64,000 bases of DNA from Ereboglobus sp. (GTDB lineage Bacteria > Verrucomicrobiota > Verrucomicrobiia > Opitutales > Opitutaceae): assembly GCA_029974595.1 (NCBI GenBank), contig JARKRC010000040.1, positions 1 through 64,000 of the forward strand, written 5' to 3'. Each line of letters opens with the position of its first letter. Positions within the stretch are counted from its first letter, which is position 1. Under the pieces are notes generated by a model. It made no database searches and had not been told where the DNA came from. It was given only the letters and a program-made list of their open reading frames with translations. This document shows positions 1-64,000 of this stretch, one piece after another. The translations under genes were made by a program, and so were the position numbers.

Positions 1-285
1 CGCGGCGGGCGCGCGTGGCGTCCCGGCCCGCAGGGGCAGCACGGCTTTCTCGAACTCGCCGGACGCCTCGCCTTCACCCGCGAGACCAGTTCCGGCGGCG
101 AGGTGTATGCGGGCGGCGCGGAATCCTGGCGGCCCAATCTCAACGGCAGCCGCATCGAGGCCGGCGCAAGCGCGATCTGGCGGCCCCGCGTGGATTATCA
201 ATTCCATCTCGACTACGAGGCCGCCCACGGCGACCACTACACAAAACCGTGGGAAATCAGCCTGAGTTTCCGCTATAATTTCTGA
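1..285 (+). CDS. C-terminal end of an outer-membrane beta-barrel protein (partial)
   Basis: The reading frame is open from base 1 and stops at 285, leaving about 94 residues of a longer protein. The segment alternates polar and hydrophobic residues and finishes SLSFRYNF. A terminal Phe after alternating aromatic residues is the usual Omp/Bam signal of outer-membrane barrels, for example autotransporter translocators or TonB receptors. It lies 64 bases upstream of the GH10 xylanase on the same strand, so it may belong to the same polysaccharide-use locus. The passenger or plug that would identify the family lies outside the window. A degraded look-alike of its last codons sits just after the xylanase gene. 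Confidence 0.6.
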   Translation, partial: RGGRAWRPGPQGQHGFLELAGRLAFTRETSSGGEVYAGGAESWRPNLNGSRIEAGASAIWRPRVDYQFHLDYEAAHGDHYTKPWEISLSFRYNF

Positions 286-349
286 TTTTCAGCCGGAAGG
301 CGCATCCATCCATCAAAACCGAACCCTCATTCATCCTCATATTTCCATC

Positions 350-1912
350 ATGAAAACCAAACACACACCCATACTCGCATTCCTCATTTTGTCGGCATTC
401 GCGTCGTCGTTTCTTTCCGCCGCCGCCGGCCCCATGGCTCCCGCTTATTGGGAGCAGTGGAATCCCGGCGAGCAGGCCAGGATCGACCGCGACATCGAGC
501 AAAACCGCAAGGCGGACGCCGTTCTTCAATTAAAAAACGCGGCGAAAAACGCCGAGGTGAAGGTCGAGCAGATCACGCATGATTTTATATTCGGCGCTCA
601 CATCTTTAATTTCGACCAGCTTGGCACCTCCGAGCGAAACCGGAAATACAAGGAGCTTTTCGGCTCCCTGTTCAATTCCGCGACCATCGCCTTTTATTGG
701 AAAAAGTTTGAAATGGAGCCGGGCAAGCCACGCTTCAAAGGGGAGCAGCGCGACACGGAGGAATATTGGAACAGGGTGACCCAAAACGGAGATCCCAAAA
801 AGGAACCTCACTGGCGTCGTCCCGCCAGCGATCCGGTTGTCGAGTTTTGCGAAAGCAAAGGCATCCGTTTGCACGGCCACACCCTGGTGTGGGGAACCAA
901 AAAATGGCAGCATCCCTCATGGGTCTATGAAAAGTTTTGCCCGAAAGAGGAAAAGGCGAAAATAAAGAAGGCGGGCGGGGGAGAGGCCATTCGCAAATTA
1001 AAGTCCGCGCAAATCGCGGAGATAATGCCCGAATATATAAAGGAAATGAACCGGCTTCAGGAGAAGCGAATCGTGGAGATTGCCGAATACTACAAGGGCC
1101 GCCTGCATAGCTGGGATGTTGTAAATGAAAGTGTGAAGGATTTTCGTGATCATGGCAACAGTCTGAGCGGCGATGCCGTATGTGTGAGCAAGTATGGACA
1201 TGTGATGCCCGGCGATTATACCTACAAGGCATTCAAAACGGCCACGAAGGCTTTCCCGAAATCCGTCCAGTTGAATATCAACGAAACGACTACGGGGAGC
1301 AATGAGCAGTATGTCGCCCAAATCCTCGACTTGGATGCCAAGGGCGCGGGACGCATTGATATTGCCGGGGTGCAATATCATCTGTTTGACCCGAAAACCT
1401 GCCTCGCCATTGCGGACGGAACGGATCCCAAGACTAGGCGTCCGATAACGCCGCTTCAACTGCGCGAAAAAATAGACGTGGTCGCCAAGGCGGGCCGCCC
1501 CATTCATTTGAGCGAAATCACCGTCACCTCTCCGGGTGATGACGAGCGGGGCCGCGCCATTCAGGCCGCCATCGCGCGCAATCTCTACAGATTGTGGTTC
1601 AGCATGAAGCCGCTGATGGGCATCACGTGGTGGAATGTGGTGGATGATTGCGGAGCGCCCGGCGAACCCAGCACGTCCGGACTTTTCACGCGCGACATGC
1701 AGCCGAAGCCTTCATTCCATGTTCTCAACCAGCTCATCAATCACGACTGGAAAACCAATCTGACCTTGAAGGCAGACGAAAAAGGCGAAGTAACGTTCCG
1801 TGGTTTCAAGGGCCGCTATCGTGTCACTTGGAAAGATAAATCCGGCAAGACGCAACAAGCGGAGTTTTATCTGAAAAACGACGGTGACGGAAAACTGGAC
1901 CTGAAGAGCTAG
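350..1912 (+). CDS. Secreted GH10 endo-1,4-beta-xylanase
   Basis: 520 residues with an N-terminal signal peptide (hydrophobic core about residues 8-24, ending SAAAG). GH10 landmarks are in order: HGHTLVWG, WDVVNE with acid/base Glu260, a NINET strand, QYHLF, IHLSEI with the probable nucleophile Glu389, and GITWWNVVDD. GH10 enzymes cut internal beta-1,4-xylosidic bonds by a retaining mechanism, here in the periplasm or outside the cell. The nucleophile context is SEI rather than the usual TELD, and the protein is longer than a bare GH10 domain. The last 80 or so residues form a small beta-rich tail. The start is the first ATG before the signal peptide. The family is secure; the substrate beyond xylan-like is inferred. 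Confidence 0.9.
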   Translation: MKTKHTPILAFLILSAFASSFLSAAAGPMAPAYWEQWNPGEQARIDRDIEQNRKADAVLQLKNAAKNAEVKVEQITHDFIFGAHIFNFDQLGTSERNRKYKELFGSLFNSATIAFYWKKFEMEPGKPRFKGEQRDTEEYWNRVTQNGDPKKEPHWRRPASDPVVEFCESKGIRLHGHTLVWGTKKWQHPSWVYEKFCPKEEKAKIKKAGGGEAIRKLKSAQIAEIMPEYIKEMNRLQEKRIVEIAEYYKGRLHSWDVVNESVKDFRDHGNSLSGDAVCVSKYGHVMPGDYTYKAFKTATKAFPKSVQLNINETTTGSNEQYVAQILDLDAKGAGRIDIAGVQYHLFDPKTCLAIADGTDPKTRRPITPLQLREKIDVVAKAGRPIHLSEITVTSPGDDERGRAIQAAIARNLYRLWFSMKPLMGITWWNVVDDCGAPGEPSTSGLFTRDMQPKPSFHVLNQLINHDWKTNLTLKADEKGEVTFRGFKGRYRVTWKDKSGKTQQAEFYLKNDGDGKLDLKS

Positions 1913-1918
1913 AAATGC

Positions 1919-1975
1919 GACGCCCTCCACACGAAGCCTTGGAAAACCAGCCTCGGCTTCCGTCGTCCGTTCCAA
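1919..1975 (+). pseudogene. Remnant of an outer-membrane protein C-terminus
   Basis: Directly after the xylanase stop codon and in the same frame, the DNA encodes a stretch containing HTKPWKTSLGFRRPF. It aligns with YTKPWEISLSFRYNF, the end of the barrel protein at the start of the window: over 17 positions, nine residues are identical, including T-K-P-W and F-R-x-x-F. There is no start codon or upstream barrel, so it cannot be a gene. It looks like the leftover 3' end of a duplicated or replaced outer-membrane protein gene. The match is short and could be partly chance. Confidence 0.4.
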
Positions 1976-2118
1976 AACCCAAACCAATGCATTCACAGCA
2001 AAGACACGAAGGACGCAGCCATTCTCTCGCAAGCTCCCTCCGCTTTGTGCCCTTCGTGCCTTGTCAGGCCACTCGTCTTCGGCTCGTAGAGTGGTGAATA
2101 AAAAAACAACAAACAGAT

Positions 2119-4761
2119 ATGTCCTTCAAACCCACGTCCCGCCTCCGCCTGTTTTCCGTCCTCGCCGCCTTCGGTTGTGCCGCTTGCGGCGTTCCGGCGG
2201 CTTCTTCCGACGCGGGCGCGCCGCCGCCGCTGTTTCCGTTTTTGATTTCCTACGATGCGCCGGACAACGCCGTCAACATGGCGCACCTGCTCGATGCGCC
2301 CGCTGGCAAACACGGTTTTGTGCGCGTCGAAAACGGACGTTTCGTCAATGACCGGGGCCGCGTGAAACTCTTCGCTACCAATCTGACCGGCCCGGCGAAT
2401 TTTCCCACGCACGAGCAGGCGGACAAGCTCGCCGACCGCCTCGCGCGTTTCGGAATCAATTGCGTGCGGCTGCATTATTTCGACGCCGAATACGGCAATT
2501 TCATGACCGAAAGACAGCCCGGCATTTTTGGCAGGAGCAGCCCGCAGCCCAAGGCATTCGGGGCCGATCCCTCGAAGCCCTTCCGCTTCGATCCCGCGCA
2601 AATCGACCGTCAGGACTATCTTGTTGCCGCGCTCAAAAAACGCGGAATCTACGTCAACATGAACCTGCATGTCGCGCGCGTCAAAAAGCACGTCAGTTTT
2701 TTTGATCCGCTCGCAATCGCTTCCGAAAAGGAATACGCGCGGGCGCTGCTCTCGCGCGTGAACCCCTACACCGGGCTCGCCTACACGGACGATCCCTGCG
2801 TCGCGCTCATCGAAATCAACAACGAAAACGGCCTCTTCAGAAGTTATCACAAAGGCTGGCTCGACCGCCTGCCGGGAGCTTCCGCGAAAGAATTGCAAGG
2901 CCAGTGGAACGCGTGGCTCGCAAAAAAATATCCGTCAACCGCCGCGATGCGCGCCGCATGGAAGGAGGCCGACGCCTCGCCGGGCGCGGAGCAGGTTCCC
3001 GAGGGCGCGTTTGATGCTCCGATGGTGTTCGACGGCAAAACGTGGCGCTTGGAAAAAGGCGCTTCCGAGACAGCCGCCGCCGTTGACGGCGGTGTGTTGC
3101 GCGTGACCGTCACGCGCGACGGCAAGGGCACGTTCCCGAAGATTTTCCGCCGTGTGTCGCTCGAAAAAGACCGGGTTTACACGGTCTCCTTCCGCGTGCG
3201 CCGCGTGAAGGGCGCGGGGGAGATCACGCTCGGTTTCGCCGTCGCAAAATCGCAGGGCGGCTGGAAATCGCTGGGGCTGCTCGCGCCGTATTCCGTTGGC
3301 GGCGGATGGAAAACGATCACGCATACGTTTCGCGCGACCGAGGGCACGGACATCGCGGAACTTCAATTCACGCGCTTCAAGACCGGCGTCTATGAAATCG
3401 ACAATCTCTCGCTCAAGCGCGGCGCGGCGGAGGCGGCAGCAGACGACGGACGGCTTGAGAACGGCTCCGTGCCGATTGTGAAAAACAGCGATGACTACCG
3501 GCGTCAGGCGCGGCGCGACTTCTGCCGGTTCCTCATCGACACCGAGCGCGACTACTGGCGCGAGATGTCGGGCTTCGTGAAAAACACGCTGAAGGCGAAG
3601 GCTCCGGTTTCCGGCACGCAGCTTCGATACAGCCCGCCGCAGTTGCAGGCCGAGCTCGATTATGTGGACGGCCACGGCTACTGGACGCATCCCGCAGTCG
3701 GCAAAAACTGGAGGATAGCCAACGAGCCGCTGGTGAACTCGATGGGGATCATCCTCAGGCTCGCCGGGGAGCGTGTCGCCGGAAAACCCTACACGGTCAG
3801 CGAATTCAACTGTCCCTTCCCGAATCAATACGGCGCGGAAGGCATGCCGATGCTCGGCGCCTGCGGCGCGCTGCAAGGCTGGGATGGCATCTTTGAATAC
3901 ACCTACAACCACGCCCCCGACTTCGAGCCACTGCGCAACACCTACTTTTTCAGCATGATCGCGCGCACCGAGATGCTCGCGCATCTTCCGGCGAGCGCGG
4001 CGATGTTCCTGCGGGGCGATGTCCGCGAGGCGCGCGGCAGCGTCACCGCCACGATGGACGACGCGACGTTTTTTGAGCAACTCGCCGATAAAAAAGCCAT
4101 CTCCGCAAGGCTGCCCTCCACGGGTCTCGATGCGCGGCTCGCGCTCGTTCACAAGGTCGCGATGACGTTCTCCCGCGTTCCGGAAAACACGCCCGCGCCC
4201 GCCGCCCCCGCGCTCGAAAAAACGGACGTCATCCAGAGCGACACGGGCGAGCTGACGTGGAATCGCGAGCGCGCCGGCGAAGCGTATTGGACGGTCAGCA
4301 CGGCCAACACCAAATGTTTCACCGGCTTCCCCGCCGGTCGCGAAATCGGGCTGGGCGGCAACGTGAAAATCCTCGTCGGCTCGACACGCCTCAACTGGGC
4401 CACGATCTCGCTGACCTCGCGCCATGCGACCGGGTTTGGCGCGGACGGAAAACCGGCGACCATCCTGCTCGCCGCGACGGGCCTCACGGAAAACGAAGGC
4501 ACGGCCCTCGAATCCACGAAGGATGGCAAAACGATATTGCGCGACCGCGATTGGGGAAATGGCACCGTGCTCACCGAGGGCGTGCCCGCGATTGTCACGC
4601 TGCCGTCCGACGCGACGCGCACAAAATGCCACGCGCTCGACGAGCGCGGCGCGCGCAAGGCCGAGGTGCCCGTGGAAAAAGACGGCGAAGGCTGCCGCAT
4701 TGAGATCGGTCCGCGTTATAAAACCGTGTGGTATGAAATTGTCGTCGCCGCGAAAAAATAA
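2119..4761 (+). CDS. Secreted GH5-like glycoside hydrolase with CBM4/9-like insert
   Basis: 880 residues with a signal peptide ending near residue 30. Residues 50-240 are the first half of a TIM barrel of the cellulase clan (FGINCVRLHYFDAEYG), closing with IEINNENG, where Glu236 is the probable acid/base. Residues about 300-435 form a beta-sandwich resembling CBM4/9 (WRLEKG at its start, YEIDNLSLK at its end). The barrel then resumes, with Glu562 in YTVSEFNCPFP as candidate nucleophile. The C-terminal 170 residues look like another beta domain. It is a retaining clan GH-A type hydrolase for an unknown plant or algal polysaccharide. It follows the GH10 gene by 206 bases and precedes the transporter by 30. 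GH5 or a GH5-like family is the best guess; the exact family is not certain. Confidence 0.75.
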   Translation: MSFKPTSRLRLFSVLAAFGCAACGVPAASSDAGAPPPLFPFLISYDAPDNAVNMAHLLDAPAGKHGFVRVENGRFVNDRGRVKLFATNLTGPANFPTHEQADKLADRLARFGINCVRLHYFDAEYGNFMTERQPGIFGRSSPQPKAFGADPSKPFRFDPAQIDRQDYLVAALKKRGIYVNMNLHVARVKKHVSFFDPLAIASEKEYARALLSRVNPYTGLAYTDDPCVALIEINNENGLFRSYHKGWLDRLPGASAKELQGQWNAWLAKKYPSTAAMRAAWKEADASPGAEQVPEGAFDAPMVFDGKTWRLEKGASETAAAVDGGVLRVTVTRDGKGTFPKIFRRVSLEKDRVYTVSFRVRRVKGAGEITLGFAVAKSQGGWKSLGLLAPYSVGGGWKTITHTFRATEGTDIAELQFTRFKTGVYEIDNLSLKRGAAEAAADDGRLENGSVPIVKNSDDYRRQARRDFCRFLIDTERDYWREMSGFVKNTLKAKAPVSGTQLRYSPPQLQAELDYVDGHGYWTHPAVGKNWRIANEPLVNSMGIILRLAGERVAGKPYTVSEFNCPFPNQYGAEGMPMLGACGALQGWDGIFEYTYNHAPDFEPLRNTYFFSMIARTEMLAHLPASAAMFLRGDVREARGSVTATMDDATFFEQLADKKAISARLPSTGLDARLALVHKVAMTFSRVPENTPAPAAPALEKTDVIQSDTGELTWNRERAGEAYWTVSTANTKCFTGFPAGREIGLGGNVKILVGSTRLNWATISLTSRHATGFGADGKPATILLAATGLTENEGTALESTKDGKTILRDRDWGNGTVLTEGVPAIVTLPSDATRTKCHALDERGARKAEVPVEKDGEGCRIEIGPRYKTVWYEIVVAAKK

Positions 4762-4791
4762 AACCATCCGCGAATATCAAACAATATAATC

Positions 4792-6057
4792 ATGAAAAAA
4801 CCGGAATACAAATGGCAGCTCGTGGGCATCCTGTGGTTTGCCTACTTTCTAAACCAGGGCGACAGGCAAATCTTCAATGTGGTCATCCCATTGATAAAGG
4901 CCGACCTGCATGTCAGCGATGTGCAGATCGGGCTGGTGGCCACCATGTTCACGCTGGTGTATGGCATTTGTGTTCCGCTGGCCGGGTTCGCCGGTGATTT
5001 GTTTCGCCGGAAATGGATTATATTTTTGAGCCTGCTCACCTTCAGCGTCGGAACCTTGCTCACGGGCCTCAGCACCGGGATTTTCCTGCTGATTGTCTTC
5101 CGCAGCATAGCCACCGGGGGAGGCGAGGCGTTTTATTATCCGGCGGCGACCTCCCTGATCGGGCAGTTTCACCAAAAGACGCGGGCCATGGCGATGTCCA
5201 TTCACCAAACCTCCTTGTATGCGGGCATCGTGGCGAGCGGCTTCATCGCGGGCTGGATCGGGGAAAATTATGGCTGGCGCATGGCGTTTCTGTCATTTGG
5301 CGCGGTCGGCGTGCTTTGGGCGCTGGTTGTATTGTTCAAGGTGAATGACACGCCCATGCCCGCCGCCAAGCCGGAAGAGGAGCAGGCGGAAAAGGCGGCT
5401 TTCAGTGATATTATAAAAGGCGTCTTTTCGCGGAAAACCGTCTGGTTCCTCAGCCTGGCCTTCGGCTGCATGTGTTTTGTCAATGTCGGTTATCTCACAT
5501 GGATGCCCACATATCTGCACGAGGAGTTCGGCCTGTCGCTTTCTGAGGCGGGTTTGCATTCCACGTTGTATCATTTTCTGTTTGCGTTTATCGGCGTGCT
5601 CTTCGGCGCGCAGGTTTCCGACCGTCTCGCCGCGCGGCGGCGGCAAATCAGGATGGAGGTGGAAATCATCGGCCTGCTGCTCGGCGCGCCTTTCATATAC
5701 TGGCTGTCGAAGGCGGGCAGCCTGCCCGCATGTTATGTTGCGATGGGCCTGTTCGGTTTCTTCAGGGGCATGTATGATTCCAATCTTTTCGCGGCGCTCT
5801 TTGACGTGATGGAACCGCGCTACCGGGCGTCGTCGATGGGCATCATGCTCTCGTTCGCTTTTATCATCGGCGCGCTTGCGCCGGTCATTCTCGGATGGGT
5901 CAAGACGGTCGCCAGTCTGGGGCAGGGGCTCGTGCTGTTGGCCGCCCTGTTTATGGCGGGCGGCGGCCTTGTCTGGATGGGGCTTAAGTTCTGTTTCGCG
6001 AAGGATTACTTTTCACCGGAGCCGGCGGGACAGCCGGGCCGGCAACCAACAAAATAA
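4792..6057 (+). CDS. MFS transporter, probable sugar-acid/anion symporter
   Basis: 421 residues with about 12 hydrophobic segments and the major facilitator signatures of an ACS-type permease: an early DRQIFNVVIPLIK segment in helix 1 and a GFAGDLFRRKW loop between helices 2 and 3. It acts in the inner membrane. ACS-family relatives import organic anions such as hexuronates, galactarate or glucarate. Its place between an exported hydrolase and a glucarate-dehydratase-like enzyme supports sugar-acid uptake. The next gene starts 8 bases after its stop, which implies one transcript. The leader AAACAATATAATC before ATG has no Shine-Dalgarno sequence. The substrate is inferred. Confidence 0.88.
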   Translation: MKKPEYKWQLVGILWFAYFLNQGDRQIFNVVIPLIKADLHVSDVQIGLVATMFTLVYGICVPLAGFAGDLFRRKWIIFLSLLTFSVGTLLTGLSTGIFLLIVFRSIATGGGEAFYYPAATSLIGQFHQKTRAMAMSIHQTSLYAGIVASGFIAGWIGENYGWRMAFLSFGAVGVLWALVVLFKVNDTPMPAAKPEEEQAEKAAFSDIIKGVFSRKTVWFLSLAFGCMCFVNVGYLTWMPTYLHEEFGLSLSEAGLHSTLYHFLFAFIGVLFGAQVSDRLAARRRQIRMEVEIIGLLLGAPFIYWLSKAGSLPACYVAMGLFGFFRGMYDSNLFAALFDVMEPRYRASSMGIMLSFAFIIGALAPVILGWVKTVASLGQGLVLLAALFMAGGGLVWMGLKFCFAKDYFSPEPAGQPGRQPTK

Positions 6058-6065
6058 AAACCACT

Positions 6066-7256
6066 ATGAAAATCATTGATATGAAAGTTCGCACCGTGGC
6101 GATTCCCATGAATTGCATGCTGCGACATAACACCGGCGTGCATCCCGGCTATTTATTGCGGACCGTGCTGGAGTTGGTCACCGACGAGGGGATTGTCGGC
6201 CTCGGCGAAGTGGGCGGCGGCGACTCGCGCGGCGCATTGTTGAAATTGAAGCCGCGCATCATCGGGCTCAATCCCTTCGACCTGGAAACAATAAAGCTGA
6301 AGGTGCTCAGGAGCATCTACTATTTGTCCAATGCGCGGCTTTACGGCGCGATTGAAATCGCCTGCCTCGACATCATGGGCAAGGCGTGCAACGTGCCCAT
6401 GCACCGGCTGCTCGGCGGAAAGTTGCGCGACGCGGTGCCCATGATCGCCTATCTGTTCTGGCGCTACGACCGCCCGGGCGGCGGCCACGACACCTGCGCG
6501 GAGGACATGGCGGATTTATGCGAGGAGCTGCGCGACACCCTCGGCGTCACCGCCATGAAACTCAAGGCCGGCGTGATGGACCCGATGGAGGAAGTCCGTG
6601 TGCTCGAACTTTGCCGCGAGCGGCTTGGCCGCGACTTCGGACTGCGCATCGATCCCAATGGCGTCTGGAGCGTCGCCACGGCCGTCAAGGCGGGCCGCCG
6701 CATGGAGGCGCTGGAGTTGCAATACTTCGAGGATCCATCCTGGGGAATCGAGGGAATGCGCGCCGTGAAACAACAGGTGCGCATACCATTGGCGACAAAT
6801 ATGTATCCGAACAAGTTCGACGATCTGGGGCCGTCCATCCGCCAGGACGCCATCGATATAATCCTCACCGACCTCCATTATTGGGAAGGCCCGAAGGGCG
6901 TAAAAGACCTCACCGCCGTTTGCCGCACCTTCAATCTCGGCGTGGCCATGCACTCGGGCGCGGAGTTTGGCATCGAACTGGCCGCCATGCTGCACACCGC
7001 GTCCACGATACCCGCGATGACCATGCCCGGCGACGCGCATTATCATTATCTGGAGGACGACATTATTGTCGGCGGAAAGATGAAATATGAAAACGGAGCG
7101 ATCAAGGTGCCCGAAGGTCCCGGCCTTGGCGTGCAGCTCGACGAGGAAAAAATGGAAAAATACGGGCGCTACTATGAAAAGATGGGTGATTATTATGCCC
7201 GTTTCCACGAGGACCCTTATCGCAAGGACTGGTTTCCAAACGTCGGAGGAATATAA
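6066..7256 (+). CDS. Enolase-superfamily sugar-acid dehydratase (glucarate dehydratase-like)
   Basis: 396 residues with the mandelate racemase/muconate lactonizing enzyme fold: N-terminal capping domain (1-130) and a modified TIM barrel. Visible active-site residues are the K-x-K pair Lys165/Lys167 (MKLKAG), metal ligands Asp196 (RIDPNG), Glu222 (YFEDPSW) and Asn245 (ATNM), and His296 (AMHSGAEFG). Asn as third metal ligand is typical of the glucarate dehydratase subgroup, which removes water from aldarates or aldonates to give 2-keto-3-deoxy acids. It sits in a compact operon between the MFS gene (8 bases) and the SDR (5 bases). The exact acid used is unknown. Confidence 0.87.
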   Translation: MKIIDMKVRTVAIPMNCMLRHNTGVHPGYLLRTVLELVTDEGIVGLGEVGGGDSRGALLKLKPRIIGLNPFDLETIKLKVLRSIYYLSNARLYGAIEIACLDIMGKACNVPMHRLLGGKLRDAVPMIAYLFWRYDRPGGGHDTCAEDMADLCEELRDTLGVTAMKLKAGVMDPMEEVRVLELCRERLGRDFGLRIDPNGVWSVATAVKAGRRMEALELQYFEDPSWGIEGMRAVKQQVRIPLATNMYPNKFDDLGPSIRQDAIDIILTDLHYWEGPKGVKDLTAVCRTFNLGVAMHSGAEFGIELAAMLHTASTIPAMTMPGDAHYHYLEDDIIVGGKMKYENGAIKVPEGPGLGVQLDEEKMEKYGRYYEKMGDYYARFHEDPYRKDWFPNVGGI

Positions 7257-7261
7257 ACATC

Positions 7262-8035
7262 ATGCCAATAAAACAACAATTCGACTTGCGCGGAAAAACC
7301 GCCTTGGTCACGGGCGGCAACCAGGGCATAGGCAGGGCCATCACGCTGGCGCTGGCTGAAAACGGCGCGAACGTCATCATCAATTGCCGCAACCCGGGCG
7401 CATTGGCGCAAAAGACCCTCGCGGAGGCAGCGGCTCACGGCGTAAAAGCCTTCCTTTGGGCTTTTGACATTGGGGAGGACAATGTCGGCCGGGCATTGCG
7501 CGATTTTGTCTCGGCCAACGATTGTCCGCCGGACATCCTCGTCGCCAACGCCTCCCTGCAAATCCGCCGGAATTGGGACGAGGTCACCAGCGACGAGCTC
7601 GCGCGGCAGATCAACACCAACTTCCGCTCGACCCTGCAACTGATTCAGGCCGTTGTGCCGCGCATGAGACAAAACGGCTGGGGCCGCATCCTCAACATAG
7701 GCTCGGTGCAGCAGACACGGCCCCATCCGCAGATGTGCGTTTACGCCGCCTCGAAGGCCGCGCTGGTCAGCCTCGTGAAAAACCTGGCTCCGCAACTCGC
7801 GCCCTCCGGTATCACGATCAACAACCTCGCGCCGGGAACAATCGCGACCGTGCGCAACGAGGAGGCGCTGTCCAACGAGGAATATAAAAAGAAGGTGCTG
7901 GAGAAAATCCCGCTGGGATTGATCGGCCAGCCGGAGGACTGCGCGGCCCTCGCCCTGCTGCTGTGCTCGGACGCCGGACGTTATATAACCGGCGCGGACT
8001 ATTTTGTGGATGGCGGCATGGGCCTGTGCTTCTGA
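7262..8035 (+). CDS. SDR-family NAD(P)-dependent oxidoreductase
   Basis: 257 residues, the usual length for a classical short-chain dehydrogenase. The cofactor motif TGGNQGIG is near residues 18-25, the NAS motif (VANAS) near 97, the catalytic Ser in NIGSVQQ near 144 and YAASK near 159-163. It ends with ITGADYFVDGGMG, the common SDR tail. The gene starts 5 bases after the dehydratase. Family relatives such as KduD or IdnO interconvert keto and hydroxy groups on sugar acids. A role in oxidising or reducing the 2-keto-3-deoxy product is inferred from context only. Confidence 0.9.
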   Translation: MPIKQQFDLRGKTALVTGGNQGIGRAITLALAENGANVIINCRNPGALAQKTLAEAAAHGVKAFLWAFDIGEDNVGRALRDFVSANDCPPDILVANASLQIRRNWDEVTSDELARQINTNFRSTLQLIQAVVPRMRQNGWGRILNIGSVQQTRPHPQMCVYAASKAALVSLVKNLAPQLAPSGITINNLAPGTIATVRNEEALSNEEYKKKVLEKIPLGLIGQPEDCAALALLLCSDAGRYITGADYFVDGGMGLCF

Positions 8036-8079
8036 AAATTGCCAGTTGGCTGATAATAATAAAACAAAACGAAAATAAA

Positions 8080-8823
8080 ATGAGTATTGATCAATATAAG
8101 AAAGAAGTGGGAATGATGAACCTGGAGAAATTAATCCATGTGCGGGAGGATGTTTCCTCCGCGCCATTTCCCGTCAGTGACGCCGAGTTGTTGCGGCGTT
8201 ACGAGCAGCTTTATACAGGGGCCATCAACGACGTGCTGCGCGAGCTTTGCCATCTGAACCAGGCTTTGCCCGGGCACATCCTTCCCCTGCGGGAATATCA
8301 TACTGTGGCCGGCTTCGCGTTCACCGTGAAAAGCGCGCCGAATGTGAAGATAACCGGGGAAATGGAATTCCGCACGGAAATGCTGGATTGCCTGGGCGAA
8401 AATGCCTTCGTGCTCTGGGATACCTCCGATGATGCAAAAGCCACCTTGTGGGGCGGCGTCATGACGGCCACGGCCAAGGAGAAAAAAGTGAAGGCGGCCT
8501 GCATCGACGGCGGCATTCGCGACACGCACCAGATCATCGAGGCTGATTTCCCCGTATTCTATAAATATCGCATATCCAATGGCAGCCTGGGGCGCTGCCT
8601 GATCACCAACTACCAGATCCCGATCTTGATAGGCGATGTGCTCATCAAGCCCGGCGATGTGGTGGCCGGCGACATTGACGGCGTCGTGGTTGTCCCCCGC
8701 GGCATCGCGTATGAGGTTTTGCTCCGCGCCGAGGAAATCCGTGAAAACGAAAAAAAGATATTCGGCTGGGTGCGCGAGGGGAGGACCATTCAGGAGATCA
8801 AAAACAACGGAGGCTATTTCTAA
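8080..8823 (+). CDS. RraA-like / 4-hydroxy-2-oxoacid aldolase-like protein
   Basis: 247 residues from the chosen ATG; a longer open frame upstream overlaps the SDR and was rejected. The RraA/HMG-aldolase fold is seen in the segment YTGAINDVLRELC, in the glycine-rich VMTATAKEKKVKAACIDGG region and in GGIRDTHQI, whose Arg-Asp pair binds substrate and metal in the aldolases. KPGDVVAGDIDGVVVVPR is the typical C-terminal strand. Relatives are 4-hydroxy-4-methyl-2-oxoglutarate aldolases and oxaloacetate decarboxylases; some inhibit RNase E. In a dehydratase-SDR operon an aldolase or decarboxylase acting on a 2-oxo sugar acid is the more likely role. This is the last gene of the operon. Confidence 0.85.
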   Translation: MSIDQYKKEVGMMNLEKLIHVREDVSSAPFPVSDAELLRRYEQLYTGAINDVLRELCHLNQALPGHILPLREYHTVAGFAFTVKSAPNVKITGEMEFRTEMLDCLGENAFVLWDTSDDAKATLWGGVMTATAKEKKVKAACIDGGIRDTHQIIEADFPVFYKYRISNGSLGRCLITNYQIPILIGDVLIKPGDVVAGDIDGVVVVPRGIAYEVLLRAEEIRENEKKIFGWVREGRTIQEIKNNGGYF

Positions 8824-8851
8824 CCGCTTCCGGCTCCATTGACTCCCTTGC

Positions 8852-8928
8852 TTCAGACAGAATGTTCAGGATGCACGGAATGAGCCGGCAGCCATCCCAT
8901 TCCGTGCATCCTGCTCATTGTGTCTGAA
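8852..8928. repeat. Long imperfect inverted repeat (31-nt arms)
   Basis: Arms 8852-8882 and 8898-8928 pair with about three mismatches around a 15-nt loop; the inner 16 bases (CAGGATGCACGGAATG) pair perfectly. There is no T-run on either strand, so it is not a standard intrinsic terminator, although it lies between the sugar-acid operon and a small ORF. Its GACAGAATG and GCACGGAA words recur near 26890-26925 and 27216-27266. This suggests an interspersed palindromic repeat family. Confidence 0.8.
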
Positions 8929-8964
8929 AATATATAATATTCCCAAACCCGTTTTGTCTTTGCC

Positions 8965-9141
8965 ATGAACAACAGCACGAACATCCCGCCCGTCGCAAAA
9001 CCCGCCGGCCAGCATCACTATCGTGCATTCACCGGCACGCATCGCGTGGCCATCACCCTGCCCAACGGCGCCAGGCTCACCCGCGAGCTCGTGACCGCCA
9101 GCCTTGTCGGCGGTGTGAGCGAGCTCGCGGTGAAACTGTGA
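8965..9141 (+). CDS. Small hypothetical protein (58 aa)
   Basis: A 58-codon frame from ATG to TGA. The product has a disordered polar start (MNNSTNIPPVAKPAGQ) followed by a compact segment, HRVAITLPNGARLTREL, that could be a two-stranded beta unit. A TATAAT box lies about 26 bases upstream, just past the hairpin. I recognise no family. It is isolated between the plus-strand sugar-acid operon and the converging minus-strand operon. It could be a real small protein or a chance frame. Confidence 0.35.
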   Translation: MNNSTNIPPVAKPAGQHHYRAFTGTHRVAITLPNGARLTRELVTASLVGGVSELAVKL

Positions 9142-9213
9142 GGGTGACCTGCATCGTCTCCGTGGTGAAATGCTTTGGGTTGAACCGGAAGGCTTGCGCA
9201 GGGCGCGTTTCTC

Positions 9214-10035
9214 TTAGAGGTGCGCAGTGAATGCCTCGGGCAGTTCCGCCTTGGCGCGGAAGGCGTGGGCACGGCCGGCGTGCGTGTATTCGAAATGGGT
9301 TTCCCAGGAGTGCAGGAAGAGGCGTTTTTCGGCGGTGCGTTTTGCGAACTCGCGGTTGGCCCGGAAATCGCCGTAGGTGGCATCGCCGATGATCGGGAGA
9401 CAGCGCTTGGCGCATTGCACGCGGAGCTGGTGGCTGCGGCCCGTCTTCGGTTCCAATTGGATGAGCGAGATGGGCGCGCCCCCGGCGGCGGGCGAATCAC
9501 GGCGCGTCCGCAGGAGGGTCATGCGCGACTCGGCGGGGATGTTGCCGGCGCGGGCGTCGGTGCGGATCTGGCCGCCGCGTTTTTGCACGGCGAGGCGGTC
9601 GCGCCAGGTTTGCGATTTTTCCGCGGGATGACCAAAGACGAGCGCGGCGTAGGTTTTGCTGATGTGGCGTTCGCGGAAGAGAGTCCTGATTTCGCGGGCG
9701 AGCGCTTCCGTGGAGGCGAGAAGAATCACGCCGGAGGTTGCGGAATCGAGGCGGTTCAAAAGCCAGAGGCGGCGGACGTTTGCCTCGGTTTGCCACTCGA
9801 AGAATTCCCCGTTTGTTTCGTAGCGGGCATTCAGGAGCGAGCGGGGCTGGTCGCGCGGTTCGTTAGGGTGGGAGAGGATGCCGGCGGGTTTGTTGAGGGC
9901 GATGAGGCCGTTGGGGTCGCGGGTGATGAGGATCACGCCGCGGCCAAGAGGGAGCGTTGTCCGATGGTCGTCGGGGGGGGCAGAAACGAGGGAAGGCGTT
10001 TTTTCGCGGGGCTCCGCGCTCCTTGCGTTTTTCAC
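9214..10035 (-). CDS. RluA-family RNA pseudouridine synthase
   Basis: 273 residues if it starts at the GTG at 10035. That codon overlaps the TGA of the TonB-like gene by four bases (GTGA), a common coupling arrangement, so I prefer it to a longer frame running into that gene. The RluA signature RLDSATSG, with its catalytic Asp, is clear. It is followed by KTYAALVFG and the late motifs KTGRSHQLRVQ and GDATYGD. The enzyme isomerises specific uridines in rRNA or tRNA. No S4 domain is visible. Which RNA it modifies cannot be told. Confidence 0.85.
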   Translation of the reverse strand: MKNARSAEPREKTPSLVSAPPDDHRTTLPLGRGVILITRDPNGLIALNKPAGILSHPNEPRDQPRSLLNARYETNGEFFEWQTEANVRRLWLLNRLDSATSGVILLASTEALAREIRTLFRERHISKTYAALVFGHPAEKSQTWRDRLAVQKRGGQIRTDARAGNIPAESRMTLLRTRRDSPAAGGAPISLIQLEPKTGRSHQLRVQCAKRCLPIIGDATYGDFRANREFAKRTAEKRLFLHSWETHFEYTHAGRAHAFRAKAELPEAFTAHL

Positions 10036-11216
10036 GGGGTGCCGTAGTAGAAGGTGAAGGTCAGTTCCTGCGACTCGCCGAGCATGGCGATCATATCGTC
10101 CGTCCATTTGCCGTAGGGGGCGCGGTCGGCGATCGAGCTTCGGCAGATGCTGGTGGCCTGGCTTCCGCCGTTGCCTTCGGCTTCGATGATTTCGGCAATC
10201 TCGCCTTGGGAATTGAGGCGGAACTTGACCGTTATTTTCGTGCCGGTGGGAGGCCAGACGCGGCTGCGTTCGTTGAGGGCGTCGAATTGGATTTGGACGG
10301 TGTCGATGAGTTTTTGGAGGTATTGACTATAGGAGTTCCACTTGGCGTCAAAGCCGCTGATGCCGACGTTTTGGGTGCCGACTTTGTTCTCTGCGAGCAC
10401 GGCGGGGCGGACATTTTGGGCGACGCGGGGGCGTGGCTGGGGACGCTGGGGATCGATTTTGGGTTGGGTGACTTGAGGGCGGCCGACGAGGAGGGGGGCG
10501 TCGGGAAGGCCTTTGATGGGTTCGATGGCGTCGGGGGTTATGTTTTTGGCATTTTCGGGGAGTTTGTGCGCGCCCATGCCAACGCCTGTGGCGCTGTCAC
10601 CTTGGATTTTCTGGTCGCCGGAAAGCGGGTTTTGCTCGCGCTGGGCAGGTGTCGTTTCCGTCACGGCCTGGGATTCCTTGATTTCGGGAAGGGGCGGTGG
10701 AGCGGGGGGAAGCTGGATCTGGGGCTGGCGGAGTTGTCCGCTGACGATCTGGTTGGATTCCCAGTCTTTTTTGCCTTCGGTGGCGGCGCGGTCGCTTTTG
10801 CCTGTGGGGTCGGGTTTTTCCTGGGCGGCCTGCTGGTTTTGCGCGCCCATGTTGTTGGTTTTGTCGGGAATGTTTTCGGGGGCGTCGGGATTGGTCTCGA
10901 CGAATTGTTGCGGCGGGGGCTGCGGTTTTTGCGGGAGAAGGAATTCCTCGGGCTGGAGTTCGATGTCGAAGCTGGGTTTGGGCCTTTTGACTTCGCCAAC
11001 GCCGGCAGTGTGCTGGTGGTCGAGGTGGGTGATGAGGAGGTTGAATAGGAAAAGGCAGAGCAGCCAGACGCCGATGGTGAGGACGATGCCGACGGCTGTG
11101 GAGCGGCGGCGATCAGCCGCATCGATGTCCTCAAGGAGGGCATAGCGGGAGTCGCGGCGCGAGCGGGGCGCGGCGTCGAGCAGGCTTGATGGGCGTTCTT
11201 TGAGTGGCGGCGGCAT
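10032..11216 (-). CDS. TonB/TolA-like energy-transducer protein
   Basis: 394 residues. A short basic cytoplasmic segment precedes one membrane helix at about 43-63 (VGIVLTIGVWLLCLFLF). Then comes a long Pro/Gln/Lys-rich periplasmic spacer (about 80-280) and a C-terminal domain (about 295-394) that ends in a beta strand (LTFTFYYGTP). TonB-type proteins pass inner-membrane energy to outer-membrane receptors. The C-terminal domain, with VKFRLNSQGEIAEI, is like the TonB/TolA repeat. No exbB or exbD is adjacent. It may serve receptors such as the one at 52223, but nothing in the sequence links them directly. Confidence 0.7.
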   Translation of the reverse strand: MPPPLKERPSSLLDAAPRSRRDSRYALLEDIDAADRRRSTAVGIVLTIGVWLLCLFLFNLLITHLDHQHTAGVGEVKRPKPSFDIELQPEEFLLPQKPQPPPQQFVETNPDAPENIPDKTNNMGAQNQQAAQEKPDPTGKSDRAATEGKKDWESNQIVSGQLRQPQIQLPPAPPPLPEIKESQAVTETTPAQREQNPLSGDQKIQGDSATGVGMGAHKLPENAKNITPDAIEPIKGLPDAPLLVGRPQVTQPKIDPQRPQPRPRVAQNVRPAVLAENKVGTQNVGISGFDAKWNSYSQYLQKLIDTVQIQFDALNERSRVWPPTGTKITVKFRLNSQGEIAEIIEAEGNGGSQATSICRSSIADRAPYGKWTDDMIAMLGESQELTFTFYYGTP

Positions 11217-11266
11217 GCAATGTGTCGTTTGTCGTATTTGTTATACAACAAGTGACGGCTGATTGT

Positions 11267-11857
11267 TCAAAACGTGCCGGAGATACCGCAGCGGGTCAAA
11301 ATTTGTTTAACGGTTTCCATCGGGAGGCCCATGATGTTGGTGAAGGAGCCCTGCCAGTGGTCGATGATGAGGTCGCGGCCTTCCTGGATGCCGTAGGCGC
11401 CGGCTTTGTCGAGAGGGTTCACGATTTTGAAATAGGCGTCGATGGCGTCGTCGTCGAGGGGCTTGAAGGTGACCTGGCTCGTGACGCCTTCGTCGATGCT
11501 GATTTTGCGTGAGAGATTGCGAAGGGCGACGCCGGTGAAGACGGTGTGCGTGCGGCCGGCGAGGCGTTTGAGCATGGCGCGGGCCTCGGCGAGGCCGGAG
11601 GGCTTGTTGAGGACGGTGTCGTCGATGTAAACGGTGGTGTCGGCGCCGAGGACCCAGTCATCGGGATGACGCGCGGCGACGTGGCCGGCCTTGAGGGCGG
11701 CGTTGTGGGCGACCATCGTGCGCGGGTGCGTGGCCGGGTCTTCGTGCTCGGTGACGTCGGCGACGACCACGTCGAAGGGGATGCCGAGTTGAGCGAGGAG
11801 TTCGCGGCGGCGGGGCGAGGCGGAGGCGAGGATGAGGCGTGATTGCGGCGGCGTCAT
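11267..11857 (-). CDS. maf: Maf-like nucleoside triphosphate pyrophosphatase
   Basis: 196 residues, the normal length for Maf/YhdE. The N-terminal signature LILASASPRRRELLAQLG is intact, as are VLGADT near residue 70 and the late KAGAYGIQEG segment with the conserved Lys and Gln. Maf proteins hydrolyse non-canonical or canonical NTPs (dTTP, UTP or modified bases) to monophosphates and pyrophosphate in the cytoplasm, and some affect septum formation. Its ATG overlaps the stop of the upstream glycosyltransferase as ATGA, so the two are probably translated together. Confidence 0.92.
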   Translation of the reverse strand: MTPPQSRLILASASPRRRELLAQLGIPFDVVVADVTEHEDPATHPRTMVAHNAALKAGHVAARHPDDWVLGADTTVYIDDTVLNKPSGLAEARAMLKRLAGRTHTVFTGVALRNLSRKISIDEGVTSQVTFKPLDDDAIDAYFKIVNPLDKAGAYGIQEGRDLIIDHWQGSFTNIMGLPMETVKQILTRCGISGTF

Positions 11858-12570
11858 GGCGAAAGCCGCAGGCGGATGAGATCGCGAAACATTTGCGCGC
11901 CGTGACGGAGGGCGCGCACGGTGGAGTGGGGGGCGTCGGTCCAGCGGACGGGCATTGTGAGCACGCCGAGGCCAAGGCGGCGCGCGAGGAGAAAAACTTC
12001 CACGTCGAAGGCGAAACCGTCGAGGCGCGCCCGTTCAAAGATGGCGCGGGCGGCGGCGGCGCGGAACATTTTGAAGCCGCATTGGGTGTCGCGTGTTTTT
12101 ATGCCGCGGGGAAAGAGGATGCGGGCGGCCAGGTTGAAGACATGGCTGAGCATCGGACGCGATTTGCCGGGGTTGCGGGTGATGAGGCTTCCGATGTCGC
12201 GACGGTCGCCGGCGATCATCGAAACGCCGGGATGTTTTTCGAGGAGCGCGATGGATTCGGCGATGGCGGCGGGTTCCGTGCTGAGGTCGGCGTCCATGTA
12301 GCAGGCAAAATCGCCCTTGGCCCGAAGCATGCCGGAGCGGACGGCGTAGCCTTTACCGCGGTGGACCTGGTTGTCGATCGCGTGCCAGCCGGGATGCGCG
12401 GCGGCGATTTCCCGCGCGATGGCGAGGGTGTTGTCCAGGCAGCGTTCAACGATCAGGAGCACTTCGTGCTCCACGGGGAGCGCGGACAAGTAGGCGGCGA
12501 GGCGGGGCAGGGTTGCCGGAATGCGCCGCGCTTCGTTGTAACAAGGGATTATGATTGAAACCAGCGGCAA
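11854..12570 (-). CDS. Family 2 glycosyltransferase (DPG-synthase-like)
   Basis: 238 residues. The GT-A core is evident: VSIIIPCYNEARRI at the N-terminus, DNQVHRGKGYAVRSGM, the metal/sugar-nucleotide motif MDADLS near residue 93, and TRDTQCGFKMF, characteristic of dolichyl/polyprenyl-phosphate glucosyl- and mannosyltransferases. No C-terminal membrane domain is present, so it is a single-domain enzyme acting at the cytoplasmic face. The apparent start is TTG (12568-12570), since no ATG or GTG fits upstream. It overlaps maf by four bases. Confidence 0.85.
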   Translation of the reverse strand: MPLVSIIIPCYNEARRIPATLPRLAAYLSALPVEHEVLLIVERCLDNTLAIAREIAAAHPGWHAIDNQVHRGKGYAVRSGMLRAKGDFACYMDADLSTEPAAIAESIALLEKHPGVSMIAGDRRDIGSLITRNPGKSRPMLSHVFNLAARILFPRGIKTRDTQCGFKMFRAAAARAIFERARLDGFAFDVEVFLLARRLGLGVLTMPVRWTDAPHSTVRALRHGAQMFRDLIRLRLSP

Positions 12571-12665
12571 TGGAGAAGCGGGGGCTCCGCGACGCCGATT
12601 TTGGGCGTGTGTGGTTTTTGGAGGGCGCGGCGTCGCGGAGCTTCGCCCTCCATTTCAGGCGCGGG

Positions 12666-13325
12666 TTATTTCCCCCAGACTTCGATCTCGATGTAGTGGT
12701 TGGCGGAATTGGCGGTGTTGCCTCTGCTGTAGAAGCGCACGTAGCGGCCGCTGACGCCATTCACCGGGATGACGCGGCCTCTGCTGGTGTCGACATAGGA
12801 CTTGTCGGTTCCTTTGCCAAGGCCGCTGGAGTTGTCGTCGTCGTTGTTGAAGACGGTGGTTGTGCCGGTGAGAAAATCGGCGTCGTTCGAGATCTGGACG
12901 ATGACATCGTGATAAACGCGTTCCTGCGAGTGAAAGTGCCAGAGGGCGATGGCATGGATTTTGTGTTCCTTGCCGAGGTCGACCTGCACCCATTGCTTGC
13001 CATCGCCGAGTTCGACGAAGCAGCCTTCGTCGGAGTCCTTGTCGCCGTCGGTGATTTGTTCGAGCATGCCGATGACGGGCATGGTGTCGCTGGAGGTGAC
13101 GGGTTTGTTGAGGGCGAGGTTAGTGGAGCCTGCCGGAATCATCACGGGCGGGCGGGCGGCGATGTCGGCGGCGCTTTCAAGGTTGGAAACCTTGATGGCG
13201 ACGGGCGTGCCGGCGAGCTTCGGCTTGGGAAGCTGGGTTTTGAAGGGCACCATTTTGTCCTGGGCGCCGCAGCTGGCGCAGACAAGCAGCGCGAGTGAGG
13301 AGAGAAGAAGGGATTTGAGTTTCAT
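12666..13325 (-). CDS. Secreted F5/8C (discoidin)-like domain protein
   Basis: 219 residues. The N-terminus is a signal peptide with Cys residues (LLVCASCGAQ) that is close to, but not a canonical, lipobox, so it may be a lipoprotein. From about residue 90 the sequence follows the F5/8 type C / discoidin pattern: LALNKPVTSSDT, WVQVDLGKEHKIHAIALW, and GRYVRFYS with a final beta strand (YIEIEVWG). Such domains bind carbohydrate or lipid surfaces. No catalytic domain is attached. It sits just below the Gfo/Idh oxidoreductase, probably in the same operon. Function beyond ligand binding is unknown. Confidence 0.7.
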   Translation of the reverse strand: MKLKSLLLSSLALLVCASCGAQDKMVPFKTQLPKPKLAGTPVAIKVSNLESAADIAARPPVMIPAGSTNLALNKPVTSSDTMPVIGMLEQITDGDKDSDEGCFVELGDGKQWVQVDLGKEHKIHAIALWHFHSQERVYHDVIVQISNDADFLTGTTTVFNNDDDNSSGLGKGTDKSYVDTSRGRVIPVNGVSGRYVRFYSRGNTANSANHYIEIEVWGK

Positions 13326-13405
13326 GTGTGGTTTTCGGATGAAGGTTTTTGAACCGCGGGTTTGCGCAGATGGACGCAGGCGGCGCGGGTTGGGTGCATT
13401 GTTTT

Positions 13406-14752
13406 TTATGCGATGAAGTCCTCGGGCTTGAAGGTGAGGCGTTTGCCGGCGGCGATGGAGTCGTTGACGCGGTAGATGGGCACTTCGTTTTCGAAGGCGT
13501 GCGCGCCGTCGCAGGTGAGCTTGGTTTTGCCCTGGATGGCCCCGAAGAAGTTTTCGAGGTGCGGCTGGTGGATCGCCTTGTTCAACACGACGGGGATTTC
13601 GAAGGAGGTGAGCGCCTTGGTTTCGCGGACGTCAACGACGGCGTTGGCGTTGGCAGGCTCGGCGGGAGCGTCGATTTTGCGAAGGTAGTTTTTTTTCACC
13701 CACTGATCCCACTCGGGGGCGCGGTCTTCGCGGAAGATTTTGGTGAGCTTGGGATTTTCCGAGATGCAGATGGAGCCCTCGTCGCCCATGAAGTTTTCGA
13801 AATAGCCGCCGCCGGAGCTCGTGGCGGTTTGCACCTGATAGAAGGCGCGCGCGGTGCCGTGGGGCAGCGGGTATTCGTAGATGACCATGACGTTGTCATA
13901 CCATTCGTGGGTTTTGTAATAATCCACGCCGCCGGAGGCATAGACGCTGGTCGGGTTTGCGCCGAGGAACCAGGCGAAGATGTCGATCTGGTGCGCGCCG
14001 AGGTCGGAGATGGGGCCGCCGGAGAGGTCGCGGAACCAGCGCCAGTTGCGGAACTGGTGCATGTCCTTGTAACCGTATTTCTTGAGGGTGGCATCATCGA
14101 TGGCGTAGGCCTTCGGGAAGCCGAGGTCGTCGGTGACGGCGCGGTTCCATTGGGCGTTGGCGCCGACAAATTTGCCCTGGAGTTTCGCGTTCTTGATGAG
14201 GTTGTTGTAAACGTGGAGGTAGCGGGGATTGCTGCGGCGCTGGTGTCCGATCTGGAGGAGCTTGCCGGTGGATTGCATGGCTTTGACCATGGCGCGGGCG
14301 CCTTCGATGGTGTTGGACATCATCTTTTCGCAATAGACGTGCAGGCCGGCGTTGAGGCACATGACGGTGTGCGGGGAGTGCCAGATGTCGGGCGTGGCGA
14401 TGATGGCGGCGTCGAGGTCTTTCTCCTTGGCGAGCATGTCCTCGATGTCGGCGTAGGCGTTTACGTTATGACCGGCTTTCTTGAGTTTGTTCTGGCCGTA
14501 TTGGAGGGCGTATTTCCAGATGTCGCAGACGGCGCGGAATTTCAGGCCGGGGATGTTGAGCATCGCGTCCAGGAGGATGCGGCCTTGCGCGCCGAGGCCG
14601 ACGAGGGCGATGTTGAGCTCCGAGTTGGGCGAGCGTCCGGCTTGCGCGATGGCGAAGGGCGCGGTGCGCGAGAGGACGAGGCCGGCGGTGGCAAAGGCTC
14701 CGGCGGCAAGGAATTTGCGACGGGTGAAAAGTGGCGTGACAGGTGTGGACAT
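13406..14752 (-). CDS. Tat-exported Gfo/Idh/MocA-family oxidoreductase
   Basis: 448 residues from the ATG at 14752, which places a twin-arginine signal at the start (TRRKFLAAGAF with Arg11-Arg12, then a hydrophobic stretch). A longer upstream frame runs into the next gene and was rejected. The Rossmann domain follows (ELNIALVGLGAQGRIL), then VYCEKMMSNT, the usual EKP-type loop with Met-Met in place of Pro. The middle carries GGPISDLGAHQIDIFAW, typical of these dehydrogenases. NAD(P)-linked sugar or glycoside oxidoreductase activity after folded export is the family expectation. Substrate unknown. Confidence 0.85.
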   Translation of the reverse strand: MSTPVTPLFTRRKFLAAGAFATAGLVLSRTAPFAIAQAGRSPNSELNIALVGLGAQGRILLDAMLNIPGLKFRAVCDIWKYALQYGQNKLKKAGHNVNAYADIEDMLAKEKDLDAAIIATPDIWHSPHTVMCLNAGLHVYCEKMMSNTIEGARAMVKAMQSTGKLLQIGHQRRSNPRYLHVYNNLIKNAKLQGKFVGANAQWNRAVTDDLGFPKAYAIDDATLKKYGYKDMHQFRNWRWFRDLSGGPISDLGAHQIDIFAWFLGANPTSVYASGGVDYYKTHEWYDNVMVIYEYPLPHGTARAFYQVQTATSSGGGYFENFMGDEGSICISENPKLTKIFREDRAPEWDQWVKKNYLRKIDAPAEPANANAVVDVRETKALTSFEIPVVLNKAIHQPHLENFFGAIQGKTKLTCDGAHAFENEVPIYRVNDSIAAGKRLTFKPEDFIA

Positions 14753-14772
14753 GACAGGTGTTTTTATGGTGA

Positions 14773-15327
14773 TTATTTCTTGCCGCAGCAGAGGGCCCAG
14801 CGGTTGTGATCGACCCATTTGAGGGCGAGCGCGACCATGATGGCGTGGATGGCAAGCCACGCGATGCCGGCGTCCTGGTTGAGGAAGATCATGCCGACGG
14901 TGAGGGTCACGTAGATGATGCCCTGAATGAAAAGGTTGATGCGGGGGGCGATGCCGAGAAGGAGCGCGATGCCGGTGATGAGGAGCAGGGGGCCGAGGGC
15001 GTAGCCGTAGGCGGTGAGCGCCCAGCCGGGCATGAGCGGTTCGGCGCGGAGGGAGTTTTCGAGCGAGGGCGCCATGCCGTGGTAATGCGCGAGTCCATAG
15101 ACCTTGGTTTTCACCTCTACCATCGCGCCGCTGATGTCGGGATTGCCGAATTCATCGAGCAGGGGCTTCTGCACCATCTTGGTGCCGGTGAATTTCTCGA
15201 TGCCGGTCACGATGGCGCGAGTGGCGAGCCATACCCGCAGGACGATGAAACCGAGCGAGGCGCCGCTTGGAAGCCAGGAGGCGCATGTGCATGAGGAGCT
15301 TTTGGCAGAGTCGGGGGAGGTGGTCAT
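14773..15327 (-). CDS. DoxX-like inner-membrane protein
   Basis: 184 residues with about four hydrophobic segments: GFIVLRVWLATRAIVTGIEK, WALTAYGYALGPLLLITGIA, INLFIQGIIYVTLTVGMIF and IAWLAIHAIMVALALKW. The spacing and the Arg-x-x-x-Gly-x-x-Lys-Phe pattern of helix 1 resemble DoxX/DoxD quinone-linked proteins. A Cys-rich patch (SSCTCASW) is at the N-terminus and a CCGKK tail at the C-terminus. It ends 20 bases before the Tat-exported oxidoreductase, so it may serve the same pathway as an electron acceptor partner. That link is inference. Confidence 0.65.
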   Translation of the reverse strand: MTTSPDSAKSSSCTCASWLPSGASLGFIVLRVWLATRAIVTGIEKFTGTKMVQKPLLDEFGNPDISGAMVEVKTKVYGLAHYHGMAPSLENSLRAEPLMPGWALTAYGYALGPLLLITGIALLLGIAPRINLFIQGIIYVTLTVGMIFLNQDAGIAWLAIHAIMVALALKWVDHNRWALCCGKK

Positions 15328-15499
15328 GGATTAATTGGTAATGGAGGGCGAAAAGTTTTAAGTAAGATGAAAATGGTGCGAGTAAAAAAAACACCTCTTT
15401 CTGCAATATTCGTGCAACCATGCGCGGCTGCGATTTTTAAGAAGTTTTGATTGAAGTTGTTTTTCGCCGCTTCAAATTTTGGGCGTTCACGGAAATCAG

Positions 15500-16486
15500 A
15501 TGGGCACGCACGCATTCACTCACGAGGCAATGAACACGGTGTTCGATTTCCGCATCCGGCATGCGGATGCGGACTACGCGCGCCATGCCGCGCAGGCGGC
15601 GTTTGCCGGGGTGGACCGCCTCGACACGATTTTGAGCCGCTTTGCCGAGGGGAGCGACGTGTGGCGCATCAATCATGCCGGGGACGGCGAGACGGTGACA
15701 ATCAGCGAGGAGTGCCATGAATGCCTGCGCCAGGCCGTGCGCATGGCGATGGCGACGGAGGGGGCTTTTAATGTGTCCGTCGGCGAGGCCGCTGACCTGG
15801 CGAAAAAGCACGAAAGGAAAAAAGCTCCCGTGTCGCAATTGCGATCCGTGCTCCGGCGGAGCGCGGACGCGCTTGTTTCTCTGTCCGAGGACGCGCTTGC
15901 GGTGCACATAGAACGCAGCGGGATTTCAGTCGATCTGGGCGCGATCGGGAAGGGGTTTGCGCTGGATCGGGCCCGCGCGCTGCTTTGCGAATGGGGGATC
16001 AGACATGCGCTGTTGAGCGCGGGCGGGAGCTCGGTGCTCGCGATGGGCGCGGACTCGGCGAAGCACGCCGCGCCGCGCGGACGCGATTGCGAAAACCTTG
16101 TCACGGTCAGGCCAAAGGCGGGCGGCTGGGTCGTGAATGTCGCGGGTGACAAGCTCACGGTTCCGCTGACGCTGCATAATTGCGCGGCGGGCAGCTCGGG
16201 CACCGCGGAGCAGGGCAGGCACATAATCGATCCGCGCCGCGGCGGGCAGAGCTACACGCATGTGCGCACCTGGGCGCTGGCTCCGTGCGCGGCGGCGGCG
16301 GACGCGCTTTCGACGGCGTGCATGACGATGATGCCGGAGGAAATCACAAAGGCTTTGCGCGAATTGGGCAAAGGCCACGCCGTCATCACCGAGGACACAA
16401 ACGGACGGCTTCACATTTGCCGGCGTTCGGGCGTGTGGACGCAAATCAAGCGGACACATGCGCTGAGCTGGCCTCCTTCGGCATGA
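15500..16486 (+). CDS. apbE: ApbE-family FAD:protein FMN transferase
   Basis: 328 residues from the ATG at 15500 (a TTG seven codons earlier is possible). Features of ApbE are visible: HEAMNTVFDFRI at the N-terminus, the FNVSVGEAADL segment, SVDLGAIGKGFALDRA near the middle, HALLSAGGSSVLAMG, and THVRTWALAPCAAAADALSTA with the Mg-binding Asp-Ala-x-x-Thr region. Members attach FMN covalently to Thr/Ser of flavoproteins such as NqrB/C or RnfG. No lipobox or signal peptide is seen, so this copy may act in the cytoplasm. Its stop overlaps the next ATG as ATGA. Confidence 0.85.
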   Translation: MGTHAFTHEAMNTVFDFRIRHADADYARHAAQAAFAGVDRLDTILSRFAEGSDVWRINHAGDGETVTISEECHECLRQAVRMAMATEGAFNVSVGEAADLAKKHERKKAPVSQLRSVLRRSADALVSLSEDALAVHIERSGISVDLGAIGKGFALDRARALLCEWGIRHALLSAGGSSVLAMGADSAKHAAPRGRDCENLVTVRPKAGGWVVNVAGDKLTVPLTLHNCAAGSSGTAEQGRHIIDPRRGGQSYTHVRTWALAPCAAAADALSTACMTMMPEEITKALRELGKGHAVITEDTNGRLHICRRSGVWTQIKRTHALSWPPSA

Positions 16487-17982
16487 AAACGGCGCACAGC
16501 AGCAAAAGCGCGCATGCGCCAGGGAGCGGCCCGCATCCGAAGGGCAGGGCGGGCCTGTTGCTGCTGCTGGTGCTGGCGCTTGCCGGGGCGGCGCGCCTGG
16601 CGGATTTGGGGTCGCGCCCGATGCATGCGGACGAGGCCGTGCAGGCTTACATTTTTGCTGGCCTGCTGGAGCACGGGGAATATCGTTACGATCCGTCGCA
16701 TTACCACGGGCCGCTGCCGCATTTCATCAACCTGCCGCTGATGCGCGCGATGGGCGTGCGTTTTCTGGATGCGCTCCAGGCGTGGCAGTTCCGCCTGCAA
16801 CCGGCGCTCGCGGGCTTGCTGCTCGTGGCGCTGGCGGGCGCGTGCGCGGGGAATGATGCGCGGGCGCGGCGCCGGGCGATGTTGCTCGCGGCCGTTTCGC
16901 CGATGCTGGTCTATTTCAGTCGCATGGCCATCCACGAGACGCTGCTCGCCGTTTGCGCGCTGGGCGTGCCGTTTGCGGTTTCGCGCTGGTTGCTGACGCG
17001 GAGGATGCCGTGGCTGTTGCTGGCGGCGGCGGCGTTCGGCTGCATGCATGCGACAAAGGAAACGTGGTGCATCGTCGCGTTTGGCTGGGCCGTGGCCGCG
17101 GCGGTCTTGTGGCCGCGGCGGATGTGGCGCGCGGTGCGCTCCGCCGGGGTGTGGCGGATCGCGCTGGCCTTGGGCGTGGCGATGGGAATCTCGTTCCTGC
17201 TTTACTCGGACTTTGGCAAACACCCGGAGGGTTTTGCCGATGCGTGGCGCACGCTGTTTGCCTACCGCACCGGAGGCGGGCATGAAAAAGGCTGGTGGTA
17301 TTATCTGGCGCAGTGCTTCGGCATCTGGCCCGCGGGCGAGGGCGTGATCGCATTGCTCGCGCTCGCGGGCGGCGCGATGCTGTGGCGTCGGCGCAAAAAC
17401 CGCCGCGACGGACACGCGGTGCCGGGTCTGCCGGTGTTTCTGGCGGTGTCGGGTGCGGCGCAGTTGGTCGTGTATTCCATGATCAAATACAAAACGCCTT
17501 GGCTTGCGCTGGCGCCGCTGGTTTCGTTTGTGCCGCTGGCGGCGCACGGATGGCTCTGGCTGCAAGGGCGGGCGGCGGGGTTTTCATTGCGGACGGCGGC
17601 GCTCGCGCTGGCGGTCGCGGCGGGGCTGGCCGCCCCGATGTTCTGGAGTTGTTTCAAGCAGCCGGAGCACGCCGGCATCCCTTATGTATATGCGCCGACG
17701 CTGCCGGAGGCGGACGCGGAGCTGGCGCGAGTCGCGGCGGATCTGCCGCCGGATGCGATGGTTGCCGTGATTGGCGGCGATTACTGGCCGCTCCCGTGGT
17801 ATTTCCGGGCGCGGCGGGAGCGGACGGGGTACTTCTCGGAGGCGGGCGCGCCGTCGGCGGCGGAGTTGCGGGAGTTTGCGCTGGTGATTCGCGCGGGATA
17901 CCAGCTCGATCCGGCGGCGACGGGGAAAGGCTGGCGCGTGCTTGAGTTGAGGCCGGGATACTTTGCGAGCGTTTCACGGTAG
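16483..17982 (+). CDS. Agl23-like (TIGR03663-type) polytopic glycosyltransferase-family membrane protein
   Basis: 499 residues from the ATG that overlaps the apbE stop by four bases. It has about ten hydrophobic segments and the ArnT/PMT-like early motif RPMHADEAVQAY (Asp-Glu in the first extracytoplasmic loop), then YDPSHYHGPLPHF. This combination is typical of the archaeal and bacterial 'flippase activity-associated protein Agl23' group within the GT39/GT83 superfamily. Such proteins transfer sugars from polyprenyl-phosphate donors. The soluble C-terminal part (about 400-499) carries VAVIGGDYWPLPWYFR. Acceptor and sugar are unknown. Confidence 0.78.
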   Translation: MKTAHSSKSAHAPGSGPHPKGRAGLLLLLVLALAGAARLADLGSRPMHADEAVQAYIFAGLLEHGEYRYDPSHYHGPLPHFINLPLMRAMGVRFLDALQAWQFRLQPALAGLLLVALAGACAGNDARARRRAMLLAAVSPMLVYFSRMAIHETLLAVCALGVPFAVSRWLLTRRMPWLLLAAAAFGCMHATKETWCIVAFGWAVAAAVLWPRRMWRAVRSAGVWRIALALGVAMGISFLLYSDFGKHPEGFADAWRTLFAYRTGGGHEKGWWYYLAQCFGIWPAGEGVIALLALAGGAMLWRRRKNRRDGHAVPGLPVFLAVSGAAQLVVYSMIKYKTPWLALAPLVSFVPLAAHGWLWLQGRAAGFSLRTAALALAVAAGLAAPMFWSCFKQPEHAGIPYVYAPTLPEADAELARVAADLPPDAMVAVIGGDYWPLPWYFRARRERTGYFSEAGAPSAAELREFALVIRAGYQLDPAATGKGWRVLELRPGYFASVSR

Positions 17983-18019
17983 CAGGTTTTTCCATCGTGG
18001 CGGCATTCCACGGAATACG

Positions 18020-18049
18020 TTCAAAAATTTACATATGCAAATGTAAAAT
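18020..18049 (+). promoter_or_regulatory. Candidate promoter/operator before fabF
   Basis: A perfect inverted repeat TTTACAT-(6)-ATGTAAA spans 18028-18047. It lies between a possible -35 (TTCAAA, 18020-18025) and -10 (TAAAAT, 18044-18049) with 18-base spacing, about 85 bases before the FabF start. A repressor site overlapping the promoter is plausible for a fatty-acid gene. The regulator cannot be named from this sequence. Confidence 0.35.
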
Positions 18050-18133
18050 AATGTAGTGTAAAAATTGAAATCGGGGCTTCGCATGACGGCGTTTTTCTAT
18101 CTAATCGCCCCCTTTCCATTATATATCCATCCT

Positions 18134-19390
18134 ATGCAACAAGCTCCTCTCTCCGCTCATCAACGGGTCGTCGTCACCGGTCTCGGCACAATCGCATCGC
18201 TGGGTCATGATGTTGACACGTTCTGGAACAACTTGCTGGCGGGACAATGCGGCATCGATCGCGTCACCCAGTTCGATGTCACGAATTACACCACGCAGAT
18301 TGGCGCCGAGGTCCGCGATTGGAACGTGGAGCAGCATTGGGATCCCAAGGAGGCGCGCCGCAACGACCGCTACACGCATTTCGGCATGGTCGCCGCCAAG
18401 CAGGCCTTTGCCGATTCCGGCATCGACATGGCAAAGGAAGATCCCGACCGCGTCGGCGTGGTCATCGGATCGGGCATTGGCGGCATGGCCACGCACGAGG
18501 AGCAATTGAAACGCCTTTTCGACTTCGGCCCGCGCAAAGTTTCCCCGTTCACGATACCCTCGCTCATCAGCAACATGTGCAGCGGCCTGTTCGCCATCGA
18601 GATCGGCGCGCGCGGCCCCAACTTCGCCCTCGTCTCGGCCTGCGCCACGGCCACGCACTGCATTGGCGAGGCCATGCACATGATTCGTCGCGGCGACGCG
18701 GAAATCATGGTCGCCGGCGGCGCCGAGGCCACCATCACGCCGTTTTCCTACGCCGGCTTCTGTTCGATGAAAGCCATGAGCACGCGCAACGACGACCCGA
18801 AGCACGCCAGCCGCCCCTTCGACATCGGGCGCGACGGTTTCGTCATGGGCGAAGGCGCGGGCATTCTCGTCCTCGAATCGCTTGCCCACGCCCAGGCGCG
18901 CGGCGCCCGCATTTATTGCGAACTCGCCGGTTATGCCAGCACCTGCGACGCGCACCACATCACGATGCCCGATCCCGAAGGCAAAGGACTCTCGATGGCC
19001 ATGAAACGCGCGATCGCCTCCGCCAACGTCAGCCTCGACCAGATCGACTACATCAACGCCCACGGCACCTCCACGCCCTACAACGACAAATTTGAAACAC
19101 TCGCCATCAAGAAAGTCTTTGGCGACCATGCCCGCAAACTCGCCATCAGCTCGACCAAGTCGATGACCGGCCACCTCCTCGGCGCGGCGGGCGGCATCGA
19201 GGCGGTGATCACCGTGAAGACAATCCAGACCGGCCAGATCGCGCCGACGATTAATCTCGCCGATCCCGATCCCGAGTGCGACCTCGACTACGTGCCCAAC
19301 GTCAAGCGCGCCGCCAACGTGCGCGTTGCCATGAGCAACAACCTCGGTTTCGGCGGCCAAAACGCCGCCGCCGTGTTCAAGAAGCTCTAA
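18134..19390 (+). CDS. fabF: Beta-ketoacyl-ACP synthase II
   Basis: 418 residues, standard KAS II length, starting at the ATG before APLSAHQRVVVTGLG. The catalytic triad is intact: Cys170 in VSACATATHC, His310 in NAHGTSTPYND and His347 in MTGHLLGAAGGIE. The C-terminal NNLGFGGQNAAAVF loop is typical. It condenses malonyl-ACP with acyl-ACP in fatty-acid elongation in the cytoplasm. The gene stands alone with no acpP or fabG beside it. A longer frame (ATG at 18065) would include a hydrophobic leader across the promoter region and is less likely. Confidence 0.95.
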   Translation: MQQAPLSAHQRVVVTGLGTIASLGHDVDTFWNNLLAGQCGIDRVTQFDVTNYTTQIGAEVRDWNVEQHWDPKEARRNDRYTHFGMVAAKQAFADSGIDMAKEDPDRVGVVIGSGIGGMATHEEQLKRLFDFGPRKVSPFTIPSLISNMCSGLFAIEIGARGPNFALVSACATATHCIGEAMHMIRRGDAEIMVAGGAEATITPFSYAGFCSMKAMSTRNDDPKHASRPFDIGRDGFVMGEGAGILVLESLAHAQARGARIYCELAGYASTCDAHHITMPDPEGKGLSMAMKRAIASANVSLDQIDYINAHGTSTPYNDKFETLAIKKVFGDHARKLAISSTKSMTGHLLGAAGGIEAVITVKTIQTGQIAPTINLADPDPECDLDYVPNVKRAANVRVAMSNNLGFGGQNAAAVFKKL

Positions 19391-20391
19391 GAACGCAGAA
19401 ACGCCAGAAAACGTGCCCGCCGTCGGGCGGTAGAAACGCTAAAAACGTGCCGCCCTCGGCTGGGCGGCAGAAACACCGGAAACCTGCCGCTTCGCCATCG
19501 GGCGGAACCGTCGTGCGGCAAAATGCCAAGAGCCGCGAAGCGGCTCAACATGAATGACCGTGGGTGGTTCGATGCGCTCGCGCTCATCCGCGCCAGCCGC
19601 GAAGCGGCTCAATATGAATAACCGTGGGTGGAGCCGTTCGAGGGCGGAACCCACGGCACGCGCATACCAGCATCCCCGTCCCTGAAAGGGGCGAACACAA
19701 GGCGGCGAACAGCACCCGCGCGCTTCCATGGAGAAGCCGCGCCCTCCATCACAGACTCCTGCGCGAGATTCCGAAACAATCGTGGATTACGTCTTTTTGC
19801 CGCTTTCCTAAAACTGACAAAACACCATCCAGGGCGTTGGTTTCGCCAAGGTCGATGGATTCGCCCCTTTCAGGGACGGGATTGTGATGATGAGTGTCCG
19901 TGGGTTTCGCCCGGGACGGGCTTCACCCACGGTTATTCATGTTGAGCCGCTTCGCGGCTGAGGAGGCATGGCGGGTGTGGACAAGGAAGCAAGCTGGGGG
20001 GAGGCAACGTGCAACGTGAATGCAGTGCGTCAGGAGCATGTGCGGTCAACACGCATGAAGAATGCGTGCGAGAAAGAAACGCGATGCGCCCGGAGCCGCG
20101 AAGCGGCTCAACATGAATAACCGTGGGTGGAGCCGTTCGAGGGCGGAACCCACGGCATGCGCATACTCGCATCCCCGTCCCTGAAAGGGGCGAACAACAC
20201 CCGCGCCCTTCCGTGGAGAAGCGACGCCCTCTCCATCGCAGGCTCCCATGCCCGATTCCGAAACAATCGCGGGTTACGTCTTTTGCCGCTCTCCTAAAAC
20301 TGACAAAACACCACCCAGGGTCGTTGGGGTCCCCCAGGGTCGTTGGGGTCCCGTTGGGTTTTATGCTATTTAGGGTCGCCCTGGGTCCTAT
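19391..20391. repeat. Gene-free stretch built of palindromic and duplicated repeats
   Basis: Three degenerate units of about 37 bases (19396-19505) follow fabF, each carrying a C/G-rich hairpin. Next, a fragment at 19531-19567 begins AGCCGCGAAGCGGCTCAACA. A larger element, 19595-19961, starts with that sequence and ends with its inverted copy (36-base ends, one mismatch). Roughly its first 240 bases are repeated at about 20095-20330, and both copies share the phrase CCTAAAACTGACAAAACACC. At 20318-20350 the phrase CAGGGTCGTTGGGGTCCC is tandemly doubled. Several short frames here are translations of repeat DNA and not genes. Confidence 0.8.
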
Positions 20392-20976
20392 TCATTTTGT
20401 TGGTTTGCCGGCTGCAATTTTTTCGGCATACTCTTTTGCGCGTTTTTGCGCCATTTGCCTGCTAGCTGGGTCGAGCCAACTTTCTATATTTCTTATAGTT
20501 TGTTGTTGGTTCGAGTCAAGCAAAGCATTGCTTCTAGCCAGATAAAGCCAAGCCATTGATTCTATTTCATCTTTGATTATCATATTGTCTTCACCTTCAT
20601 AATATAACACGCCGAGGATATATTGTTCTTCGGCCCCTCCTTGTTCGGCATCCTTGCGGCGTTGCTCAATTGCCTTATTAAACAATTTGTTCGCTTCGAC
20701 TTTGTTTTTTTCTACGCCTAGGCCACGAGAATACATAACAGCAAGGTTACGTTGCGCCATTGCGTGGCCCTGATCAGCTGCTTTTCGATACCATGCTACT
20801 GCCTCAATATTATTTTCCTCCACATCTACGCCACTATAATACCTATTGCCAAGCTCACATTGCGCCGCCGCATTACCCTGTTCGGCCTTTAGCCGCAATT
20901 GCCGAATGCTGTCAGCCGCCTGCGCATGCTGACATGCTGCGAATGCAAAAAGAAATATGATAATATGTGTTCTCAT
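20392..20976 (-). CDS. Sel1-like repeat protein, exported
   Basis: 194 residues with a signal peptide (IIIFLFAFAACQHAQA). Sel1-type repeats follow: AAAQCELGNRYYSG..., EAVAWYRKAADQGHAMAQ with a YSRGLGVEKN turn, and a third around EEQYILGVLYYEG. Sel1 repeats form alpha-solenoids that bind other proteins, usually in the periplasm. The coding DNA is clearly more AT-rich than neighbouring genes, which hints at recent acquisition. Partner unknown. Confidence 0.8.
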   Translation of the reverse strand: MRTHIIIFLFAFAACQHAQAADSIRQLRLKAEQGNAAAQCELGNRYYSGVDVEENNIEAVAWYRKAADQGHAMAQRNLAVMYSRGLGVEKNKVEANKLFNKAIEQRRKDAEQGGAEEQYILGVLYYEGEDNMIIKDEIESMAWLYLARSNALLDSNQQQTIRNIESWLDPASRQMAQKRAKEYAEKIAAGKPTK

Positions 20977-21090
20977 TATTTATAGTTAATTAGAATGTTT
21001 ATTTAGTAAGAAGCCAACGAAAATCGCCTGCCAGCAGCCTCGATTTCATCCGTGATGCGTGATGCTTTGTCATGTTTGCCTTTGGTTTGC

Positions 21091-21414
21091 TCAGCGTCGT
21101 TGGCCTGCTCCGGCAGGTGGCCCCGGCTGAAGCTGGGTGCCATCATCAACCTTATCCGGGTCGCCTGCGCCAAGTATGCCGGCGGTGAGCACTACGAGTT
21201 GCTCCAATGCAGTGTATTTGGTGGATTTAGGCTTGGTATTTCTGCCAGTGTCGCTGGATGCTTTCGGGGCCGTCTGGCACGCGCCTAACAAAAGGCATCC
21301 CAAAAGAATAAAGGGCAAACCAACGACCCGAAAAAGCGGTGCTTTGTCAATTTTTGGCGGGTGTGGAAAAGAGGCTAATCCGATATATATATATATGAAT
21401 TTTCTGTAGTTCAT
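21091..21414 (-). CDS. Small putative lipoprotein
   Basis: 107 residues if the first ATG is used. A strong lipobox (LLLGACQ, Cys at about residue 46) follows a hydrophobic run, as in a type II signal peptide. The first 30 residues come partly from an (AT)n run and make an unlikely n-region, so a TTG at 21318 may be the true start, giving a product of about 75 residues. The mature part is polar and low-complexity. It lies about 115 bases upstream of the Sel1 gene on the same strand. No family recognised. Confidence 0.4.
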   Translation of the reverse strand: MNYRKFIYIYIGLASFPHPPKIDKAPLFRVVGLPFILLGCLLLGACQTAPKASSDTGRNTKPKSTKYTALEQLVVLTAGILGAGDPDKVDDGTQLQPGPPAGAGQRR

Positions 21415-21625
21415 TGGGACGTGTAGGCGAGAGACCTGTTTTTTGAGGTTTGGTGAGGTTTATGATCTTCGACATTGGAGGTTTGGAATTGTGCAAACAG
21501 AAATTGCGATGCGCGGCAAGATAGACGGATTGGCCTCCCTTTGAAAACCTGAGGCCCTTTCCTTAAAAACTTTACAGACTTCATACCGCCAAAAAAGAGG
21601 AGCACTGCACTCCATAATCTCCGCG

Positions 21626-22147
21626 CTACTTTTTTTTCCGTCCGCGCATGATGCCGCGCATGGTCCATGCGATGAGCGCGGCGTTTGCGATGGCTGGGGG
21701 CCATGCGCGGGGGAGGGCGGTTGCGCCCGCGCCGGCAAGCAATGCCCCGGCAAGCACCCACGCGTGCGCGGCGAGGGCGATTGCCAGCGCGACAAAATCC
21801 GCGGCGCGGGCGGCCCGCTCGCGCCATTGGATGAACGCGATTGCCGCCCACGTCACAAGCGCCGCGCCCGCGCAGAGCCAGTAAAAGCGCGCCGACGCGC
21901 CGGCCTTGTCCTGCATCGCGAGCAACACCGCCAGCAACCAGAACAGCAGCTGGTTGAAATAGAGAAACCCCGTCGCGAGCATCGACACCAGTTGCGCGTT
22001 CACCGGAAACTGCCCCTTTTCATCGACCGGCACGCGCGCGAGCATCGCGCAGCCGGTGCAGCAAAAATGGGTCTGCTCCATCCGGGCGTTCGCGTTGCCG
22101 CGAGTCTTGAACGGAAGGCCGCAATAGGCGCAGGTAACGGTTTGCAT
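21626..22147 (-). CDS. Membrane protein with N-terminal CPx-ATPase-type metal-binding domain
   Basis: 173 residues from the ATG at 22147; longer frames upstream overlap the opposite-strand promoter area. Residues 1-40 hold four Cys in the pattern CAYCGLPF...HFCCTGCAML, which resembles the metal-binding domain found in front of copper-transporting P-type ATPases (PF12156 type). Instead of an ATPase, four to five hydrophobic helices follow, with a basic tail (RGRKKK). The domain therefore occurs here as a stand-alone membrane protein. A role in metal sensing or delivery is possible but not shown. Confidence 0.6.
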   Translation of the reverse strand: MQTVTCAYCGLPFKTRGNANARMEQTHFCCTGCAMLARVPVDEKGQFPVNAQLVSMLATGFLYFNQLLFWLLAVLLAMQDKAGASARFYWLCAGAALVTWAAIAFIQWRERAARAADFVALAIALAAHAWVLAGALLAGAGATALPRAWPPAIANAALIAWTMRGIMRGRKKK

Positions 22148-22281
22148 GATGAGATGGTGCGTTCGGGTTTTGCGTCGATATGAAGGGCGGGAGCGGCGCC
22201 GTGCAATATCGCACTTGTCACACAGGCGCAAATGTGGGCAATTTTTGCGCAATAGATTCCCTTGCCGAATATTCTCCAATC

Positions 22282-24462
22282 ATGACATCCGCCAAAAACG
22301 CCACGCATCGCTGGAAATTCGCCCGCATCGGCGGGCTCGATCAGGTGGTTCTCGAAACCGCCGACGATCTTCTCAACCTCGATCAGCTCGACCAGAAACT
22401 CTGGGTCGCGCTGAGCTGCCCGGTCAAAAGCCTCGAATTCGACGAGGACACACTGCGCCTGATCGACACTGACGGCGACGGACGCATCCGCGCCGGCGAA
22501 GTGATCGACGCCATCAAATGGCTCTCCACGCGCCTCGCCGACGTGAGCGTCATCCTCAATCCGAAACCCCAGCTTCCCGTCGAGACGATCAACACCGCCA
22601 CCGACGACGGCTCGGTGCTGCTCGCGACGGCGCGCGTTCTCGCCGGCAACTCCGGCGCGGATGCCACCGCGGCCGGACTCGGCGTCGCGAGCATCGCGAC
22701 GACGCAGAAGCAATTCCTCGAATCGCGCTTCAACGGCGACGGCATCATCCCCGCCGACAGCGCCGACACGCCCGCGCTCCGGCAACTCGTCGAAAACATC
22801 ATCGCCTCCCTCGGCTCCGTGCAGGACCTCAGCGGCAAGCCCGGAATCAACCAGGAAAAAATCGACGCATTCTACGGCGCCATTGCCGAGCATGTGACCC
22901 GCAACGCCAACGCCGCCGCGACACAGCCCTTCGTCTTCGGCAAAGCCACGCCCGCCGCCTACGCGGCATTCAAGGCCGTGCGCGAAAAAATCGACGATTA
23001 TTTCGAGCGTTGCAGCCTCGCCGCCTTTGACCCGCGCACGCTCGCCTCGCTCAACCGCGCGGAAGCCGATTACGCCCCGATCATCGCGCAGGACCTCAAG
23101 CCCGGCGCGCCCGAGCTTGCCGGATTCCCCATCGCAAAAATCAGCTCCGACAAACTGCTCCCGCTCGCGACCGCCATCAACCCGGCATGGACCGCCGCCG
23201 TCGCCGCGTTTTTGTCCGACACGATGCCCGCCGCTTTCGGTCCGGGCAAAACCGACCTCTCCGCCGCCGAGTGGACTGCGCTCAAGGCGCAATTCGCTCC
23301 CTACGAAAGCTGGCTCGCCGCCAACGCCGTTTCGAGCATCGCCGCCCTCGGCGACGCCCGCATCGAGGAAATCCACGCGACCGCAGCCGCCGACCGCGAG
23401 GCGCTCGGCAAACTCGTCGCGCAGGACAAGGCGCTCGAATCCGAATCGCGCGCCCTCGCCGACATCAACCGCCTCGTGCGCTATTACAGCCAGCTCGGCA
23501 CGCTCCTGTGCAACTTCGTGAATTTCGCCGATTTTTACGCGCCCGACACCACGGCGATTTTCCAGGCCGGCGTGCTCTATCTCGACAGCCGCAGTTGCGA
23601 ACTCTGCGTGCGCGTGGACGATCCCGGCGCGCACTCAGTGCTCGGCTCCCTGAGCCGCGCGTGCATCGCCTACTGCGACCTGACCCGTCCCGGCCACCCG
23701 CCCATGAAAATCGCCGCCTGTTTCACGCAGGGCGACTCCGACTACCTCATGGTTGGCCGCAACGGTATTTTCTACGATGCGAAGGGCCGCGACTGGGACG
23801 CCACGATCACGAAACTCGTCCTCAATCCCATCAGCATCCGCGAGGCCTTCTGGTCTCCGTATAAAAAACTCGTCCGCGCCATCGAGGAGCAGCTCGCCAA
23901 GCGCGCCGCCGCAGCCGATGCCGCCGCCGGGGCCAGGCTCGACAAGGCCGCCGAGGCTGCCGCCAACGCCGACAAGGCTCCGCCGCCCGCCCCCGAGGCG
24001 AAAAAAATGGATGTCGGCACCGTTGCCGCCATCGGCGTGGCTTTTGGCGCATTGAGCGGCGCCATCGCCGCGATTGTCACCGGCGTCGCGCGCCTCGCGC
24101 CGTGGCAGATCGCGATGATCCCCATCGCGCTCCTCCTCATCATTTCCGGCCCGTCCATGTTTATCGCGTGGCTGAAACTGCGCCAGCGCACACTCGGCCC
24201 GATCCTCGACGCCGCCGGCTGGGCGGTCAACGGACGCGTGAAGATCAACGTCCCGCTCGGCACCTCGCTGACCGGCATCCGCGCGCTCCCCGACGGCTCG
24301 CAGCGCACGCTTCGCGATCCCTACGAGGACAAGGCCGCCAAGCGCCGCAAGCGCAACTTCGTCCTCCTGCTCCTCCTCACCGCCGCCGTCGTGTTCGCCG
24401 TGTGGGCGTGGCTCGATTATCGCCACACGCAAACCTGGCTCTGGCAGCGCTGGTGGCAGTAA
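22282..24462 (+). CDS. Large EF-hand-containing membrane protein of unknown function
   Basis: 726 residues from the ATG at 22282. Residues 62-73 form an EF-hand loop (DTDGDGRIRAGE), and a second acidic segment (FNGDGIIPADSAD) lies near residue 155. A long soluble alpha-rich region follows, with a coiled-coil Ala/Lys stretch at about 535-570. Three hydrophobic helices are near the C-terminus, the last before WLDYRHTQTWLW. No signal peptide is seen, so most of the protein probably faces the cytoplasm. I do not recognise a catalytic motif. The divergent 21626 gene starts 134 bases away and may share the intergenic promoter region. Confidence 0.75.
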   Translation: MTSAKNATHRWKFARIGGLDQVVLETADDLLNLDQLDQKLWVALSCPVKSLEFDEDTLRLIDTDGDGRIRAGEVIDAIKWLSTRLADVSVILNPKPQLPVETINTATDDGSVLLATARVLAGNSGADATAAGLGVASIATTQKQFLESRFNGDGIIPADSADTPALRQLVENIIASLGSVQDLSGKPGINQEKIDAFYGAIAEHVTRNANAAATQPFVFGKATPAAYAAFKAVREKIDDYFERCSLAAFDPRTLASLNRAEADYAPIIAQDLKPGAPELAGFPIAKISSDKLLPLATAINPAWTAAVAAFLSDTMPAAFGPGKTDLSAAEWTALKAQFAPYESWLAANAVSSIAALGDARIEEIHATAAADREALGKLVAQDKALESESRALADINRLVRYYSQLGTLLCNFVNFADFYAPDTTAIFQAGVLYLDSRSCELCVRVDDPGAHSVLGSLSRACIAYCDLTRPGHPPMKIAACFTQGDSDYLMVGRNGIFYDAKGRDWDATITKLVLNPISIREAFWSPYKKLVRAIEEQLAKRAAAADAAAGARLDKAAEAAANADKAPPPAPEAKKMDVGTVAAIGVAFGALSGAIAAIVTGVARLAPWQIAMIPIALLLIISGPSMFIAWLKLRQRTLGPILDAAGWAVNGRVKINVPLGTSLTGIRALPDGSQRTLRDPYEDKAAKRRKRNFVLLLLLTAAVVFAVWAWLDYRHTQTWLWQRWWQ

Positions 24463-25171
24463 GACGATAGCCCGAGGAACAGTCCTTGAATCCGACGCAC
24501 GCCAAGGGCGTGCCATTCGTCAGCCCAGGGTGAGCGCGCAGCGCGCAACCCTGGGTTTTCTGTGATTTGAGAAATGCACCCTGTAAGGGTGCCACAAATG
24601 CAATTCGCCGGATTGTGGCGCCCCTGCAGGGCGCATGTATCCAAACATTCGATACCTAAGGTCTCGCGCAACGCTCGACCGTTGGGCTGACGGGTGGCAC
24701 GCCCTTGGCGTGCGCCGGCATTACCTGAAGATTGTCCACAAGTCAGTCGGGTATCGATTGGTCCGGGGAGCGCACGCGTCTCGCGTGTCGCGTTGGGCGT
24801 CCCGCCCAACGCTTTCGGTGAGGAATGGACAAAACGCCTTCGCGATTTCTCCACTTCCGGGCTCTTGCACCTGTGACATGGGCGCTCCGCCCGTGTCAGA
24901 CTTTGGCGGGACGCCAAAGCCCACACGCGAGACGCGTGTGCTCCCCGGGCCGCCCAATCCTTCTCATCCAGGGCGTGTCTGCGCCAACTTGTGGGTAATT
25001 TGCAGGGCATTACGAACCATCCTTCGTTTTCATGTTCGTCACCTTGCCCGTGGCTCCAATCTGGATTTCTGCGCTCTTGTTTCACGTTCCGGCTCACTCC
25101 GGTTCTCTTTGCGATGCCTTCTTTCTTGTCGCCGCGCCCCCGCGCCGTTGAGCTTTGGGCCACGACCTCAC
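24463..25171. repeat. Repeat-rich intergenic region before lnt
   Basis: Two elements stand out. One at about 24498-24718 begins with GCACGCCAAGGGCGTGCCA and ends with its exact reverse complement, with a strong inner stem around CCCAGGGT/ACCCTGGG. A near copy lies downstream of lnt. The second, 24765-24946, has 23-nt inverted ends with one mismatch and three inner hairpins (24790-24812, 24874-24898, 24901-24919). The last 200 bases before the lnt start show no gene or clear promoter. Frames crossing this region are not genes. Confidence 0.8.
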
Positions 25172-26875
25172 ATGCAGAAGAAACACACAGCGCGCGATTT
25201 TGACTTCGAGAAATACCAGCCGTCGTTCTGGGCATTGAATGCCTGGTGGATGGCTCCCGCCGCCGTGTTCGCGCTCACCGTCGCGCTGACCGTGTTTTCA
25301 TTTCCGCCGTTCAAGGCGATGGCTTTTGCCTACATTTTCGCCGCGCCTGCGTGCTACTGGGCGTTTACCAGGCCGCGTTTCAAGACCTACGCGCTTGTCA
25401 TGCTCGGCGCGCAGGCCGTGGCGTGGACGATCATCCTCTCGTGGCTGCACCATGTCACGTGGGGCGGGCTGCTTTTGCTCGGGCCGTTCATCGGCGCGTG
25501 GATCGGCGTCTGGTATCTTGCCGTGTGGTGGGGGCTGCGCGATTTTGTCGGGCGACCGTTTCTCGTGCGCGTGGCGATCATGCTCGGCCTCGCCGCGCTG
25601 TGGGTGCTCATCGAGTGGACGCGCTCGTGGCTCCTGAGCGGGTTTCCGTGGCTGCCGCTCGGCGCGACGCAGTGGCGCAATATCGCGGTGCTGCAAGTCG
25701 CCTCGTTCACGGGGCAGGGCGGCATCTCGTTCATGCTGGTCGTGTTTAATTTTGCGTTCGCCGCCTACATGCACCGCCTCTTCAGGGAAAGGCAGTCCGG
25801 CCTGCGCAAACGCAGCCCCGAGTTCAGCGTGGCGCTGCTCGTGCTCGTGTTTGCGGTGGCGCCGTTCCTCGCCGACGTGTGGGTGCACAAGCAGCCGGAA
25901 AACACCGAGCCTTACGGGCGCTTTGCGCTCGTGCAGCCGGACATTCCGCAATCCATAAAATGGAGCCAGGAAAACGCCGACCTCAGCTTCGACACGCTCG
26001 CCAGGCTCAGCGTCGTCGCCTCGCAAATGGCGCCCGACGTGATCGTGTGGCCCGAAGCCGCGCCGCCCTACGCCGTGCATGGCTGGTCCGCCAGCGACCG
26101 GCTGCGCGCGTGGCTGGACGAAGTCGCGACCAAGGCCAAGACGCCGATAATCACAGGCGCGGTCACCTCGGACGACGCGGCGCGTCCCGATGACACGTTT
26201 TATAATGCCGTCTTTGTGGTCGATCCTGCACGCGACGGCGTGCAGAGCGCGGGCTACAAGAAGCGCCATCTGGTGCCCTTCGGCGAATACGTGCCGCTGC
26301 GTCCGTTGCTCGGCTGGCTGCAAAAAGTCAGCGACGTGAGTTCCGGCGACACGCAGGCCGGCGCGTCCGCGCAGCCGCTTTTTGTGCGCTCCGGCGCAAA
26401 GCTCTTCGTCGCGGGAATGTTGATTTGCTACGAGGACATTTTCCCGGGACTGGCGCGCGACAATGCGCGCATGGGGGCCGACGTGCATGTGGTCGTCACC
26501 AACAACGGCTGGTTTGGCGAGGGCGGCGCGGCGTACCAGCACGCGGCGCATTCCGTCCTGCGCGCCGTTGAAACGCGCCGCCCCGTGATCCGCTGCGGCA
26601 ACAGCGGCTGGAGCGGCTGGATCGACGAATACGGCGTGATTCGCGGGGAGATGACGAACCGGGACGGCTCGATTTATTTTCGCGGCACAAAAACATTCGA
26701 GGTCACCCGCGACAGCCGCTGGACGGGCGCGCAGAGTTTTTATGTGCAGCACGGCGACTGGTTCATGATCGTGTGCGCCGTCCTGGTTCTCTTCGGCTAC
26801 GCGATGGCGCGCTTTTATCTCTCGCGCAACAAGACTCCGCCCACCTACGCCGAGACGGTAATCGAGAAAGTCTGA
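25172..26875 (+). CDS. lnt: Apolipoprotein N-acyltransferase
   Basis: 567 residues from the ATG at 25172; the longer frame upstream translates repeats. The N-terminal half has about six to seven membrane helices. The C-terminal half is a nitrilase-type domain with the Lnt catalytic triad: Glu295 (WPEAAPPY), Lys364 (KKRHLVPFGEYVP) and Cys419 (GMLICYEDIFP). VVTNNGWFGEGG and the late membrane helix are also typical. The enzyme adds the third acyl chain to lipoproteins in the inner membrane. It is flanked on both sides by copies of the same palindromic element. Confidence 0.95.
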   Translation: MQKKHTARDFDFEKYQPSFWALNAWWMAPAAVFALTVALTVFSFPPFKAMAFAYIFAAPACYWAFTRPRFKTYALVMLGAQAVAWTIILSWLHHVTWGGLLLLGPFIGAWIGVWYLAVWWGLRDFVGRPFLVRVAIMLGLAALWVLIEWTRSWLLSGFPWLPLGATQWRNIAVLQVASFTGQGGISFMLVVFNFAFAAYMHRLFRERQSGLRKRSPEFSVALLVLVFAVAPFLADVWVHKQPENTEPYGRFALVQPDIPQSIKWSQENADLSFDTLARLSVVASQMAPDVIVWPEAAPPYAVHGWSASDRLRAWLDEVATKAKTPIITGAVTSDDAARPDDTFYNAVFVVDPARDGVQSAGYKKRHLVPFGEYVPLRPLLGWLQKVSDVSSGDTQAGASAQPLFVRSGAKLFVAGMLICYEDIFPGLARDNARMGADVHVVVTNNGWFGEGGAAYQHAAHSVLRAVETRRPVIRCGNSGWSGWIDEYGVIRGEMTNRDGSIYFRGTKTFEVTRDSRWTGAQSFYVQHGDWFMIVCAVLVLFGYAMARFYLSRNKTPPTYAETVIEKV

Positions 26876-27290
26876 CTTTTGGATTTTTAGACAGAATGGA
26901 CAGAATTAACAGAATGCGCGGAAGCGATTCGTGTGGCGCGGGCTGCCAGTCTGCGGGTTTGGCTGAGACTCGCGCGCACGCCAAGGGCGTGCCATTCGTC
27001 AGCCCAGGGTGAGCGCGTAGCGCGCAACCCTGGGTTTTCTGTCATTCAAGAAAGGCAGCTGTCGGGGTGCCACAATCTGGCGAGTCGCGTCTGTGGCGCC
27101 CCTGCAGGGCGCATGTATTCAAACATTCAATACCCAAGGTCTCGCGCAACGCTCGACCGTTGGGCTGACGAGTGGCACGCCTTGGCGTGCCCGGACATCC
27201 GCACGCACACGCCCTGACAGAATGCACGGAAGCCCTGTTTTCCCATTCTGTCCATTTTGTCCAAAAACAAACCGTGACCGCTCTCTGCCG
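26876..27290. repeat. Second copy of the palindromic element, downstream of lnt
   Basis: About 26977-27190 repeats the 24498-24718 element in direct orientation, including the GCACGCCAAGGGCGTGCC start, the CCCAGGGT stem and the CGCCCCTGCAGGGCGC palindrome. Outside it, GACAGAATG words at 26890-26916 face an inverted counterpart at 27243-27266 (CATTCTGTCC...TTGTCC). The element may thus be nested inside an older inverted pair related to the hairpin at 8852-8928. No gene is visible. Confidence 0.75.
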
Positions 27291-28955
27291 CTATTTATGT
27301 CTTCCGTGGCGGAGGATGTTGAAGACGATCCAGATGCCGAGGACGGCGGAGAGCATGTAGCCGACGATACCCAGGAGCGACATGCTTTCGCCAACCAGCG
27401 GCGGGATTTTCGTGGCGATGATGATCGAGGAGCCGATGATCATCGCGGCGATGATCAGGCCGATGGTGAGCTTGTTGCTCGCAGACGTGAAAACGTCGTC
27501 CATCTGCTCCAGCCCCTTGTGCTGAAAGTTGATCGTGGTGCGGCCCGATTCCAGCAGGCGGAGGACGCGGTGGATCTCGGCGGGCAGTTCCTGCACGCGG
27601 CTGAACCCGGTCAGGAAGGTGCGGCGGAAATTGAGCAGGAGCGTTTTCGGGTTGCGGCGCTGGGCGATGAGTTTTTTCACCGCGGGCATGAAGCTCTCGC
27701 TGAGCGAAAACGCTGGGTCGAGCTGGGTGCCGGTTTCCTCGATTGTGTAAACGGCTTTTGCGACGAGCGCGTAGTCCTGGGCTATCTCGATTCCGTTTTC
27801 GCCGAAAATATGGAGGAGGCGCAGCATGGCGCGGCCGATCTGGCCTTTGCCGGTGGCGGAATCGAAGGTGTCGCGAAGGGCGTGCAGGATTTCGCGCTCC
27901 ATGCGGCGCGTGTTGGGATAGACGGGGCTGTTGCGCTCGAGATCCATCGCCACGCGCACGACTTGCGCCGAGTCGCCGCTGAGGAACGCCTCGAAGAGAT
28001 CGACGAGCGTGTAGCGCATGTGGCGGGTGAGTTGCCCGACAAGCCCCCAGTCGAGAAAACAGATGCAGCCGTCGCGCTGCACGAGGAGGTTGCCCGCGTG
28101 AGGGTCGGCGTGAAAAAAGCCGTCCACGAGGATTTGGTGAAAGAGGGACGACGCGCCGTTGGCCGCCGCCGCCTTGGCAAGGGGCGAGCCGGGCTCGATG
28201 TCGCGGATTTTGACGCCCTGGGCGAGATCCATGACGAGCACGGTGGCGCTTGAAAACGCGCTGTGCGCGCGGGGCGCGGTGACGTGCTCGCGGCCTTTGT
28301 TGCGCTGGATGAAGAAGGAGACGTTGTGCGCCTCGACGCGAAAATCGAGTTCCTCGTCGAGGCCGCGCCCGAGTTCGTCAACGATGCCGGGAAGATTGTA
28401 GGGCTGGAGCGCCTCGATGCGCTGGTGGGCCTGTTGCGCGAGCCAGCGCAGGATTTCAAAGTCGGCGGCGATTTTTTTCTGGATGCCCGGGCGCTGGATT
28501 TTAACGGCCACGCGCTGCCCGCTGTGCCTGAGCGTGGCGTAATAGACCTGCGCGACCGAGGCGGCGGCGACGGGCGCCGGGTCGAATTCCGAAAAAACGG
28601 CGTCGGGGTCTTCGCCATTGAGCCCGGCGCGGAGCACGGGTTCCATTTCCGCGAAGGGCTGCGGCGTGACGCTCGCCTGGAGCTTTTGCAGCTCGATGAT
28701 GAGCGGTTCGGGAAACACATCGGGGCGCATGCTGAGGATCTGGCCGAACTTGACGAAGGTGGGGCCGAGTTCCTCAAGCGTGATGCGTATGCGTTCCCAG
28801 AGGCTGTGGCGGGAACGCGGCTTCGGCGTGATGCGGCGGAGAAGGCCGGAGGGAGGGCGGATTTTTTGGAGAACCCCGTCGAAGCCGTTGCGCCAAAGCA
28901 CGGCGATGATTTCGCGCATGCGCGAGGCGTTCGTGAGCCAGCCGAATGGTTTCAT
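27291..28955 (-). CDS. ABC1/AarF/UbiB-family atypical kinase
   Basis: 554 residues. The family's KxGQ motif is present ([12 protein letters not shown]), with the ATP-site strand [14 protein letters not shown], the catalytic loop [13 protein letters not shown] and the metal motif FLDWG in place of DFG. Two C-terminal membrane helices are seen ([19 protein letters not shown] and [17 protein letters not shown]). UbiB/COQ8 relatives support ubiquinone or other isoprenoid-quinone synthesis by ATPase-driven handling of lipid intermediates at the inner membrane. It follows the phasin-like gene in the same direction. Confidence 0.93.
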
Positions 28956-29070
28956 GGGGAATCGCCGGTGTTTTTTAATCGGAAGGGCGTCGCCGCACCA
29001 CGGTTTTGATGGTGCGGCGGCTTCCCGGCCGTTCCGTGCGGAGCGGGAATCGCGGGAACCGAAAATGGCC

Positions 29071-29397
29071 TCACACTTGCGGCGGCGTCTGGCGGGTGGA
29101 GAGGTTGGCGACTTCGATTTCGAGCGCGAGGAGGCGTTTTTCGAGGGCCTCGATGCGGTCTTTCTGGCCGACGCCGGCCTTGTCGAGGAGTTCGCGGACG
29201 CTTTGCTTGACCTCGGCGGAGGTGCGTTCGTATTCGGCTTTTCCGTCGTCGGCGAGCTTGGCGGCCATGGCCTTGGCTTCGTCGGCGGAGATTTTGCCCT
29301 TCTTCACCCATTCGGTGAAGGCGGCTTCGGCTTTTTCCTTGGTGATGACGGCTGCGCCGACCCCGGCGAGCATGGTGCGTTTGATAACGTCGAGCAT
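29071..29397 (-). CDS. Phasin/UbiK-like small coiled-coil protein
   Basis: 108 residues, Lys/Ala/Glu-rich and predicted almost wholly helical. The N-terminus ([27 protein letters not shown]) resembles phasin-like or polyhydroxyalkanoate-granule-associated proteins. The C-terminal part, [19 protein letters not shown], is a leucine-heptad coil like that of UbiK/YqiC accessory proteins. It lies 115 bases upstream of the ABC1 kinase and probably forms an operon with it. A scaffolding role for that kinase is inferred from position. Confidence 0.65.
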
Positions 29398-29589
29398 AGT
29401 GGCTGCATTATCGCGAGGGCAGACGCCGGGTGCAACTGGTTTTTGAAGGCCGGTCGCGGCGCGGCGCGCGGTTTTTGTTTTGTCGCAAACGCATCGTTGC
29501 GCCCGGGGCGCGGGTGCGTCTTCGTTTGCGGCGTCTTGTCAAACGCACCGCTCACGCCTCTTCCGCCGCACAGCTCCAACGACGCGATC

Positions 29590-32106
29590 ATGGAGCGGTT
29601 TCTCGATGTCATGACGGCGCGCGGGATGACGCTTTATGCGGAGCAGGAGGACGCGATTCTGGAGTTGTTCGCGGGGAACAATGTCGTGCTCGCGACGCCG
29701 ACCGGATCGGGAAAATCGCTTGTGGCCGCCGCGCTGCATTTCAAGGAGCTTTGCGCGCACGCGCCGGACACGCCGCGGCGCTCGGTTTACACCTGCCCGA
29801 TCAAGGCGCTGGTCAACGAAAAGTTCCTCGCGCTCTGCCGCGACTTCGGCCCCGAAAACGTCGGCATGATGACCGGCGACGCGAGCGTGAATCCCGACGC
29901 GCCCGTGCTCTGCTGCACGGCGGAAATCCTCGCAAACATCGCGCTCGGCGGCGGCCCGCGCGCGGAGTCGGTGGCGGCGGTCATCATGGACGAGTTTCAT
30001 TATTACTCGGACAACGAGCGCGGCGTCGCGTGGCAGGTTCCGCTGCTGACGATGCCGCGCGCACGTTTTCTGCTGATGTCCGCGACGCTGGGAAACACCG
30101 AGTTCATCGAGCGCGAGCTGACGCGGCTCACCGGCGCGGGCGCGGTCACGATTCGCAGCGACCGCCGACCGGTGCCGCTGCAATTCGAGTATTCCGAAAC
30201 GCCGCTTACCGAGCGCGTCGCCGAGTTGCTTGCGTTGAAACGCGCTCCGGTTTACCTGGTGTATTTCACGCAGCGCGAGGCGTCGGAGGCGGCGCAGGAT
30301 TTGACGAGCCTCGCAAACATTTGCACCCGCGAGGAAAAGGCCGCGCTTGCGGAGGCGCTCGAAGGCGTGCGTTTCAACAGTCCGTATGGCCGCGATGTGA
30401 AACGCTGGCTGCGCGCGGGCATCGGCGTGCACCACGCCGGGCTGCTGCCGCGCTACCGGATTCTGGTGGAGCAGCTGGCGCAGCGCGGGTTGCTGAAACT
30501 GATCTGCGGCACCGACACGCTCGGCGTCGGCATCAACGTGCCCATCCGCACCGTCGTCTTCACAAAACTCTGGAAATACGACGGACAGAAGGCGGCGATT
30601 CTGAACGTGCGCGATTTCCGCCAGATCGCGGGCCGCGCCGGGCGCAAGGGTTTCGACGACACGGGCTATGTGATCGTGCAGGCTCCGGTGCATGTGATCG
30701 CCAACAAAATCGCCTCCGAGAAAGCCGCTGCGAATCCGAAGTCGGCAAAGAAAAACGCGCCGAAACAAAAGGCCCCCGAAGGCACGCCGGGCTGGGATGT
30801 GAAGACGTTTGAAAAACTCATGACCGCGCCTCCCGAGCCGCTGCAATCGCGCTTCGCCGTCTCGCACGGGATGCTGCTGCATGTGCTGGGCCGCGACGCG
30901 GACGGATGCCGCGTGATGCGCCAGCTCATCGCCGATTCGCACGAGCCGGCCGCGCGAAAAAAGGCGCATCGCCGGCGCGCGTGGCAGCTTTTCCGCGCGC
31001 TGCTCGAACGCGGCATCATCGGGTGGATTCCGCCGGAGTCGCGCCCCGCGACAGGCAGAAAACTGCGCGTGAACGTGGACTTGCAGGACGATTTTTCGCT
31101 GCACCAGCCGCTCTCGCTCTACCTGCTCGACACGCTCCCAAAGCTCGACCGCGAATCGCCCGACTACGCCTTCGACGTGCTCACGCTCTGCGAGTCCATC
31201 GTTGAAAATCCCGACACGATCCTGCGCCGCCAGCTCGACCGGATCAAAAACGACGAACTCGCGCGCATGAAGGCCGCCGACATCCCCTACGACGAACGCA
31301 TGGCGAAACTCGACGAACTCGAATACCCGAAGCCGTTGCGTGAATTTTTATACGACACATTCAACGCCTTTGCCGCCGCGCATCCGTGGGTGGAAAACGA
31401 AAACGTGCGCCCCAAATCCATCGCGCGCGAGATGTATGAGCGCTACCAGTCCTTCGCCGAATACATTCGCGAATACGGGCTGGAGCGCAGCGAGGGTTTG
31501 CTGCTGCGGCATCTTTCGCAGGTTTTCAAAGTTCTCGCGCAAACGGTTCCCGACGCGGCGAAAACCGCCGACGTGCTCGAAATGGAAACCTACTTCCGCG
31601 AGCTCATCCGCGGCATCGACAACAGCCTGCTCGAAGAGTGGGAGCGCATGCGCAATCCCAATTTCGCAGTCGCCGGCGCCGACGCCGCGACACCCGACAA
31701 GCCCGCGCGTCCCGCAAACTACGACATCACCCGCGACGCCATCGGCCTGCGGCGCTTGGCGCGCACGGCCATCCTTGGTTTTTTGCAGGACGTCGCCGCG
31801 CGCGATTACGAGGCCGCCGCGGAGCGGATGACTTGGCCGGACAGCGCGGAAATTTCATCGCGCCTCCGTTTCATAGAGCAGCAATTCGCACCCTATTTTG
31901 ATGCGCGCGGACGCTTTCGTCTTGATCCCGAAGGCCGCGCGGCGAAACACACCTATTTCGACGACGACGGCGCGCGCATCTCGCAAGTCCTCGCCGATGC
32001 GGACGAGCAAAACGATTGGGAGGCGCGTTTCACGCTCGACCGCGAGGCCACGCGGCGCGAGGCACGCGTGGTGTTGCGTTTCGACGGGGCGGGGGCGATT
32101 GGCTGA
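29590..32106 (+). CDS. Ski2-like DEAD/DEAH-box RNA helicase (DUF3516-type C-terminus)
   Basis: 838 residues from the ATG at 29590; the much longer open frame upstream is antisense to the kinase and phasin genes. Helicase motifs are in order: Walker A TPTGSGKS (Lys42), DEFH box (Asp134-His137), [19 protein letters not shown] and [16 protein letters not shown]. The Ski2/Mtr4-like superfamily 2 core ends near residue 420. The rest is mostly helical and contains [18 protein letters not shown], as in bacterial helicases with a DUF3516 domain. It probably remodels structured RNA in the cytoplasm. A specific partner is unknown. Confidence 0.88.
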
Positions 32107-32181
32107 TCGAAAATGCGAAGCGGCGGCATGTCGCAAAAATCCGTTGTCGTGCCGCGCCGATATGATTCACTGCGCGGCAAC

Positions 32182-32763
32182 ATGCGAGTCGTCATCCTAG
32201 GTTCCGGCCGGGGCAGCAATGCCGAGGCTCTTCTCATCGCCCGCCAGAAGGCGCAGCTTGGGCGCGCCGAAATCGTGCAGATTTTTTCGGACAGGGAAAA
32301 CGCCGGCATCCTCGCGCACGGACAGGCGTACGGCGTGCCCTCCGCATTTCTCAATCCGGGTCCCTTCAAGACGAAATTCGACGACGACGGCGAGGCGCGC
32401 TACATCGAGGCGATACAGAACTGCCGCCCCGACCTCATCGTGCTCGCGGGGTTCATGCGCATTCTGAAGCCGCGTTTCATCGACGCGTTTGCGGGGAAAA
32501 TCATCAACCTGCACCCGAGTCTGCTGCCGAGCTTTCCGGGGCTGGATGGCATCGGCCAGGCATGGCGGCGCGGCGTGAAAATCACGGGCTGCACCGTGCA
32601 CTACGTGACTGCCGAGGTGGACGGCGGGCCGATCATCGACCAGGCCGCTGTGCGTATTGAAAAAACCGATACACTCGAAACGCTGGAGGCCAGGGTGCAC
32701 GCCGCCGAGCATGCGCTGCTGCCCGCCGTTGTGGCGCGACTGAGCATGGCTGGCGTGAAATAA
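32182..32763 (+). CDS. purN: Phosphoribosylglycinamide formyltransferase (GART)
   Basis: 193 residues from the ATG before [17 protein letters not shown], matching PurN length. The formyl-transfer motif [20 protein letters not shown] contains the catalytic Asn and His, and [19 protein letters not shown] supplies the catalytic Asp. It transfers a formyl group from 10-formyl-THF to GAR in purine synthesis. The gene follows the helicase by 75 bases. An upstream in-frame ATG at 32113 would add 23 residues lacking similarity to the family. Confidence 0.93.
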
Positions 32764-32961
32764 GGAGCGATCGCGCTCCTTGCTTTCGCCGGGGGATTGC
32801 CCGGCGGAATCTCGGATGAAGCGAAAAACAGCATGGTTTGGTTAAAAATCCATGATGCTTGGGTTGGTTGGCGTGTGTTTATCTTCCAGAAAACGGGCAT
32901 GCGGGGCACAACCCTCTTCAGTCCGCATTCCGCCGCCCGCGAAACATCTGAATTCACCATC

Positions 32962-35727
32962 ATGATAAAAAAGACCCTGAATCATATATTCATTTGCTGT
33001 GTGCTGCCGCTTGCCCTCGCCGGCGCGGAAATGACGCTCGACGGAGACTGGCGTGTGAGCCTAGAGGATCCGCAGTCCACGGAATCCTCGCCGGTGTGGA
33101 GGAATATACGGCTGCCGGGCACGCTGGATGACGCGGGCATTGGCGAGCCGCTGGCCTTGGCGCCGGAGTTGAGCTTTCGCGTGCTCACCCGCTTGCAACG
33201 CAAGACCACATACATCGGGCCGGCGTGGTATGCGCGCGAGGTGACGATTCCGGACTCGTGGACGGGCAAGGCAATCATCCTCGAACTGGAGCGCGTGCTC
33301 TGGAAATCGACCGTTTATGTGGACGGCCGCGAATATGCCTCGCAGGACAGCCTGACCACGCCGCATCGGTTTGACCTGGGCGTGGTACTGACTCCGGGAA
33401 AACACACCCTGATGCTGAAAATCGACAATCGGGAAATCCACAAGGATGTAAGCCACAAGATTCCCCGTTATCAATTTCCCGAAAACATGAATGTGGCGCA
33501 CGCATATACAAACCACACGCAGATCATGTGGAATGGCGTGCTGGGCAGTCTGCGTTTGCGCGCGGAGGAATCCGTGCGCATCGACAGCGTGTCGGTTGCG
33601 ACAAAAGACAGGACGCTGGATGTTGTCGTGAATGTATCCAATGGCGGCGTTGCGCGGCGGAGCGGCATCAAAGGCGTGTTGCGTCGCGAGGGAAGCACAC
33701 GGATTCTCGCGGAGTTTTCGGATTCGATTGATATGATTCCGGGCGGCGGCGAATCGCGTGTCGCATGGACGATTCCCGACGATGTGAAAATCGAGCATTG
33801 GGACGAGTTTTCCCCCGCGCTTTACAATCTTGAACTGAGCGTTGGAAAAGACGGCGCGCATGCGGTGAAAACGGTGTTCGGATTCAGGGAGCTGACGGCG
33901 CGCGATGGCGCGTTTTGGTTGAATGGACGGCGGATTTTCCTTCGGGGAAACCTGACGGGCGCGGAATTTCCGCTGACCGGTTATCCGGCGGCCGATGTCG
34001 AAGCGTGGCGCAAAATCATCCGCACGTCGAAGGCGTGGGGGCTGAATCATATGCGCTTCCATTCGTGGTGTCCGCCCAAGGCGGCGTTTGTGGCGGCGGA
34101 CGAGCTCGGATTTTATTTTCAGATCGAGCTGCCGCACTGGTGCGAAAACAAACAGGGCCACGATGCGGCGAGCTGGGCGTTCCTCGAAGCGGAGGCGGAC
34201 CGCATCATGCGCGAATACGGGAATCACCCGTCGTTCATGCTGTTTTCCCTAGGCAATGAGTTGCAGGGCGATTTTGACCGCGAAAACGCGCTCGTGCGCC
34301 GGTTGCGCGAAAAAGATCCGAGGCGCTTGTACACTGTGACGACTTTCACGTTTGCAAAGGGCCACGGCAGAAAGCCGGAGCCGGCCGACGATTATTATAT
34401 AACACAATATACGCAGGCCGGCTGGGTGCGCGGGCAGGGCATTTTTAATGAAAAGCCGCCCGCGTTCGACGCGGATTATTCGCCGGTCAGCGCGTATATA
34501 GATGTTCCGATGGTCACGCATGAAATGGGGCAATATGCGGTTTATCCCGATCTGGGCGAAATCAAGCGCTACACGGGAAACCTCGTGCCGCTGAACTTCA
34601 TCGCGGTAAGAAACGACCTTGAAAAAAAGGGAATGCTCGATCTGGCCCCGGCGTTTACACAGGCGAGCGGACGTTTTGCGGCGCTTCTTTACAAGGAGGA
34701 CATCGAGCGCGCACTGCGCACGCCCACGCTCGACGGCTTCCAGATTTTGCAGCTGCAGGATTTCCCGGGGCAGGGCACCGCGCTCGTGGGCATGCTCAAT
34801 GTATTCTGGGAGCCAAAGGGTTTCATCACGCCGTCGGAGTTCCGTGAATTTTGCAGCGAGACCGTGCCGCTCGTGCGTTTGCCGAAGGCCGTTTATGAAC
34901 AGGGCGAGGTGATCCGGGCGCAGATGGATGTGTCCAATTTCGGGAAAAACTTCGACGCGGCTGTCGTGGAATGGCGCATGATCGACGACGGCGGGCGCGT
35001 GGTTGATTCGGGACGTTTCACCCCGCGCGCGATTCCATCGGGCGTATTGAAGGCATGCGGCGCGATTGAGGTGCCGGTGGCGAACATCAAACGCGCCGCG
35101 CGCTGGCAGCTGGAGGCGGCGCTCGCGGGCACCGGATACAAGAACCGCTGGAATGTCTGGGTTTATCCGAAAAAAGTGGAGCCGGTGCCGACGGGTGTCG
35201 TGTTCACGACGACGCTGAGCGACGCGCTGGCGGCGCTGGCCGGCGGCAAACGCGTCGTGTTCAATCCTCCGGTGAAGCAGATCAAGGGCATTGAGGGCAA
35301 GTTTGTGCCGGTGTTTTGGAGCCCCGTTCATTTTCCAAAGCAGCCCGGCACGATGGGCATTTTGTGCGACCCGAAACATCCGGCGCTCGCGCAATTCCCG
35401 ACCGCGTCCCACTCGGACTGGCAGTGGTGGGAGCCCGCGCTGCGCTCGAAGACGGTCATCATCAACGATCTTCCGGTGACGCCGATTGTGCGCGTGATCG
35501 ACAACTTCGCGCGCAACCACTCGCTTGCAAACGTCTTCGAGGCAAAGGTGGGGAAGGGGAGCCTGCTTTTCTGCGCCATCGACGTGACGAACGATTTGGG
35601 AACGCGCCCGGTGGCGCGACAGTTGCGCAACAGCCTTTTGCAATACGCGGCGGGCAAGGATTTCGAACCGGTGCGCGAATTGCCGGAAAATGATCTGAAG
35701 AATATGCTGGAGAGCGGCGCAAAATAA
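32962..35727 (+). CDS. Secreted GH2-family glycosidase (beta-galactosidase-like)
   Basis: 921 residues from the ATG that begins the signal peptide (IFICCVLPLALAGAE). The GH2 order is seen: N-terminal jelly-roll (LDGDWRV, WYAREVTIP, VYVDGREYAS), an Ig-like domain, then the TIM barrel with LNHMRFHSWCPP, acid/base Glu433 in SLGNELQG and candidate nucleophile Glu521 in THEMGQY. The last 300 residues are beta-rich. GH2 enzymes release terminal beta-galactose, glucuronate or mannose. With sialidases and sulfatases downstream, mucin-type galactose is a reasonable but unproven target. It opens the 31-kb plus-strand glycan locus. Confidence 0.85.
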   Translation: MIKKTLNHIFICCVLPLALAGAEMTLDGDWRVSLEDPQSTESSPVWRNIRLPGTLDDAGIGEPLALAPELSFRVLTRLQRKTTYIGPAWYAREVTIPDSWTGKAIILELERVLWKSTVYVDGREYASQDSLTTPHRFDLGVVLTPGKHTLMLKIDNREIHKDVSHKIPRYQFPENMNVAHAYTNHTQIMWNGVLGSLRLRAEESVRIDSVSVATKDRTLDVVVNVSNGGVARRSGIKGVLRREGSTRILAEFSDSIDMIPGGGESRVAWTIPDDVKIEHWDEFSPALYNLELSVGKDGAHAVKTVFGFRELTARDGAFWLNGRRIFLRGNLTGAEFPLTGYPAADVEAWRKIIRTSKAWGLNHMRFHSWCPPKAAFVAADELGFYFQIELPHWCENKQGHDAASWAFLEAEADRIMREYGNHPSFMLFSLGNELQGDFDRENALVRRLREKDPRRLYTVTTFTFAKGHGRKPEPADDYYITQYTQAGWVRGQGIFNEKPPAFDADYSPVSAYIDVPMVTHEMGQYAVYPDLGEIKRYTGNLVPLNFIAVRNDLEKKGMLDLAPAFTQASGRFAALLYKEDIERALRTPTLDGFQILQLQDFPGQGTALVGMLNVFWEPKGFITPSEFREFCSETVPLVRLPKAVYEQGEVIRAQMDVSNFGKNFDAAVVEWRMIDDGGRVVDSGRFTPRAIPSGVLKACGAIEVPVANIKRAARWQLEAALAGTGYKNRWNVWVYPKKVEPVPTGVVFTTTLSDALAALAGGKRVVFNPPVKQIKGIEGKFVPVFWSPVHFPKQPGTMGILCDPKHPALAQFPTASHSDWQWWEPALRSKTVIINDLPVTPIVRVIDNFARNHSLANVFEAKVGKGSLLFCAIDVTNDLGTRPVARQLRNSLLQYAAGKDFEPVRELPENDLKNMLESGAK

Positions 35728-35851
35728 CGCAGCGTTCCAATCTTCGACAAGCAAGGCGCGTGAATGCTCTTCGGAGCCTTTGCGCTGCCACCCACTGGCA
35801 TCTCGAATGCCATTCCCTTTCACTTTCACAATCTGCATAACCGGCATATTT

Positions 35852-37975
35852 ATGAAAAAAAGCCCCGCATTATTAATGTCGCTCGTGGCCGGCGCCACGG
35901 TCACTTGCATGACCGCGCAAGCCGCAGCTCCCGAAAAACCGAATATCATATTCGTTTTGGTCGATGATCTGGGCTATGGCGATTTGGGCAGCTTTTATCA
36001 AAATGCGCGCCGCGATTCCGGAGACCGGACGAAGCCGTGGCACGCCACGCCGAAGCTCGACCGCATGGCGGCGGAGGGCGCGCGGCTCACGCATCATTAT
36101 TGCGCGGCCCCCGTGAGCGCGCCATCGCGGGCGTCGTTTCTCACCGGCCTGTCACAGGGACACGCGAATGTGCGCAACAACCAGTTCGACAAGGCCATCT
36201 CCGACAACCACACCGTCGGCACGGTTCTGCGTCGGGCCGGTTATGCGACCGCGGCCATCGGCAAGTGGGGGCTGCATGGCGCGACGGATGTTCCCCCGTG
36301 GCCGGCGCATCCGTTGCAGCGCGGCTTTGATTATTTCTTTGGCTATCTGCGTCACATCGACGGGCACGAGCACTACCCGAAGGAGCAGCTTTATTTTGCG
36401 CAAAAAGCGAAGAACCGCGGGCCGGTGAAAGTTTGGGACAATCGCGAGGACATCACGCAGTCGCTCGATAAATGTTATACGACCGATCTTTTTACCGCGC
36501 GTGCGAAAAAGTGGATTGTGGATCATCGCCAGACGTCGCTTGGGCAGCCATTTTTTATTTATCTCGCCTATGACACGCCGCACGCGGTGCTCGAATTGCC
36601 CACGCAGCCTTACCCGGAAGGGGCCGGGCTCAAGGCCGGCATGCAATGGCTCGGCAAACCGGGGCGCATGATCAACACGGCATCGGGAACGCCCGACTCA
36701 TGGATTCACCCCGATTACGCGAACGCGACCTATGATGACGACAGGAACGCGGCGACACCCGAAAAGCCGTGGCCGAATGTCTATAAACGCTACGCGACAA
36801 GCATCCGGCGCATTGACGACGCGGTGGGCGATTTGCTGCAAACGCTCAAGGATCTCGGTTTGGACAAAAACACGCTCGTCGTCTTCACGTCCGACAACGG
36901 CCCGTCGATGGAATCGTACCTCCCCGAGCAAAACTCGCCGGAGTTTTTTGCGGGCTACGGCCCGTTTGACGGCATCAAGCGTGACACGTGGGAAGGCGGA
37001 ATGCGCGTGCCCGTCATTGCGCGCTGGCCGGGACGCATTGCGGAGGGCCTCGTTGTTGCCGCGCCGGGCGCAATGTGGGACTGGCTGCCGACGTTCGCCG
37101 AGGCTGCGCGCGTGCCTGCGCCTGCAAATGCGGACGGCATCTCGCTCCTGCCGGGCCTCTGCGGGCGCGAAGGCGAGGCGCAAAAACGCGAGGCGCTTTA
37201 CTTCGAGTATTTCGTGAAGGGCAGGACGCCTGATTTTTCCGACATCGAACCGGCGCGCCGCGGACGTTTGCGAAATCAGATGCAGGCCATTCGCAGCGGC
37301 GATTACACGGGCGTGCGTTACGATATAAAAACGGCGCAGGATGATTTTGAAATCTACGATGTCGTCCGCGACCCGAAGGAAACCCGCAATCTTGCCGGCG
37401 ATCCCGCGTTTGCCGCAATGCAGGCGCGCTTCAAGGCGCTCGCCCTCCAGTCGCGCCGCCCCGACACCGATGCGCCGCGTCCCTACGACAACGAGCTGAT
37501 GCCGCCCGTCGCAAATCCGCCCGCAAAACTCGCGCCCGGTCTCGCATGGCGTTATTGCGAAGGCCGATTTCCCTGGACGCCGAATGCCAATTCGCTGCCG
37601 CAGCCAAAGAAAACCGGCGTCCTCGCAGGCGAACTCAGCGCCGCTCCGCTCAAGCAGACGGAGGCCCAGGGCGGCGCACTGCTTTTCGAGGGTTTTTTGC
37701 GCGTGCCCGCCGATGGCGAATACGAACTGACGCTCACAACCGACACGGGGGCGGCCCTGCGCCTGCACAACGCCTTGGTGATCGATGCGGATTACGGTTA
37801 TAAGCCCGGCACAAAAAAATCCGCCACCGCGCGTCTGTCCGCCGGCCTGCATCCGCTCACGCTCATGTATCACAACGACGGCAAGCACTCCCCGGCGCTC
37901 TCCCTGGAGTGGCGCGCCGGCGGTGCTACAACAAAACCAATCCCCGCGGAAGCGTTCGCGCACGCGGTGGAGTAG
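35852..37975 (+). CDS. Ser-type secreted sulfatase with C-terminal PA14 domain
   Basis: 707 residues after choosing the ATG at the signal peptide (MKKSPALLMSLVAGATVTCM). The sulfatase start NIIFVLVDDLGYGDLG holds metal-binding Asp residues. The active-site motif is VSAPSRASFLTG, so Ser89 would become formylglycine, and Lys/His follow in AIGKWGLHG. ESYLPEQNS and TSDNGPS complete the family pattern. Residues about 570-700 match a PA14 carbohydrate-binding domain (LFEGFLRVPADGEYEL, PLTLMYHNDG). A Ser-type enzyme needs a radical-SAM maturase (anSME), which is not in this window. It removes sulfate from glycans in the periplasm or outside. Confidence 0.9.
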   Translation: MKKSPALLMSLVAGATVTCMTAQAAAPEKPNIIFVLVDDLGYGDLGSFYQNARRDSGDRTKPWHATPKLDRMAAEGARLTHHYCAAPVSAPSRASFLTGLSQGHANVRNNQFDKAISDNHTVGTVLRRAGYATAAIGKWGLHGATDVPPWPAHPLQRGFDYFFGYLRHIDGHEHYPKEQLYFAQKAKNRGPVKVWDNREDITQSLDKCYTTDLFTARAKKWIVDHRQTSLGQPFFIYLAYDTPHAVLELPTQPYPEGAGLKAGMQWLGKPGRMINTASGTPDSWIHPDYANATYDDDRNAATPEKPWPNVYKRYATSIRRIDDAVGDLLQTLKDLGLDKNTLVVFTSDNGPSMESYLPEQNSPEFFAGYGPFDGIKRDTWEGGMRVPVIARWPGRIAEGLVVAAPGAMWDWLPTFAEAARVPAPANADGISLLPGLCGREGEAQKREALYFEYFVKGRTPDFSDIEPARRGRLRNQMQAIRSGDYTGVRYDIKTAQDDFEIYDVVRDPKETRNLAGDPAFAAMQARFKALALQSRRPDTDAPRPYDNELMPPVANPPAKLAPGLAWRYCEGRFPWTPNANSLPQPKKTGVLAGELSAAPLKQTEAQGGALLFEGFLRVPADGEYELTLTTDTGAALRLHNALVIDADYGYKPGTKKSATARLSAGLHPLTLMYHNDGKHSPALSLEWRAGGATTKPIPAEAFAHAVE

Positions 37976-38160
37976 GGGGGCGCTAAATCCCGGCGATCCC
38001 GCGCCGCGGAGCATGGTGGATTTTTTTCGGCAAGGTTTGCTTAACAGACCAAATGAATTGGCTGCACAAGTTAGCGCGCAGGCCAATTATGGGTTGATCG
38101 TTTCTTTTTCGTCCTCCCAAAAAGCCCATTATTAACCAACCCATGCAGATGAATAATGTC

Positions 38161-39342
38161 ATGAAACCAATATATGCCCTGCTATCAGTTATCGCCTTGG
38201 TGATGGCCGCCGGGGATTTGCCGGCCAATACGAACTCGGATGCGGATATCGCCGTGTTTGAGCGACAGATACTTTTTGAGGCCGGCGCGGATCGTGAATA
38301 CAGATCAATCCGCATCCCCTGCCTTCTTGCGTTGCCTGACAACACCGTGCTCGCTGTTGCCGCCGGGCGCAGCAGGGCATCGGATTGGGCGGATATTCGC
38401 ATGATCATGCGCCGGAGCACGGATGGCGGTAAAACATGGGAGCCGTTGACCGTGCTTATCGATCGCGGGCAAAACGTGGCCGACAACCCTGTCTTGATTT
38501 GGGACGGTCCGGCAAAGACCGTGCATTTCCTCCATCAGGTGAATTACGAACGGATCTATCACATGACGAGCGCCGACAGTGGCAAGACATGGTCAAAGCC
38601 CGTCGATATCACGCCGCAACTGGCGCGTTTTCAGCAACTCTACAAATGGAACGTCATCGCACCGGGGCCGGGGCACGGCATCCAGTTGAAAAACGGACGC
38701 CTGGTTGTTCCCGTCTGGCTGGCGAATGGCGCGCCCGAGCCCTCCGGAAAAGGCATTGTGCACCGCCCCTCGGTAACGACCGCCATTTTTAGCGATGACC
38801 ACGGCAAAACCTGGCAGTGCGGAGACATCCTGCCTGACGTCCTCAAAAACATGAACGAAACCGTCGCCGTGCCGGCCGACGACGGCGGCGTGTGGTTTTA
38901 CGTGCGCAACGAGGAAATCCCCGCATTCAAAATCGGTGTCGCCTACAGCAAGGACGGCGCCACGAATTGGACCAAGGCGGAGCTGCACGACGATCTTTAT
39001 CACCCGATTTGTTTTTCGAGTGTGCTGAGACTCTCGGGCACGCCGGACAAGAGCCGCATCCTTTTCTGCAATCCCGATAGTCGCAACAACCCGAAACGCA
39101 ACAAACGCAATGACTGGCGCGCGCGCGAAAACCTCACTCTCCGGATGAGTTACGATGAGGGCAAAACATGGCCTGTCGTCCGGGTGCTGGAACCCGGAGC
39201 CAGTTCGTATTCCGACCTTACAATCCTCGCCGACGGAACGATTCTCTGCCTGTTTGAGCATCACAACAAGTATATCTCCGTCGCCCGCTTCAACCTGGAA
39301 TGGCTGACGGATCGCAAGGATGCATTGCGCCGCGACGGATAG
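38161..39342 (+). CDS. GH33 exo-alpha-sialidase (paralogue 1)
   Basis: 393 residues from the ATG that starts the signal peptide (MKPIYALLSVIALVMAAG); ATGs at 38143 and 38149 are alternatives. The sialidase marks are the RIP arginine in SIRIPCLLALPDNTVLAV and Asp-boxes STDGGKTW, SADSGKTW, SDDHGKTW and SYDEGKTW. A Glu is in NMNETVAV and the catalytic Tyr in SSYSDLT. The APGPGHGIQLKNGR segment is shared with the copies at 55370 and 56609. It releases terminal sialic acid from glycans outside the cytoplasm. It lies between two sulfatase genes. Confidence 0.87.
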   Translation: MKPIYALLSVIALVMAAGDLPANTNSDADIAVFERQILFEAGADREYRSIRIPCLLALPDNTVLAVAAGRSRASDWADIRMIMRRSTDGGKTWEPLTVLIDRGQNVADNPVLIWDGPAKTVHFLHQVNYERIYHMTSADSGKTWSKPVDITPQLARFQQLYKWNVIAPGPGHGIQLKNGRLVVPVWLANGAPEPSGKGIVHRPSVTTAIFSDDHGKTWQCGDILPDVLKNMNETVAVPADDGGVWFYVRNEEIPAFKIGVAYSKDGATNWTKAELHDDLYHPICFSSVLRLSGTPDKSRILFCNPDSRNNPKRNKRNDWRARENLTLRMSYDEGKTWPVVRVLEPGASSYSDLTILADGTILCLFEHHNKYISVARFNLEWLTDRKDALRRDG

Positions 39343-39388
39343 TTTTTGTGCAAATCACCGGATCGCCATTAATCCGGAAAAGTGTGAC

Positions 39389-39402
39389 CAAAATACCATA
39401 AT
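39389..39402 (+). promoter_or_regulatory. Candidate shared upstream motif (copy 1)
   Basis: CAAAATACCATAAT lies 32 bases before the Cys-type sulfatase start. A 13/14 match (CAAAATACCATGAT) is at 41069-41082 before the first autotransporter, and a weaker one (TAAAAATCCATGAT) at 32843-32856 before the GH2 gene. It could be a regulator site for the glycan locus or chance in AT-rich spacers. Confidence 0.25.
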
Positions 39403-39433
39403 ATCCCAAGTATCCATAAACAAGAGAACATAA

Positions 39434-40897
39434 ATGCGATCACTATTGCTTGCATCGATTGGCACTTTTACCGCAACGACCATGACTGCGTCCGCTGCTT
39501 CGCCCGTGCCTGCAAGCGGGCCGCCGTCTCGTCCCAATGTGCTATTCATCACAGTCGACGATTTGCGTCTTAATATAGGTTGTTTTGGCGATGAGGCGGC
39601 GATTACGCCCAACATCGACCGCCTCGCGGCGCGGGGAACACGTTTTGCGCGGGCGTATGTTCAACAGGCCGTTTGCAATCCCTCGCGGCAGTCCATGCTC
39701 ACGGGCATGCGTCCGGACACGATCCGCGTGTGGGACTTGCATGCCGATTTTCGCAAGACAAGCCCCGGTGTCATTCCGCTTCCCGAATATTTCAAGAAGA
39801 ACGGCTACTTTGTGCAGGGCATAGGCAAGATTTTTCACGATGGCATGGATGACCGGGAGTCATGGAGTGTCCCGGCAAAGTATGCCAATGTCTCGAAACT
39901 GGAGGATTACCGGCTTCCCGACAACCGGAAGCCGCACAAGGGCCGGAAAGCCGCCGCGACCGAGTTTGTGGATGAACCCGAGAGCGCATATCCCGATGGA
40001 ATGGTGTCCGCCGAGGCTGTTGCCGTCATCGAACAGCTCGCCGCGCGACGGGCGGGCGCGGAACCGTTTTATCTCGCCGTCGGCTTCCGCAAGCCGCATG
40101 CGCCGTTCACCGCGCCGAGGAAATACTGGGATCTTTATGACCCGGCAAAAATTCCTCCCGTCGCGCAACCTGAACCGCCGCGCGGGGCTCCGAAAATCGC
40201 GTTGCACGACTCCGTTGAATTGCGCGGTTACTCGGATATGCCGAAGACGGGGCCATTCACCGATGCGCAGATCGCGCGTCTGCGTCATGGCTATTATGCG
40301 GCGGCCAGTTTTACCGATGCACAGATCGGGCGCGTGTTGGAGGCGCTCGACCGTTCCGGGCTCGCGAAGAACACCATCATTGTGTTCTGGGGCGATCACG
40401 GCTACCATCTTGGCGAGCACGGACTTTGGTGCAAAACCACATGCTACGAGGCCGACACGCGGGTGCCGCTGATCGTGGTTGCGCCCGGTGAGCGCCCGCG
40501 CGGCGTTCGCTCGGACGCGCTTGTCGAATTGGTGGATATTTATCCGACGTTGCTCGAGCTTTGCGGGCTGCCGGAGCGGCGGGGATTGGAAGGCAAAAGC
40601 CTCGTGCCAAATATCAACGACGCGGCGGCTCCGGGGCGCGCCGCCGCCTTCAGCCAGTTTCCGCGGCCTTGGCCGCTGCGCAAAGACGGCGCTCCCGGCG
40701 TCATGGGTTATGCCGTGCGCACGCCGACGCATCGCTATATCGAATGGCGCAAGTTTGGAACGCTCGAAGTGGCGGCCCGCGAGCTTTACACGTATCAAGG
40801 CGACCAGCTTTTCGAGACCGAAAATCTCTTGGAGAAACCCGAAAACAAGACCCTCGCGGACAAACTGGCGGCGCTGCTGACGCAGGAGACTCCATAG
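39434..40897 (+). CDS. Cys-type secreted sulfatase (iduronate-2-sulfatase-like)
   Basis: 487 residues with a signal peptide ending near ASAASP. The N-terminal metal site is NVLFITVDDLRLNIGCFGD, and the active-site motif VCNPSRQSMLTGMRPDT places Cys81 for conversion to formylglycine. KPHAPFTAPRKYW and FWGDHGYHLGEHGLW are typical of the iduronate-2-sulfatase/choline-sulfatase branch. It probably removes sulfate esters from host-type glycans at the cell surface or in the periplasm. The maturation route differs from the Ser-type sulfatase two genes upstream only if a Cys-specific system is used. Confidence 0.9.
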   Translation: MRSLLLASIGTFTATTMTASAASPVPASGPPSRPNVLFITVDDLRLNIGCFGDEAAITPNIDRLAARGTRFARAYVQQAVCNPSRQSMLTGMRPDTIRVWDLHADFRKTSPGVIPLPEYFKKNGYFVQGIGKIFHDGMDDRESWSVPAKYANVSKLEDYRLPDNRKPHKGRKAAATEFVDEPESAYPDGMVSAEAVAVIEQLAARRAGAEPFYLAVGFRKPHAPFTAPRKYWDLYDPAKIPPVAQPEPPRGAPKIALHDSVELRGYSDMPKTGPFTDAQIARLRHGYYAAASFTDAQIGRVLEALDRSGLAKNTIIVFWGDHGYHLGEHGLWCKTTCYEADTRVPLIVVAPGERPRGVRSDALVELVDIYPTLLELCGLPERRGLEGKSLVPNINDAAAPGRAAAFSQFPRPWPLRKDGAPGVMGYAVRTPTHRYIEWRKFGTLEVAARELYTYQGDQLFETENLLEKPENKTLADKLAALLTQETP

Positions 40898-41240
40898 GCA
40901 ATCGCTGCTCCGGTCAATTGGCCGTGCTCGCCGCACGAAGACATTCCGCCGTCGATGGCTATTTGCACATGGATCATCTGGCGTTGGCCAGCATTAATAT
41001 TTTTATCTAGTTGAAGATCAGTAATTTTTAGAACGATTGAAGATTTTTAAAATGCAATATGGTTTTAACAAAATACCATGATCTTTCCATTGTTTAAGCC
41101 AAATGCCCCATAATCCTGTTACCTGTTACACGGCCCTAACTCTACTTCCCTGCAAATCGGATTCATTTATGCAGCACCTCAAAACCATCCTTGCGGATTC
41201 GGAATGCGTGCAAATTTGCCGCCCATTTTTATACAACATT
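40898..41240. other. AT-rich leader region before the first autotransporter
   Basis: No gene seen in 343 bases. The distal half is AT-rich (around 40995-41095) and includes a copy of the CAAAATACCATGAT motif at 41069-41082. This is the most likely promoter region for the autotransporter. I could not fix -35/-10 boxes with confidence. Confidence 0.5.
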
Positions 41241-44200
41241 ATGAAAATACGTAGCTTTAAAAAACACGGCTCCTTTGATAAAATGCGCAAGTGCTTGCTG
41301 GCCGCGGCGGCGGCGCTCGCAATCACGAATCTCGCCGATGCGGCGAACGTGGCCATCCCCAGCCCGGTCACGAGCAGCGCGACCGTGACGCTGACAGGAG
41401 CGGCTGACGTGATCACCTCAAGCAGCATCAAAATTACGAATAGCGCGACATTGACGATGACCAGATCGGTGGACGCCACGGCAAGAATGTTCGCCGGCGT
41501 GACGGGCACGCTGGTGATTGACGCGGGAACAGGGGCGGGAAGTGGCCGCGCTGTTTTTAAAAATATCAATACCTGGGCCCAGCAAGGCACAGTCTTCTTC
41601 ATGGGCACAAACGGCGTCGTTGAAATGACAGGCGTTGATTTTATAAATAACAGCTCTGGAACCGTAGGAAACGGTGTCGCCGGTGTTTTTATGATGAATG
41701 GCACAAACGCAAAGGTGACACTTAATGATGTGTATTTCGAGGGTAATTTCAATCGTGGCAATACAGGCGTTGGCCGTGTCGCGCTAGGCGTGCTGACGAT
41801 TACGGACGCAGTGTTCAAGAAAAACTACGGACTCACTGGCGGTGCCGGCGCCCTTGATGTGCGCACATCGGGCACGTTATTTGTCACACGGGCCTTGTTT
41901 GACAACAACCGCGCATTCACCACCGGCGGCGCGATAAACATTGTCGGCGGCGCTGATTCGGCGCTGACAAATGTCGTTTTCAAGGATAACTGGGCGGCCG
42001 GAAGCGGCGGCGCGCTTTATACAAGTGCGACAACCACAATAACCCTAAATATGACCGCGGCTGGCGGCACGAACAATTACCTTTATTCAGGCAATCTGGC
42101 AGGCGCGGGACTCACGACATCGACCACGTATGATTCGGTAGCGAACAATGTTGCGCCAGTCGCCGTGGCCAGGGGAGGCGGATTTTATTATGCAACAAAC
42201 GCGGGGATATTGGATGTGAACATTGATGGCGGCGTGACTCTCACTGTCGGGGCCGCCGCTGGCGACCGAAACTTGGACACGTTTGCAAGCACATCCACAG
42301 CGTCCACGATCCTCAAAAGAGGAGCGGGCGAACTCATCCTCAATAGCGACAATTCCTATTGGCGGGGTGTCGTGACCGTTGATGCCGGCCAGCTCATACT
42401 CGGCAATTCGGAAGCCAAGCTGGGCGGCTTTATCACCGTCAACAATGGAGCGCTATTTGGCGGCATCGGCACGATAGGCACATTTTCCCAGACCAATGCG
42501 CTGCTGACCAGTCTCAAAGCCCAAGCGGGTTCTATGATTCAGGTCGGCCTCACTGGCGCCACTGCGGCCCAGTCGCTCGTTTTTGAGCGCACGGGCAGTA
42601 ATTCCCTTATTCTTGAAGATGGTTCCTCTATTGCATTTGACCTGTTTGGCAGCAGTGGCGGTGCCGGCACTTACGATCAGATAATCGCCGACAATTTAAC
42701 CGTCGGGTCCGGCACTATCACTGTGACCCAGTTGGGCGCGGCCTCGTCTTACACACTCATCAGCGCCTCCAGTCTAACCGGAGATGTTTCCAATATGGCG
42801 CTCATAATCACCAGTACTCTGGCATCGGGTCCGCGTTCCATCTTTTCCTCGGCCCTTGCCAAAGCGGGGCAGGATCTTGTCCTTAATAACATCCTCTCCA
42901 ATATGGCGATGACATGGACTGGTTCGACTGACGGCCAGTGGTCCGGCGCCAACTGGGCGGATGTGCTGGGCGCTCCCACGGAAACCCGGGTTGCCTCCGG
43001 GGACTCGGTTACTTTCGACAGCACTTCCGATAATCCGCTCAACCGGTCCATTGCGATATCTCCTGCAGGCGCAATCGTCTCGGGCATGAAGATCACGGGC
43101 GATGCCGACTATACATTTAATCTGCAAGGCGCCGGCATCACCGTTGATGCATCGACGGTTCACGGTACCATTAGCGGAACCACGGGTCTTCTGGAAAAAT
43201 CGGGCACGGGCACGCTTACGTTTGCGGGGACAGGCACAAATGTTTTTGCGACGCCTGCCGATGGTCTGCGTCTTAACGGCGGCGCGCTCGCCATATCTGA
43301 TGGCGGACACATCGGCGGCCATATGAAAAATGTGCGTTTTGCCGGCGGCGCGAGCACCGCAATCCATTTCAATGATAATATAACACTCGAAGGCTCTGTC
43401 AGTGGAGACCAGCGTCGTGTGTTGTCTGCGGGTGATAACAGCAATGTGGGCTTGATCGTGGCCGATGGCAAAACGCTTGTTGTCCAAAACGCGTTCATGA
43501 CCGGCGATAACAGCGCCTTCATGTCTGTCGGCACGGGCAACATGCTTCTCCTTGGCGGCGCGACCCCGGCGGGCACAGGTTCGGTTTTGTTCCAGAATAA
43601 CAAAGCCGACTCTGCAGGCGTGTTGAATGTATCGGGCTCGGCCACATTGAACAATGTGATTTTCACCAGCAACACTGCGGCGGCAAATGGGGGCGCTGTG
43701 TATAACTCCGGCATGTTGTCGCTCAACCTCAATACAAGCGCCACTTATGCAGGCAACGATGCCGGGGCTGGCGGCGGCTTTCTTTATCAAAACGGAGCAG
43801 CCACAACCAATATCGACGTTGCTCCCAATGAGACGCTCACCATCGGTCTGGACTCCGACACGGTCAGGGATTCGATTGCCAGCTCGGATGCCTCGGCCAT
43901 ATTGAACAAGAACGGCGCAGGCTCCCTCATTCTTAATGCCGACAGCTCCGCTTACACCGCGATCACCAATATCAATGCAGGGCGTCTTTTGCTTGGGAAT
44001 GCCGCCGCCAGGCTCGGCGGGATGGTGAATATCGGCGCCAGCGGCACCCTTGGGGGGATAGGCACGCTGAATAATGTCACAGGCATTGCGGGTTCATTGA
44101 TTCGCGTCGGCCTGGATGGAGGGCTGTCGTCCGGAACGCTTAATATTGCCGGCCAGCTTAATTTGACAAACGGCACGATCGAAATGGATCTCTTTGGGGC

Positions 44201-47200
44201 GAATGTCAGCGACCGGTTGAATGTCGGCACGTATTTGGGCAGCGGCAATAGTATAAACATCACCACTTTCCAGACCGGCACCTTCATCCTCGGCGATAAT
44301 TTGGGCGGGCTTGCGTCAACAGGCACGCTTAAGATTGGCGGATACGTTGTCGTTGGAGGCGCGCGACAAACGGGCACGCTAAACAATGTTGGCGGCGCCC
44401 TGCAGCTCATTGCGCTTGCAGGTGATAACGTGGGCCTTGTCTGGAGTGGCTCGACTTCGTCCAATTGGAATCCCACAGAGTCCAACTGGACGGGTATTTC
44501 CGATGGAAAATTTGCCGCTGGCGACCGTGTGACATTCAATGATACCAGCGCCGTTCAAACCATTACTGTTGATTCGGCATTGAGCGTGGCTGACATGACA
44601 GTGGATACAGCTGGAAACTATATTTTTCAGGGGCATGGGATAACAGGCGATGCTGCCGCTGTGCTAGGCACCACGATCACAGGCGCCACGGGCAAGCTCT
44701 TCAAGAAAGGCACCGGCACGCTCGCGCTGAACAACAATCTGTCGGAAAATGATTTCAAGGGAGGCATCGATCTTGAGCAAGGCGCGCTCGAACTGGGTGC
44801 GGGCGTCACGGTTCACACGGGCACTTTCGCCGTCAAGGGGGCAAATACAACCTTGCGCGCAGGCGGTGATGCCTCGCTTGCGGGCACAGTCATTGATTTG
44901 CAGGCCCAGACGCTTGAGATCGACACACAGGCGCACGCTTTGACAGTTTCGGGCACGATTGTCGGCCTGGGTGGTTTTGCCAAGGCTGGCACCGGCACGC
45001 TTGCCCTCAATACTGCCAGCACCTACAGCGGCACGACCACGCTTAATGCAGGCGGGCTTGTTTTGGGCAACAACGAGGCGCTCGGCGTTTCCAAACTCGT
45101 AATTGGCGGCGATGGCGCCGTGGTCACATTGGACGGCGCCGGACGCTCAATCGCCAATGCGGTCGATTTGGGCGCGGCTGCAAACACACTCACCATTGCT
45201 GCTGCTAACAGCGGCACGCTTTCCGGATCAATCAGCGGAAATGGCAGCTTGAGCAAATCGGGTGGTGGCGCCCTGTCGCTTACCGGCTCGAATTCGTTCA
45301 GCGGCACACTGGCCATCAACCAAGGCATCGTGTCTCTCAAGACGGCCAGCGGCCTTGGATCTGCCAAGCTCGCCGGCAGCGGCACGCTTGCGCTGGATCT
45401 CACGCCCGCCGGGAATTTCGCGTTTGCTTCGAGTGCTGCCGGAGGCGGATTCACCGGCCTCGTGGCGGTAAATTCCGGCAAACTCACACTCGATGCCAAT
45501 GCCGCCTCCATACTTTCCAATGCAGCGACAACGTTGCGCGCTGAAACCGCGGCGATTGTACAAAAGGCATCCGGAAATCTGTCGATCAACACGCTGGCTA
45601 TGAATGGCGGCCAGCTGAATATAGGCATGAACGGACTTCTGCCCGACGGCCTTCTCACAGTCACGACCCTCAATCTGGGCACAGGCTCCAATAAGATCGG
45701 TATCGACACCGCTTCACTTCTTGCCAACCAGCCGAATCCGGCCGTGTCACCCGCGCCGAATCTTTTGGATCAGGATGGAGTCACCGCCATCAAGCTGGTT
45801 GCAGCCGCGAATGTGACAGGTGGCGGAGCAATCGTACTCACAGGCACGGATGGCGCGGCGATTCCCGCGCCGGCGATTGCGAACATCACGCAATCTGCGG
45901 ATGTCGTCGCCAAGGCTTCTTACAACTACACAGCCACCGTAATCAGCAACAGCACCGCCGCGGCAAACGGTGTGTATATGGGATACGGGCTTTCGGCAGT
46001 GGAGGTTCTTGCGGGTAAAACGCTGGCGCTGGACGGCAGCAGCGCGACAGACAAAACGCTCTCCGCCAATGTCACTGGCACCGGCGGCGTAAGCATCACC
46101 GGCACTGTTACCCTGGCTGCGGCCAATACCTACACAGGCACGACGACCGTTGCCGCCGGCAGCACGCTCAAAGGCGGCGTGGCCAATGCGTTCGCGCAAA
46201 GCTCCGCAATCAATGTGGGCGCAGGCGCGACCCTTGATCTGGGCGGCTTTGCGCAGACCGCGCAAAACATGACAGGCACGGGGATTGTCAGCTTGGGCAC
46301 CGTTGCGCTTACATTACAAAATACCGCCGACAGTGCTTTTGCGGGCAATATATCAGGCGCGGGAAAAATAATCAAAACCGGCACGGGCAAGCTCAGCCTC
46401 ACCGGCTCCAATGCGATGGGCGGTGTTGATATTGCCGCCGGCGTGCTCGGTATCGGAAATGCATCCGCGCTCGGCAGCGGCGCAATCACCGTCACCGGCA
46501 CCGCGGCCAGGCTGGTTGCCGACATAAACAACCTGACGATTGTCAACGCCATTAACCTTGGAACGAACGGGCTCACAGTGGATACAGCCGCAAATAACAC
46601 GACCCTTGATGGCACGATTGGCGGCGCGGGCATTTTGACATTGCAAGGCTCCGGCACGATGACGCTTGCCGGTGCGAATACATTCAGCGGCGGACTCAAG
46701 GCCGATGCAGTCCGGGTCGTAGCCACCCGCGTGAATGCCATCGGTTCCGGTATTGTTTCGCTTAGCTCAACTTCAACGTTGGAATTCCGCAATATCGCAT
46801 CCGGCACCGTGAGCAATGCGCTTACTGGCGGCGCTGTGGAGCTTAATAACAGCACGCTCAATTTCAAAGGAACGAATGCCCTGACGAAACTTGCCGTGGG
46901 TGGCGGCAGCCGCCTGACCGCGGCAAGCAGCGGCGCATTGGGCGGCGGCAACTCCGTGGTCACTGTCTCAAACAATGCCGAAATCATTTTTGAGATGCCC
47001 AATACTATTGCAAAAAATGTGATCGTTGAAACGGGCGGCAAGCTTACGTTTACCAATACCGGAACGGCTCCGATGTTGTATCTTTCCGGAACGGTTGCGT
47101 TTGCCAGCAGTTCCACGATCGCGCTTGGAAATTTGGTGTCCGGAAACACGCTCCTGATCCGCGCCAGCAGCGGTGTTGTAAACAATGGCGTGATACTTGA

Positions 47201-48212
47201 TCCCGGCGCCAACACCGAGTTGCTGGATTGGACGATTGATCCCGGCGGGGACGTTTCCGTTGCCGTGATCCAGCGCGCAGCCAATCCCGGCAAGGAGATT
47301 GCGGCCACCTATGATGCGATGAGCGCGGCAACCGGGGCCGTCTATAATCGCCTTGCTGAAAGTTTCCTCATGTCGCTCGTCGGAGGGCAGGCTGGAGGTC
47401 CGCGGGAGAGCGCCTGGATAAAAGGTGTTGGCACGTTTGGTGATTATGACGGATATAAAACAGGTGTCGGTTACAAGAGCGACGCGTATGGCGTGATTGC
47501 CGGCTATGACCGGAAATTCTCCGATAAACTTTTCCTTGGCGGCTACATTGGTTACCTGAGCACTTCGCTGCGCACCGATCTCACCGATACCGATGGCACG
47601 TTCCCTTACGCCGGTGTTTATGGCGCAGTGCGCCAAGGCAGCGCCTATTTATCCGCTGACTTTATGTATGGCGTGGTCGATGCCGACTTATCCAGATTTG
47701 AATATACCGGATATGCCCAGGGGAGTTACAAGGGCACTGCATTAGCCGGCAGCATCGAGCTTGGCACCGTGCTTGTCGTATGGGATCGGGGCGCGATAAA
47801 GCCTTCCGTTTCGATGCATTACATGGATTTTGCATATCATGATCACAAGGAAAGCGGCACCGGTTCGGTTGTTATAGACGATCTGAATGACAGCCGCCTT
47901 GAAAGCCTCGTTGCCTTGCAGATCACACAGGGCTTCGACATGCCGTGGAACCTGCCTGCCATGTTTGACATGCGCCTGGGATGGCGCGCCGCGCTGAAGG
48001 ATGCGCCGCTTGACGTTTCCGGCAGGTTTACGGCGAACGACGAGCGTTTCGTCATTCAAGGAGACAAATACAACCGCAACGGACTCACGCTCGGCCTGGG
48101 CCTGCGCTTTGGCCTAACGGAAAAAGCAAGCATCTCGTTGAGTTACGACTACGAAATGGGTCTCGAATTCGAGCGTCATATCGCCAATGCCACGCTGCGT
48201 TTCTCGTGGTGA
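41241..48212 (+). CDS. Giant autotransporter with Pmp-like and beta-strand repeats
   Basis: 2323 residues from the ATG at 41241, which gives a long basic n-region and a hydrophobic core (CLLAAAAALAITNLADA), like an extended autotransporter signal. Residues about 130-290 carry alternating FxxN and GGA(I/L) motifs (FDNN...GGAI, FKDN...GGAL), and a second set appears near 784-830. From about 330 onward come many autotransporter-associated repeats (GTGTLALNNN, LSLTGSN, TYTGTTTVAAGSTL). Residues about 2014-2323 form the translocator barrel, starting AWIKGVGTFGDYDGY and ending LRFSW. The passenger is probably a beta-helix at the cell surface, perhaps for adhesion to mucus. Role inferred. Confidence 0.92.
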   Translation: MKIRSFKKHGSFDKMRKCLLAAAAALAITNLADAANVAIPSPVTSSATVTLTGAADVITSSSIKITNSATLTMTRSVDATARMFAGVTGTLVIDAGTGAGSGRAVFKNINTWAQQGTVFFMGTNGVVEMTGVDFINNSSGTVGNGVAGVFMMNGTNAKVTLNDVYFEGNFNRGNTGVGRVALGVLTITDAVFKKNYGLTGGAGALDVRTSGTLFVTRALFDNNRAFTTGGAINIVGGADSALTNVVFKDNWAAGSGGALYTSATTTITLNMTAAGGTNNYLYSGNLAGAGLTTSTTYDSVANNVAPVAVARGGGFYYATNAGILDVNIDGGVTLTVGAAAGDRNLDTFASTSTASTILKRGAGELILNSDNSYWRGVVTVDAGQLILGNSEAKLGGFITVNNGALFGGIGTIGTFSQTNALLTSLKAQAGSMIQVGLTGATAAQSLVFERTGSNSLILEDGSSIAFDLFGSSGGAGTYDQIIADNLTVGSGTITVTQLGAASSYTLISASSLTGDVSNMALIITSTLASGPRSIFSSALAKAGQDLVLNNILSNMAMTWTGSTDGQWSGANWADVLGAPTETRVASGDSVTFDSTSDNPLNRSIAISPAGAIVSGMKITGDADYTFNLQGAGITVDASTVHGTISGTTGLLEKSGTGTLTFAGTGTNVFATPADGLRLNGGALAISDGGHIGGHMKNVRFAGGASTAIHFNDNITLEGSVSGDQRRVLSAGDNSNVGLIVADGKTLVVQNAFMTGDNSAFMSVGTGNMLLLGGATPAGTGSVLFQNNKADSAGVLNVSGSATLNNVIFTSNTAAANGGAVYNSGMLSLNLNTSATYAGNDAGAGGGFLYQNGAATTNIDVAPNETLTIGLDSDTVRDSIASSDASAILNKNGAGSLILNADSSAYTAITNINAGRLLLGNAAARLGGMVNIGASGTLGGIGTLNNVTGIAGSLIRVGLDGGLSSGTLNIAGQLNLTNGTIEMDLFGANVSDRLNVGTYLGSGNSINITTFQTGTFILGDNLGGLASTGTLKIGGYVVVGGARQTGTLNNVGGALQLIALAGDNVGLVWSGSTSSNWNPTESNWTGISDGKFAAGDRVTFNDTSAVQTITVDSALSVADMTVDTAGNYIFQGHGITGDAAAVLGTTITGATGKLFKKGTGTLALNNNLSENDFKGGIDLEQGALELGAGVTVHTGTFAVKGANTTLRAGGDASLAGTVIDLQAQTLEIDTQAHALTVSGTIVGLGGFAKAGTGTLALNTASTYSGTTTLNAGGLVLGNNEALGVSKLVIGGDGAVVTLDGAGRSIANAVDLGAAANTLTIAAANSGTLSGSISGNGSLSKSGGGALSLTGSNSFSGTLAINQGIVSLKTASGLGSAKLAGSGTLALDLTPAGNFAFASSAAGGGFTGLVAVNSGKLTLDANAASILSNAATTLRAETAAIVQKASGNLSINTLAMNGGQLNIGMNGLLPDGLLTVTTLNLGTGSNKIGIDTASLLANQPNPAVSPAPNLLDQDGVTAIKLVAAANVTGGGAIVLTGTDGAAIPAPAIANITQSADVVAKASYNYTATVISNSTAAANGVYMGYGLSAVEVLAGKTLALDGSSATDKTLSANVTGTGGVSITGTVTLAAANTYTGTTTVAAGSTLKGGVANAFAQSSAINVGAGATLDLGGFAQTAQNMTGTGIVSLGTVALTLQNTADSAFAGNISGAGKIIKTGTGKLSLTGSNAMGGVDIAAGVLGIGNASALGSGAITVTGTAARLVADINNLTIVNAINLGTNGLTVDTAANNTTLDGTIGGAGILTLQGSGTMTLAGANTFSGGLKADAVRVVATRVNAIGSGIVSLSSTSTLEFRNIASGTVSNALTGGAVELNNSTLNFKGTNALTKLAVGGGSRLTAASSGALGGGNSVVTVSNNAEIIFEMPNTIAKNVIVETGGKLTFTNTGTAPMLYLSGTVAFASSSTIALGNLVSGNTLLIRASSGVVNNGVILDPGANTELLDWTIDPGGDVSVAVIQRAANPGKEIAATYDAMSAATGAVYNRLAESFLMSLVGGQAGGPRESAWIKGVGTFGDYDGYKTGVGYKSDAYGVIAGYDRKFSDKLFLGGYIGYLSTSLRTDLTDTDGTFPYAGVYGAVRQGSAYLSADFMYGVVDADLSRFEYTGYAQGSYKGTALAGSIELGTVLVVWDRGAIKPSVSMHYMDFAYHDHKESGTGSVVIDDLNDSRLESLVALQITQGFDMPWNLPAMFDMRLGWRAALKDAPLDVSGRFTANDERFVIQGDKYNRNGLTLGLGLRFGLTEKASISLSYDYEMGLEFERHIANATLRFSW

Positions 48213-48269
48213 TGGATGCGCATGGCGCAAAAGCATCGGCAATTTAATACAAATCAATTATTAATAAAT

Positions 48270-51200
48270 ATGAAAAAACATGACATTCTTGTGCATCGGG
48301 GCCTGCTGTCCGCGTTGAAGGCGTCGGTGATTGCGCTATTTGCCGGCATGATGATGGTGGGAGGCATTGTCCGCGCTGAGGTAATCACGTCGAGCACGAC
48401 AGTGACCGTTGTTGGAAACACGGCGCAGCCGGTTCAGATTGCCTCCGGCACGACACGGTATGATATTGCAGATGAAGCGGTGCTCACATTCACGCGCACA
48501 GGCACGTATGTGGGGCAATCTGGCGGCGTGATATCCATCGGGGCGGCCGCCACATTGATCTTTGCGCCCACGGATTCGACGGGGCAGGTGGTCTTTGAGA
48601 ACAGTGAGGTCACAGTGCACGGCGGAGCCATCAACATGGCCGGCATTAACTCGGTGCTGGATGTTACAAACGGCATATTTCGCAATAATCGCAATGGCGC
48701 GCTTGCCAATTCAGGTGTGTCCGGGGCGATACATAATACGCAGGCAACAACATTGATCAAATTGACCAACGTTGTTTTCGACAGCAATGGGAGTCGCGGA
48801 AACACAGGCGCAATGCGTGTCACGGGCACGCTGCTCATGACAGGCGGCGGTTTTTATAGTAATTGGGCGATGGGGGATCATACGGGCGCATTGCACATGA
48901 ACGGCACTCCATATATATCCCTCACAGACGTTACCTTCGATAGTAATCGCGCGAGAACGTCGGCGGGCGCCATGACCGTTGGCAATGGCGCCGCTCTTTT
49001 GAATAATGTCATATTTAAAAATAATTGGGCCGGTTCGGTAGGCGGGGCGATTCGTTCCGGGCATGGCGCAAGCGGCACATTCGTGCTGACCATGACTGCG
49101 TCTGGCACTACAAATGACTATCTCTACTCGGGCAATTTTGCCAGCGGCGTGCTGGATACCATTCTTTCCTCGACCACCCCAAATCCCCAGATATCTGAAA
49201 ATGCCCCTGAATTCACCTCTTTGGCCAAGGGAGGCGGCTTTTATTATGCATCCGGTGTCGGGGTTGCCGAATTTAACATAGCCAATGATGTTACATTGCG
49301 GATTGGCGTTGTTTCGGCGACGAATCGAAACTACGACACCATCGCAAGCGCCACGAGCAATGCCAACATAAGAAAGACCGGCGGTGGCGATCTCATACTG
49401 AATGCGGACAATAGATATTTTTCAGGAACTACAATTGTTCAGGCTGGCCGTCTTCTGCTCGGAAATGATGAGGCAAAGTATGGCGGACGGATTATCGTTT
49501 CATCAGGTGCGTCGTTCGGTGGTTCCGGCACCGTCGCGACTTTGAATGCTGATGACACTGCCGCCACCACCAATGTAATGGTCGGGCCGGGGGCGATTTT
49601 GCAAGTCGGCACCACCGAGCAGGCGTCTGCGCGGCTGAGTATTGCCGGAGCACTCACCCTGGATAATGCCACGGTTTCATTTGTGGCGTATGGCGGCACA
49701 CAGGCGGCAAAGCTTGAATTGCTCTCAATTCCCACGGTTATTGGAACGACCGTGCTCAACATGCAGTCATTCAAGTCGGGCACCTATTCGTTTGGCGCGG
49801 CGGCGGCGGATCTTTACTATGTCCATTCAGCCTTGCTCTCGGTTAACGGTTCCGTGGTCGCCGCTGGAGGGCGGCATTCAGCCCAAGTGGTTGGAACCGC
49901 CGCCGATCTTCAACTGGCTTTGACCGTGGACAAGGCGAGAGCAATGAAATGGACAGGCAGCAGCGGGTCCCAATGGAATGTTTCGGATGACAATTGGGAA
50001 TCGGTATTGAATGCATCCATCAAGAAATTTGCGGCTGGCGATAGCGTTGAATTCGATACTGCGCTTTCCGGCAATGCTGCGATCACGATCAATGCAACAA
50101 CACCGATCACCGATATTGCTGTATCCGGTCCCAATACCATAATTTTCAATGGAGACGGCGGAATCCGCGCTGTTCCCTACCAGGTAGGAGACGATGCGGA
50201 AGCTTCTGTCATGGCAGGTGTCGGAAAACTCACCAAGCGGGGAACGGGCACCATCGTATTTAACAACGGAGAAAATGAATTCAAGGGCGGGATAGACATA
50301 GTGGACGGCGGAGCCATCGTGTTCAATCGTGGAGAACAATTGCGCACAGGCGGTTCTGCCATCACCTTTTTCCAGTCGGCGACGCTGCAAGCGCTTGGAA
50401 ACGCACAAATGACAAACAATATAGTCGTCAGTGCATCAAAAACTGCCGAGCTAAACATTGATTTTGATACCACTACACGATTGAGCGGCATTGTTTCCGG
50501 TGGCGATCTATCAAAGACAGGTGCGGGGCTTCTGATACTGGCAGGCGAGAATACCCATGCTGCCACAAATCTTCACTCAGGCACACTTCGGCTCGAGCGC
50601 GGAAATGCGCTTGGCAATGGTCCGTTGGCCATTGTTGGCAACAATACCGCACTGGAGGTCGCTGGCGGTCTCACTGTGCCCAACGCCATTAGCATGGGGG
50701 CCAATTCGCTCACGTTAAGGCATGTGGGAGCCAGCCTGACGACCCTCTCTGGAAATATAACGGGAACCGGCATATTAACGGTGGGCGGTCATGCTCCCTT
50801 GATGTTTTCAGGAAGTAACAATCTGGCAGGATTTGTCGCCACTGGTTCGGTTTCGATAATTCCAGCCAGCCTGGGCGCCCTTGGCGGCGCGCAGTCAGTG
50901 GTTTCCATACAGGCTCCGGCAACAATAAATCTTGGTTATGCTCAAGTTCAGGCAAAGAGTTTGGAAGTCGATGGCGGCACACTGACCATTGACAGTTTTG
51001 CCTTGGGCGTGCCACTTTTGAAGCTCAGTGATTCCCTCGTCCTGAAAAACAATGCGCTCGTAAAAGTGGGCGCAACAATACCATCGGGCGGCTACGTGCT
51101 TGCCAACGCGGCGTCATTTAACGGCGTTCAGGATGTGGACTACATCCTGGATGTGGGAACCAACACAAAATACACGTATAAGCTGGGATTCAACAATGGC

Positions 51201-52169
51201 GCCGTGAATATTTTGGTGATCAAGCCGGATGTGAATCCCAGCAAAGACATTGTTGCCGCTTTTGAGAGCATGAGCGCCAGCATGTCGGCAGTGTATTCCC
51301 GGGTCAGTGAAAGCTTTCTCTCTTCCATGGAGGAGCGCCAAAAAAATGACCTGGGTCGTGATTTTTGGATAAAAGGAATGGGAACATTTGCCGAGCACAA
51401 AAAGGCCGCTGACAAAATAGGATTCAAAACTGATGCCTTGGGCATATTGATGGGATACGACCGTCCGCTGGCCAGGTGGCTGCTGGCAGGCGCCTATGCG
51501 GGTTATTCAAACACGGGCATCCGGACGAACAGTCAGTCGCACACTGATGCGGATACGTTTAACATTGGCGGGTATCTTGCAGCTGTCTTTGGCCGCTTTA
51601 ACGCCACGATCGATGCTTCGATAGGCTCGCTCGCTGCCGACACAAATCGCATGGAAGGTATTGGAACGGCCGAGGGCGCGTACCGGGCCACAGTGCTTGG
51701 GGCATCCGCAGAGCTCGGTTATGCTTTGCTTGACATGAACAACATTCGAATAAGGCCCGCGGTGAGTGTCCATTTCATGGACTATCGTTTTAGGGAACAT
51801 TCGGAAGCGGGGGCTGGAGCCATGTATTTGGACGACTTTAAAACCAGTCTATTACAAGGGATGGCCAGCATCCAGACGACATATGGATTTGTCACCGCCT
51901 GGAAGAAACCGGGCGTGCTCAGCCTTCTCATGGGGTTCCGCAGCGATGTGAACGCCAACTCGCCTTCGCTTAGCGGGGCCTTTGCGACAGACCTGACCAA
52001 CAAGTTCCATATACAACCCGATAGTTACATGGGCAAGGCCGCTGTGATCGGATTGGGGTTGAATTTTGCAATTTTGAAGAAGGGCAATCTCGGCCTGAAC
52101 TATGACTATGAGGTGTCAAAAACATACACCCGAAACACGGTAACCATCAACCTGTTTTGGTCGTGGTGA
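48270..52169 (+). CDS. Autotransporter with Pmp-like motifs
   Basis: 1299 residues from the ATG that starts the basic n-region and a long hydrophobic signal (ASVIALFAGMMMVGGIV). Residues about 105-280 contain FRNN, FDSN, FYSN and FKNN each followed by GGAI, GAM or GAL, as in chlamydial polymorphic membrane proteins. The module beginning AKGGGFYYA and running to LLLGNDEAKYGG is shared with the larger neighbour. The translocator barrel spans about 990-1299 (FWIKGMGTFAEHKK, end TINLFWSW). It starts 57 bases after the first autotransporter and was probably produced by duplication followed by loss of repeats. Confidence 0.92.
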   Translation: MKKHDILVHRGLLSALKASVIALFAGMMMVGGIVRAEVITSSTTVTVVGNTAQPVQIASGTTRYDIADEAVLTFTRTGTYVGQSGGVISIGAAATLIFAPTDSTGQVVFENSEVTVHGGAINMAGINSVLDVTNGIFRNNRNGALANSGVSGAIHNTQATTLIKLTNVVFDSNGSRGNTGAMRVTGTLLMTGGGFYSNWAMGDHTGALHMNGTPYISLTDVTFDSNRARTSAGAMTVGNGAALLNNVIFKNNWAGSVGGAIRSGHGASGTFVLTMTASGTTNDYLYSGNFASGVLDTILSSTTPNPQISENAPEFTSLAKGGGFYYASGVGVAEFNIANDVTLRIGVVSATNRNYDTIASATSNANIRKTGGGDLILNADNRYFSGTTIVQAGRLLLGNDEAKYGGRIIVSSGASFGGSGTVATLNADDTAATTNVMVGPGAILQVGTTEQASARLSIAGALTLDNATVSFVAYGGTQAAKLELLSIPTVIGTTVLNMQSFKSGTYSFGAAAADLYYVHSALLSVNGSVVAAGGRHSAQVVGTAADLQLALTVDKARAMKWTGSSGSQWNVSDDNWESVLNASIKKFAAGDSVEFDTALSGNAAITINATTPITDIAVSGPNTIIFNGDGGIRAVPYQVGDDAEASVMAGVGKLTKRGTGTIVFNNGENEFKGGIDIVDGGAIVFNRGEQLRTGGSAITFFQSATLQALGNAQMTNNIVVSASKTAELNIDFDTTTRLSGIVSGGDLSKTGAGLLILAGENTHAATNLHSGTLRLERGNALGNGPLAIVGNNTALEVAGGLTVPNAISMGANSLTLRHVGASLTTLSGNITGTGILTVGGHAPLMFSGSNNLAGFVATGSVSIIPASLGALGGAQSVVSIQAPATINLGYAQVQAKSLEVDGGTLTIDSFALGVPLLKLSDSLVLKNNALVKVGATIPSGGYVLANAASFNGVQDVDYILDVGTNTKYTYKLGFNNGAVNILVIKPDVNPSKDIVAAFESMSASMSAVYSRVSESFLSSMEERQKNDLGRDFWIKGMGTFAEHKKAADKIGFKTDALGILMGYDRPLARWLLAGAYAGYSNTGIRTNSQSHTDADTFNIGGYLAAVFGRFNATIDASIGSLAADTNRMEGIGTAEGAYRATVLGASAELGYALLDMNNIRIRPAVSVHFMDYRFREHSEAGAGAMYLDDFKTSLLQGMASIQTTYGFVTAWKKPGVLSLLMGFRSDVNANSPSLSGAFATDLTNKFHIQPDSYMGKAAVIGLGLNFAILKKGNLGLNYDYEVSKTYTRNTVTINLFWSW

Positions 52170-52222
52170 CAGGCTTCCTGACAATTCAATAGCATTAACA
52201 TTAATCAAACACACTATCTCCC

Positions 52223-55200
52223 ATGACCAACGAAATTTCATTCAATAAGCCGAGCATGGTATTCGCGCTGGTGACCCTATTTACTTTCGCCCTCGCACCA
52301 TTGACCAAAGCGCAAACAAACGAGCCGTTGGGAACCGGTTTCATAGAAGGTCGCGTGTTTAACGCCGCCACTGGATCCGCGCTTGAATCCGCAAGGGTCA
52401 CAGTTGAAGGAAGCACCTTTTTTGCCGTAACCGATGGAATAGGTTTCTTTCGCATTGGCCCCATCCCGGCAGGCGAGAAGAAGCTGGTTGTGTCCTACAC
52501 AGGCTTCCTTGAAAGCTCCGCCACCGTGGTCGTCACAAAAGACCAGACAGTACAGAAGGAATTTGACTTGACCGTGCGGCGCGAAATGCCCCGTCCGGGG
52601 CATGATGAGGATGTTGTCATGCTGGAAAAATATTCAGTTGTCGCTGATCGCGAAATTAGCGCCCAGGCCATAGCCCTCAATGAGCGCCGTGAAGCGAGCA
52701 ATATCAAAAACGTAGTGGCCATAGACGAGTATGGTTATTTGGGGGATGAAAATGTCGGCGAGTTCATGCGTTATCTGCCCGGCGTTGCCATTGCAGAGAG
52801 CGGGGACACTCCGGATGGTGTCATGCTGCGCGGGCTTCCTTCTGCCAGTACAAATATTCAATTGGACGGATTTGACATCGCTTCGGCAAATGGCAGCCGC
52901 TCGCAATCGCTGTTGAGCATCCCGATGGGTAATGTCAGTCGCATAGAAGTGACCAAGGTGCCGACTCCGGATATGCCGGCAAGTGGTCTCGGCGGATCTG
53001 TTAATCTGATTTCTTCAAGCGGATTCATAAGGAGAACCCCGAAATTTGACTACAGTGTGTACATTACCATGCTCAGCAGCAACATAGGCATCGAAGGCGG
53101 AAATGAAGGACCTGTTCCAAGCTTGAGCCCCAAATTCCAGCAACCGTCGGTTTCATTGTCTTACATTTTGCCAATCAGCAGGAAATTCGCGCTCACGGCA
53201 AGTGTTACGCGCACATGGAGAAACCAACCCATGGACGAAGCGCGAATCGATACGCAGGCCGACTGGAATTTTGTGACGAATTTTCAAAGGCAGAGCAAAT
53301 GGATGGCGCTTGCCCACCTGTATGAGACATGGACTGCGCAGATAGGCGCTACATGGCGTGTATCGCGCAGCGGGATGCTGACTGCCAATATTCAACGGCG
53401 CCACTACGAACACGAATTGCTGCGTTTGGATATCAGCCTGGGATATGGCTCAGGGGCCACAGGCGATGCTCATTATTCTTTGGGCTCCACGTCAGCCAAT
53501 GGAACGATCCTCCAGAGCGGCGGCCCCAACAGAAAAGGTGAAAATAACACCACGCACTCAACGCTCAAGTATACGCACTCATGGACGAGATGGAAAATGG
53601 ATATAGCGGGTTCATGGTCGTATAACGACAGTTCCAACACGGACATTAGCAACGGCTATTTTTCGACAGCCCCAACGCGCATCCAAAATGTTCAAATACG
53701 GGGGGACGGAATAGGGGAAAACAAAGGCAGTCTCATCCCGGCGCGTTATAGCGCAAAAAAAGGCGGGGTTCCAATCGATATATATAGCGGTGAGAATTAT
53801 GTCATTGGCCAGCCAACCTCGGATGAGAGCAAGGGGACGAATAACAAATACGTGGCTCGTTTCGATCTTTCCAGGGATCTGGCATGGGATAATGCGAGCG
53901 GAGCGATAAAAATCGGCGCACTTTATGACTTTCAAGATTATGAAACTGATCCGGCATCCAATGTCTGGACATTCACCCCCATAGGAGTCGCCAATATAGC
54001 TTCGAATTTTGATGTGTTTAATCAAAGTTTTAACATGAGCGCGCCACGTTTTGGTGAAAAACAGATGGATTGGATAAATGTCAGGAAATTGTATCAACTT
54101 TATCTGCAAAAACCCGAGTGGTTTGTTTTGGATGAGGCAAAAACACATCAAAATAATGCCGGTTTCAGCAAAAAGTTTCAGGAGGGAATCATGGCGGGGT
54201 ACATACGAGCGGACCTGCGCCTGCTCTCCAACAAACTCTGGATTGTCACCGGCGCCCGCTATGAGCGCACCGAGGACAAGACGGAAGGCATGCTTTATAA
54301 TCCCAACGCTCCCTACGTCAGAAATCCCGATGGCACGCCCGTAAGAAACCCCGATGGCTCCAGAATTTTTCTTCCCGAAGCCAATACGGCGCTGGCGCGT
54401 ACAAAAATGATATATGGAATTCGCGGCGCGCATGTCGAAAGATCCTATGAAGGATTTTATCCAAGTATCAACATATCCTATACCCTGACGCCAAATATAA
54501 TTGTTCGCACGGCTTATGCCCGGACCATTGGACGCCCTGACCTGAAGCATATTGTCCCGGGCACAACAACCAGCACAGTCGCCGATACGGAATCGATATT
54601 GGTCCTTAACAATCCAAATCTCAGGCCATGGACCGGAAATGGATATGACTTGACCGTGGAATTTTACGGCGTCAAGGACGGTCATGGCTCAATTGGCATA
54701 TTTCAAAAGAACCTGAGCAACTTTTTCGAAGTATTCGACGAACCTTATACGCTGGAGATAGCAGAAAAATATGGAATTCCTTATAATTCGGAATACGAAG
54801 AGCAGAATTGGAGTGTGCGAAGCAGGCGCAATGGCACAAATGCCAAAATTTTGGGTTATGAATTTAGCTGGACGCAAAAGTTGACCTTTCTTCCCTATTG
54901 GGCGAGGGGCATAAGGGTGTTTTTTAACGCGACAAAACTGGACCTTAACGGTTCTGCGACTGCGGATTTTGCCGGTTATGCGCCTGAGAATTTTTCTGCC
55001 GGCATAGACCTGGTTCGTTCCCGTTATTCCGTGAAAGTGGGCGTCACATACCAGGCGGAGACGCGGGGGTCCCAATTGGCCGAAAGCGCGGCGAATGGAG
55101 TGCCCAAGGATGTCACATACAATTATAGGGGCGAAGCGTTGAAAATCCGTTTGAACGCGGAGTATAGCATATCAAAGCGCCTCGCATTCTACCTGTCCAT

Positions 55201-55333
55201 TGCGGATCTCCAACCGGACGGCAATATTGCGTTGAGCCGGCGCTATACCCCGGATTCGCCGGAATATGTCAAGGACTACCGGCGACAGGACCTTGGCAGG
55301 TCAATCACAATCGGCGTCCGGGGATCATTTTAA
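52223..55333 (+). CDS. TonB-dependent receptor with N-terminal regulatory-like domain
   Basis: 1036 residues. The signal peptide is followed by a carboxypeptidase-regulatory-like domain (about 38-115: GRVFNAATGSALESARVTVEG). Next comes the plug (about 145-270, with GVMLRGLPSASTNIQLDGF and VPTPDMPASGLGGSVNLI) and a 22-strand type barrel ending TIGVRGSF. This layout is common for verrucomicrobial receptors and differs from SusC in lacking a paired SusD. It imports oligosaccharides or similar molecules across the outer membrane using TonB. It lies 53 bases after the second autotransporter and 36 before the sialidase cluster, so sialylated or desialylated glycans are the likely cargo. Confidence 0.92.
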   Translation: MTNEISFNKPSMVFALVTLFTFALAPLTKAQTNEPLGTGFIEGRVFNAATGSALESARVTVEGSTFFAVTDGIGFFRIGPIPAGEKKLVVSYTGFLESSATVVVTKDQTVQKEFDLTVRREMPRPGHDEDVVMLEKYSVVADREISAQAIALNERREASNIKNVVAIDEYGYLGDENVGEFMRYLPGVAIAESGDTPDGVMLRGLPSASTNIQLDGFDIASANGSRSQSLLSIPMGNVSRIEVTKVPTPDMPASGLGGSVNLISSSGFIRRTPKFDYSVYITMLSSNIGIEGGNEGPVPSLSPKFQQPSVSLSYILPISRKFALTASVTRTWRNQPMDEARIDTQADWNFVTNFQRQSKWMALAHLYETWTAQIGATWRVSRSGMLTANIQRRHYEHELLRLDISLGYGSGATGDAHYSLGSTSANGTILQSGGPNRKGENNTTHSTLKYTHSWTRWKMDIAGSWSYNDSSNTDISNGYFSTAPTRIQNVQIRGDGIGENKGSLIPARYSAKKGGVPIDIYSGENYVIGQPTSDESKGTNNKYVARFDLSRDLAWDNASGAIKIGALYDFQDYETDPASNVWTFTPIGVANIASNFDVFNQSFNMSAPRFGEKQMDWINVRKLYQLYLQKPEWFVLDEAKTHQNNAGFSKKFQEGIMAGYIRADLRLLSNKLWIVTGARYERTEDKTEGMLYNPNAPYVRNPDGTPVRNPDGSRIFLPEANTALARTKMIYGIRGAHVERSYEGFYPSINISYTLTPNIIVRTAYARTIGRPDLKHIVPGTTTSTVADTESILVLNNPNLRPWTGNGYDLTVEFYGVKDGHGSIGIFQKNLSNFFEVFDEPYTLEIAEKYGIPYNSEYEEQNWSVRSRRNGTNAKILGYEFSWTQKLTFLPYWARGIRVFFNATKLDLNGSATADFAGYAPENFSAGIDLVRSRYSVKVGVTYQAETRGSQLAESAANGVPKDVTYNYRGEALKIRLNAEYSISKRLAFYLSIADLQPDGNIALSRRYTPDSPEYVKDYRRQDLGRSITIGVRGSF

Positions 55334-55369
55334 TGATCATAAAATAGAAAAAAATTCCCATCTGATATT

Positions 55370-56554
55370 ATGAAATTCCATAAGGTTGCGTTATTGTTTA
55401 TATTTTCCGCCATAAATATTATCGGTGTTTTGTCATCGGCGCCCGATCCGAATGATGCATTTTTCGAAAAAGAAAACCTCTTTGAGGTGAACGATGCCTA
55501 CAAATCGATACGAATTCCTTGCATACTGGCGCTGCCGGATGATACGGTTCTGGCCATCACGTCAGCGCGCAGTGTCCCTTCGGACTGGGCTGTCATACGG
55601 TTGCTGATGCGTCGCAGTCCGGATGGCGGGAAAACATGGGAGCCGCCTGTGGTGCTCGCCGAGGATGGCAAAAATGTGGTCGATAATCCTGTGGCGATTT
55701 GGGATGCGCAAAAGAAAGTTGTCCATTTTTTGTATCAGACCAATTACGAACGTGTATGGCACATGCAAAGTTCGGACGGGGGAAAGACCTTTGGCAGGCC
55801 GGTGGAGATCACCCGCCAGCTAACTGGATTCCATAAATATTATAAGTGGAATGTGATCGCCCCGGGGCCGGGGCATGGCATCCAGATGAAAAACGGCCGG
55901 ATTGTGGTACCGGTATGGTTGTGCATCGGCACGCTGAACAAATCGGGGCATGGCCGTTCTCACCGCCCTTCTGTGACCTCTGTCATTTACAGCGACGACA
56001 ATGGAAAAACGTGGCAATGTGGCGATATCGTGCCCGACACGCTCAAAAACATGAATGAGACCGTTGCCGTTGAAGCCGATGACGGCGGTGTCTGGCTGTA
56101 TATACGCAACGAGGATCCCGCCTACAGAAAGGCCATTGCATACAGCAAGGACGGCGCGACAAACTGGACGAAGGCCGAACTGAACGATGCACTTTATACG
56201 CCGATCTGTTTTGCAAGCGTGCTTCGCGTATCGGGAGCGCCGGACAGAAGCCGCATCCTGTTTTGCAACCCCAACAGTCCCACCAAAACGAAGCAGCGCG
56301 TCAAATGGGGCGGCCGTACCCGTGAAAACCTGACTGTGAGATTGACTTACGATGAGGGCAAGACATGGCCTGTGTCAAAAGTGATAGAACCGGGGCGGAG
56401 CGCGTATTCTGACATGACCGTGCTTTCAGATGGCACGATCCTGTGCATGTATGAGCATGGCTACAATCCGGATAACGTTTATAATACGCGATACATGACC
56501 GTCGCCCGCTTCAATTTGGAGTGGCTGACGGATGCCAAGGATTCACTAAAATGA
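55370..56554 (+). CDS. GH33 exo-alpha-sialidase (paralogue 2)
   Basis: 394 residues with a signal peptide (LLFIFSAINIIGVLSSA). Arg48 sits in the RIP motif (SIRIPCILALPDDTVLAI). Asp-boxes are SPDGGKTW, SSDGGKTF, SDDNGKTW and TYDEGKTW; the Glu is in NMNETVAVE and the Tyr in SAYSDMT. It is close to the copies at 38161 and 56609 (shared APGPGHGIQ and NPVAIWD/NPVLIWD) and more distant from the one at 59020. It hydrolyses terminal sialic acids; the split among four paralogues suggests different linkages or sialic-acid types. It starts 36 bases after the receptor gene. Confidence 0.88.
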   Translation: MKFHKVALLFIFSAINIIGVLSSAPDPNDAFFEKENLFEVNDAYKSIRIPCILALPDDTVLAITSARSVPSDWAVIRLLMRRSPDGGKTWEPPVVLAEDGKNVVDNPVAIWDAQKKVVHFLYQTNYERVWHMQSSDGGKTFGRPVEITRQLTGFHKYYKWNVIAPGPGHGIQMKNGRIVVPVWLCIGTLNKSGHGRSHRPSVTSVIYSDDNGKTWQCGDIVPDTLKNMNETVAVEADDGGVWLYIRNEDPAYRKAIAYSKDGATNWTKAELNDALYTPICFASVLRVSGAPDRSRILFCNPNSPTKTKQRVKWGGRTRENLTVRLTYDEGKTWPVSKVIEPGRSAYSDMTVLSDGTILCMYEHGYNPDNVYNTRYMTVARFNLEWLTDAKDSLK

Positions 56555-56608
56555 AAAATGGGCCCTGCCCTTTGGGGATGGGCGCAAGCAGATAGTCTAT
56601 TTTATAAA

Positions 56609-57781
56609 ATGAAACATATAATTAAAATCATAATTGCCCTGTGCGTTTCGACCTCGTTTTTGAACGCTTCGGAGCCCGGCTGGTCGTTCATGGAGAAGAT
56701 TCCGCTGTTTGAGGCGGTCAAGGGAGGCAAATACCAGTCGATCCGCATCCCGTGCATCCTTGCATTGCCCGATAACACGGTGCTCGCGGTCGTTGCGGGG
56801 CGCAGCCGGGTGTCGGATTGGGCGGATATCGACATGATCATGCGGCGGAGCACGGACGGCGGAAAAACATGGGAGCCGACGAAGGTGCTTGTCGATGCGG
56901 GAACCGATGTTGCCGACAATCCCGTCCTGATATGGGATCGCGATGCGAAAGTGGTGCACTTCCTTCATCAGGTGGATTATGCGCGCATTTATCATATGCA
57001 GAGCACCGATGGCGGGAAGACGTTCAGCAAGGGTGTCGATATTACGCCGCAGCTGGGCGCGTTCATGGAAAAATTCAAATGGGGCGTGATTGCTCCCGGA
57101 CCGGGGCATGGCATTCAATTAAAAAATGGACGCTTGATCGTGCCTGTGTGGCTTGCCGGAGGAAAGCCGATCACGACGGGCCGCGAAGCCGGGCGCGCAA
57201 GGTCGCACGGACCATCCGTGGCGACGGTCATCTACAGCGACGACCACGGCAAAACATGGCACTGCGGGGACATATTGCCCAAAACATTGCAAAACATGAA
57301 TGAGACCGTGGCCGTTGAGGCGGACGACGGGGGCGTGATGTTCATAATACGCAATGGCGAGCCCGGAGCCTACGCCAAGGCGATCGCGCGCAGCCCGAAT
57401 GGCGCGACGGACTGGACGAAGGCTGAATTGAACAAGGATCTTTATTCGCCGATCTGTTTCGGCAGCGCATTGCGCATTTCGGGCGCGCCGGGGAAGAGCC
57501 GCATTCTGTTTTGCAATCCCGACAGCCGCCTGAATCCGAAGCCGAACAGGGCGGGGCAGGGTCGCGCCCGCGAAAACCTGAGCGTCAGGCTCAGCTATGA
57601 CGATGGGCGCACGTGGCCTGTTTCGAGGGTGATTGAGCCCGGATACAGCTCCTATTCCGATCTGGCCATGCTGCCTGATGGCACGATTTTATGCCTCTAT
57701 GAGCATGGCAACAAATACGTTTCCGTCGCCCGTTTCAATTTGGAGTGGGTCAGCTCCCGGCAGGACACCTTGTCCAGATAA
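56609..57781 (+). CDS. GH33 exo-alpha-sialidase (paralogue 3)
   Basis: 390 residues from the ATG at the signal peptide (MKHIIKIIIALCVSTSFLNAS); a longer frame from 56558 was rejected. RIP arginine in SIRIPCILALPDNTVLAV, Asp-boxes STDGGKTW (twice as STDGGKT), SDDHGKTW and SYDDGRTW, Glu in NMNETVAVE and Tyr in SSYSDLA. It differs from paralogue 2 by an insert after PVWLAGGKP. It follows paralogue 2 by 54 bases and probably arose by tandem duplication. A 123-base gap with T-runs near 57886-57899 separates it from the next gene. Confidence 0.88.
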   Translation: MKHIIKIIIALCVSTSFLNASEPGWSFMEKIPLFEAVKGGKYQSIRIPCILALPDNTVLAVVAGRSRVSDWADIDMIMRRSTDGGKTWEPTKVLVDAGTDVADNPVLIWDRDAKVVHFLHQVDYARIYHMQSTDGGKTFSKGVDITPQLGAFMEKFKWGVIAPGPGHGIQLKNGRLIVPVWLAGGKPITTGREAGRARSHGPSVATVIYSDDHGKTWHCGDILPKTLQNMNETVAVEADDGGVMFIIRNGEPGAYAKAIARSPNGATDWTKAELNKDLYSPICFGSALRISGAPGKSRILFCNPDSRLNPKPNRAGQGRARENLSVRLSYDDGRTWPVSRVIEPGYSSYSDLAMLPDGTILCLYEHGNKYVSVARFNLEWVSSRQDTLSR

Positions 57782-57904
57782 GTGGACGAAGCATGGCCCG
57801 CGGACGGAAGTGGTTCATCTTTTAGACCATGCCGTTGCTGTTGAGGCAAAACGTCATTTGCGACTTTCTGTCAGCCGGCAGTTTTTTCCGTTTTTTTTTG
57901 AAAC

Positions 57905-59011
57905 ATGACATCCCCTGATATTTTGATCTTCACCGCTTGCGGTCTTCTGTGCGCGGTTGTGGTGGGCGGCTCTTCCTGGGCGGCCTCGGCTTCCGAGCGC
58001 GAAGACCCGGTTTTGAGTTGGACGCAGATCTCGTCGATTCCCGACAAGGAGGGATTCGCGGGCAGCTATGGCGGCGTTGCCGGCGGCGCGCTGGTTGTTG
58101 CCGGCGGGGCAAATTTTCCGGATGCCCGTCCGTGGGAAGGAGGCACGAAGACGTGGTATGACAAGGTGTTCGTGCTTGAGCCCGGCGCGAAGCAATGGCG
58201 GCAGGAGGGGCGTTTGCCGAAGGCGTCGGGCTACGGCCTGTCGCTGCCGTGGAAGGATGGTTTTCTCATCATCGGCGGCGGCGATGCCAGGGAAAATTTC
58301 AAGGCCGTTTGGCATGTGACGCGGGCGGGCGGAACAGGCGTCAGGTTTTCCGCGCTTCCGGATTTGCCGCGTCCGCTGGCGATGCAGGCGGGCGCTGTCG
58401 TGAAGCATTACGTGTATGTGGCGGGCGGACTGGAAACGCCGGCGAGCAACGAGGCGGCGAATGTCCTGTATCGGCTTAACTTGGAAAACATGGCGTCAGG
58501 ATGGGAAACGCTGGAGCCGTGTCCGGGCGGCGGGCGTTTTCTTGCGACTGCGGGAGCTGTCGGCGATACGCTTTATATATTTGGCGGGGCGCGTCCCGAT
58601 GGTTCTCAGGCGAAGCGCGTGTGGCTGACGGATGCGTGGTCGTATCATCCCGGGTCTGGCTGGAAACAACTCGCCTCGCTGCCGCATCCCGTCGTGGCTC
58701 CGCCTTCGCCGGCGATGCCGGCGGGGCAGGCGCATTTGCTCCTCGTGGGCGGCGACGATGGCGCGCAGGTCGGGCTTTCCGATCCGACGAAGCACAAGGG
58801 TTTCCCGCGCGGTGTGCTCGCTTATCACGCCACGAAAAACACATGGTCAAACGCGGGCGAGGCGCCGTTTTCGCTTGTGACGACGACGCTGGTTCCGTGG
58901 GACGGCGGTTTTGTCGTGACAGGCGGCGAACGTATGCCGGGTGTGCGCTCCACGGAGGTGTGGAAGGCGTCCTGTTCCGTGCGTTGCAAAAAGAGCAATT
59001 CCAAAGATTAA
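57905..59011 (+). CDS. nanM: Kelch-type N-acetylneuraminate epimerase / mutarotase-like protein
   Basis: 368 residues with an N-terminal signal-like segment (LIFTACGLLCAVVVGGSSWA). The motif VVAGGANFPDARPWEGGTKTWYDKVFVL is characteristic (residues about 60-90) of NanM-type and cyclically permuted mutarotases, and further kelch blades follow (FLIIGGGDA, VYVAGGLE, LYIFGGARP, LLVGGDDG, FVVTGGERM). NanM converts alpha- to beta-Neu5Ac in the periplasm, giving the form the uptake system prefers. Its place among three sialidases and upstream of nanA supports that role. It ends 8 bases before the next sialidase. Confidence 0.85.
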   Translation: MTSPDILIFTACGLLCAVVVGGSSWAASASEREDPVLSWTQISSIPDKEGFAGSYGGVAGGALVVAGGANFPDARPWEGGTKTWYDKVFVLEPGAKQWRQEGRLPKASGYGLSLPWKDGFLIIGGGDARENFKAVWHVTRAGGTGVRFSALPDLPRPLAMQAGAVVKHYVYVAGGLETPASNEAANVLYRLNLENMASGWETLEPCPGGGRFLATAGAVGDTLYIFGGARPDGSQAKRVWLTDAWSYHPGSGWKQLASLPHPVVAPPSPAMPAGQAHLLLVGGDDGAQVGLSDPTKHKGFPRGVLAYHATKNTWSNAGEAPFSLVTTTLVPWDGGFVVTGGERMPGVRSTEVWKASCSVRCKKSNSKD

Positions 59012-59019
59012 ACAATATC

Positions 59020-60168
59020 ATGAGAATTTTCTTCGCGGCATTGTTCACCTTTGCATTCGGCTTCGTGCAAACCGACGCGTTTGCGCTGAAAACAAACGTT
59101 TTTGTGAGCGGCAGGGACGGCTATGCCTACTACCGAATACCCGCCATAATAAAATCCGCGGATGGCACCTTGCTCGCTTTTTGCGAAGGGCGGAAAAACA
59201 GCAGGTCTGATCGCGGGGACATTGATTTGCTCGTAAAGCGTTCCAGTGATGGCGGCAAAACGTGGGGCAAATCAATCGTGGTCTGGGACGACCGTGACAA
59301 CACCTGCGGGAACCCCTGTCCGGTGCTCGATGAAACCACGGGAATCGTCTGGTTGTTGGCTTCGCATAATATCGGGACCGACACGCAGCAGGCCATATCG
59401 GAAGGGCGGGGGATTGGCACGCGCACAGTGTGGGCGACTTTTTCGAGAGACAACGGGGCCACGTGGGCGCCCATGCGGCAGATTACCGCGAGCGTGAAGA
59501 AGCCCGAATGGCGCTGGTATGCGACCGGCCCCGGCATTGCCATCCAGATCAAGCACGGCCCTCATGCGGGCCGGCTGGCGGTGCCGATCTGCCACGGCAA
59601 CCCGCGCGCGGCGGGCATCTTTTATTCCGACGATCACGGGCGCACATGGGCGGCGGGGGAGGATTTGCGCGGGTTGGTCGGCGAGGCCCAGGTTGTGGAA
59701 GGCTTCGGCGCGCCCGGCGAATTGATATTAAACATGCGCAGCGCCTATAAACATGGCTGCCGGACGCAGGCGCGCAGCCGCGATGGCGGAATATCATGGA
59801 GCAAGCCGCCCCGGCAGGCGACGGAGCAAACCGATCCCCCGTGCCAGGGGAGCATATTGCGCTGGGAGGATGCCTCGATGCCCGGCGGCGGGCTTCTGCT
59901 CTTTTCGAACCCGGCTGGCGAAAAAAAGCGCGTCAAAATGACCGTTCGCGCAAGCGCAGACAACGGCGAGACATGGCCGCATGCGCTCGTGCTCCATGAA
60001 AATGCCTCCGCTTATTCCTGCCTTGTGCGCGTGGATGCAAACACGGCGGCATGCCTCTATGAAAACGGTCCCAAGGGCGAGCCGTATGCGCGAATCTCAT
60101 TCGAGACTTTTTCGCCCGGCGATTTCTTGAAAAACAATAAAAAACCAGCCGGGCAGCCGGCTCCTTGA
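59020..60168 (+). CDS. GH33 exo-alpha-sialidase, canonical type (paralogue 4)
   Basis: 382 residues from the ATG at the signal peptide (MRIFFAALFTFAFGFVQTDA); the longer upstream frame overlaps nanM and was rejected. This copy has the textbook pattern: YYRIPAIIKSADGTLLAFCEGR with Arg39, then Asp-boxes SSDGGKTW, SRDNGATW, SDDHGRTW, SRDGGISW and SADNGETW. GEAQVVEGFG holds the catalytic Glu region and SAYSCLV the Tyr. It is closer to well-known bacterial and mammalian sialidases than the other three. The leader AAACAATATC matches that of the MFS gene. The next gene starts 5 bases after its stop. Confidence 0.93.
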   Translation: MRIFFAALFTFAFGFVQTDAFALKTNVFVSGRDGYAYYRIPAIIKSADGTLLAFCEGRKNSRSDRGDIDLLVKRSSDGGKTWGKSIVVWDDRDNTCGNPCPVLDETTGIVWLLASHNIGTDTQQAISEGRGIGTRTVWATFSRDNGATWAPMRQITASVKKPEWRWYATGPGIAIQIKHGPHAGRLAVPICHGNPRAAGIFYSDDHGRTWAAGEDLRGLVGEAQVVEGFGAPGELILNMRSAYKHGCRTQARSRDGGISWSKPPRQATEQTDPPCQGSILRWEDASMPGGGLLLFSNPAGEKKRVKMTVRASADNGETWPHALVLHENASAYSCLVRVDANTAACLYENGPKGEPYARISFETFSPGDFLKNNKKPAGQPAP

Positions 60169-60173
60169 ATATT

Positions 60174-61364
60174 ATGAAAATCACCGCAGTAAAATGCCTG
60201 CTTCTCTCGGCCCCGTACGCGGCGCCGGGCGACCTCGAGCGCGAATTTTGCTTTGCCGACGGATACCGCACGATTTCCGTAATAAAAATCGAAACGGACG
60301 AAGGGATCCACGGCCTGGGCGAAACGTATATTGGCGTTTTTGCGCCCGAGGCCACGCAGGCCCTCGTCCGGCAGCTTGAGGCCGATCTGCTCGGGCGCGA
60401 CCCGATGGATACGGCTGGCATCGCGAATATATTAAAACTGGCGATTTATTATTGGGGGCGCTTCGGCATGTCGGCCAGCATTGCAGGCGGCATCGAAATG
60501 GCCCTGTGGGACATCAAGGGGAAGGCGCTCGGCGTTCCAGTATACCAATTGCTCGGCGGCAAGGCGCGCGACCACATCCCCGCCTATGCGAGCGGCGGCA
60601 ACAACAAGCCGTTCCCGGAGTTGAAAGCCGAGATGCAGGAATATCAACGGCTCGGTTTCGGAGCGGTGAAGATTCGCATCAATTATCTGGAGCCGCACGA
60701 GATCGTCGAGAAAGTCGCATTCTGCCGCGACGTGCTCGGCCGCGAAACCGGCCTTGGCGTCGATGCCTGTCAGGGCGTGAATCCACGCGCGTGGAATCAC
60801 AAGGAGGCCGTCCGCATCGTTCGCTCGCTCGAACCGTATGATCTTCTTTTCGTCGAGGAGCCGTGCGAGGTGACCGACTACAAGGGCTTCGCAAAAATCC
60901 GCGCCGAGACCGGCTGCGTGATCGCGGGAGGCGAAACGGTTTCGAGTCTGGTCGAGGCGGAGAATTATCTCGAAGCCGGCGCGCTCGATCTGTTCCAGCC
61001 GGATGCGGCGCTGATTGGCGGCATAGGCGCCTTCCGCCGCGTCGCTCAAATGTGCGAGCGCAAGTTTGTCAAAATCGCCGTGCACACGTGGGCGGGCGGC
61101 GTCGGGATCATGGGCAATTATCATGCGGCCTTTGCCTCGCCCAACTGCACGATTCTCGAACTGCCCAACAATCCGTATCCGCTTCGCGAGGAGTTTCTCG
61201 TCAAACCGCTCAGGCTCGTCAACGGCGGCATCGACGCGCCCACGGAACCGGGCCTCGGCGTGAAATTGCCGGAGGATGTCGAGAAGCGCTATCCCTACCG
61301 TCCGGGATCATTCTACAGCACGGTCGGTTATCCAAAGAAAAATCTTGCGTCGTTGAAAAAATAA
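60174..61364 (+). CDS. Enolase-superfamily sugar-acid dehydratase
   Basis: 396 residues from the ATG at 60174. MR/MLE fold with a capping domain and a barrel: Lys166 in VKIRIN, metal ligands Asp197 (GVDACQG), Glu228 (FVEEP) and Glu254 (GGET), then His304 in VHTWAGG. The third ligand is Glu, so it belongs to a mandelate-racemase-like or galactonate-dehydratase-like branch rather than the Asn-type seen at 6066. It would dehydrate an aldonate-type acid in the cytoplasm. Its presence 5 bases after a sialidase and before nanA is unusual, since the standard sialic acid path has no dehydratase. Confidence 0.85.
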   Translation: MKITAVKCLLLSAPYAAPGDLEREFCFADGYRTISVIKIETDEGIHGLGETYIGVFAPEATQALVRQLEADLLGRDPMDTAGIANILKLAIYYWGRFGMSASIAGGIEMALWDIKGKALGVPVYQLLGGKARDHIPAYASGGNNKPFPELKAEMQEYQRLGFGAVKIRINYLEPHEIVEKVAFCRDVLGRETGLGVDACQGVNPRAWNHKEAVRIVRSLEPYDLLFVEEPCEVTDYKGFAKIRAETGCVIAGGETVSSLVEAENYLEAGALDLFQPDAALIGGIGAFRRVAQMCERKFVKIAVHTWAGGVGIMGNYHAAFASPNCTILELPNNPYPLREEFLVKPLRLVNGGIDAPTEPGLGVKLPEDVEKRYPYRPGSFYSTVGYPKKNLASLKK

Positions 61365-61365
61365 C

Positions 61366-62331
61366 ATGTCCGCAAAACTCACATTTTATTGCAGCCACGA
61401 TGCTTTTTTTGACGATGCCGTTCCGCGCGCCCGTTTTGAGAAGGCCTGCGCCGGCCTTGATGTCGATTTGAGGTGGCTTCCGCAAAACACGCCGGAGCCC
61501 GAGGCGCGCGCCGCTCTCAACCGGAGCGATATCGCCCTTGGCTGGCCGGAGCCAAAGTGGGTGCTGGAAAGCAACCTCGCTTATTTTCAATGCGGCAGCA
61601 CCGGCTATGAGAAATACGCGGGCAAGGGGCTCGAAACCAAGCCGCGTTTCGTGATGTGCAATGCCGCCGGCACGATGTCGATTCCCGTCGCCGAGCACGG
61701 CATCGCCATGATGCTCGCCGGCACACGCAACCTGCACCTGCACGCCGTCGATGCCGCCGGCAGACGTTTCGTGCGTCGGCCGCCTTATCGCGAAGTGTTT
61801 GGCGCGACGGCGTGTGTTTGCGGCCTCGGGCACATCGGCACCGAAATTGCGCGCATGTGCAAGGGCCTCGGCATGGAAGTCATCGGTGTCGCGAGATCGA
61901 AGACGCATACAATCGCCAGCGAGGTTTATCCGCTGGATCGGATCAGGGAGGCCGTCACCAGGGCCGATCACGTTTTTATAGTGCTACCGCTTAACGCGCA
62001 AACGGCCGGGATCTTTGATAAAACACTGTTCGACGCCATGCGTCCCGGAACCTGCCTTTACGCGCTTGCGAGGGGCGCGCATTATGTGGCCGGTGATCTT
62101 GTCGACGCACTCAAAAACGGGCGGCTCGGCTTTGCCGGGATCGACGTTTTCACCGAGGAGCCGCTCAATCCCGGCAGTCCGCTCTGGACGGCGCCGAATT
62201 GCCTCATCACGCCGCATTGCAGCGGACGCTCGGTGCGCGAACACGAACGCCTTGCAGACCTCGTCATTGAAAATATAAAACGCTTCAAGGCCGGCGAACC
62301 GCTCCTCAACACAGTGATGAAAACCGACTGA
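61366..62331 (+). CDS. D-isomer-specific 2-hydroxyacid dehydrogenase
   Basis: 321 residues, starting one base after the previous stop codon. NAD-binding GLGHIGTEIARMCKGLG is in the middle, preceded by AEHGIAMMLA. The catalytic triad is complete: Arg in YALARGAHYV, Glu in DVFTEEPLNPGSP and His in CLITPHCSG. It interconverts 2-keto and D-2-hydroxy acids. Acting with the dehydratase upstream and the lyase downstream, it could reduce or oxidise a keto-deoxy intermediate. Substrate unknown. Confidence 0.88.
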   Translation: MSAKLTFYCSHDAFFDDAVPRARFEKACAGLDVDLRWLPQNTPEPEARAALNRSDIALGWPEPKWVLESNLAYFQCGSTGYEKYAGKGLETKPRFVMCNAAGTMSIPVAEHGIAMMLAGTRNLHLHAVDAAGRRFVRRPPYREVFGATACVCGLGHIGTEIARMCKGLGMEVIGVARSKTHTIASEVYPLDRIREAVTRADHVFIVLPLNAQTAGIFDKTLFDAMRPGTCLYALARGAHYVAGDLVDALKNGRLGFAGIDVFTEEPLNPGSPLWTAPNCLITPHCSGRSVREHERLADLVIENIKRFKAGEPLLNTVMKTD

Positions 62332-62344
62332 AAACCATACTACG

Positions 62345-63277
62345 ATGAAACCGCTTTCTCCACAGGAAATCCGGGGCAACTGGGCGACGCTGCTGCTCCC
62401 GATTCTGCCCGATGACTCGATTGATTACAATCTGCTCGGCGCGGAGCTCGACCATTTTATAAAAGTCCGCGTCAACGGCGTGTATTCCAACGGCAGCGCG
62501 GGCGAATTTTATACGCAAACCGAGGCTGAATTCGACCGCATCAACACCCTGCTTGCCGAAAAATGCAACGCAGCCGGAATGCCGTTCCAGATAGGGGCTT
62601 CGCATCCGTGCGCGCAAATTGCGCGGGAACGAATCCGCCGCGCAAAGGCGCTCGCGCCCTCCGCTTTTCAGGTGACGCTTCCGGACTGGTTTCCGCCGGC
62701 GCTTCCCGAGATTATCGACTTCCTGCAAGTCATCTCGGCGGAGGCCGCGCCGATTCCGCTGATTGTATATAATCCGCCGCACGCGAAGCGCAAACTCACG
62801 CCGGTGGAGTGGGCCGTCATCGCGGAGCGAGTTCCCGGGGTCGCCGGGATGAAAGTGCCCGGCGGCGATGATGCCTGGTATGAGGCGATGCGCCCGCTCA
62901 TGAAACGCTTTTCCATATTCATTCCGGGGCATCATTTGCACAAGGGGCTCGCGCGCGGGGCGCATGGCGCCTACTCGAATGTCGCCTGCCTCAGCCCGCG
63001 ATTTGCGCAAAATTGGTATGAGCTGTGCTTTCGCGATCCCGCCGCGGGCGGCGCGATCGGCGAACGCGTGATCGCGTTTTGGGAAAGCAACATCGCGCCC
63101 GTCATCACGAAGCACGGGCACAGCAACATGGCAGCGGACAAGACGGCTGCGGTTGCCGGCAACTGGCTCCCTGCGATGACCACCCGTTTGCGCTGGCCTT
63201 ATGCGAGCGTATCCAATGCAACGGCCAGGCAGATCGGCGAGGCAGCCCGCGCCGCCCTCCCCGAGGCTTTCGCGTAA
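62345..63277 (+). CDS. DHDPS/NanA-superfamily aldolase or lyase (not NanA)
   Basis: 310 residues of the class I aldolase fold. Schiff-base Lys170 lies in AGMKVPGGD and Tyr142 in IVYNPP, as in dihydrodipicolinate synthase relatives. The usual GTTGE substrate loop is replaced by GSAGEF, so the carboxylate site is altered and neither DapA nor NanA specificity is expected. Family members cleave or make 2-keto-3-deoxy acids or dehydrate them. It is 13 bases after the dehydrogenase and 44 before nanA. A role in the dehydratase-dehydrogenase branch is inferred. Confidence 0.82.
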   Translation: MKPLSPQEIRGNWATLLLPILPDDSIDYNLLGAELDHFIKVRVNGVYSNGSAGEFYTQTEAEFDRINTLLAEKCNAAGMPFQIGASHPCAQIARERIRRAKALAPSAFQVTLPDWFPPALPEIIDFLQVISAEAAPIPLIVYNPPHAKRKLTPVEWAVIAERVPGVAGMKVPGGDDAWYEAMRPLMKRFSIFIPGHHLHKGLARGAHGAYSNVACLSPRFAQNWYELCFRDPAAGGAIGERVIAFWESNIAPVITKHGHSNMAADKTAAVAGNWLPAMTTRLRWPYASVSNATARQIGEAARAALPEAFA

Positions 63278-63321
63278 AGATACAAAATGTAATTCTTCCG
63301 ATTCAAAAATCAAAATCTACC

Positions 63322-64000
63322 ATGAGTAATAATAATCCATCGTTTCATTTAACAGGCCTGATCGCCGCGCCCTTCACGCCTTTCGACGCCAAGGGGAGGC
63401 TCAAGCTCGGCGTGATTCCGAAAATCGTCAAATACTACAAGGCGACCGGCGTGAGCGGCGCGTTCATTTGCGGCACGACAGGCGAAGGCGCGTCCATGAG
63501 CAACGAGGAGCGCTGCATCGTTGCCGAGGCGTGGGCATCCGCGCTCAAGGGCACGGGCGTGAAGCTGATCGTGCATGTCGGGCACAACAGCCAGGCCGAC
63601 GCCTGCTCGCTCGCCGCGCATGCCGAGAAAATCGGAGCCGACGCCATCGCCGCGATTGCGCCGTCGTTTTTCAAGCCGGAAGGCGTTGAGGGCATTGTGA
63701 CGTGGTGCGTGCCGGTTGCCGCCGCCGCGCCGAAAACGCCTTTCTACTATTACCACATGCCGGCCATGACTGGCGTGAACGTGCCCATGGCCGACTTTCT
63801 GCCTGCCGCCGCGAAACGTATTCCCAGCTTTGGCGGCATCAAGTTCACCCACGAAAACATCATGGACTACGCGCTCGCGCTCAAGGCGGCGGGCGACAAA
63901 TACGACGTGCTGTTCGGCCGCGACGAGATTCTCCTTTCCGCCCTGGCGCTCGGCGCGAAAGGCGCCGTGGGCAGCACTTACAACTACGCTTCGGCGCTCT
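63322..64000 (+). CDS. nanA: N-acetylneuraminate lyase (partial, runs off the window)
   Basis: The first 226 codons are present and open to the window edge. LIAAPFTPFDAKGRLKL opens the protein. The substrate loop is CGTTGEG (residues 50-56), catalytic Tyr144 is in YYYHMPAMTG and Schiff-base Lys174 in FGGIKFTHEN. The HMPAMTG and KFTHEN contexts are those of sialate lyases, which split Neu5Ac into ManNAc and pyruvate. This anchors the upstream genes as a sialic acid locus. Kinase (nanK) and epimerase (nanE) genes may follow outside the window. Confidence 0.9.
   Translation, partial: MSNNNPSFHLTGLIAAPFTPFDAKGRLKLGVIPKIVKYYKATGVSGAFICGTTGEGASMSNEERCIVAEAWASALKGTGVKLIVHVGHNSQADACSLAAHAEKIGADAIAAIAPSFFKPEGVEGIVTWCVPVAAAAPKTPFYYYHMPAMTGVNVPMADFLPAAAKRIPSFGGIKFTHENIMDYALALKAAGDKYDVLFGRDEILLSALALGAKGAVGSTYNYASAL

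Follow-up and report, generated by a model that had tools for sequence, protein, structure and literature searches.

In the 64,000-nucleotide stretch of an Ereboglobus sp. contig analysed here (the window), three genes in head-to-tail order, for an enolase-superfamily protein (MLE), a 2-hydroxyacid dehydrogenase (HADH) and a protein of the DHDPS family (DHDPSL), are flanked by a GH33 gene and nanA (Table 1). Their coordinates confirm the placement between sialidase and nanA given in an earlier note made from the sequence alone, as well as its intergenic gaps of 5 bases (counted from the end of the sialidase gene at 60168), 1 base and 13 bases, from which we infer a single transcript. Promoter and terminator scans returned sites no more numerous than in shuffled sequence. 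MLE starts at an ATG, with an in-frame TTG also at 60165 that overlaps the sialidase stop. NanA, whose nearest relatives are Vibrio-group and animal N-acetylneuraminate lyases, starts 44 bases past DHDPSL, and its gene ends just outside the window. As that note had counted, four GH33 genes fall within the window; a fifth lies just past it. The NanM-type mutarotase stands here without the fused SSF transporter (NanM:SSF) carried by genomes G002, G051 and G080 of the genus, and a gene 68% identical to the TonB-dependent receptor lies upstream of GH33 genes in G080. The aroB-, rplY-, GH36-, GH106-, HpaI-, RraA-, YjhG- and YhcH-like genes of the loci compared were named by eye.

Table 1. Genes of the sialic acid locus, with positions in the window
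Feature	Position	Strand	Basis or remark
Further GH33 homologue	38143..39342	+	62-65% identity to sialidases a and b
TonB-dependent receptor	52223..55333	+	
GH33 sialidase a	55370..56554	+	
GH33 sialidase b	56558..57781	+	
NanM-type sialate mutarotase (kelch)	57905..59011	+	
GH33 sialidase c	59020..60168	+	Of a, b and c, closest to the solved sialidases compared
MLE, enolase-superfamily (mandelate racemase type) acid-sugar dehydratase	60174..61364	+	Motifs, Pfam
HADH, D-2-hydroxyacid dehydrogenase	61366..62331	+	GLGHIG nucleotide motif, Pfam
DHDPSL, DHDPS-family class I aldolase/dehydratase	62345..63277	+	Tyr142 and Lys170 kept
NanA	63322..64000 (gene end at contig position 64251)	+	Sequence comparison

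The Asp/Glu/Glu dehydratase ligands that the earlier note had read in MLE are present as VDACQG, VEEP and AGGET and, with an Asp-His dyad, place it in the enolase superfamily, mandelate-racemase type; Pfam MR_MLE_C and MR_MLE_N both scored above cut-off. MLE fell under every NCBIfam cut-off listed, those of the named dehydratases included, its best match being galactonate dehydratase (194.2 bits against a cut-off of 311). Galactonate dehydratase entries are among its PDB matches; 4ggb, which ranks first, is titled 'uncharacterised' and is presumably a galactarolactone cycloisomerase. The second-strand motif reads K-I-R, where generic paralogues in the family show K-x-G, K-x-S or, in one case, K-x-A. 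Another MLE lineage, also K-I-R, follows NanA and its own HADH at two loci (L060 and L068), both of which hold DHDPSL. The MLE tree sets 26 other paralogues apart (98/96) and leaves the trio MLE and the NanA-adjacent MLE at an open fork, with a long-branch warning from the tool. HADH matched Pfam 2-Hacid_dh_C above cut-off and carries a GxGxxG motif and, by eye, the catalytic Arg/Glu/His of D-2-hydroxyacid dehydrogenases, to which it is assigned; GLGHIG followed by VARS suggests NADP as cofactor.

DHDPSL belongs to the DHDPS superfamily by its Pfam DHDPS score (36.3 bits against a gathering score of 22.1) and by the DHDPS fold of its predicted structure (pLDDT 92.5). As in N-acetylneuraminate lyases, a Schiff-base Lys170 and catalytic Tyr142 were present in all 20 rows counted (2 of 22 were left out for length). 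The sugar positions of sialate lyases read Gly195/His196/Asn212 in the same 20 rows and Asp/Glu/Ser in 31 of 31 NanA rows (10 of 41 left out for length), and the Lys, Tyr and Gly/His/Asn of DHDPSL were also invariant across a separate set of 30 rows. None of the 20 rows holds Asp191/Glu192/Ser208, the E. coli NAL residues named for Neu5Ac recognition in PMC5380162. These columns were taken from hhalign; in the phmmer alignment of DHDPSL with 1hl2 the first two are shifted by one (His196 and the variable residue 197) and still hold neither Asp nor Glu. Against NCBIfam nanA (TIGR00683), DHDPSL scored 38.2 bits for a cut-off of 382. Because Lys and Tyr are kept and the Asp/Glu/Ser of sialate lyases are not, DHDPSL is, judged on its residues, probably not a standard Neu5Ac lyase. 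The GSAGEF loop singled out in the earlier note is present, but we reject it as a special sign: across 30 rows the loop reads GSAGE or GTAGE, with GSAAE in two actinobacterial rows, and a GxxGE motif variable at two places says little by itself. DHDPSL has signatures of its own in GH.L, YSN.ACL, PDW and RWPY. Foldseek placed the Corynebacterium glutamicum sialate lyase (5c54/5c55) in rows 1-6 and YagE in row 7, ahead of E. coli-type lyases. In a second structure comparison (VIA-align 2) YagE and many DHDPS lay within 1 Z unit, among the families listed, so this second ranking selects no function for DHDPSL.

Across 150 genomes of the family, close orthologues form nested sets, with DHDPSL in 16, MLE in 10 and HADH in 7. 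NanA occurs in 15 of the 16 DHDPSL genomes vs 20 of the 134 others (one-sided Fisher p = 2.8e-10, kinship ignored). Within the fetched stretch, 14 of 20 DHDPSL loci hold NanA or GH33, or 16 when NanM of at least 60% identity is counted; this set omits L040, L041, L043 and L046 as copies of L056, L057, L061 and L067, and L047-L052 and L069-L072 for identity below 60%. Distant MLE paralogues occupy 26 places, of which 25 served as controls and the last (G138:C43), beside NanA in DHDPSL locus L060, was counted separately; NanA or GH33 was found at 0 of 25 control loci (p 2.3e-7), or 1 of 26 with the L060 paralogue (p 2.0e-6), absences being weak at those control and test loci that are short contigs. 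The co-occurrence that the earlier note had proposed to look for is found, with nanA across genomes and with NanA or GH33 in gene neighbourhoods. MLE of at least 68% identity is present in 10 genomes, all with DHDPSL; all 10 loci hold NanA, GH33 or NanM (at least 60% identity), and in 9 MLE adjoins DHDPSL, directly or with HADH between, the tenth (G080) being split by contig ends. Within the genus, G002 (100% complete) lacks the trio: its NanM:SSF is followed by NanA, alongside an aroB-like gene, whereas in G051 MLE-HADH-DHDPSL stands between NanM:SSF and NanA, with the same aroB-like gene beyond; GH33 matches number 12, 6 and 5 in the trio genomes vs 2. Co-occurrence, linkage and a trio-less nan locus in the same genus make the link of the orthologous trio to sialoglycan use well supported. 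The sialic reading rests on the GH33 genes being sialidases, and against this stands PMC4930215, where a figure legend counts the putative sialidases from Opitutaceae TAV1 and TAV5 with the models that miss some of nine sialyl-contacting residues of the Trypanosoma cruzi enzyme.

The association is looser for the parts. MLE-HADH pairs occur without NanA or GH33 at 19 of 25 paralogue loci and are generic as a class, so the earlier note's concern that the trio might be equally common near unrelated sugar-acid genes holds for that class, but not for this lineage. MLE and DHDPSL occur without HADH in L061, L062 and L067, and HADH-DHDPSL without a trio-type MLE in L055, making any order of steps a guess. 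Six of the 20 DHDPSL loci lack NanA and GH33 in the fetched stretch, and four of these (L042, L044, L055 and L066) also lack NanM of at least 60% identity. Among ten homologues of DHDPSL at 48-54% identity, GH33 is adjacent in L047-L050 and not in L051, L052 or L069-L072. In the Bacteroidota loci L047-L049, DHDPSL sits in nan operons with GH33, NanA and NanM:SSF, neither MLE nor HADH is close by, and the MLE homologues in their genomes at E <= 1e-20 reach 33% identity at most; the three enzymes therefore need not be one fixed pathway. A search of 387 genomes of the phylum gave at least two DHDPSL at E <= 1e-70, both in Opitutaceae (up to five candidates scored in each genome).

NanE was absent from G000 (96% complete) and present in 2 of 36 genomes searched. 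An AGE-family epimerase was found in 12 of 16 DHDPSL genomes (two of the 12 matches being weak, G100 at 31.6 bits and G105 at 57 bits) vs 8 of 20 other NanA genomes; because AGE is, if anything, commoner alongside DHDPSL, we do not favour a ManNAc bypass in which the trio replaces the epimerase. Neither epimerase was found in the 8-Mb genome G046, where NanA has four matches and DHDPSL three (one of them at 49%).

We tentatively favour, at just short of an even chance, an accessory sugar-acid cassette within a sialoglycan-use operon, forming a non-phosphorylative branch. MLE would dehydrate an aldonic acid (C2-H, C3-OH), yielding a 2-oxo-3-deoxy acid; DHDPSL would form a Schiff base with such a 2-oxo acid and either cleave it to pyruvate and an aldehyde or dehydrate it; and HADH may interconvert 2-oxo and 2-hydroxy acids, either ahead of MLE or with the products as substrates. 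With ordinary Neu5Ac meanwhile handled by NanA, the cassette would add a second acid to what is used of sialylated, sulfated glycans; that acid may come from the sialic acid itself (tail-modified, or made from the sugar that remains once it is cleaved) or from an adjacent sugar. It is possible, at somewhat less than an even chance, that the three enzymes make up an undescribed second catabolic branch in which DHDPSL represents a new DHDPS subfamily cleaving a 2-oxo acid that NanA refuses, whether a nonulosonate (tail-modified or bacterial) or a 2-oxo-3-deoxy acid that the K-I-R dehydratase forms from the sugar which sialate cleavage leaves behind. The earlier note's branch for another sugar acid, with KDN or a ManNAc-derived or other aldonate as candidate substrates, is partly supported: it gains from the tie to sialic genes and from a DHDPSL without the Neu5Ac residues, and loses from the generic MLE-HADH class and the variable make-up of the trio. 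Our literature search, from which subscription journals were mostly absent, found no description of such a trio at a sialic-acid locus.

Three other explanations bear on the same evidence. It is rather unlikely that DHDPSL is a second nonulosonate lyase with its own recognition residues, its substrate being KDN, a modified sialic acid or a bacterial di-amino nonulosonate, and that MLE and HADH act on its products or in a separate side branch. Its place beside GH33, NanA and NanM:SSF in three Bacteroidota loci without MLE or HADH would suit such an enzyme; however, Gly/His/Asn offers no known-type contact to the glycerol tail, a feature common to KDN and Neu5Gc, the nanA score is a tenth of its cut-off, and the pairing with MLE is left unaccounted for. 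The six leading Foldseek rows also point to a sialate lyase, and that C. glutamicum enzyme, according to PMC5380162, cleaves Neu5Ac though it is without Asp191/Glu192/Ser208, but VIA-align 2 ties YagE and many DHDPS.

The best NCBIfam match and PDB matches of MLE, the sulfatase, GH2, GH36-like and GH106-like genes in trio loci, and the generic MLE-HADH pairs are consistent with a general route of the galactonate/hexonate type (De Ley-Doudoroff-like) that serves some other, non-sialic sugar in that glycan (such as galactose, fucose or a uronate) and is carried along as the sugars are eaten together. We consider this improbable, given the sialic genes at all 10 loci of close MLE orthologues and DHDPSL with NanA in three Bacteroidota loci. 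Chance clustering of unrelated catabolic genes in one lineage is very improbable: trio-type HADH is found in just 7 of 150 genomes and the p values are inflated by kinship, but the set turns up in several genera, variously arranged, and the linkage counts, with controls at 0 of 25 or 1 of 26, weaken it. Were the accessory cassette correct, some Opitutaceae, and perhaps some Bacteroidota, would get more out of a sialylated glycan than textbook catabolism permits, and a testable function would fall to a DHDPS subfamily whose active-site residues are fixed but unfamiliar; since one genus includes members with and without the trio, growth comparison can address the question directly.

The locus departs from known systems in several respects. 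Of the canonical nan pathway (NanM, NanA, NanE/NanK or AGE, NagA, NagB), it holds GH33, NanM and NanA, with AGE-family and NagB-family genes (by family membership only) elsewhere in the genome and no NanE match, but three extra enzymes stand between GH33/NanM and NanA. The non-phosphorylative Entner-Doudoroff, Weimberg, Dahms and De Ley-Doudoroff routes join a dehydratase to a DHDPS-family aldolase or dehydratase, and the same pairing appears here, although nan-embedded and with HADH as an extra; the operon genes include no recognisable sugar dehydrogenase or lactonase. MLE shares its ligands and dyad with the enolase-superfamily acid-sugar dehydratases (galactonate, talarate/galactarate, ManD), and differs in scoring below the NCBIfam cut-offs listed and in its second-strand K-I-R. 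DHDPSL likewise shares fold, Schiff-base Lys, Tyr and a GxxGE-type loop with E. coli NAL, C. glutamicum NAL and YagE of the N-acetylneuraminate lyase/DHDPS superfamily, but is set apart by Gly195/His196/Asn212 in place of Asp/Glu/Ser, by 16-24% identity in the rows listed and by its own signatures.

Comparison of genomes and loci supports a link between sialoglycan use and the three genes that lie between the sialidases (GH33) and the lyase gene NanA in the window, and the trio most probably adds a non-phosphorylative branch, whose substrate and step order we infer. Pfam bore out the classes read from the sequence in the earlier note, namely an enolase-superfamily dehydratase (MLE), a D-2-hydroxyacid dehydrogenase (HADH) and a DHDPS-family protein (DHDPSL); none of the three reached NCBIfam cut-offs. 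Judged by family membership, they would dehydrate an aldonate, cleave a 2-oxo-3-deoxy acid by way of a Schiff base and carry out a redox step between 2-oxo and 2-hydroxy acid. MLE has metal ligands and dyad in place, as befits the Asp/Glu/Glu type proposed for it, and VARS after GLGHIG in HADH suggests NADP as cofactor.

Genes of the sialic acid locus in source genome G000 (4.07 Mb; window on contig C36)
Feature	Position	Strand	Remark
TonB-dependent receptor	52223-55333	+	
GH33 (a)	55370-56554	+	
GH33 (b)	56558-57781	+	
NanM	57905-59011	+	no SSF fusion
GH33 (c)	59020-60168	+	
MLE	60174-61364	+	class by Pfam
HADH	61366-62331	+	class by Pfam
DHDPSL	62345-63277	+	class by Pfam
NanA	63322 to contig position 64251	+	end beyond window
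Further GH33, then sulfatase (both on + strand)	past NanA, outside window		
GH106-like gene	beyond NanA, outside window	opposite	named by eye

By eye, GH33 a and c align with solved sialidases across the Arg, Glu and Tyr regions; a figure legend in PMC4930215 speaks against some homologues from Opitutaceae having full sialyl sites as judged by the T. cruzi pattern. NanM is fused to an SSF transporter (NanM:SSF) in three other genomes of the genus (G051, G080, G002), and this SSF has no match in the window or in locus L009. Directly upstream of the TonB receptor, 41103-52169 encodes a pair of autotransporter-like proteins of very large size (2369 and 1317 aa, by eye); in L188 of G080 a related C-terminal end likewise precedes this receptor. 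A second sugar-acid locus within the window (4792-8035; MFS and SDR named by eye and similarity) holds an MFS-like transporter, an SDR-type gene and an MLE homologue (6066-7256; 29% identity to the trio MLE, K-L-K motif).

Among 150 family genomes, DHDPSL was found in 26 at E <= 1e-20 and at >=62% identity in 16, MLE at >=68% in 10 (next match 42%), and HADH at >=75% in seven (8 copies; next 43% and lower). All ten MLE genomes have DHDPSL. The co-occurrence with nanA proposed earlier as a check was found: NanA (E <= 1e-60, 35/150 genomes) is present in 15/16 DHDPSL genomes vs 20/134 others (one-sided Fisher p 2.8e-10, shared descent ignored), the sole exception being G100, 68% complete. The closest DHDPSL among named loci (77%) are in Opitutaceae MAGs (L040, L041), which is why we treat the family as Opitutaceae.

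In fetched stretches of up to 20 kb, the full trio occurs in the window, G051 (L054), G046 (L058), G077 (L056), G100 (L057), G053 (L064) and G080. In G080, one contig (L188) reads TonB receptor-GH33-GH33-NanM:SSF-MLE-HADH and ends about 190 bases past HADH, another (L053) starts about 320 bases ahead of DHDPSL-NanA, and we infer that they adjoin. Partial sets are MLE-DHDPSL without HADH (L061, L062, L067), HADH-DHDPSL without trio-type MLE (L055), and two loci (L060, L068) in which DHDPSL is accompanied by NanA-HADH-MLE belonging to other subfamilies. NanA or GH33 accompanies DHDPSL in 14 of 20 distinct loci at >=62%; two more (L056, L057) have neither but carry a 62% NanM, and four (L042, L044, L055, L066) showed none of these in the fetched stretch, L044 having a 29% NanM-like piece. 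Ten homologues of 48-54% have GH33 in L047-L050 and not in the other six. HpaI-like aldolase genes (by eye) lie near DHDPSL or NanA in L063, L065, L067, L183 and L203, with an RraA-like gene (by eye) in L063, L067 and L203.

As controls we took 26 places of MLE paralogues (<=42% identity), 25 read in the same way; the 26th adjoins NanA in DHDPSL locus L060 and was counted apart. NanA or GH33 occurred in 0/25 (14/20 vs 0/25, p 2.3e-7; vs 1/26, p 2.0e-6; kinship ignored in both), whereas in 19/25 MLE had a homologue of HADH next to it, and NanM-like, SSF, YhcH-like or DHDPS-like genes were present in some. The MLE-HADH pair is therefore a general sugar-acid unit, and among its lineages it is that of the window that goes with sialic genes; the idea that the trio is not equally common beside unrelated sugar-acid genes stands for this lineage and fails in part for the MLE-HADH class. 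The K-I-R second-strand motif is found in 10/10 MLE orthologues and in the MLEs that adjoin NanA in L060 and L068; of the 11 other paralogues in the alignment, ten show K-x-G or K-x-S and one K-x-A. The family also has a general, uncharacterised chassis for sugar acids, in which two or three MLE-HADH pairs are arrayed together with genes of YhcH-like and/or NanM-like type (L199, L206, L218, L220; L199 also with a YjhG-like dehydratase).

Within the genus, G002 (100% complete) has NanA 19 bases after NanM:SSF, flanked by rplY- and aroB-like genes (by eye); searches of this genome with MLE, HADH and DHDPSL gave no hit within our cut-offs. In G051 the trio sits between NanM:SSF and NanA, GH33 and GH2-type genes separate NanA from the shared aroB-like gene, and the other flank is unlike that of G002. 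Whole-genome GH33 matches number 12 in G000, six in G051, five in G080 (65% complete) and two in G002. The trio is thus optional in the genus and accompanies more GH33 genes, in a comparison of one trio-less genome with three.

The ordinary Neu5Ac route probably dispenses with the trio, as first supposed. NanE had no match in G000 and was present in 2/36 genomes searched; AGE-family epimerases (20/36, G000 included) and NagB-family genes (36/36) are present, so ManNAc is probably processed through AGE. G046, with four NanA and three DHDPSL copies, has no NanE or AGE-family match. On contig C14 of G000 (L189, 8523-12406), an HpaI-like aldolase gene (by eye) adjoins an SSF-like transporter and an AGE-family epimerase (72% identity to that of G051, which adjoins a second NanA), possibly a second part of sialate metabolism.

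The chief doubt about a branch is that some nan operons contain DHDPSL but neither MLE nor HADH, as would be expected of a second lyase that takes the released acid directly. Four loci (L045, L059, L063, L065) pair DHDPSL with NanA, NanM or GH33 with no MLE/HADH nearby. In Bacteroidota, DHDPSL-GH33-NanA-NanM:SSF follows TonB receptor and SusD genes (Pfam) in Longitalea (L048) and a sulfatase in a MAG (L047), with the same order from DHDPSL onward in Niastella (L049); MLE homologues in these genomes reach only <=33% identity at E <= 1e-20. Lyase residues, placed by hhalign alignment and column counts, bear on such an activity. NanA keeps Tyr, Lys, Asp, Glu and Ser in 31/31 rows. DHDPSL shares Tyr and Lys (Tyr142, Lys170; 20/20 rows) with E. 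coli N-acetylneuraminate lyase but has Gly195, His196 and Asn212 (20/20) in place of Asp191, Glu192 and Ser208; a phmmer alignment to 1hl2 shifts the first two positions by one residue, again with no Asp/Glu there. According to passages of PMC5380162, these three residues recognise Neu5Ac in the E. coli enzyme, and a C. glutamicum enzyme cleaves Neu5Ac without their equivalents, so that their absence from DHDPSL lowers, and does not exclude, the likelihood of lyase activity. That C. glutamicum enzyme is the top Foldseek match of DHDPSL, at 22% identity.
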